Notes under the pieces: model-generated
The model's database searches: none
Told to the model about the DNA's origin: nothing
The model's input: only the letters and a program-made list of their open reading frames with translations
DNA from: Nitrospirota bacterium
GTDB taxonomy: Bacteria; NPL-UPA2; JAADIA01
Assembly: GCA_013151555.1 (NCBI GenBank)
Contig: JAADIA010000040.1
Span: 1 to 27,006, forward strand
Length of the DNA stretch: 27,006 nt
Direction: 5' to 3'
Translations under genes and position numbers: made by a program
Shown here: positions 1 through 27,006 of the stretch, piece by piece
Position numbering within the stretch: the first letter of the stretch is position 1
How the letters are laid out: each line of letters begins with the position of its first letter

Positions 1-1
1 T

Positions 2-1207
2 CCCGATATAAGCGGAGTGGACGTTCTTAAAGGTATCAAAAAGATCAACAGAGACATTCCGGTGATAATGATTACCGCCGATGATGCGGTGAAGACAGCC
101 ATCGCCTGCATGAAAGCAGGAGCTTATGATTATGTGATAAAACCCTTTAATTTCGAAGAGCTCAAGATAGTTGTGGACAAGTCGCTGGAGACTGCTACCC
201 TGAAAAGCGAATTCCGGCGGCTGCGCCACGAACAGGAGGTTGAGTGCCAGTTTGAAAACATTGTGGGAAAAAGCAAATCCATGCAGGAAGTTTTCGGAAT
301 GATGACCAGGATTATGAAAAGTGAGGCCACGACCGTCTTGCTGCAAGGCGAGAGCGGGACAGGGAAGGATTTGATAGCCCGGGCTATTCATTACGGAAGT
401 GCCCGGAAAGAGAAGCCGTTTATGGAGATAAACTGTGCCGCCCTTCCCGAAATGCTCCTGGAAAGTGAACTGATGGGTCACGAGAAAGGTGCCTTCACCG
501 ATGCCAAGGCAGCTAAAAAAGGGCTGTTTGAATTAGCCGATGGGGGTACGCTTTATCTCGATGAAATCGGGGAGATGAAGACCTCTATCCAGGCCAAGCT
601 TCTCCGTATCATAGAAGATAAGAGATTCAAACGGGTAGGGGGAACCCAGGACATCGAGGTGGATGTGAGAATTATTGCTGCCACCAACAGGGACTTGGTA
701 ACAGCGGTAAAGGAAAGGAATTTTCGGGAAGACTTATACTATCGCCTCAAGGTGATACCCATTGAATTGCCTCCTCTCCGGGAACGCCGGGAAGATATTC
801 CCCTTCTGGTAAGGTTCTTCATAGCCAAGTTTAACAAGGAGTTTAAACATAATCTAAAAGGAGGCTCCAAAGAGGTGGAAGAATTATTGATTAACTATCA
901 TTGGCCGGGCAATGTCAGGGAACTTAAGAACGTAATTGAACGGGCTATTATCTTGGAAAGTAAAGAGACGATTCTTGTGGAACATCTGCCTGCAGAGATA
1001 AGAAGCGGGCAAATATCCGGAGAAGACTCTTCGGATTTCGAGCTTAAGATACCTCCGACCGGCATTTCCCTTGATCGACTTGAAGAGAACCTTTTGAAAC
1101 AAGCTCTGTCCTTGTCCGGAAACAATCAAACCCGGGCCGCGAAACTGCTTGGCCTGGGTAGAGATGCTCTCAGATACCGGATGAAAAAGACGGGATTATT
1201 GAAATAA
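2..1207 (+). CDS. Sigma-54-dependent response regulator, NtrC family (5' end outside window)
   Basis: This is a transcription activator that works with RNA polymerase-sigma54. The frame is open to the window edge and the first visible residues (PDISG) are the end of a receiver motif, so the phospho-Asp and true start lie upstream; the GTG at 17 is internal. Numbering from that codon, the receiver ends with the conserved Lys (IKPF, about 41-44). The AAA+ domain spans about 80-310: Walker A GESGTGKD (111-118), sigma54-contact loop GAFTDA (158-163, a variant of GAFTGA), Walker B LYLDEIGE (about 179-186) and HWPGNVREL (295-303). A Fis-type helix-turn-helix ends the protein (about 366-392). The partner kinase is not in the window and is probably upstream. 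Two perfect sigma-54 promoters lie just downstream, so it is the obvious candidate activator of the cytochrome island; that link is inferred. Family certain, target inferred. Confidence 0.96.
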   Translation, partial: PDISGVDVLKGIKKINRDIPVIMITADDAVKTAIACMKAGAYDYVIKPFNFEELKIVVDKSLETATLKSEFRRLRHEQEVECQFENIVGKSKSMQEVFGMMTRIMKSEATTVLLQGESGTGKDLIARAIHYGSARKEKPFMEINCAALPEMLLESELMGHEKGAFTDAKAAKKGLFELADGGTLYLDEIGEMKTSIQAKLLRIIEDKRFKRVGGTQDIEVDVRIIAATNRDLVTAVKERNFREDLYYRLKVIPIELPPLRERREDIPLLVRFFIAKFNKEFKHNLKGGSKEVEELLINYHWPGNVRELKNVIERAIILESKETILVEHLPAEIRSGQISGEDSSDFELKIPPTGISLDRLEENLLKQALSLSGNNQTRAAKLLGLGRDALRYRMKKTGLLK

Positions 1208-1661
1208 TTCCTTTAACTTGACTGTGTAACTAACATGACAAAACATGAAGAAAATTTGACCGGATTAACCTGATAGACAGGATTTATACCAAGGGAGAAT
1301 CTGCCTCCGGCGAAAAATTTATCGTACGAAATAAAATATCTTGTTCATCCTGTTCATCCCTGCCTGCGGCAGGCAGGCCGTCAAAAGAAATTTAGAGAGT
1401 TTTCTTTGCGTTTTCATTATTTTATATCTTTGTGATTATCAGTTATCTTGATTTCTTGTGCCTATCCATATCGTAATTTAGTTCATAGTTCCGTTCTCTT
1501 CATCGGGGTGAATCAGGGCCAAAAGGCGCAAATTTAAAGAAATTTTCTCTTCCCATCCCGGGAAATCCCACCTTCCTGCTTTTTTCTAACCAGTTGATAA
1601 TCCAGTAGTTGTCTGAACATATTCCTTCCCACCCGGATCTTTATCCTCTTCCTTTTAGGTC
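1208..1661. other. Gap of about 450 bp between regulator and first sigma-54 promoter
   Basis: No gene is supported here. The stretch holds a dispersed inverted-repeat element (1258-1377) and AT-rich sequence. Any enhancer for the sigma-54 activator would be expected about 80-200 bp upstream of the promoter at 1662. An AAATTT-N4-AAATTT symmetry around 1531-1546 lies in that range, but I cannot assign it as a binding site. Confidence 0.5.
1258..1377. repeat. Dispersed inverted-repeat element with ACAGGAT-type arms and a GC palindrome
   Basis: The left side carries GGATTAACCTGATAGACAGG and the right side the opposite-sense motif ATCCTGTTCATCC, followed by the 19-bp near-palindrome CCTGCCTGCGGCAGGCAGG (1359-1377). 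The exact reverse complement of that 19-mer occurs at 12474-12492, next to the same ACAGGAT-type motifs. Related arms occur at 9728, 12469-12572 and 22225-22326. No coding capacity; origin unknown. Confidence 0.7.
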
Positions 1662-1677
1662 TGGCACGGAACTTGCA
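1662..1677 (+). promoter_or_regulatory. Sigma-54 (-24/-12) promoter of the pentaheme cytochrome gene
   Basis: TGGCACGGAACTTGCA matches the sigma54 consensus TGGCACG-N4-TTGCW at every defined base. The GG (1663-1664) and GC (1675-1676) are separated by exactly 10 nt. Transcription should start near 1688, which places the long TTG-initiated frame from 1609 outside the transcript and favours the ATG at 1690. Confidence 0.9.
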
Positions 1678-1689
1678 AGATATAATTAT

Positions 1690-2367
1690 ATGCTTCCCTT
1701 TTTAAATAGATTGTTGATACGAATTAAGCCGGAAAAGATTACCGGGTTTATATATGCGACCGTTATTTGTGCGTTTGTTTTCAATTGGATGGGGGTTGCC
1801 CTTGCCGAGGGGATCACGGGAAGTGTCCACGATTTCTCCTCGCAGGGGTGGTCGGCAGGAAAAATTTGCAAGGTCTGTCATACCCCGCACAACGCTGATA
1901 GTACGGTTGAGCCCCTGTGGAATCATGAGTTGAGCAATGCAACCTACACCCTTTACTCGAGTCCCACCCTGGACGGACCTATACACCAGCCGGGACGAGC
2001 TTCAAAGCTGTGTCTATCCTGTCACGATGGTACCGTAGCTATAGACTCTTTTGGTGGCACAACCGGAGGCTCCTTTATTTCCGGCAGTGCCTTGATTGGG
2101 ACGGACCTCTCGGATGACCATCCGGTAGGCGTTGAATGGTCGCATCAAACACTTGAGGGGGGAGGTTCTGCAATTTGTGCCGGATGCCATAATTTGCATG
2201 ATAGTTCTTTTAAGATGCCTCTTCCCTTTTACGAAGAAGGGGGAACCCCCAGGGTGGAATGTGCCACTTGCCATGACCCCCATGATGACGTGCCCTCTAC
2301 AAATGGAGAGTTGCTCCGCAAACCCCTGGCCGGTTCGAAAATTTGCCTTCACTGCCATGATAAGTAA
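1690..2367 (+). CDS. Periplasmic or secreted pentaheme c-type cytochrome
   Basis: An electron-transfer cytochrome of 225 residues with five CXXCH heme sites: CKVCH (60-64), CLSCH (108-112), CAGCH (163-167), CATCH (191-195) and CLHCH (219-223). A signal peptide runs to about residue 39 (ALA before EG). Motifs such as CHTPHN, CLSCHDGTVAIDSFGG, GTDLSDDHP and CHDPHD are those of the doubled-CXXCH cytochrome family and recur in the other cytochromes of the island. I chose ATG 1690 because the sigma-54 promoter at 1662 excludes the in-frame TTG at 1609; the resulting leader would be almost absent and no clear ribosome site is visible, so TTG 1711 or 1714 remains possible. It is the only gene between the two sigma-54 promoters. 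Redox partner unknown. Confidence 0.9.
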   Translation: MLPFLNRLLIRIKPEKITGFIYATVICAFVFNWMGVALAEGITGSVHDFSSQGWSAGKICKVCHTPHNADSTVEPLWNHELSNATYTLYSSPTLDGPIHQPGRASKLCLSCHDGTVAIDSFGGTTGGSFISGSALIGTDLSDDHPVGVEWSHQTLEGGGSAICAGCHNLHDSSFKMPLPFYEEGGTPRVECATCHDPHDDVPSTNGELLRKPLAGSKICLHCHDK

Positions 2368-2405
2368 AAGAATGCTTGCTCTCTGGCAAATAAATAAAGC
2401 GTCTT

Positions 2406-2441
2406 TTAACCTAACCCGTTGTGCTAAAACACGCAGGTTAA
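2406..2441. promoter_or_regulatory. Inverted repeat upstream of the second sigma-54 promoter, possible enhancer site
   Basis: Arms TTAACCT (2406-2412) and AGGTTAA (2435-2441) flank about 22 nt with further weak symmetry (TTGTG/CACG). The centre lies about 120 bp upstream of the -24 element at 2546, a usual distance for an NtrC-type binding site. It could equally be an RNA hairpin in the 3' region of the preceding cytochrome transcript. Confidence 0.3.
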
Positions 2442-2456
2442 GATGTTCTCAAGAGC

Positions 2457-2488
2457 AGCGTTTAGGGATAGACCCCTTCGCTTTTTTT
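2457..2488 (+). terminator. Likely intrinsic terminator after the pentaheme cytochrome gene
   Basis: An imperfect stem pairs AGCG (from 2457) with CGCT (to about 2482) and GGG with CCC, followed at once by a run of seven T. It lies about 90 bp after the stop codon at 2367 and 58 bp before the next sigma-54 promoter, a fitting place for a terminator. The stem contains an internal loop, so efficiency is uncertain. Confidence 0.5.
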
Positions 2489-2545
2489 AATAACCGGTTG
2501 ATGTGAGGGGTAGTTGCAATTATTTTTCTCTGTTAGTATAGAGGC

Positions 2546-2561
2546 TGGCACGAAAATTGCA
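2546..2561 (+). promoter_or_regulatory. Sigma-54 (-24/-12) promoter upstream of the receiver/tetraheme operon
   Basis: TGGCACGAAAATTGCA is again a full match to TGGCACG-N4-TTGCW with GG-N10-GC spacing (GG 2547-2548, GC 2559-2560). The predicted start is near 2572, giving a 33-nt leader before the ATG at 2605. Confidence 0.9.
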
Positions 2562-2604
2562 GATAATAACAAGTATAGCAGTTTTCAATTAAAAGGAATT
2601 ATGC

Positions 2605-2970
2605 ATGCTTAATGAACGAAAGGTATTAGTCGTGGATGATGACAGATTAATTTGCTGGTCCCTGGAAAAGGCCCTGAAAAAGGATGGATGTGAGGTGAGC
2701 GTGGCCCGGACAGGGGAAGAAGCCAGGGAAAGGTTGGAGAGGGACGATTTTGACTTGGTCATCACTGACCTGAAGATGCCGGGGATGGATGGGATGGAGG
2801 TGTTAGAGGAAGTAAGAAGGCATTGTCCCTCTGCCCGGTCCGTTCTCATGACTGCCTTTGGTTCAGGTGAGATATCCCTGCAGGCGGAAAAATACGGGGC
2901 TTCTTATATAGCCAAACCTTTTCAAATCAAAGAATTTGTTAACGATATTCGGAGGTTGTTTAATCCCTGA
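2605..2970 (+). CDS. Stand-alone response regulator receiver protein (CheY/Spo0F-like)
   Basis: A single phosphoacceptor domain of 121 residues with no output domain. The acidic triad DDD follows the first beta strand (LVVDDD, about 9-14). The phospho-Asp is in LVITDLKMPG, the switch Thr in LMTAFG and the conserved Lys in IAKPF. The start is ATG 2605, with an AAAAGG ribosome site about 8 nt upstream. It is the first gene after the second sigma-54 promoter and lies 70 bp before the tetraheme cytochrome, so it is probably co-transcribed with it. Its likely role is phosphorelay or feedback on the kinase that controls the island, inferred from position only. Confidence 0.92.
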   Translation: MLNERKVLVVDDDRLICWSLEKALKKDGCEVSVARTGEEARERLERDDFDLVITDLKMPGMDGMEVLEEVRRHCPSARSVLMTAFGSGEISLQAEKYGASYIAKPFQIKEFVNDIRRLFNP

Positions 2971-3040
2971 AAATTTATAATCCCTTATCTCCTTTTAGCA
3001 AAGGGGGATCAAAGGGAATTTAAAGGAGGTGAAAAAGAAA

Positions 3041-3679
3041 ATGAAGAAGAAGATAGCTATGAGGATAATGTTGGTTGTGGGGATGATAGCTCTAGGAGGA
3101 TGGATGCTAAGTAGCGGCGCCTGGGCAGCAGCAGGAATTACGGGTTCGGCGCATGATTTCTCTGGTGAAAGCTGGACGGGAGAGATCTGTAATGTTTGCC
3201 ACACTCCTCATAATGCGGGATCGGAGCTGGTGCCGTTATGGAATCATGCGACGACAGCTACAGATCCTTTCACCCTTTATACCAGTTCTACTCTGGATGC
3301 TACTCCGGGGCAGCCTGAAGGTGTTTCCAAGGCCTGTTTGAGTTGCCATGATGGAACCGTGGCCATTGATTCCTTTGGAGGTGCTACTGGTTCTACCACG
3401 TTAGCGTCAAATGATGATCATAATCTTGGCACCGATTTGAGCAATGACCATCCCATTTCTTTCACCTATGATGCTGCGTTGGCAACCACGGATGGCGGCT
3501 TGTATAACCCGACCACAGAAACCTCGGGACTGGGCAGTACCATCGAAGCTGATATGCTTGTAAGTGGTAAGGTGGAATGTTCCTCCTGTCACGATGTGCA
3601 TAACAGCAGCGGGCTTGATGATCTCCTGGTTAAAAGTAATGCTACAAGTGCGCTCTGTCTGACCTGCCATGACAAGTAG
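3041..3679 (+). CDS. Tetraheme c-type cytochrome, tandem copy 1
   Basis: A secreted 212-residue cytochrome with four heme sites: CNVCH (50-54), CLSCH (99-103), CSSCH (180-184) and CLTCH (206-210). A signal peptide ends near residue 30 (AWA before AAGITG). Besides the four heme-site histidines there are six others (SAH, TPH, WNH, DDH, NDH, DVH), enough for bis-His ligation of every heme. The GTG at 3029 overlaps the AAGGAGG ribosome site, so ATG 3041 is the start. The next gene (3881) is its tandem duplicate. It is most likely expressed from the sigma-54 promoter at 2546 with the receiver gene. A role as terminal electron carrier or filament subunit is inference. Confidence 0.93.
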   Translation: MKKKIAMRIMLVVGMIALGGWMLSSGAWAAAGITGSAHDFSGESWTGEICNVCHTPHNAGSELVPLWNHATTATDPFTLYTSSTLDATPGQPEGVSKACLSCHDGTVAIDSFGGATGSTTLASNDDHNLGTDLSNDHPISFTYDAALATTDGGLYNPTTETSGLGSTIEADMLVSGKVECSSCHDVHNSSGLDDLLVKSNATSALCLTCHDK

Positions 3680-3731
3680 TCGTTGTATATGGGAAGGGTT
3701 AGCGGTTATTGAGAAAGAAGTCTCGTAAAAG

Positions 3732-3795
3732 AAAAATCCGTCCGCCATGCGCAAGGGTGACCAAGGTCGTCCTTGCTGGCGGAGGGATTTTTTTC
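3732..3795 (+). terminator. Strong hairpin with T-run between the two tetraheme genes
   Basis: Left arm 3732-3746 (AAAAATCCGTCCGCC) pairs with 3778-3792 with one G-G mismatch, and is followed by a long T-rich run broken by single C. The loop region contains a second smaller symmetry. This looks like an intrinsic terminator, possibly leaky, that could set the ratio of tetraheme copy 1 to the genes downstream. Confidence 0.7.
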
Positions 3796-3880
3796 TTTTT
3801 TTTCTTGCCCTAAACCGGAAAGGAGGGTAAAATAACTTAGTGGAAGGATTAAAAGTTTTATAAAAGGGGAGGGAGCAGGA

Positions 3881-4528
3881 ATGAAAGAGAAAATGGCTAT
3901 GAGAGTGATGTTGGCTGCGGTGATGATTAGTTTAGCGGGGATAGTAATAATGAACGGCAATGCCCAGGCGGCCGTAGGCATTACCGGTTCGGCCCACGAT
4001 TTCTCCAGCAAAACTTGGAATCCCAGCGGGGAAATCTGCCGGGTTTGTCATACTCCTCATGATGCCAATACCTCGGTTACGGGAGCGCCCTTATGGAATC
4101 ATGCGGTGACTACTGCTAATTTCACCCTTTACAGCAGTTCTACCCTGAACGCTACTATGGCACAGCCCGGCGGTCCCTCTAAACTTTGTTTAAGCTGCCA
4201 TGACGGAACCGTAGCTATTGATAATTTTGGAGGTCGGACTACCGGAACGAAGTTTATCTGGGGAAATTATTTAATCGGGACCGATCTGAGCAATGACCAT
4301 CCCATTTCTTTTACCTATGACGCTGCGCTGGCAACTGCGGATGACGGCTTGTATAACCCGACCACGCAAACCTCGGGACTGGGCGGGACCATTAATTCTG
4401 ATATGCTTATAGATGATAAGGTGGAATGTTCCTCCTGTCACGATGTGCATAACGGCAGTGGCGTTGCCGATCTCCTGGTTAAGAGTAATGGCGCGAGTGC
4501 GCTCTGTCTGACCTGCCATAACAAGTAG
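3881..4528 (+). CDS. Tetraheme c-type cytochrome, tandem copy 2
   Basis: A 215-residue paralog of the cytochrome at 3041, with heme sites CRVCH (53-57), CLSCH (103-107), CSSCH (183-187) and CLTCH (209-213) and a signal peptide ending near AQA-AVG. The start is ATG 3881 behind GGGGAGGGAGCAGGA. The two copies are nearly identical at the nucleotide level in their last 250 bp (from GTDLSNDHPISFTYD to the stop) but differ more in the first half, including an insertion around KFIWGNYLIG, which suggests duplication with recent gene conversion of the 3' half. It sits downstream of the hairpin at 3732 and 133 bp before the NHL lipoprotein gene. I see no promoter of its own. Confidence 0.93.
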   Translation: MKEKMAMRVMLAAVMISLAGIVIMNGNAQAAVGITGSAHDFSSKTWNPSGEICRVCHTPHDANTSVTGAPLWNHAVTTANFTLYSSSTLNATMAQPGGPSKLCLSCHDGTVAIDNFGGRTTGTKFIWGNYLIGTDLSNDHPISFTYDAALATADDGLYNPTTQTSGLGGTINSDMLIDDKVECSSCHDVHNGSGVADLLVKSNGASALCLTCHNK

Positions 4529-4661
4529 GCGTTACCTATGAGCGTCCCGTGTTTCGGAAGCGGTGGGGCCTCGTAAAATAAAATGTCCCTGAGGTTTTTC
4601 CGGATAGGGCTAAAATTTTTATAACGATGAGTATCGGAATAGATTAAGAGACGATGAGAAA

Positions 4662-5726
4662 ATGAAAATCAGATTATTCCTTTTTATATTTTTTACGCTC
4701 TTCCTCGCCGGTTGCGCTACGGTTCCCCTTCAGCAAAAAGAGGAAGTTAAACCCATCTTCTACCCTCTTCCCCCGGATGTGCCTCGCATCCAGTTTCTCA
4801 CCAGCTTTTCCGGCTCCCAGGATATCAAAGAGAAAAAGAGTCGGTTTGCCTCCTTCATCATCGGCAAGGATGAAGAAGACCTGCCTATCGTTAAGCCTTA
4901 CGGTCTGGCAATCCGGGGAAACAAGATTTATATCTGTGATACCGCGCTGAATACGATAATTATTATAGATATGGAAAAGAAGTCTTTCCGTTATTTTGCG
5001 CCTGATGGCAAGGGTCGTCTGGAGGAGCCCATAAACATTTCCGTAGATAAGGACGGCACGAAATATGTTTCCGATGTCCTGCGGGGAGTCGTGGTTATCT
5101 TTAATGCGGCCAATAAGTTTTCCGGTGTCCTGGCTAAAGAAGGAGGGATGAAACCTACCGATGTAGCTATCGGCAAAGAGCGGATTTATGTCACCGATCT
5201 TAAGAGCAATAAGGTCAGGGTCTGGGATAAGGCAAAGAAAAAATTTTTATTCGCTATTCCGGTGGAGAATACGAAGGAAGCTAAATTATATTCTCCGGTT
5301 AACATAGCTTTGGATAAAGAAGGTAACCTTTATGTCTCCGATATGGGAGCGTTCCGGGTGCAGAAATATGACCGGGAAGGGAAGTTTATCCGCAGTTTTG
5401 GTTCCTTAGGAGATGCCCCCGGCCAGTTTGCCCGCCCTAAGGGAATAGCCCTGGATAAGGAAGACCGCCTGTATGTCGTGGATGCTGCTGCTCAGCTTGT
5501 CCAGATATTTGACCCGGAAGGGAAACTCCTTCTTTTCTTCGGAGAGTCCCAGGAAGAAAAATTTATCCTCAACTTACCTGCTAAAATCAGGATAAATTAT
5601 AGTCTCCTCCCTTATTTCCAGCATTTTGCCGCTCCTTCTTTTGAGTTGCAATATTTGATTTTTGTTACCAGTCAGTATGGAAGTCACAAGGTCTCCGTAT
5701 TTGGTTTCGGACGACAGAGGCAATGA
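4662..5726 (+). CDS. NHL-repeat beta-propeller lipoprotein A
   Basis: A predicted lipoprotein of 354 residues; the lipobox LAGC places the lipidated Cys at about residue 18. After a linker come about six NHL-type repeats of the pattern KPYGLAI...IYICDT...IIIID (about 78-345), best preserved at YVSDMGAFRVQKYDREGKFIRSFG (about 225-248). Such repeats form a beta-propeller used for protein or ligand binding, without a recognised active site. The stop codon overlaps the start of the pentaheme lipoprotein (ATGA), so the two are translationally coupled. A paralog (8661) also precedes a cytochrome gene. A structural or docking role in a surface cytochrome complex is plausible. The C-terminal 50 residues do not fit the repeat well. 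Confidence 0.9.
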   Translation: MKIRLFLFIFFTLFLAGCATVPLQQKEEVKPIFYPLPPDVPRIQFLTSFSGSQDIKEKKSRFASFIIGKDEEDLPIVKPYGLAIRGNKIYICDTALNTIIIIDMEKKSFRYFAPDGKGRLEEPINISVDKDGTKYVSDVLRGVVVIFNAANKFSGVLAKEGGMKPTDVAIGKERIYVTDLKSNKVRVWDKAKKKFLFAIPVENTKEAKLYSPVNIALDKEGNLYVSDMGAFRVQKYDREGKFIRSFGSLGDAPGQFARPKGIALDKEDRLYVVDAAAQLVQIFDPEGKLLLFFGESQEEKFILNLPAKIRINYSLLPYFQHFAAPSFELQYLIFVTSQYGSHKVSVFGFGRQRQ

Positions 5727-6265
5727 AGAGATGGCTTATCTATATTGGGTTAGTTGTCCTCCTGGGGGGATGCAGCCCGGCCGCCAGGTATAAGATTGCC
5801 CGGGTTATCTTTGATGGGGTGCCATCTCCTTCTTCGGGTAAGATGGAGGGAAAGGCAAAGTCTCCTACCGGGAAAAATCAGGAAAAACCGGGAGTTCCCT
5901 CCCCGAAACCTTCTTCTCCTATATTTTATACTCATTATCCCTATGCTGAAGGCAGTTGCGATAACTGCCATAACTCTCAAGCTTCCAATCAACTCTTGGC
6001 AAAGGGAAATAAACTTTGTTTAACCTGCCACAATGATGTTTTAACCGGAGCTAAGGTTGTGCATCCGCCGGCAGAGGCAGATTGCCTTATCTGCCATGAG
6101 CCTCATCGGTCAAAGAACGCTAACCTTTTAAAGCAACCGGTAGAGGCTCTCTGTTTCAGTTGCCATGATAAGAAGGATATGGAAGAGAAGCACGGGCAGA
6201 TAATTCTCTGCACTAACTGTCATAATCCTCATCAGTCGAAAGAAGAATATCTGCTTAAAGAATAG
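5723..6265 (+). CDS. Pentaheme c-type cytochrome lipoprotein
   Basis: A 180-residue lipoprotein cytochrome. The lipobox LGGC puts the lipid anchor at Cys17. A Pro/Ser/Lys-rich linker (about 33-67) precedes five heme sites: CDNCH (79-83), CLTCH (99-103), CLICH (121-125), CFSCH (144-148) and CTNCH (163-167), several in the CHEPH or CHNPH doubled-CXXCH form. The start overlaps the preceding NHL gene by 4 nt. The flexible linker would let the heme domain reach away from the membrane, as expected for a cytochrome that bridges the periplasm or docks to an outer-membrane pore. The beta-barrel gene follows after 218 bp. Confidence 0.93.
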   Translation: MKRWLIYIGLVVLLGGCSPAARYKIARVIFDGVPSPSSGKMEGKAKSPTGKNQEKPGVPSPKPSSPIFYTHYPYAEGSCDNCHNSQASNQLLAKGNKLCLTCHNDVLTGAKVVHPPAEADCLICHEPHRSKNANLLKQPVEALCFSCHDKKDMEEKHGQIILCTNCHNPHQSKEEYLLKE

Positions 6266-6410
6266 AATAGGGCGTGGAGAAAGAAACAAGACACGGATTT
6301 ACATATGAGATTATAACTACTAATTAACCCGAATCGTTTAAAAAGGTACAAAGTAAAGAGGCCCAAAGGAAAGATAAAAGATAGCATTTGCAGTTTTTTA
6401 GAGCTTTCAA

Positions 6411-6437
6411 CTCTGTGCCTTAGTGCCTCTGTGCCTG
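6411..6437. repeat. Short direct-repeat tract CTGTGCCT/TAGTGCCT
   Basis: Three GTGCCT-type units (CTGTGCCT at 6413 and 6429, TAGTGCCT between them) lie in the gap before the beta-barrel gene. It is simple-sequence intergenic DNA of the same general kind as the other dispersed tracts here. No function is visible. Confidence 0.5.
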
Positions 6438-6483
6438 TTACTTGTTCATCAGTGTCTGAATTGTGAGTTGATGAAAACCGTAG

Positions 6484-8424
6484 ATGAAGATTATAGCCCT
6501 TATTTGTGGTATAATATTTTTGTTCTCTCCTTATGTTTATGCCCAGGAGAGTGCTCCTTTTACCATAAAGAGTACCCGGCGTTTGTTGGTAATTAATACG
6601 GAAAACCAGCGGACAGAACGTTACTTGCCCTCTAGCGATAGCGAAGAGGTGCGCAAGAGAAGTTTTTACAAGGAGAATTTGGAACTGAGTTTTGAAGGTT
6701 CTGTTTATCATCCCAATTTGATGAATTTTAATCTCGATGCTCAGTTTGGTCTCTCCCAGCAGAAGGAGGAGTCAGGCATCGGGAAGTCGTTTGATACCGC
6801 CTCTTTGGGCAACCTGCGCTGGGTTACCAACTGGCTGGCAAAGAAACCTTATGCTTTCAGCCTCTTTGTGGACAAGCGCAACTTTACCCGGAACTATGAG
6901 TTCTTTGAAAGGGTAAAGACCGAGAGAACTGCCGTCGGCGGCCGCGGCCGCTGGGAGAACAAGATAGTTCCTATCTATTATTCCCTGGAAAAGAGCGATA
7001 CCAGGGAAAGAAAAACTACCCGGCCTTCTGAGGAGCGCGAACTTATCTTCAATTTCGGGGGGAATAAAACTTCGGCAAAGGGAAACAGTGATACCCGGTT
7101 GGATTATACCTATAGTAAATCCGAGCGTTCCACCCCGGGCATTTATGAAGAGAAAGGGAGAACTCATAACCTCCGTCTGTCCAATAACCTTATTTTTGGG
7201 AAGAAAGAAGAGAAAAGGCTCTCTTCCTATATTTATTATCTGACTCTGGGTGGTACCCAGGATATGGATAGTATTAATCTCTCTGAGGGCCTGGAACTTA
7301 AACATTCGCCTAACCTGTCCAGCAGGTACTCTTACGATCTTAACAGGGTAAGTGACAGAGGACTTAAAACTACTACCCAGCGAGGACGTTTTCAAATCCG
7401 GCATCAGCTTTATGAAAGTTTAACTACTACTTTCAATATGCACGGTTATCTAACCAGGGCCACTGACTACGATGAAGACAGCTTTGGCCCGGGGATAAAT
7501 TTGCTTTACCGTAAGAATATAAAGGTGGGTTTTCTGACTTTAAACTATAACTTAACAAATGATTTTAAAGAACGCCGGGCTTTTTCGCAGACTATCCTGG
7601 TTTTTGACGAAAGTCAGACTTTAACGGATGGAGTAGTTACTTTGCTTAATAACCCTGATGTTGATACCGGTTCCATTGAGGTTACCGATAGTGGCGGAAC
7701 GACTCGCTATGTTCTGAACAGCGACTATACCGTCTCCACGGTTGGCAATCGTATCCAGCTTAGCCGGATAGCCACGGGGAGTATAGCCAACGGCAGCACT
7801 GTTCTGGTAGATTATACCACTTCCACCAACCCTTCCTTTGACTATGTTTCCTTAAGGCAAGGAGCCGGCATCAGAACGGACTTCTTGGAAGGGAAGCTCG
7901 GCTTATACTATCGCCTTATGAGTCAGCGTTATCCTTATTCCGAGAAAGTGGAAAACATGGTGTTGGAAACTACTAAGGGTAAGATAGTGGGAGCGTCCTT
8001 TAATTTCCGCCCTTTTTACGGGAGCGTGGAGCATGAGAAGTATGAATCTTCCATTTCCCCGTACGAGGCTTATCGGGTCCGTCAGAGTTTCTTCCTGACC
8101 TTAGCCCGTCGTTCCACTTTGAGTTTTCAGAGCTCGCAGAGTTTCACCCGGTTCCAAAATACGGGGGAAAAACAGAGGTTTTATGATTTTATGACCCGAT
8201 ATCGTACTCCTCTTAGCTCCTTCACGTTTTTTAATATGGAAGGGGGCTACCGCCGGCAAAAGGGTGCTAACATAAATTTAACCCTTCAGACTATAAGGAC
8301 CTATATAGAATTCCAGCGGGGGTTTCTCTCTTTTAAGATAGGATATGAGTTTGAAGATAAGGACTCCTGGGGAGATTTGCGCCGGGACCATTATATTTAT
8401 ACGGAATGGAGAAGAGAATTTTAA
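6484..8424 (+). CDS. Large outer-membrane beta-barrel protein, probable porin of the cytochrome conduit
   Basis: A 646-residue protein with a signal peptide (cleavage near VYA-QES, about residue 20). The rest is rich in alternating hydrophobic/polar strands with frequent Tyr, Phe and Arg and no long hydrophobic helix. It ends in EWRREF; a C-terminal Phe is the usual assembly signal of outer-membrane barrels. A loop-like insert around 390-440 (GSIEVTDSGGTTRYVLNSDY followed by a VLVDYTTS segment) resembles an all-beta extracellular domain. It contains no CXXCH. Its place between two cytochrome/NHL pairs suggests the pore of a porin-cytochrome complex (compare MtrB, PioB, OmbB), although the N-terminal CXXC of MtrB is absent. 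Start ATG 6484 has only a weak ribosome site. Barrel identity is strong; the conduit role is inferred. Confidence 0.85.
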   Translation: MKIIALICGIIFLFSPYVYAQESAPFTIKSTRRLLVINTENQRTERYLPSSDSEEVRKRSFYKENLELSFEGSVYHPNLMNFNLDAQFGLSQQKEESGIGKSFDTASLGNLRWVTNWLAKKPYAFSLFVDKRNFTRNYEFFERVKTERTAVGGRGRWENKIVPIYYSLEKSDTRERKTTRPSEERELIFNFGGNKTSAKGNSDTRLDYTYSKSERSTPGIYEEKGRTHNLRLSNNLIFGKKEEKRLSSYIYYLTLGGTQDMDSINLSEGLELKHSPNLSSRYSYDLNRVSDRGLKTTTQRGRFQIRHQLYESLTTTFNMHGYLTRATDYDEDSFGPGINLLYRKNIKVGFLTLNYNLTNDFKERRAFSQTILVFDESQTLTDGVVTLLNNPDVDTGSIEVTDSGGTTRYVLNSDYTVSTVGNRIQLSRIATGSIANGSTVLVDYTTSTNPSFDYVSLRQGAGIRTDFLEGKLGLYYRLMSQRYPYSEKVENMVLETTKGKIVGASFNFRPFYGSVEHEKYESSISPYEAYRVRQSFFLTLARRSTLSFQSSQSFTRFQNTGEKQRFYDFMTRYRTPLSSFTFFNMEGGYRRQKGANINLTLQTIRTYIEFQRGFLSFKIGYEFEDKDSWGDLRRDHYIYTEWRREF

Positions 8425-8460
8425 ACTCCAGAGCGCCCAGAGGAATACAAAAAATTAATA

Positions 8461-8626
8461 GGACGCAGATTTAAAAAGCAAAAAACATAAACCACGAGAT
8501 TAGCCCAAGACTCTCACAGATAATAATTAAAATTTAACTTTTCTTTAATTCTATAAAAGTCAATCTTGTAATAATTTGTGGTTATAAAGTTTTTTAAATC
8601 CTAAAAATCTGCGTTTATCTGCGTCC
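8461..8626. repeat. Inverted-repeat element with GGACGCAGAT arms
   Basis: The left arm GGACGCAGATTT (8461-8472) is mirrored by AAATCTGCG (about 8605-8613) and a second ATCTGCGTCC ending at 8626. A nested pair ATAAACCAC / GTGGTTAT lies inside. The whole gap before the second NHL gene could fold into a long hairpin. It is MITE-like in shape but encodes nothing, and no target-site duplication is evident. Confidence 0.65.
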
Positions 8627-8660
8627 CAAAAAGAATTTATGGTTTAATTCAGGGTTTATT

Positions 8661-9713
8661 ATGAATATTTTCCTTAAAGGCAAGAGGTTCTTGATTTTAT
8701 TTTCTTTGTTTCTCTTCTCTGTCATAGGAGTCTCTTCCTCATTCCCTGAAGATAATAAAAAACAGGTGAAAGCTCCTTTCTGGCCTACTCCTCCGGCAGA
8801 AACCCGGATCCGTTTTGTAAGCAGTTTTTCCTCTCCGGAGGATATCGGGGTACCCGGAGGGGGTTTTTTTAAACGTGTCCGGGACCTGTTGATTGGACGG
8901 CGAAGCAGAAAGATGGTCCGGCCCTATGGAATAGCAATAGGACCGGGGGGAAACCGGATCTATGTATCCGACCCGGGCCTGGGAGTAGTTCATATATTTG
9001 ACCGGAGGAAACATAGCTATTCTATGCTGAGTGCCGGGGGGGGGGACAAATTTGTTTCTCCCATCGGGGTGGCTCTTGACGATAAAGGACGTTTGTTTGT
9101 TTCCGATACAAAACTCCGGAAGGTCTTTGTCTTTAACAACAAATTAAAATATCTTTTCTCTCTGGGTGACCGGGAAAACTTACAGCGGCCTACAGGCATA
9201 GTGTTTACTCAGGGCAAGCTCTATGTCGTAGATACTTCCGGGCATCAGGTGGTCGTTTATGATGGAGAAGGCAATTATCTCTTCCGCTTCGGTCGGCGGG
9301 GAAGCGGGGATGGGACTTTTAATTTTCCTACGGGTATAACCGCTTCGGCGGCCGGTCGTTTATATATTAATGACAGCATGAACTTTCGCATTCAGGTTTT
9401 TAACCTTGAGGGAAAATTTTTATCAATTATCGGGGGCCCGGGGGATAGCAGCGGCTATTTCAGCCGACCCAAGGGAGTTGCCCTGGACAGCGATGATAAT
9501 TTATATGTTGTGGATGCTTTGTTCGATACCGTTCAGATTTTTAACCGGGAGGGACGGTTTCTTTTAAACTTTGGGGAAGCGGGGGAAAAAGAGGGAGAGT
9601 TCTGGCTTCCGGCCGGAATCGCTATAGATAAGCAAGACAGAATCTATGTGGCCGATTCCTATAACCGCCGCATTCAGATATTCCAGTATCTTAGTCGAGG
9701 GTCTATTCCCTAA
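8661..9713 (+). CDS. NHL-repeat beta-propeller protein B, exported
   Basis: A 350-residue protein with an N-terminal signal peptide (hydrophobic about 8-26) but no clear lipobox. A linker with the PPAETRIRFVSSFSSPEDI segment is shared with NHL protein A. Six NHL repeats fill about 90-345, for example IYVSDPGLGVVHIFDRR, LYVVDTSGHQVVVYDGEG and IYVADSYNRRIQIF at the end. The last repeats are more regular than in protein A. The gene follows the beta-barrel and precedes the dodecaheme cytochrome, repeating the NHL-then-cytochrome order seen at 4662-6265. Likely a periplasmic or cell-surface scaffold; no enzyme motif is seen. Confidence 0.9.
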   Translation: MNIFLKGKRFLILFSLFLFSVIGVSSSFPEDNKKQVKAPFWPTPPAETRIRFVSSFSSPEDIGVPGGGFFKRVRDLLIGRRSRKMVRPYGIAIGPGGNRIYVSDPGLGVVHIFDRRKHSYSMLSAGGGDKFVSPIGVALDDKGRLFVSDTKLRKVFVFNNKLKYLFSLGDRENLQRPTGIVFTQGKLYVVDTSGHQVVVYDGEGNYLFRFGRRGSGDGTFNFPTGITASAAGRLYINDSMNFRIQVFNLEGKFLSIIGGPGDSSGYFSRPKGVALDSDDNLYVVDALFDTVQIFNREGRFLLNFGEAGEKEGEFWLPAGIAIDKQDRIYVADSYNRRIQIFQYLSRGSIP

Positions 9714-9807
9714 AAAATAAGAAAAACTTGACAAGATAAACAGGATAGACATGATATTTAATTATATGGGTATTGGGTAATTATGAAGACAGGGAGATAA
9801 TGGGGAG

Positions 9808-11532
9808 ATGTTAAATAAAAATTTTATCCGGTTTATCATGTTAATCCTGTCTATATTTTTTGGATTATTGGCTTTATTCCTGCCGGGATTTGCTCTCATT
9901 GCTTCTGCTTCCAGCGTGGTTAATTCCAAACACAACCTTTCGGTCAGTGGACCCGGCACAGTTAAAGCTATCTCAGAGACAGGTGTGTGTATTTTCTGCC
10001 ATGCGCCGCACAATGCTACTGCAGAGGCCCCTCTCTGGAACCGTTATTCCTCCGGGGCGACCTATACTCCTTATTCGAGTTCAACTGCCCAGGCTACCAT
10101 GGGCCAGCCTACCGGCGCCTCTAAACTATGCCTGAGCTGTCATGACGGTACTATCGCTCTGGGTCTGGTGAGAAGCCGGGATACGGAGATATCTTTTAAT
10201 GGTAGTTCTACCTTGCCGCCCGGAGTCTCTAATTTGGGCACGGATTTATCCGATGACCATCCCATATCTTTTCCTTTTAATAATCCATTATATACTCAGG
10301 ACGGCCAGTTGAATAACCCGGCGCTGCTTACCGGAGCGGTAAAGTTGGATAGTAACGAAAATCTTCAGTGTACTTCCTGTCATAACCCTCATGATAATCA
10401 GTACGGTAAATTCCTGGTAATGGATAACCGGGCTTCGGCAATGTGCACTGCCTGCCATAATCCCACCGGCTGGACCGGTACTGTTCACCGGACCTCTACG
10501 GCAACCTGGAATGGTCAGCTTCCCGACCCCTGGCCGCATACGGCCTACACTACCGTTTTCGATAATGCCTGCGAAAACTGCCATCTCCCGCACAGCGCCG
10601 GCGGGCCGGCAAGGTTAATGAATAATGCTATCTCGGAGGAAAACTGTTTTCCTTGTCATGACGGTAATGTAGCCCAGAAAGATATCAAGAGCGAATTCAA
10701 TAAGATAAGTGTCCATCCTATAGCTGACACGGACGTCCACGATCCCACGGAGGATTTGATTAATCCTCCTCGCCATGTGGAATGCGTTGATTGCCACGAT
10801 TCCCATGCTGCTAATGCGGTTACTGCCTCTGCGCCCTATGCTTCCGGAGCCCTGGTTGATGTTAAAGGGGTAAATAGTTCCGGCAGTGAAGTTAACGAGA
10901 TAACTTTTCAATATGAACTCTGTTTCCGTTGCCATGCCGATAGCCTGAACAAGGGTGCTCCCCTGGTAAACCGACAGTTTGTGGAGACTAATACCCGTCT
11001 GGAGACAAGTTTATCCAATCAATCATATCATCCTATAGTGGGAGTTGGTAAAAACCCTAATGTCCCCAGTCTTATCAGTCCTTATACTACCTCCAGTATC
11101 ATCTATTGTACCGACTGCCATAATAACGATCAGGGACCCAATGCGGGCGGCGCCGGTCCTAATGGCCCGCACGGTTCAATTTACGCACCTATATTGGAAC
11201 GACAGTTGCTTCTTACCGATTACAGTCCCGAGAGTCCGGCGAATTATGCTCTCTGTTATAAATGCCATTCCCGGACAAACATCCTTAACAATAAGAGTTT
11301 TCCTTACCATAAGCTTCACATTGTAACGGTGCGGGCCTCTTGCACAACCTGTCATGACCCGCACGGAGTGGCCGGCGTAACTCACTTAATTAACTTTAAT
11401 ACCGATTATGTGACAAAAAATAGTCGCGGCCAATTGAAATTTGTGGATAATGGCACTTACCACGGGACCTGTTACCTGAGTTGCCATGGGCGAAACCATG
11501 GGGGAATGGGAATGGGGAAATACAGCTATTAA
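9808..11532 (+). CDS. Large secreted multiheme c-type cytochrome (11 CXXCH plus one CX3CH)
   Basis: A 574-residue cytochrome with a signal peptide ending near ASA-SSVVNSKHN (about 33-36). Eleven canonical heme sites are, in order: CIFCH, CLSCH, CTSCH, CTACH, CENCH, CFPCH, CVDCH, CFRCH, CTDCH, CYKCH and CTTCH. A twelfth, CYLSCH (555-560), has three residues between the cysteines and sits in a Gly/Met-rich tail with one further His. The first third (KHNLSVSGPG, CHAPHN, CLSCHDGTIAL, GTDLSDDHPISF) matches the small cytochromes of the island, so the protein appears to be an extended family member. Start ATG 9808 follows AGGGAG and GGGGAG. It ends 8 nt before the heptaheme gene. Probably the main extracellular or outer-membrane electron carrier of the cluster. 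Confidence 0.93.
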   Translation: MLNKNFIRFIMLILSIFFGLLALFLPGFALIASASSVVNSKHNLSVSGPGTVKAISETGVCIFCHAPHNATAEAPLWNRYSSGATYTPYSSSTAQATMGQPTGASKLCLSCHDGTIALGLVRSRDTEISFNGSSTLPPGVSNLGTDLSDDHPISFPFNNPLYTQDGQLNNPALLTGAVKLDSNENLQCTSCHNPHDNQYGKFLVMDNRASAMCTACHNPTGWTGTVHRTSTATWNGQLPDPWPHTAYTTVFDNACENCHLPHSAGGPARLMNNAISEENCFPCHDGNVAQKDIKSEFNKISVHPIADTDVHDPTEDLINPPRHVECVDCHDSHAANAVTASAPYASGALVDVKGVNSSGSEVNEITFQYELCFRCHADSLNKGAPLVNRQFVETNTRLETSLSNQSYHPIVGVGKNPNVPSLISPYTTSSIIYCTDCHNNDQGPNAGGAGPNGPHGSIYAPILERQLLLTDYSPESPANYALCYKCHSRTNILNNKSFPYHKLHIVTVRASCTTCHDPHGVAGVTHLINFNTDYVTKNSRGQLKFVDNGTYHGTCYLSCHGRNHGGMGMGKYSY

Positions 11533-11540
11533 CTTTGGAT

Positions 11541-12359
11541 ATGGTCATGAAAAAAATTCATATTTCCCATAGTATAATAATAGTTGCTCTTACTTTATCT
11601 TTTATCCTGGGAGGGATTTATTTAGTGAGGGCGGCGTTAAATTCAAAGATGCATAATTTCGAAGGTAAATGTCAGATATGTCATCGGGGAACGCCTGCTC
11701 CGAACGCCGAACGTAAAGATATTGTCCTCGTGGATGAAAGCGAGAGGCTCTGTATTTCTTGCCATACCGTTGATAAGAAGATGTCTCATCCCATCCGGGT
11801 AGTTCCCAGTATGCCTGTTCCCGGGGAGATGCCTCTGGATAAGCAGAATAGGTTAACCTGTATAACCTGTCACGATGTGCACAAGGAAGATAAGGCATCC
11901 TTCCGGAAGGACCAATTAGCAGGACTTCTGCGGGGGCATGTTCAGGGAAGAGCCTTTTGTTTTATCTGTCACTCCCGGGATATATCTAAATCGTCCCGGA
12001 GGCATCAGACTTCTGTTTCCTATGCCCACGGGGAGGGTAGATTAATAGAAAAAAAAGATGGTTCTCTTCTGGATTCATTCTCCCGGGAATGTCTTAGCTG
12101 TCACGACGGAACGATTTCCAAAATGCCTTCGGTTTCCGTGCGAGAAGGAATCTGGAAACATGGGGTCAGTCTCAGCCACCCTATAGGCGTGCGCTATCCC
12201 CGGGACGGGGATTTCCGGGCATATCTTCCCAAGAAGATCCGGCTCTTTGACGGCAAGGTGGGGTGTCTTTCCTGCCATGACCCTTATGCTAAAGAACGCA
12301 ACCTGTTGGTGATGAGTAACAGGAGAAGCAGGTTGTGCCTTTCCTGTCATAATAAATGA
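11541..12359 (+). CDS. Membrane-anchored heptaheme c-type cytochrome
   Basis: A 272-residue cytochrome with one N-terminal hydrophobic segment (about 9-31, IIIVALTLSFILGGIYLV) that may be an uncleaved anchor or a signal peptide. Seven heme sites follow: CQICH, CISCH, CITCH, CFICH, CLSCH, CLSCH and CLSCH. The frame is open further upstream but overlaps the preceding gene, so ATG 11541 (or 11547) just after its stop is the natural start. It is tightly linked to the large cytochrome (8-nt gap). If the anchor is retained, it would face the periplasm and could pass electrons from the inner membrane to the conduit; that direction is inferred. Confidence 0.9.
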   Translation: MVMKKIHISHSIIIVALTLSFILGGIYLVRAALNSKMHNFEGKCQICHRGTPAPNAERKDIVLVDESERLCISCHTVDKKMSHPIRVVPSMPVPGEMPLDKQNRLTCITCHDVHKEDKASFRKDQLAGLLRGHVQGRAFCFICHSRDISKSSRRHQTSVSYAHGEGRLIEKKDGSLLDSFSRECLSCHDGTISKMPSVSVREGIWKHGVSLSHPIGVRYPRDGDFRAYLPKKIRLFDGKVGCLSCHDPYAKERNLLVMSNRRSRLCLSCHNK

Positions 12360-12415
12360 GCTCCGGGTTTTTATAAATTATAAAAGATGATCATGAAAGC
12401 ACGAAGGAGCGAGAA

Positions 12416-12443
12416 CCTGTCTGCGTGCCACGCACAGGCAGGC
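12416..12443. repeat. Hairpin repeat CTGCGTG/CACGCACAG
   Basis: CCTGTCTGCGTGCC followed by ACGCACAGGCAGG forms a near-perfect hairpin 57 bp after the heptaheme gene. It is a sequence cousin of the CCTGCCTGC palindromes at 1359 and 12474. It lacks a T-run, so it is better read as a dispersed palindrome than as a terminator. Confidence 0.6.
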
Positions 12444-12468
12444 ACGAAGAGAATCCTATGAATTTTTT

Positions 12469-12572
12469 GACAGCCTGCCTGCCGCAGGCAGGGATGAACG
12501 GGATTAACAAGATTTCTTAAATTTTTCTATACTTATTAATCTTAATCCTGTTTTTATCCTGTATATCCTGTC
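12469..12572. repeat. Dispersed inverted-repeat element, ACAGGAT family
   Basis: Ends GACAG (12469) and CTGTC (to 12572) enclose a GC near-palindrome (12474-12492, exact reverse complement of 1359-1377) and the pair GGATTAACAAGATT / AATCTTAATCC plus two ATCCTG units. The architecture is the same as at 22225-22326, which supports a family of related elements. Confidence 0.7.
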
Positions 12573-12645
12573 AGAATAATTTTCAACAGGGTAAATCAGG
12601 GTCTAATTTAGTCTTCTAACAAACACTTACGAGAGGAGGTTTCTG

Positions 12646-13236
12646 ATGTCAAACAAACAGAGATACAGAAGGCGGAAATATTTTATAAAAAACAGCACCC
12701 AGTCAAGGTTAATCTTAAAGACGTATATAGTGCTGGCGGTAGTACTGGTTCTGGTAGGCACATTATTCTATATTGCTGCCAACAAGAATCTGGAGGGAGA
12801 TTATTTTAAAGCTCATCTCGTCCTTAAAACTACTATGGATAATCTTCTTCCCATTCTGATTGCAGTGAATGGTATCGCCCTTATCCTGGCAGCATTTCTT
12901 ATCGTTCGTTTTACTCACAGAATTGCCGGTCCCGTATACCGGCTCAGGAAAATGGCTCCCCGAATTGCCGAAGGCGATCTCTCCCGGGAACTTAAATTCA
13001 GACAATCCGATGAGGCAAAAGAGATTGCTGAGGCTGTTAATCAAATAATAGCGGGACTGCGTCAAAAGATAATTGTATTAAAACAGGACCTGGGTAACGT
13101 TTCCTCAATGTGTGAAGAAATATTCTCCATAGGTCAAAATGAACCTTTGCCGAGCCATCTTCTTCAGGTTGTTAAGGAATTGCATATTACTCTCAAATCC
13201 GTCAATGATAATCTGGAAAAATTCAAAGTAAATTAG
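12646..13236 (+). CDS. HAMP-domain integral membrane protein
   Basis: A 196-residue protein with a basic N-terminus, two transmembrane helices (about 24-44 and 67-89) and a HAMP linker after the second (RIAGPVYRLRKMAPRIAEGDLS, about 92-113, read as two joined parts), followed by a helical coiled-coil tail. It has no kinase, methyl-accepting, cyclase or other output domain. The periplasmic loop is only about 20 residues. The start is ATG 12646 behind GAGAGGAGG. The gene closes the cytochrome island; it might be a membrane sensor subunit or a scaffold that couples to a separate kinase. Function not known. Confidence 0.85.
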   Translation: MSNKQRYRRRKYFIKNSTQSRLILKTYIVLAVVLVLVGTLFYIAANKNLEGDYFKAHLVLKTTMDNLLPILIAVNGIALILAAFLIVRFTHRIAGPVYRLRKMAPRIAEGDLSRELKFRQSDEAKEIAEAVNQIIAGLRQKIIVLKQDLGNVSSMCEEIFSIGQNEPLPSHLLQVVKELHITLKSVNDNLEKFKVN

Positions 13237-13422
13237 TTTTTCTTATTGACAAAGCGTATTGTAAAGGATAAGCTGTTATGATAGTTTGACTTGCTATATT
13301 CATATCTTGTTGACCGGGTTTAGAGAAACGGTTTTTTTTAATGGTTCAACCTGTGCCGTCTATCACAGGGATTGATTGAAAGAGGAAAAAAGCCAGCGGG
13401 TTTTATTTCCGGGAGGAGAGAA

Positions 13423-14436
13423 ATGTATTTCCCGAAATATCGGTTGCGCCGGTTGCGCGGAAACAAGAATTTGCAGCGGATGGTGAGGGAGACAAAACTT
13501 TTTGTAGATGATCTGGTAATGCCCTTTTTCGTCCGGGAAGGAAAGAAAGTTAAAAAAATTATTTCTTCTATGCCGGGGAACTATCAGCTCTCCGTGGACA
13601 ATCTGGTCCGGGAAGTGGAAGAGGTAAAGGAAGCCGATATTCCCGCTGTTCTCCTCTTCGGTATTCCCGACGTCAAGGATGAAGAAGCTTCTTCCGCTTA
13701 TGCCGGGGAAGGAATTGTTCAACGAGCTGTAAGAGCGATCAAAGACAGAGTCCCCGGGATGATTGTTATTACCGACGTCTGCCTGTGCGAGTACATGAGC
13801 CATGGGCATTGCGGAATTATAAAAGGCCGGCCGTTGCCGAAAACCGAAAGCCGAAAACCGAAAGCTGAAATCGACAATGAGGCTACCCGGCATCTTCTGG
13901 CCAGGACAGCCTTGTCCCATGTCCGGGCGGGAGCGGATGTGGTCGCTCCTTCGGCAATGATGGATGGACAAGTATCCGCTATCCGGGGTATTCTTGACGA
14001 GAATGGTTACCAGGATATTCCTATCATGTCCTATTCTGCTAAATATGCTTCCTCCTTTTACGGCCCTTTCCGGGAGGCTGCCGAATCGCCCCCGGCTTTT
14101 GGCGACCGTCGTTCCTATCAGATGGATATGGCCAATTCTCATGAAGCTCTGCGGGAGGTGGCCCTGGATATTGAGGAAGGAGCGGATATCGTCATGGTCA
14201 AGCCGGCTCTGGGATATATGGATATCATCTATCGGGTCAAAGAGAAATTTGGCTATCCCGTAGCTGCCTACAGTGTCAGCGGTGAGTTTGCTATGGTTAA
14301 AGCTGCCGTAGAGAAAGGATGGTTGGAAGAGAAAAAGACAGTTTTGGAGATACTGACCGGTTTGAAGAGAGCCGGAGCGGACATAATTATTACCTACTGG
14401 GCCAAGGATGTAGCTCGATGGTTGAAAGAAAGTTAA
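13423..14436 (+). CDS. hemB: Porphobilinogen synthase (delta-aminolevulinic acid dehydratase)
   Basis: Condenses two 5-aminolevulinate to porphobilinogen in tetrapyrrole synthesis, in the cytoplasm. The 337-residue protein shows the zinc-type metal site CLCEY...HGHC (C120, C122, C130), both active-site lysines ([15 protein letters not shown]207; [12 protein letters not shown]260) and [10 protein letters not shown]. The start is ATG 13423 behind GGGAGGAG; an in-frame TTG at 13372 has no such site. Residues 139-150 are encoded by a tandem 14-bp repeat and replace the short surface loop usually found after HGHCG. A weak promoter candidate (TTGACA at 13246, N17, TAAGCT) lies upstream. Together with ahbD and ccm downstream it forms a heme-supply block for the cytochromes. 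Confidence 0.96.
13837..13871 (+). repeat. Simple tandem repeat inside hemB
   Basis: The 14-mer CCGAAAACCGAAAG occurs twice head to tail (13837-13850, 13851-13864) and is followed by a degenerate part copy. It stays in frame and encodes [12 protein letters not shown]. The composition looks like intergenic simple-sequence tracts rather than hemB coding sequence, so it is probably an inserted repeat tolerated in a surface loop. Confidence 0.75.
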
Positions 14437-14443
14437 GTTAATA

Positions 14444-14594
14444 AGTGCTCCAGTTAACAAACAAATAAAAGTGCTCCAGTGCTCCAGTTAAAGAATACAA
14501 AATCTAAACTGCATAGATTCGAAAATCAATTTTAAATTTCCAATCTTCAATTTACAATTACGAGCGTAGCGAGTTAACAAGTGCTCCAGTGCTT
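14444..14594. repeat. AGTGCTCCAGT repeat cluster between hemB and the ahbD-like gene
   Basis: AGTGCTCCAG units occur at 14444, 14470 (as a double unit reading AGTGCTCCAGTGCTCCAGTT) and 14580, with GTTAACAA next to the first and last. AT-rich AATTT/CAATTT tracts lie between them. It fills most of the 205-bp gap. Too short and irregular for CRISPR; no coding capacity. Confidence 0.65.
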
Positions 14595-14641
14595 GAGTAG
14601 GGGCTCGATTTATCGAATGTTAGTCTATAGTTAGGAAATAT

Positions 14642-15684
14642 ATGCAAAACGAATTAAGGATGATTGCCTGGGAAGTGACCCGGAACTGCAACCTTAATTG
14701 TATCCATTGCCGGGCAGCAGCGGGGAGAGGTCCTTATGAGAACGAGTTATCTCTCGGGGAATGTTTTCGTCTTCTTGATAGTATCGCTTCTTTCAGCCAT
14801 CCGGTAATTATCCTCACGGGGGGAGAGCCGTTGTTGCGTCCGGATATTTTTGAGATTGCTCAATACGCTGCCGATAAAGGCCTGAGAACGGTTATGGTAA
14901 CGGGACCTTGTTGACGGAAGAAATCGCCCGGAAAATATTGGAGGTGGGGATCAGGAGAATCAGTATAAGTATTGATGGATCCGGTGCTCTTAGCCATGAT
15001 TCCTTCCGGAAAGTCCCGGGGGCTTTTCAGGGAGCTTTGTCCGGTATTGAGGCAGCTAAGAAAGTGGGGTTGGAGTTCCAGGTAAATACTACGGTTACCA
15101 GAAGAAACTTGTCTGAGCTTCCGGCCCTTCTTGATTTATCTACCCAACTGGGTGCGGCCGCTCATCATATTTTTCTCCTTGTTCCTACCGGGCGGGGGGA
15201 GGAACTGAAAGCGGAAGAAATTTCTCCTCAAGCATATGAGGAGACCCTTACCTGGCTCAGCCGGCAAGAAAGTAGAATACCTATAAAAGTTACCTGTGCT
15301 CCTCATTATTACCGTATCCTGCGTCAGAAAGGGGTGCCGGAGAGGAAAGAAGCTGCCGGGGAAAGTGGCCAACCTGTCCATCCTATGTCTGTCAGTGGGG
15401 GCTGTTTAGGGGGAAAAAGTTTTTGTTTCATCTCTCATACCGGACAGCTTCAGCCCTGTGGATACCTGGAACTAAATTGTGGGAATGTAAGGAAAGAGGG
15501 ATTTCAAGAAGCCTGGAAACAATCAGAGGTATTTAATTATTTGCGGGATGTTGGTAACCTTAAGGGTAAATGCGGTCGTTGTGAATTTAAGAAGGTTTGT
15601 AGTGGTTGTCGAGCCCGGGCTTATGTAAGGACAGGGGATTACCTGGAGGAGGAACCTTATTGTGTTTATGAACCGAAACAATGA
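14642..15684 (+). pseudogene. ahbD: AhbD-like radical SAM heme synthase, interrupted by a frameshift
   Basis: Closest to AhbD, the radical SAM enzyme that makes heme from iron-coproporphyrin III in the siroheme-dependent pathway. The first part (14642-14914) has AWEVTRNC with the CX3CX2C cluster motif (CNLNCIHC) and ILTGGEPLLRPDIF. It then hits a stop after VMVTGPC. The second part resumes in another frame with NGTLLTEEIARKIL (from 14899) and holds the C-terminal auxiliary cluster cysteines (GGCLGG, QPCGY, CGRCEFKKVCSGC). Inserting four bases (a second AACG at 14899-14902) restores VTNGTLL, the usual motif. So either a tandem AACG lost one copy or the read is wrong. Next to hemB and ccm, a working copy would be expected. 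NirJ/AhbC-type homologs are the main alternative. Confidence 0.85.
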
Positions 15685-15730
15685 ATTTAGCACCCTCCGG
15701 GTGAATAGACACAGACCTAAATAAATACTA

Positions 15731-15834
15731 AACTCGAAACTCGAAATTCGAAACAAATTCTAAATCCTAATTCTCAAAATTCTAAACATGGTTTCGGTCA
15801 TTCGATATTGTTTCGTATTTCGAGTTTCGAGTTT
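15731..15834. repeat. Inverted-repeat element with AACTCGAAACTCGAAAT arms
   Basis: Left arm 15731-15754 and right arm 15810-15833 are reverse complements over 24 bp with one mismatch. The interior is AT-rich with TTCTAAA-type runs. It occupies the gap before ccmB and could form a stable hairpin in the transcript. Sequence unrelated to the other inverted-repeat families here, but the same architecture. Confidence 0.75.
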
Positions 15835-15885
15835 CTCATCCGGTTACTTTGGTGCCTTATCTCTAAACGGGAGCATTTGTATTAA

Positions 15886-16569
15886 ATGAATCTTAATTTT
15901 TTTAAGAAGATAGGTCTTATCGTCTGGAAAGATATCATTGTTGAATTTCGGACAAAAGATCTCTTCTCGGCCATGTTTCTCTTTTCTCTCCTGGTAGTTG
16001 TCATCTTTAACTTTGCTTTTGCTCCGGGTACGGAAAATGTTAGCCAGCTTGCTCCGGGGATTTTATGGGTAGCTTTTACCTTTGCCGGAGTTCTGGGATT
16101 GAACCGTTCTTTTGTTTTTGAGAAAGACAGCGGATCGCTGCAAGGGCTGATGTTATCCCCGGTGGATAGGGGAGTCATCTATTTAGGAAAAATGATCGGG
16201 AACATTATTTTTATCTTTCTGGTAGAGCTGGTCTCCCTGCCTCTCTTTGCCGTCTTTTTTAATCTGAGCCTCTTTCACCTCATCCCCCGATTAGCTTTGG
16301 TTCTCCTTGTAAGTACAGTGGGGTTTGCTTCTGCGGGCACTCTTTTGGCGGCAATATCGGTAAATACCAAGGCCCGGGAAGTATTATTGCCCATATTGTT
16401 GTTTCCCATCATTATCCCGGTAATCATCGGGGCGGTTAAATCAACCGGCAATATTCTTGAGGGTAAGCCGCTGGTGGAAACTTTATCCTGGTTGAAACTT
16501 CTTACTGCTTTTGATATAATCTTTATAATTGTCTCTTTCCTGGTATTTGAATATGTAGTGGAGGAATGA
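15886..16569 (+). CDS. ccmB: Heme exporter permease CcmB
   Basis: Membrane subunit of the CcmABC(D) complex that drives heme release to holo-CcmE in System I cytochrome c maturation. 227 residues with six hydrophobic helices; family landmarks are WKDIIVEFRTKD (about 14-25), LGLNRSFVFEKDSGSLQGLMLSPV (about 70-93, read in two parts) and VLLPILLFPIIIPVIIGA (about 167-184). Length is normal for CcmB. The start is ATG 15886 without a strong ribosome site. It opens a block that runs ccmB-C-D-E-F-H; its ATPase partner ccmA sits at the far end (22420) rather than just upstream as in E. coli. Confidence 0.95.
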   Translation: MNLNFFKKIGLIVWKDIIVEFRTKDLFSAMFLFSLLVVVIFNFAFAPGTENVSQLAPGILWVAFTFAGVLGLNRSFVFEKDSGSLQGLMLSPVDRGVIYLGKMIGNIIFIFLVELVSLPLFAVFFNLSLFHLIPRLALVLLVSTVGFASAGTLLAAISVNTKAREVLLPILLFPIIIPVIIGAVKSTGNILEGKPLVETLSWLKLLTAFDIIFIIVSFLVFEYVVEE

Positions 16570-16570
16570 A

Positions 16571-17248
16571 ATGCAAAGAAACAGTCTGGAAAAGATTCTG
16601 ATAGGGATAACTTTTTTGAGTCTGATGGCTTCTTTGTATGCTATCTTCTTTTACGCTCCCCTGGAAGCTACCATGGGCCTTGTCCAGAAAGTATGGTATT
16701 TCCATCTTGCCTCTGCCTGGGTAACCTTCTTAGCTTACGCTGTCGTCTTCGTAGCAGGTATCCTCTACCTGAGCAGGAAAAAGCGCTGTTTTGATATTCT
16801 CGGTTATTCCTCGGCTGGGATAGGGGTTGTTTTTAACACTTTGGTTTTAGTCACGGGAAGTATCTGGGCTAAACCCATCTGGGGTACCTGGTGGACCTGG
16901 GATTCTCGCTTGAGCACTACCCTTATCCTCTGGTTGATGTATATTGCTTATCTGATGTTGAGAACATCCAGCGGAGAGGATTCTAAAGGAGCCAGGTTGG
17001 CAGCGGTTTTTGGGATTGTTGCTTTTATTGATGTCCCTATCGTCTATATGTCTATTCGCTGGTGGAGGACAATCCATCCGTTGGTATTCAAATCTAAGGG
17101 GACAGAAGTGGATCCGGCGATGCTCACGACCCTTTTGATTTCTTTAGTGGCTTTTACTCTTCTCTATCTTTGCCTCCTCCGGCAACGAATTGCCCTGGAG
17201 CACTTAAAAGATGAGTTGGAAAGGGTTAAAGAAAAAATAAGGAGATAA
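16571..17248 (+). CDS. ccmC: Heme-handling protein CcmC
   Basis: Integral membrane protein that loads heme onto CcmE. 225 residues, six hydrophobic segments, with the tryptophan-rich WWD signature WGTWWTWDSRLS (about 97-108) and flanking heme-ligand histidines in YFHLASAW (about 38-45) and SIRWWRTIHP (about 160-169). It begins 1 nt after the ccmB stop, so the two are coupled. A charged cytoplasmic tail (about 205-225) extends beyond the core fold. Confidence 0.95.
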   Translation: MQRNSLEKILIGITFLSLMASLYAIFFYAPLEATMGLVQKVWYFHLASAWVTFLAYAVVFVAGILYLSRKKRCFDILGYSSAGIGVVFNTLVLVTGSIWAKPIWGTWWTWDSRLSTTLILWLMYIAYLMLRTSSGEDSKGARLAAVFGIVAFIDVPIVYMSIRWWRTIHPLVFKSKGTEVDPAMLTTLLISLVAFTLLYLCLLRQRIALEHLKDELERVKEKIRR

Positions 17249-17252
17249 TAAA

Positions 17253-17396
17253 ATGACAAACCTGGGTTATTTCATGGCTGCTTATATCATTGTCTGGATC
17301 GGGGTCTTTATTTATCTTTTCGGTCTTCAGCGAAGCCAGAATAGACTGAAGAAGGAATTGGAATCTCTAAAGAAGATACTGGAGGAGAAGGGATGA
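17253..17396 (+). CDS. ccmD: Small membrane protein CcmD
   Basis: A 47-residue protein with one transmembrane helix (about 6-25, including YIIVWIGVFIYLF) and a basic/acidic helical tail (about 27-46). Size, topology and its place between ccmC and ccmE are exactly those of CcmD, which aids release of holo-CcmE from the CcmABC complex. The start is ATG 17253 with AAGGAGAT 9-10 nt upstream; the stop overlaps the ccmE start (ATGA at 17393). Confidence 0.9.
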   Translation: MTNLGYFMAAYIIVWIGVFIYLFGLQRSQNRLKKELESLKKILEEKG

Positions 17397-17797
17397 AAAA
17401 GAAAAAGCTTAGGTTTATTATCGGGGGAATCATCCTTTTCCTGGTCTTGGGCTACCTGATCTATTCGGGGATGCGGGGGACGATGCTCTACTATATGACG
17501 GTTAGTGAACTTATGGATAAAGGAGATTCCGCCTATGGTGAGGGCGTAAGATTGGGTGGGCGGGTAGTGGAAAACTCTATTAACTGGGATAGTCTGAAGT
17601 TGGAGTTAAAATTTGATATCACTGATGGAAAGAAGAAAATTCCTGTTGTCTATAAAGGAGTAGTCCCTGATGCCTTTAAGAGTGGAGCGGATGTAATCGT
17701 TGAGGGTAGCTATTCCCCGCAGGGGGGATTTCACGCTACTACGCTCCTGGCCAAATGCCCTTCGAAGTACCGTCCGTTGGAGGATGAGAAGACTTGA
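17393..17797 (+). CDS. ccmE: Heme chaperone CcmE, cysteine (System I*) type
   Basis: Periplasmic heme chaperone of 134 residues with one N-terminal anchor helix (about 8-25) and an OB-fold. The usual heme-binding His in HxxxY is replaced by Cys: LLAKCPSKY, C122 and Y126. This CxxxY form defines the variant System I* known from archaea and Desulfovibrio. Other OB-fold landmarks are intact (VRLGGRVVENSI, KIPVVYKGVVPDAF, VIVEGSY). It overlaps ccmD by 4 nt. Confidence 0.95.
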   Translation: MKKKKLRFIIGGIILFLVLGYLIYSGMRGTMLYYMTVSELMDKGDSAYGEGVRLGGRVVENSINWDSLKLELKFDITDGKKKIPVVYKGVVPDAFKSGADVIVEGSYSPQGGFHATTLLAKCPSKYRPLEDEKT

Positions 17798-17801
17798 TAA
17801 A

Positions 17802-17827
17802 GTTTGTTGAGTTATAACTCAACAAAC
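17802..17827. repeat. 26-bp perfect palindrome between ccmE and ccmF
   Basis: GTTTGTTGAGTTA followed directly by its reverse complement TAACTCAACAAAC, starting 5 nt after the ccmE stop. There is no T-run, so it is not a typical terminator. As RNA it would form a hairpin inside the ccm transcript; as DNA it could bind a dimeric protein. Confidence 0.85.
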
Positions 17828-17871
17828 CCAATAAATTCGATGAACTAAATTAGTGCTGGAGGTTATAATTT

Positions 17872-19851
17872 ATGATGACGGACATCGGCTATTTTTCTGT
17901 TGTTGTGGCTCTGATCGTTTCTCTCTATGCAGTGGTTCTTTCAGTTATAGGTAAAAAGACGGGACGGAGGGACCTGATTGCCAGTGGACAGAACGGGGTT
18001 CTGGCGGTCAGTGGACTTTTAACCATTGCAGCTGCTTCTCTCCTTTATGCTTTCCTCTCCCATAATTTTCAGGTCGAGTACGTAGCTTCCTATTCCAGCC
18101 GGAACCTTCCCCTTCTTTACACCATCTCTGCTTTCTACGCCGGCAATAACGGTTCGCTTCTTTTATGGGCCTGGTTCCTTAGCCTTTTTTCTTCCCTGGT
18201 TGTCATTCAGAACCGGCGGCAGAATCGGGAGATTATGCCTTATGTAATCTCTGTCTTGATGATTACGGCCTTCTTCTTTCTTTCCCTGCTCGTATTTATC
18301 TCTAATCCTTTTCAGAAATCACTCCTTGTTCCTCCGGATGGGCAGGGGCTGAATCCTCTTCTTCAGAATCCGGGAATGCTTGTTCATCCTCCCACTCTCT
18401 ATTTAGGTTATGTCGGTTTTACCGTCCCTTTTGCTTTTGCTATAGCTGCTCTCCTGACGGGACAGTTGGGAGATACCTGGATTAGAAGTACCCGGCGTTG
18501 GACTCTCTTTTCCTGGTTCTTTCTTGGTATTGGCAATCTCCTTGGTTCCTGGTGGGCCTATGTTGAATTGGGCTGGGGAGGATTCTGGATGTGGGACCCG
18601 GTGGAAAGTGCTTCTTTCATGCCCTGGTTGGTAGGAACTGCCTATCTTCACTCCGTAATGATTCAAGAGAAAAGGGGGATGCTTAAGGTCTGGAATATGG
18701 TTCTCATTATTATTACCTTTGCCCTTTCTATCTTTGGAACTTTCCTCACTCGCAGTGGAGTTCTTTCCTCCGTTCATACCTTTGCCGAATCGCCTCTTCT
18801 GGGTTACCTCTTCCTGGGTTTCATCGGGGTTATTCTCCTGTTCTCCTGCGTTCTTCTTCTTATCCGGCTGCCTTTGCTCCGAAGCCGGAACGAGCTGGAC
18901 TCTTTCCTTTCCCGGGAGAGTACTTTTCTTTTTAACAACTTACTTTTAGTTGGAGCTACTTTTGCTGTTTTCTGGGGAACGGTTTTCCCGATTATCTCAG
19001 AGGCTGTGCGAGGGGTTAAAGTCACTGTCGGTCCTCCTTTTTTTAATCAGGTAACCATTCCTATCTTCCTGGCTCTTCTTCTGATTACCGGTATCTGTCC
19101 CCTGATCGCCTGGCGTCGTGCCTCCCGTCGTAATCTCACGAAAAATTTCCTCTATCCTTTTGTAACCGGCTTAGTGGGAGGGGGATTGCTCTTTGTCCTG
19201 GGGATACGGAATACCACAGCGCTTATTTCTTTTACTCTATCCATCTTTGTGACGGCTACTATTCTCCTTGAGTTTATCCGGGGGACAAAAGCGCGGCGGG
19301 AGATGACGGGAGAAGGAGGAATCAAAGCTTTTCTTTCTCTGGTGTGGAAGAATAAGAGGAGATATGGGGGCTATATAGTCCATCTGGGGATTATTTTTAT
19401 CTTTGTTGGGGTTACGGGAAGTGTTTTTAAAGTGGAAAAAGTAGCTACTCTGGTGAAGGGAGAATCGTTAACCATTAAGGATTATACCTTACGCTATAAT
19501 GGTCTTTCCCGGTATCCTACTCAGAATAGATATGTCATTGCTGCTACCCTTTCCGTCTATAAGGAAGGGAAGAAGATCGGGATCCTTACTCCCAGGAAAA
19601 ATTTCTACGAGGGGCAGGACCAACCTACTACTGAAGTGGCTGTCCGTTCTACTCTCAAGGAAGACCTCTTTGTTATCCTGGCGGGATATGAGGGGGAAAA
19701 GGCTACTTTTAAGGCTATTATCAATCCCCTGATGGTCTGGATGTGGATAGGCGGTTATGTCCTTAGCCTGGGGGGAGTAATTATCCTCTGGCCGGATAGG
19801 AAAAGAATACAGAAAACAGAGGACAGAGGACAGAGAAAATCCGGCATCTAA
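17872..19851 (+). CDS. ccmF: Cytochrome c heme lyase subunit CcmF
   Basis: Membrane protein that transfers heme from CcmE to apocytochrome CXXCH sites. 659 residues with about 14 helices. The WWD domain is complete (GSWWAYVELGWGGFWMWDP, about 224-242), followed by SFMPWL and the LTRSGVLSSVHTF segment (about 288-300); a conserved LVHPPTLYLGY lies near 167-177. The late hydrophilic domain before the last helix is present (about 520-620). The start is ATG 17872 (or 17875) behind GGAGG. The last 15 residues (RIQKTEDRGQRKSGI) are encoded by the left arm of a simple-sequence inverted repeat, so the tail is not conserved family sequence. Confidence 0.96.
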   Translation: MMTDIGYFSVVVALIVSLYAVVLSVIGKKTGRRDLIASGQNGVLAVSGLLTIAAASLLYAFLSHNFQVEYVASYSSRNLPLLYTISAFYAGNNGSLLLWAWFLSLFSSLVVIQNRRQNREIMPYVISVLMITAFFFLSLLVFISNPFQKSLLVPPDGQGLNPLLQNPGMLVHPPTLYLGYVGFTVPFAFAIAALLTGQLGDTWIRSTRRWTLFSWFFLGIGNLLGSWWAYVELGWGGFWMWDPVESASFMPWLVGTAYLHSVMIQEKRGMLKVWNMVLIIITFALSIFGTFLTRSGVLSSVHTFAESPLLGYLFLGFIGVILLFSCVLLLIRLPLLRSRNELDSFLSRESTFLFNNLLLVGATFAVFWGTVFPIISEAVRGVKVTVGPPFFNQVTIPIFLALLLITGICPLIAWRRASRRNLTKNFLYPFVTGLVGGGLLFVLGIRNTTALISFTLSIFVTATILLEFIRGTKARREMTGEGGIKAFLSLVWKNKRRYGGYIVHLGIIFIFVGVTGSVFKVEKVATLVKGESLTIKDYTLRYNGLSRYPTQNRYVIAATLSVYKEGKKIGILTPRKNFYEGQDQPTTEVAVRSTLKEDLFVILAGYEGEKATFKAIINPLMVWMWIGGYVLSLGGVIILWPDRKRIQKTEDRGQRKSGI

Positions 19852-19879
19852 CTTCTGATTTCTGTCTTCTGTCTTCTGT
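19810..19879. repeat. ACAGAGGACAGAG / CTGTCTTCTGTCTTCTG inverted repeat
   Basis: A purine-rich left arm (19810-19837) of ACAGA(G/A) units lies inside the end of ccmF. A pyrimidine-rich right arm (19854-19879) of TTCTGTC units lies in the gap before ccmH. The arms are imperfect reverse complements. The element therefore straddles the ccmF stop codon. Confidence 0.7.
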
Positions 19880-19896
19880 TGTTATGGAGGTATAAA

Positions 19897-20361
19897 TTGA
19901 AAATAATAACTCTGGCCTTAATTTTTATCTTAATTGCTTCTCCTTTAAGCGTCTTGGCTCTGAGCGTTAATGATGTTGCCCAGGAGTTTGTCTGCAACTG
20001 CGGGTGCGGAAAGATGCTTGATGCTTGTGAGATGAAGGCTTGTGCCGGTAAGCTGAAGGAATTAATTCAGAAAAAGATTGATAACGGTTGGACCAGGGAG
20101 CGAATTGTAGAATATTTTTCCCGGATGTATGGAGAGAAAATTCTGTCTGCTCCTACAAAAAAAGGGTTCAATCTGACGGCTTGGATTGCTCCTTTCTTAG
20201 CTATAGCCTTAGGGGGATTGGCTATCTATTTAATTATTATCAAGTGGGTAAAAACAAGAAAGAAGTTAGATAAAAAAGATAAATTTGAGAGTAAGGGGAA
20301 AGAAGAAGATAACAAGTATCGAGAAAAGTTGAAGAAGGAACTGGACAAGTTTGACTGGTAG
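19897..20361 (+). CDS. ccmH: CcmH/NrfF-like protein with a variant cysteine motif
   Basis: A 154-residue exported protein: signal peptide (about 1-22), a small helical domain and a transmembrane helix (about 91-110), then a Lys/Glu-rich cytoplasmic tail. The helical domain resembles CcmH/CycL/NrfF (VAQEFVCNCGCGKMLDAC, later GWTRERIVEYFSRMYGEKIL), but LRCxxCQ is replaced by CNCGC (C33, C35, C37) with two further Cys (C44, C49). CcmH normally reduces or presents apocytochrome thiols. The start is the TTG at 19897, 6 nt after GGAGG; the TTG at 19879 lies within a repeat arm. Known System I* sets (with Cys-type CcmE) were described as lacking CcmH, so this coexistence is of interest. Confidence 0.85.
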   Translation: MKIITLALIFILIASPLSVLALSVNDVAQEFVCNCGCGKMLDACEMKACAGKLKELIQKKIDNGWTRERIVEYFSRMYGEKILSAPTKKGFNLTAWIAPFLAIALGGLAIYLIIIKWVKTRKKLDKKDKFESKGKEEDNKYREKLKKELDKFDW

Positions 20362-20491
20362 CCCGGTTACTTAATAGTATTTCGCGAGTAGTATATTGGT
20401 TATCTAATTGCGTTGCAAGAAAGCATTTCCTTGTTTTTTCATAAGGGTTTGTCCGAAGCATGAGTAAGGTGACCGGGAAGAAGGGGGCGTT

Positions 20492-20992
20492 ATGTTGCTG
20501 TTTATATCCGTAATAATTATCCTGTTGGTTTTGATAGGGTTAGTATACCCTCTTCTCAGGCAGAGAGGGGGAGAAGAGACGGTTGAGACTTATGAGGATA
20601 GGCGGGTTCGGGAGTTGCTTTCCCGCAAGGAGTCTTTCTACTCAACCATTAAGGAGTTGGATTTTGATTTTAAGACCGACAAGCTTTCCGAGGAAGACTA
20701 TAAGGAGTTGAAAGAGAGGTATCAAAGGGAAGCTATTTCCCTTCTTAGGGAAGTCGATGAGGTGGAGAAGAGAGATGATTTAGAGGATCTTGTAGAAAAG
20801 GAAGTTCTCAGTCGAAGAAGAAGCGTTTCTTCCTTAAGGGAAAGGGGAGAGTCTGGGGACTTGGAAAATATTATAGAAGAGGAAATCCTTGCCCGGAGAG
20901 AATCTTTTTCTTTCTGTTCCCATTGCGGTTCCAGAAGCGGTGCAAAGGATAAGTTTTGTTCTAACTGCGGGAGGGAATTGAAATGCGGATGA
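20492..20992 (+). CDS. CcmI-like membrane protein with C-terminal zinc ribbon
   Basis: A 166-residue protein with one N-terminal helix (about 3-21) and a helical region carrying the CcmI-type motif ELDFDFKTDKLSEEDYKELKERY (about 55-77, in parts). An 18-residue acidic/basic segment then appears twice (96-113 and 123-140, DLE...E-V/I-L-x-RR). A zinc ribbon follows (CSHCG about 142-146, CSNCG 156-160). The N-terminal layout matches the start of CcmI/CycH, but the TPR part is missing. The start is ATG 20492 after GAAGAAGGGGGCG. It overlaps the next gene by 10 nt. Probably an accessory of apocytochrome handling; the exact role is unknown. Confidence 0.75.
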   Translation: MLLFISVIIILLVLIGLVYPLLRQRGGEETVETYEDRRVRELLSRKESFYSTIKELDFDFKTDKLSEEDYKELKERYQREAISLLREVDEVEKRDDLEDLVEKEVLSRRRSVSSLRERGESGDLENIIEEEILARRESFSFCSHCGSRSGAKDKFCSNCGRELKCG

Positions 20993-22167
20993 AGAAATCT
21001 TTAACGGTGCTGTTTTTTCTCTTACTTGCTATGGGTCAAAATATGGCTCTGGCTGTTGATTCCGGTAAGGGTTACATTGAAGGAAAGGTGATCAGTAAAA
21101 CCATCGGGAAGGCGGTGCCTGATCAAGAGGTGATCCTCTACAAGTATCTTGATCGGAAGGAGGAGGGAAAGGAAAGCACCAAAACTGATGCAGAAGGTAA
21201 TTTCCGCTTTGAGAATTTGCCTACTCAACCGAATTATATCTACGCTCTCTATGCAAAATATCAGGAAGCGGAATATTGGAGTGATGCCATAACCTTTAAA
21301 GGTAAAACAGCGGTTGAAGATGCCCGGTTGACTGTCTATGAATCCACCTCCAGTCCTGAGAACCTCAAGGTGAAACTGCACCATATCATTTTTAATATCC
21401 AGGGAAATTTTCTCCTGATCAAGGAGATTCTTCTCTTCTATAACGAAGGGGATCGGACCTATGTCGGCGAGAAGAGGGAAGGAGAAGACAAGAAAATAAC
21501 GCTAAGTTTTTCCCTGCCGGAAGGATTTTCCAATCCGGATTATCCTCAAGGACAGGGACTTATGCCCTGTTGTGTTATTCCTACCGAGCGAGGTCTCCTG
21601 GATACTATGGTCGTCAAACCCGGTCCGCGGCAGGTTGTCTTCACTTACCGGCTCAGGTATGACTCCTCTAAATATCTCTTCCGGAGATTAATAGATTATG
21701 ATACCGATTCCCTGGACGTTCTTATTCCTGCCGTGGGAATAAAGGCCTCCAGTCAAATTCTTTCCCTTGTCCCCAGCCCGATAAAACTCGAGGGTAAGAA
21801 ATATTTATATCTTAAGGCCCAAAAAGCGATAAAAGCCGGAACTCCTTTGACCTTAGAACTCTCTAATTTACCCGTGGCACAGGGTTTCTTCAAAGTTATG
21901 GTTTACAGCTTGATTGCTATTATTATCCTTGTGGGCTTCGCTTATCCTTTTTTCAGAAAGGGGAAAGCGAAGAAGGACGGGAAAGAAAAGATTGGGGATG
22001 ATAAGAAGACAGGAAAGGATAGTAAAGAAGATCTTCTGTCTGCTATAGCAAAGCTGGATGATCAATTTCGAGATGGAAAGATTTCCGAAAAGGATTACCG
22101 GAATCTTCGCAAAGAGAAGAAAGAGAGATTGATGAAGTTGTATAAAGACGGCAAGAGGAATCTTTAA
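20983..22167 (+). CDS. Exported carboxypeptidase-regulatory-like protein with CcmI-like tail
   Basis: A 394-residue protein. A signal peptide (about 1-25) is followed by a beta-sandwich of the carboxypeptidase regulatory type (about 31-95; EGKVISKTIGKAVPDQEV, TKTDAEGNFRFENLP). A second exported beta-rich domain (about 115-295) precedes a transmembrane helix (about 306-324). The cytoplasmic Lys-rich tail ends in LDDQFRDGKISEKDYRNLRK (about 362-381), the same motif as in the gene before it. It looks like a two-part cytochrome-maturation accessory set with that gene. Start ATG 20983 overlaps the preceding stop. The two periplasmic domains are not known in CcmI proper; function not assigned. Confidence 0.75.
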   Translation: MRMKKSLTVLFFLLLAMGQNMALAVDSGKGYIEGKVISKTIGKAVPDQEVILYKYLDRKEEGKESTKTDAEGNFRFENLPTQPNYIYALYAKYQEAEYWSDAITFKGKTAVEDARLTVYESTSSPENLKVKLHHIIFNIQGNFLLIKEILLFYNEGDRTYVGEKREGEDKKITLSFSLPEGFSNPDYPQGQGLMPCCVIPTERGLLDTMVVKPGPRQVVFTYRLRYDSSKYLFRRLIDYDTDSLDVLIPAVGIKASSQILSLVPSPIKLEGKKYLYLKAQKAIKAGTPLTLELSNLPVAQGFFKVMVYSLIAIIILVGFAYPFFRKGKAKKDGKEKIGDDKKTGKDSKEDLLSAIAKLDDQFRDGKISEKDYRNLRKEKKERLMKLYKDGKRNL

Positions 22168-22224
22168 TTGCTGATATATAAAATAAAAAGACAAAATAAA
22201 AATACAAAATAATTTTAAAAAACG

Positions 22225-22326
22225 GACAGGATTAACAAGATGTACAGGATAGCTTTTTCGAAGAATCTTGGGTAGGAAAATCTTATAAATTAAAAAGATC
22301 CTTCCCTGAATCCTGTTTATCCTGTC
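22225..22326. repeat. Dispersed inverted-repeat element, ACAGGAT family
   Basis: GACAGGATTAAC (22225-22236) is mirrored by GTTTATCCTGTC (22315-22326), with inner ACAGGAT (22244-22250) and AATCCTGTT units. AT-rich flanks (TTTTAAAAAAC before, TTTTTTAATTTTT after) extend the symmetry. Located in the gap before ccmA; the same family as the elements at 1258 and 12469. Confidence 0.75.
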
Positions 22327-22419
22327 GTATTTTCTTTTTTTAATTTTTACTTTACTTTCATCAGTGGATATCCGGGGCGTTCAGGTTCCTATAACCTTTC
22401 AGAAAGTGGAAAAATAATA

Positions 22420-23139
22420 ATGTCCGAATGGGCAATAGAGATAGAAGGTTTAACCAAATCGTTTGGGCATCACTTTGCTCTTAAAGGGGTCGATTTAAAG
22501 GTAGGGAAAGGCGAGTTTCTGACTATCTTTGGACCCAATGGAGCGGGGAAGACTACTCTTATCAGAATTCTCTCTACTCTGACCAAGTCTACCTCGGGAA
22601 ACCTCCGGGTGGCGGGATTCAGTCCGGATGAGGGAGAAGAACTCCGCCGCCGGATTGGAGTCATCTCTCATCAAACTTTTCTCTATAATAATTTGACTGC
22701 TTATGAAAATATAAAGTTCTATGGACGAATGTATGATGTAGATAATTTAGAGCAGCGAGTGGAAGAAGTTATTGAAGAAGTAGGCCTGACTTCGCGAATG
22801 CATGAGTTAGTGAGAACCTTTTCCCGGGGGATGCAGCAGCGTCTTTCCATTGCCCGGTCTCTGGTTCATCATCCGACGGTGCTTTTTCTCGATGAACCTT
22901 ATACCGGTTTGGACCAACATGCCGCCAGAATCTTCAACAATCTTCTGGAAGGACTTCATACCGGAGAGAGAGCCATAATTATGACTACTCATGATCTCTC
23001 CCGGGGGTTGGAGATAGGAGACTGTGTAGCTATCCTGGTGTCCGGAAAGATTGTTTATCACGAAGAAATTGAAAAAGTTAAGCGGGAGACCTTTGAAAAG
23101 ACCTATTTTGCCTATGTGGATGAAGAACGGGAGAAATAG
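22420..23139 (+). CDS. ccmA: Heme exporter ATP-binding protein CcmA
   Basis: ABC ATPase of the CcmABC complex. 239 residues with Walker A GPNGAGKTTL (about 38-47), Q-loop near SHQTFLYNN, signature FSRGMQQRLSIARSL (about 134-148), Walker B VLFLDEPYTGLD (about 154-165) and switch His in MTTHDLSRGL (about 189-198). ABC type is certain; the CcmA assignment rests on similarity of the fold and on linkage to ccmB-H. The start is ATG 22420 with only a weak ribosome site, after a repeat-bearing 252-bp gap. It is separated from ccmB by about 5.8 kb, unlike the common ccmAB order. Confidence 0.85.
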   Translation: MSEWAIEIEGLTKSFGHHFALKGVDLKVGKGEFLTIFGPNGAGKTTLIRILSTLTKSTSGNLRVAGFSPDEGEELRRRIGVISHQTFLYNNLTAYENIKFYGRMYDVDNLEQRVEEVIEEVGLTSRMHELVRTFSRGMQQRLSIARSLVHHPTVLFLDEPYTGLDQHAARIFNNLLEGLHTGERAIIMTTHDLSRGLEIGDCVAILVSGKIVYHEEIEKVKRETFEKTYFAYVDEEREK

Positions 23140-23432
23140 CTGTTTTAATTGTCCTCCGGGGCAACTAGAACTGTTCTAAAAAACAACCGGATATTGAAAG
23201 AAATGAATATTAACTAATCCTTTATCAAAAAATATCCTACCACAAAGTAATTTCTTCGGAAAGAAAAGAGTCCTTTTACCTTAACATCCTTCTTTGTCTG
23301 GTTTTGGAAGAAAGTTCGCGGGATATCTTATATTATCTTCTTCCGATAGCTTCTCTTTCTCTTGTTGGTTGTTGCATCTCCGGGAGCACTTGACAAGGAG
23401 AAAATTGCAAAGATACCATTCCGCCTTAAGGA
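23140..23432. other. Non-coding gap before the mnmG promoter
   Basis: About 290 bp without a supported gene. A TTGACA at 23391 without a good -10 lies about 40 bp before the real promoter. No strong terminator was found after ccmA. A short open frame across 23294-23542 overlaps the promoter and the start of mnmG and is not credible. Confidence 0.5.
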
Positions 23433-23461
23433 TTGACACCTCAACCTTTAGTTGCTATAAT
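23433..23461 (+). promoter_or_regulatory. Consensus sigma-70 promoter of mnmG
   Basis: TTGACA (23433-23438) and TATAAT (23456-23461) with exactly 17 nt between them match the consensus in all 12 positions. The predicted start near 23468 leaves a leader of about 35 nt before the TTG at 23503. Confidence 0.93.
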
Positions 23462-23502
23462 TCGACGGGGAAAAGGTTTGTAAGAGGAACGAGGAGACGA
23501 AT

Positions 23503-25380
23503 TTGCCAGCTTATTCTGACCGGTATGAGATTATCGTTGTAGGAGGGGGCCATGCGGGCTGTGAGGCGGCCCTGGCTTCAGCTCGGATGGGGAGGAAAAC
23601 TCTTCTTCTGACGATGAATCTGGATACTATTGCTCTCATGTCTTGCAATCCGGCTGTTGGCGGTTTAGCCAAAGGGCAGTTGGTTAAAGAGATTGATGCC
23701 CTTGGCGGGGAGATGGGGAAAGCTGTTGATTCTGCGGGTATCCAGTTCCGCATTTTGAATATGGGAAAGGGTCCTGCTGTCCGTTCCTCAAGGGCTCAGG
23801 TGGACCGGCAAGTTTACCGGCTTTATATGAAATCCGTCCTGGAGGACCAGCCGAACTTAAGCTTGAGACAGGGAGTAGTGGAGAAAATTCTTACGGAGAA
23901 GAAAATTGTCCGGGGGGTGGAGACTAATCTCAAAGAGAAATGGTTTTGCAAAGCTCTGATTATCACCCCGGGAACATTTTTTAATGGACTAATTCACATC
24001 GGCCTCCGTAGTTTTCCCGGCGGGAGGATAGGAGACTTTCCCTCGCGGCAGCTTCCTTCATCTTTAAAGGAATTAGGATTGCGGATGGGGAGGTTTAAAA
24101 CGGGAACTTGTCCTCGTCTGGATGGGAAGAGTATCGACTTTTCTAAGATGGCCGTTCAGAAGGGAGATGAAAGACCGCTTCCCTTCTCTTTCTCCACCCC
24201 GAGCATAGATAGAGAACAACTTCCCTGTTACCTTGTCTACACCAATCTCCGTACCCACCGGATAATTAGGAACAATCTGGACAGTTCTCCTCTTTACACG
24301 GGAGCGATAAAGGCTACGGGAGTAAGATATTGTCCTTCTATTGAGGACAAATTGGTAAAATTTCCTGACAAAGACAACCATCAGATATTCCTGGAACCGG
24401 AGGGTCGAAACACCGGAGAATTTTATCCTAATGGACTCTCCACCAGTTTACCGGTAGATATCCAGTTAAAAATGCTCCGGACCATTGAAGGGTTGGAAAA
24501 AGTGGAGATAACCCGTCCCGGTTATGGTATTGAACATGACTATGTGAAACCCACGCAGCTGCAGCCTACTTTAGAAACCAAGACGGTTAAAAACCTTTAT
24601 TTGGCCGGGCAGATTAATGGGACTACCGGTTACGAGGAAGCCGCGGCTCAGGGACTTATGGCGGGGATAAATGCTGTCTTAGCTGTAAAGAGGAGGGAAC
24701 CATTTATCCTGGACCGTTCGGAAGCTTACATTGGAGTTCTCATAGATGATTTGGTTACCAAAGGAACGAATGAACCCTACCGCATGTTTACTTCCCGGGC
24801 CGAATATCGTTTGCTCTTACGGGAAGATAATGCCGACTTAAGGTTGCGGAAGAAAGGCTACCGGATAGGACTAATCGGGGAAGAAGAATTTAAGAAGGTG
24901 GAGGAGAAAAGGAAGAACATCACGAGAGAAATTAACCGGCTTAAAAAGGCAAGGGTCAATCCCACTCCCGTTGTTAACCGGAAGCTCCGGGGATTGGAGA
25001 GTTCTCCTTTGAAGCATAGTCTGACCCTGGATGAACTCCTCCGCCGCCCCGAGATTTCTTACCCGGATTTGATGGGTTTTGAGAAAGGAAAGGCGCGCAA
25101 GGTTGCCCCCGAGGTGGCTCGGCAAGTGGAGATCCTGATTAAATATGAGAATTATATGCTGAGAGAAGCGCAGGAGGTAGAGAGGTTCCGGAAGATGGAA
25201 ACGGTAAAAATCCCGGCTGATTTCGATTTCCAGATTATCAAGGGACTTTCTCACGAAGCAAGAGAAAAATTGTTGAGGATAAAACCTCTCTCTCTGGGAC
25301 AGGCTTCCCGTATCTCCGGGATTACTCCGGCGACTATTTCCATTCTCATGGTTCATCTGAAAAGAAGAGGGCTGATTTGA
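23503..25380 (+). CDS. mnmG: tRNA uridine-34 carboxymethylaminomethyl modification enzyme MnmG
   Basis: FAD-dependent subunit that, with MnmE, installs the (carboxymethyl)aminomethyl group on wobble U34 of certain tRNAs; cytoplasmic. 625 residues, the usual length. Landmarks are the FAD dinucleotide fold [14 protein letters not shown] (about 9-22), [13 protein letters not shown] (about 46-58), [12 protein letters not shown] (about 88-99), [19 protein letters not shown] (about 366-384) and [16 protein letters not shown] (about 429-444). The start is TTG 23503 with GAGGAG 7 nt upstream. Driven by the consensus promoter at 23433. Its stop overlaps the next start by 3 nt. Confidence 0.97.
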
Positions 25381-26075
25381 AGATAGAAAGGACTTTTGAA
25401 GGGGAAGAAAAAAACTATATCGCTCTGCGGAATTTTGCCTTTGACCAGGGGGTTGCCCTATTTGGAGTAGCTGATGTCAGACAGTTGAGAGAAGAATTTT
25501 TTGCTTTATCCCAACCGGTTATAGAAAGACTGAATTACGGAATCTCCCTGGCGGTTAGACTCTCTGATGCCGTAATTGAGGGGATCGAAGATAGACCTAC
25601 CAAGCTATATTTCTATCATTATCGCCAGCTTAACCTTTCCCTTGATCAGCTTGCTCTGCGGATAACCGACTTTATCCAGAAAGAAGGCGGGCGGGCTTTG
25701 CCTATAGCGTCTTCTCAGATTATAGACTGGGAAAAACAAAAAGGGCATCTGAGCCACAAGAAAGTAGCTGTTGAGGCCGGCCTGGGCTGGATAGGGAGGA
25801 ACAATCTTCTGGTTAACTCCCGGTTCGGGTCCCGGATCAGGTTGGTTACCATCCTGACTGATTTTCCTTTAAAAACCGGTCCGCGAGAAGGGCTTGGTTG
25901 TGGAGACTGTAAAGCTTGTATCGCCGTTTGTCCGGCAGGAGCTATCAAGGAAAGAAAGGAAGACTTTGACCATTTATCCTGCTACCGACAGTTGGACTGT
26001 TTCAGGAAAAAATGTCGTATCGGACACCATATTTGCGGTATCTGTGTTAAGGCTTGCAAAATGAAAAACTTGTAA
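25377..26075 (+). CDS. QueG-like iron-sulfur protein (epoxyqueuosine reductase family), short form
   Basis: 232 residues. The central part matches the epoxyqueuosine reductase family: [23 protein letters not shown] (about 124-146, in parts) and [11 protein letters not shown]. An iron-sulfur motif [12 protein letters not shown] (about 181-192) and a second cysteine set (C210, C214, C219 and CGICVKAC, 225-232-type spacing) suggest two 4Fe-4S clusters. QueG is usually 300-380 residues with C-terminal HEAT repeats, which are missing here, so it may be a QueG relative of different function. The start is TTG 25377, overlapping the mnmG stop (TTGA), so expression is coupled to that tRNA-modification gene, in keeping with a role in wobble-base modification. 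Confidence 0.75.
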
Positions 26076-26084
26076 AATAAAAAT

Positions 26085-26113
26085 TTGACAGGGGTCTTTT
26101 TTCATGATACTAT
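26085..26113 (+). promoter_or_regulatory. Sigma-70 promoter of the coiled-coil protein gene
   Basis: TTGACA (26085-26090), 17-nt spacer, TACTAT (26108-26113). The -35 is perfect and the -10 has 5 of 6 consensus bases. The start codon at 26151 is 37 nt downstream, with AAAAGGAGGGG as ribosome site. Confidence 0.85.
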
Positions 26114-26150
26114 TCTTGATTAATCAATTAGATAAAAGGAGGGGTTTATT

Positions 26151-27006
26151 ATGCTCACCGGCAAGGTTGAGAGAAACGTTTTTCGGAGGTTCGGGGTTTG
26201 TGTTTTTCTGGGGATAGCTTTTGTCTGGATTTTTTCTTCCTTTACCCTCACTGCTCAAGCGGGAGGGAAAACCTTCACGGAGTATTTTGAGACGGGAAAA
26301 GTCTATCTTAAGGAAGGAAAATTTGAAGAGGCTGCTAAAGAATTGAAGGAATCTCTGCGTCTTAATCCTCGTCTTGATGAGATAGATAAACAGTTAGCTA
26401 AAGAGACGCAAGCTCGTTTAGAGAAGGTAAATGTTGGATTAAAGAAGATCGCGGAGGAGAGACGTTACCAGGAGGAAAAAGAAGCTGCGAAGAAGAGAAT
26501 AAAAGAAGAAAAAGCGGCTAAACTGCAAGCTGCGAAGGAGAAGAGAGAAAGATTAGTTCAGGAGAAGAAAGCAGCAGCGTTAGCGGAGAAGCAGCGACGG
26601 GATAAGCTAGTTGCTCAGAAACGTGCTGAGGAGTTAAAGAAACGGGAAGAGTTGAAGAAGAGCCGGGAAGAAGCAAGCAAAGAGATTGGCGGCGGAGAAG
26701 AGAGCTAAGAAACGAGCCTGGATTAAAGCTGAAAGGCAGAAGGCTAAGGAGTTGGCCGCTCGCAAGAAGGCGGAGAAGGAAGCCTTGAGATTAAAAGAGA
26801 AAAAGGAAGCGAAACGTCTGGCAGAAGAGAAGAAAGCGGCAGCGTTAGCGAAGAAAGAAGAATCCAGACGTTTAGCTGAGAAGAAAGCAAAGGAGAAGAA
26901 AGCGGCAGCGTTAGTGGAGAAGCAGCGACGGGATAAGCTAGTTGCTCAGAAACGTGCTGAGGAGTTAAAGAAACGGGAAGAGTTGAAGAAGAGCCGGGAA
27001 GAAGCA
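26151..27006 (+). CDS. Exported TPR/coiled-coil Lys-Glu-Ala-rich protein, frameshifted and cut by the window end
   Basis: An N-terminal hydrophobic segment (about 14-36, AQA-GG) suggests export. One TPR-like unit (YFETGKVYLKEGKFEEAAKELKESLRLNP, about 44-72, in parts) is followed by a long highly charged helix of Lys, Glu, Ala and Arg, TolA-like in composition. The frame ends at 26708 after GGGEES, but the neighbouring frame carries on the same helix (KRLAAEKRAKKRAW...) to the window edge. Removing one GCAA of the tandem GCAAGCAA (26673-26680) restores one continuous frame. A 114-bp direct repeat (26562 and 26893) then has a period of 327 bp, a multiple of three. So the gene is probably intact in its ancestor, and the break is a slippage mutation or sequencing error. 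Function unknown; possibly an envelope-spanning structural protein. Confidence 0.75.
26562..27006 (+). repeat. Long direct repeat within the coiled-coil gene
   Basis: Positions 26562-26675 recur at 26893-27006 with only two mismatches over 114 bp, reaching the last base of the window, so the repeat probably continues. The offset is 331 bp; without the extra GCAA in the spacer it would be 327 bp (109 codons). It encodes a repeated helical block starting EKKAAAL and ending KKSREEA. Confidence 0.9.

Follow-up and report, generated by a model that had tools for sequence, protein, structure and literature searches.

Several described gene clusters associate outer-membrane porins with multiheme cytochromes. 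In the Mtr complex, the cytochrome MtrA is lodged inside the Mtr barrel (PDB 6R2Q). In the nanowire cytochrome OmcE, a His residue of the adjacent subunit serves as a heme ligand (PMC9473688). In PMC10734462 (after Eddie et al. 2022), the Uet cluster (UetA-J) of Ca. Tenderia electrophaga and Gallionella is described as comprising an undecaheme and a tetraheme together with a barrel and two NHL proteins. The Oet cassette (OetABI) of ANME-partner bacteria gathers a porin, a lipoprotein cytochrome and putative nanowire cytochromes (PMC10553843), and clusters from Verrucomicrobia consist of a novel porin adjoining multiheme genes, with an 8-heme periplasmic cytochrome (PMC5615132).

The locus presented here occupies positions 1690–13236 of a window of 27,006 nucleotides, the whole stretch of DNA that was analysed, from a Nitrospirota bacterium. 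This island probably encodes a trans-outer-membrane conduit and an OmcE-type nanowire in one operon, forming one extracellular electron transfer machine, a reading built on homologies, domain architecture, a lipoprotein signal, a predicted barrel fold, a conserved operon and sigma-54 promoter sequences. With Oet it shares a porin, a lipoprotein cytochrome and candidate wires in one cassette, but the Oet wires are, by description, of the OmcS/OmcX type. With the Verrucomicrobia clusters it shares a novel porin beside multiheme genes, but NHL proteins and an undecaheme go unmentioned in the text of PMC5615132.

Compared by description, the likeness to Uet extends to an undecaheme with 11–12 heme motifs (11 CXXCH and one CX3CH in the island), a secreted tetraheme, a barrel and two NHL proteins, so that the undescribed conduit type considered possible in the preliminary description finds no support. 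It is nevertheless rather doubtful that the island is a strict member of Uet, i.e., the known Tenderiales/Gallionella undecaheme cluster serving cathode or iron oxidation. Despite the same kinds of genes, both the PPIase (UetB), looked for by a domain scan of the window proteins, and the periplasmic trihemes (UetDEG), for which the window holds no triheme ORF, are absent from the island, which possesses instead an MtrA-like pentaheme lipoprotein, a heptaheme and a HAMP protein. As far as the description of Uet goes, the island is best read as a variant with an MtrA-like lipoprotein, overlapping with Uet in content and yet set apart from it. Strict membership would concern the name and the direction of the electrons, and is compatible with a mechanism combining conduit and wire.

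Layout and regulation of the island

The six multiheme cytochromes with 37 heme sites, the two NHL propellers, the single barrel and the lone receiver previously counted from the sequence are all borne out by the ORFs, the Pfam domains and, for the ~28 strands of the barrel, an AlphaFold model. Every gene of the island lies on the + strand, and the features of the window are as follows:

17–1207, +, NtrC-type sigma-54 activator (AAA+, Fis HTH, receiver cut by the window start; PF00158 E 3e-70, PF02954, PF00072)
1662–1677, +, exact sigma-54 promoter, TGGCAC-N5-TTGCA (0 mismatches)
1690–2367, +, secreted pentaheme cytochrome, OmcE homolog with one extra heme (5 CXXCH; phmmer to OmcE 7TFS, E 1.2e-24)
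2546–2561, +, second exact sigma-54 promoter (sequence motif), 5' of the receiver gene
2605–2970, +, stand-alone response-regulator receiver (PF00072 E 3e-26)
3029–3679, +, tetraheme 1, secreted, OmcE family, candidate nanowire subunit (4 CXXCH)
3881–4528, +, tetraheme 2, secreted, OmcE family, candidate nanowire subunit (4 CXXCH; 7TFS E 7.8e-23, 9YUQ E 2e-24)
4662–5726, +, NHL_A, NHL beta-propeller lipoprotein, lipobox LAGC (PF01436 E 3e-16)
5723–6265, +, MtrA-like pentaheme lipoprotein, half-length (5 CXXCH; profile match to MtrA 6R2Q_A)
6484–8424, +, outer-membrane beta-barrel, ~28 strands, 646 aa, C-terminal Phe (AlphaFold pLDDT 92.6; conserved family, alignment A2)
8661–9713, +, NHL_B, secreted NHL beta-propeller (PF01436 E 8e-34)
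9808–11532, +, undecaheme/dodecaheme cytochrome (12-heme protein), OmcE domain (aa ~41–218, 4 hemes) and C-terminal 8-heme domain (11 CXXCH and 1 CX3CH; A3 profile to 7TFS)
11547–12359, +, heptaheme cytochrome; its single N-terminal hydrophobic segment may be an inner-membrane anchor or a signal peptide (7 CXXCH, within ORF 11481–12359)
12646–13236, +, two-TM HAMP protein devoid of a kinase domain (PF00672 E 4e-6)
13372–23139, +, supporting block: hemB (ALAD), a radical SAM/SPASM gene in two frames, CcmB, CcmC, CcmE, CcmF, CcmH and an ABC ATPase (Pfam matches)

The 37 heme motifs comprise 36 CXXCH and one CX3CH; upon shuffling of the six cytochromes a mean of 0.16 CXXCH was obtained (maximum 2), and according to the domain scan each of the six contains doubled-CXXCH cytochrome domains. 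Which start codon the first pentaheme uses is uncertain, the exact sigma-54 promoter ending 12 bases 5' of the ATG at 1690. Among 57 homologous loci, 10 have sigma-54-like sites 5' of the tetraheme, as compared to 0.8 expected, and the NtrC-type activator is likely the regulator of the island. As judged from its Pfam matches, the block downstream of the island is devoted to heme supply and cytochrome c maturation, its ABC ATPase being likely CcmA. The heptaheme and the HAMP-like protein are neighbours in other loci too, the latter being the partner of the heptaheme in many of them.

OmcE-family cytochromes and the 12-heme protein

Homology to OmcE, the nanowire cytochrome of Geobacter, is found in three cytochromes of the island and, within the large undecaheme, in the N-terminal domain. 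Tetraheme 1 aligns with both OmcE and tetraheme 2 at every heme motif and distal His, and among 58 tetrahemes the residues H39, H60, H140 and H190 and the four motif His are conserved in 95–100%, which corresponds to the four CXXCH and four distal His of the OmcE family. Homology to OmcE is not by itself a proof of polymerisation. The N-terminal domain of the undecaheme matches 7TFS with E 2.1e-30 in a sequence search and E 4.5e-46 as an A3 profile, and the AF2 model superimposes on the same structure with Z 12.0 and an rmsd of 2.7 Å. All 12 motif His of the undecaheme are each more than 95% conserved, and the twelfth motif, CX3CH (C555-x3-C559-H560), is found in 81 of 81 homologs.

A His located N-terminal to heme 1 is conserved in 95% of the tetrahemes and 99% of the undecahemes, and we infer from this short motif that it could serve as the inter-subunit ligand in this family. 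The likewise short context of H227 in the undecaheme, S-x-H-x-x-S-x-x-x-W-N, resembles this N-terminal motif, as if the C-terminal domain replaced the next filament subunit. Such a twelfth heme motif and an integral OmcE domain are what would be expected of a filament adaptor. Tentatively, the 12-heme protein might then be a dedicated adaptor, whose OmcE domain would act as the terminal subunit while its C-terminal domain would mimic the next one through H227 and dock on the barrel, the operon building wire, socket and conduit together.

The multi-chain entry 9YUQ and OmcE of Geobacter sulfurreducens (7TFS) resemble the island proteins in tetraheme sequence family, in the N-terminal His and in the fold modelled for the N-domain of the undecaheme (Z 12), but the island versions are duplicated and varied, with a 5-heme form and a fused 12-heme form. 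The Desulfobacterota genomes carrying the closest OmcE are devoid of the island-type barrel. Their Geobacter-type loci (L152–L154; OmcE 51–60% identical) similarly combine an MtrA-like cytochrome, NHL, OmcE and a large protein with a terminal Phe, but differ by their own decaheme and octaheme, a barrel candidate of 748–806 aa and the lack of an undecaheme; this candidate gives a weak, C-terminal profile match to the island barrel, with 36% probability.

The barrel and its MtrA-like lipoprotein

Compared to solved structures, the profile of the pentaheme lipoprotein (A4) best matches MtrA (6R2Q_A, E 9e-27), the next match being at 4e-9. Its Cys17 and all five heme motifs are conserved, as is an RxxxLxFFFDGVPxP motif located C-terminal to the lipobox Cys. 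A lipobox also occurs in 48 of 63 members of the NHL_A family. The barrel model consists of a large beta-barrel of ~28 membrane strands, as counted from the DSSP string, with an inserted domain at about aa 370–450, and nearly every member of the family ends with a C-terminal aromatic residue. The barrel profile found no match in the PDB, nor the barrel any in Pfam. Membership of the MtrB/PioB sequence family is ruled out, TIGR03509 matching one of 62 members and only with E 0.011 in the kind of profile comparison advocated in the preliminary description, and in agreement with the mismatch to MtrABC-type systems noted beforehand. At the level of the fold, MtrB (6R2Q_B) aligns with Z 18.4 over 433 residues (span 29–646), a score tied with those of TonB-receptor barrels; no other solved barrel listed has as many residues aligned, and the alignment runs from the first strand to the end.

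The island resembles MtrCAB (PDB 6R2Q) by an MtrA-like cytochrome adjoining a large barrel of MtrB-like fold size. In contrast, its half-length lipoprotein contains 5 hemes instead of the 10 of MtrA, its barrel falls outside the MtrB/PioB profile, and no MtrC/OmcA member occurs, the OmcA/MtrC surface cytochrome profile (TIGR03507) yielding at most 26 bits versus a cut-off of 209.

Conserved gene order, proposed mechanism and alternatives

The synteny suggested as a check in the preliminary description was found, the matches including loci from no fewer than 12 named phyla, with carriers such as Aromatoleum and Desulforhopalus. The core order, tetraheme, NHL lipoprotein, pentaheme lipoprotein, barrel, NHL and undecaheme, is exact in 26 loci, lacks the pentaheme lipoprotein in 13 others and has its halves swapped in 8 more; all six core genes occur in 36 of the 80 loci examined, and NHL_B in 73. 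The core genes almost abut (median gaps of −4 to +20 bp). Viral contigs and plasmids searched for relatives of the island yielded none. With the barrel as sole query, 17 of 297 Desulfobacterota genomes were positive. In each of these 17, NHL and cytochrome genes adjoin the barrel, and each belongs to the 31 genomes possessing an OmcE-like protein (hypergeometric p 1e-19). Both an unrelated transporter barrel and a gene order unique to this contig, named earlier as refuting outcomes, are thereby ruled out; of the porin-cytochrome conduit first put forward, the dedication of the barrel to cytochromes is supported, and its lipoprotein neighbour proves to be MtrA-like.

In the conduit and wire reading, a heptaheme at or near the inner membrane would exchange electrons, in one direction or the other, with the MtrA-like pentaheme lipoprotein, which would be housed inside the ~28-strand barrel and span the outer membrane. 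On the outer side, the 12-heme protein would dock on the barrel via its C-terminal 8-heme domain and offer its N-terminal OmcE domain as a landing site for the secreted tetrahemes. These would polymerise into an OmcE-type filament in which, as in the OmcE structure, a His of one subunit would ligate a heme of the next. The two NHL propellers may serve at the outer membrane, either as a scaffold or in assembly.

It is unlikely that the island serves secretion instead of conduction, with the barrel and NHL propellers exporting and assembling an OmcE-type filament and the electrons using another outer-membrane route. Pseudomonadota loci keep the barrel, both NHL proteins and the undecaheme but miss the pentaheme lipoprotein, so that the barrel may pair with another cytochrome or have another purpose; the genomes with the closest OmcE (L152–L154) also possess NHL protein(s) and the different C-terminal-Phe protein, and a Foldseek search with the barrel matched, among others, chaperone-usher pilus channels. 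However, the lipoprotein beside the barrel, where present, is specifically MtrA-like, the two genes lying so close that they nearly overlap (median gap −1), and MtrA-like decahemes adjoin other OmcE loci too. That a mis-binned contig brought the island from another organism, e.g., a verrucomicrobium, is very improbable: of the 9 genomes of the phylum, the other 8 all lack barrel, undecaheme and CcmF, and the undecaheme branches as sister to a clade of Verrucomicrobiota, but the single-copy MnmG of the same contig is 71% identical to that of an order-mate, and the tetranucleotide profile matches the other contigs of the genome, which carry multiheme cytochromes too.

The operon bears on how cytochrome nanowires attach to the outer-membrane electron path. 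In the conduit and wire reading, it provides a concrete and widely conserved candidate socket, the 12-heme protein with its OmcE domain, beside a barrel and its MtrA-like candidate plug, and their occurrence in one operon makes wire attachment testable by deletion and structure. If the adaptor role were true, one operon conserved in at least 12 phyla would make wire, socket and trans-membrane conduit, and this spread renders the attachment of wires to cells testable. The sequences suggest that OmcE-type wires may exist in Verrucomicrobiota, Planctomycetota, Bacteroidota, Calditrichota, Nitrospirota and Pseudomonadota; this homology to OmcE nanowires and the wide spread of the gene order go beyond the preliminary description.

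Gene content of the island and its flanks

The six multiheme cytochromes encoded in the window, all on the + strand, together contain 36 CXXCH motifs and one CX3CH motif, versus a mean of 0.16 CXXCH expected by chance from shuffled versions of the same six proteins. Two NHL proteins, a lone receiver and a 646-aa protein with a terminal Phe occur on the same strand, and the inventory of the preliminary description (six cytochromes with 37 heme sites, two NHL propellers and one barrel) is thus borne out. The components are distributed as follows:

1690-2367, +, first pentaheme cytochrome
2605-2970, +, receiver
3029-3679, +, tetraheme cytochrome 1
3881-4528, +, tetraheme cytochrome 2
4662-5726, +, lipoprotein NHL propeller
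5723-6265, +, pentaheme lipoprotein
6484-8424, +, barrel (646 aa)
8661-9713, +, secreted NHL propeller
9808-11532, +, large cytochrome, called the undecaheme in the literature
11547-13236, segment with the heptaheme cytochrome (+)

Genes for hemB, a radical SAM/SPASM protein, CcmB, C, E, F and H, and an ABC ATPase, probably CcmA, occur 3' of the island, so that heme supply and cytochrome c maturation adjoin the cytochromes. The radical SAM/SPASM gene beside hemB (14642-15684) is read in two overlapping frames of 90 and 258 aa, owing to a frameshift, a sequencing error or a real split. Upstream of the island, an NtrC-type sigma-54 activator is encoded, and two exact sigma-54 promoter sequences are located 5' of the first cytochrome and of the receiver, respectively. 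Of 57 homologous loci, 10 have a sigma-54-like site 5' of the tetraheme gene (0.8 expected).

In the window as well as in six homologous loci (L026, L031, L040, L045, L063 and L066), the heptaheme is accompanied by one or two small HAMP-like proteins with two transmembrane segments and devoid of any kinase. This pairing, which adjoins the core operon in several phyla and sometimes neighbours an NtrC-type regulator, is possibly a redox-sensing membrane module.

Conservation of the operon

With an alignment centred on the large cytochrome, a search of a single genome from each species yielded over 570 relatives. Locus analysis relied on the 80 best of them (undecaheme matched over most of its length, 44-62% identity), which belong to the Verrucomicrobiota, Kiritimatiellota, Planctomycetota, Nitrospirota, Pseudomonadota, Desulfobacterota, Bacteroidota, Ignavibacteriota, Chlorobiota, Calditrichota, Myxococcota, Sumerlaeota, KSB1 and Hydrogenedentes. 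Many of these loci lie on cut contigs; 73 hold the secreted NHL propeller, 71 the barrel, 64 the lipoprotein NHL propeller, 57 the tetraheme and 43 the pentaheme lipoprotein. The conserved synteny looked for around the barrel was found, the exact order tetraheme, lipoprotein NHL, pentaheme lipoprotein, barrel, secreted NHL, undecaheme occurring in 26 of the best 80 loci, the same order devoid of the pentaheme lipoprotein in 13, and a two-block arrangement in 8; since these loci are the top-scoring ones, the fractions apply to close relatives of the window's undecaheme rather than to bacteria at large. The core genes almost abut in homologous loci. A cytochrome with 13 hemes and a length of about 430-480 aa, of which the window contains no representative, stands alongside the core operon in L102-L107, L109, L023, L029, L049, L083 and other loci.

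The association also holds when searched from the barrel alone. A profile built from 62 barrels detected the protein in 17 of 297 Desulfobacterota genomes, all 17 with NHL and cytochrome neighbours; the undecaheme is not near the barrel in two of them, where contig ends interrupt both loci. All 17 carriers fall within the 31 Desulfobacterota genomes encoding an OmcE-like protein (p 1e-19), a co-occurrence that partly repeats the synteny because the OmcE search also detects the undecaheme's own OmcE domain. The barrel is rare in the order of Aromatoleum (2/300 genomes, one being the query genome).

Barrel, cytochromes and a proposed conduit

The gene set is most economically read as a porin-cytochrome conduit to which an OmcE-type nanowire is joined. 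An MtrA-like lipoprotein inside an MtrB-sized barrel would form the conduit, which in turn would connect to the nanowire. The barrel belongs to no Pfam family and its sequence has no match in the PDB. Its AlphaFold model (pLDDT 92.6) consists of about 28 membrane strands and, among the listed solved barrels, aligns the most residues with MtrB, from first to last strand, TonB receptors being equal in Z. An inserted domain (aa 377-448, window 7612-7827) weakly resembles the phage tail tube profile NF052337 (E 8e-7, below its cut-off), as seen in 30/62 family members.

The pentaheme lipoprotein family retains the lipobox Cys and an unusual stretch, RxxxLxFFFDGVPxP, in addition to five heme motifs. 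Among solved cytochromes, its profile best matches chain A of 6R2Q (E 9e-27; next best 4e-9), which we take to be MtrA as 6R2Q is the Mtr complex, the chain's listed molecule name being different.

Three sequences of the window match the Geobacter cytochrome OmcE (7TFS) at E 1e-22 to 1e-30, namely tetraheme 2, the first pentaheme and an N-terminal stretch of 200 residues in the large cytochrome; with a profile of the large cytochrome, the match reaches E 4.5e-46. In the AlphaFold model of the large cytochrome (pLDDT 86), residues 41-218 superpose on OmcE (Z 12.0, rmsd 2.7 Å), and the C-terminal part gives weak structural matches only (OmcS, Z 4.5). Its CX3CH motif is kept in 81/81 sequences, which makes the protein probably a dodecaheme. 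In OmcE, a histidine from the adjacent subunit serves as heme ligand (PMC9473688). A candidate N-terminal histidine is conserved in the tetrahemes as well as in the large cytochrome, and the latter possesses an invariant H227 directly after the OmcE domain. The context of H227 (S-x-H-x-x-S-x-x-x-W-N) is similar to the N-terminal end of filament subunits, which suggests that the C-terminal domain may stand in for the next subunit, the protein ending or starting the filament.

Origin and related systems

None of the barrel, undecaheme and CcmF was found in the eight other genomes of this small phylum. The contig very probably belongs in its genome bin: its MnmG is single-copy and 71% identical to that of an order-mate, and its base composition agrees with that of other contigs from the genome. 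In the undecaheme tree, the window's sequence is sister to a Verrucomicrobiota clade (support 100/98). Transfer into the lineage and loss in the smaller relatives fit these results equally well. Genes for NapC-like multiheme cytochromes, adjacent to Hdr-like ones, occur on some of the genome's other contigs. At L139 and L141 (contigs C72 and C20), a NapC-type N-terminus is fused to about nine further heme motifs, with Hdr-like neighbours in L139, a candidate link to the quinone pool.

As listed for Gallionellaceae, the undecaheme cluster Uet comprises genes of the same kinds as the window for the undecaheme, tetraheme, barrel and two NHL proteins, plus a PPIase and trihemes (PMC10734462); the window has neither of the last two. 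The genomes with the closest OmcE relatives are devoid of this barrel. There, the neighbours of the OmcE gene are a decaheme resembling MtrA, an octaheme, one or more NHL proteins and a protein of 748-806 aa with a C-terminal Phe, which differs from the window's barrel. Owing to this comparable content, the recipe of wire subunit, NHL protein, barrel and MtrA-like cytochrome apparently comes in two or more versions. A third arrangement (L159-L162), devoid of this barrel, combines a heptaheme, the secreted NHL propeller and an 11-heme protein of greater length (734-769 aa), with a BamB-like PQQ propeller in the version of L161.
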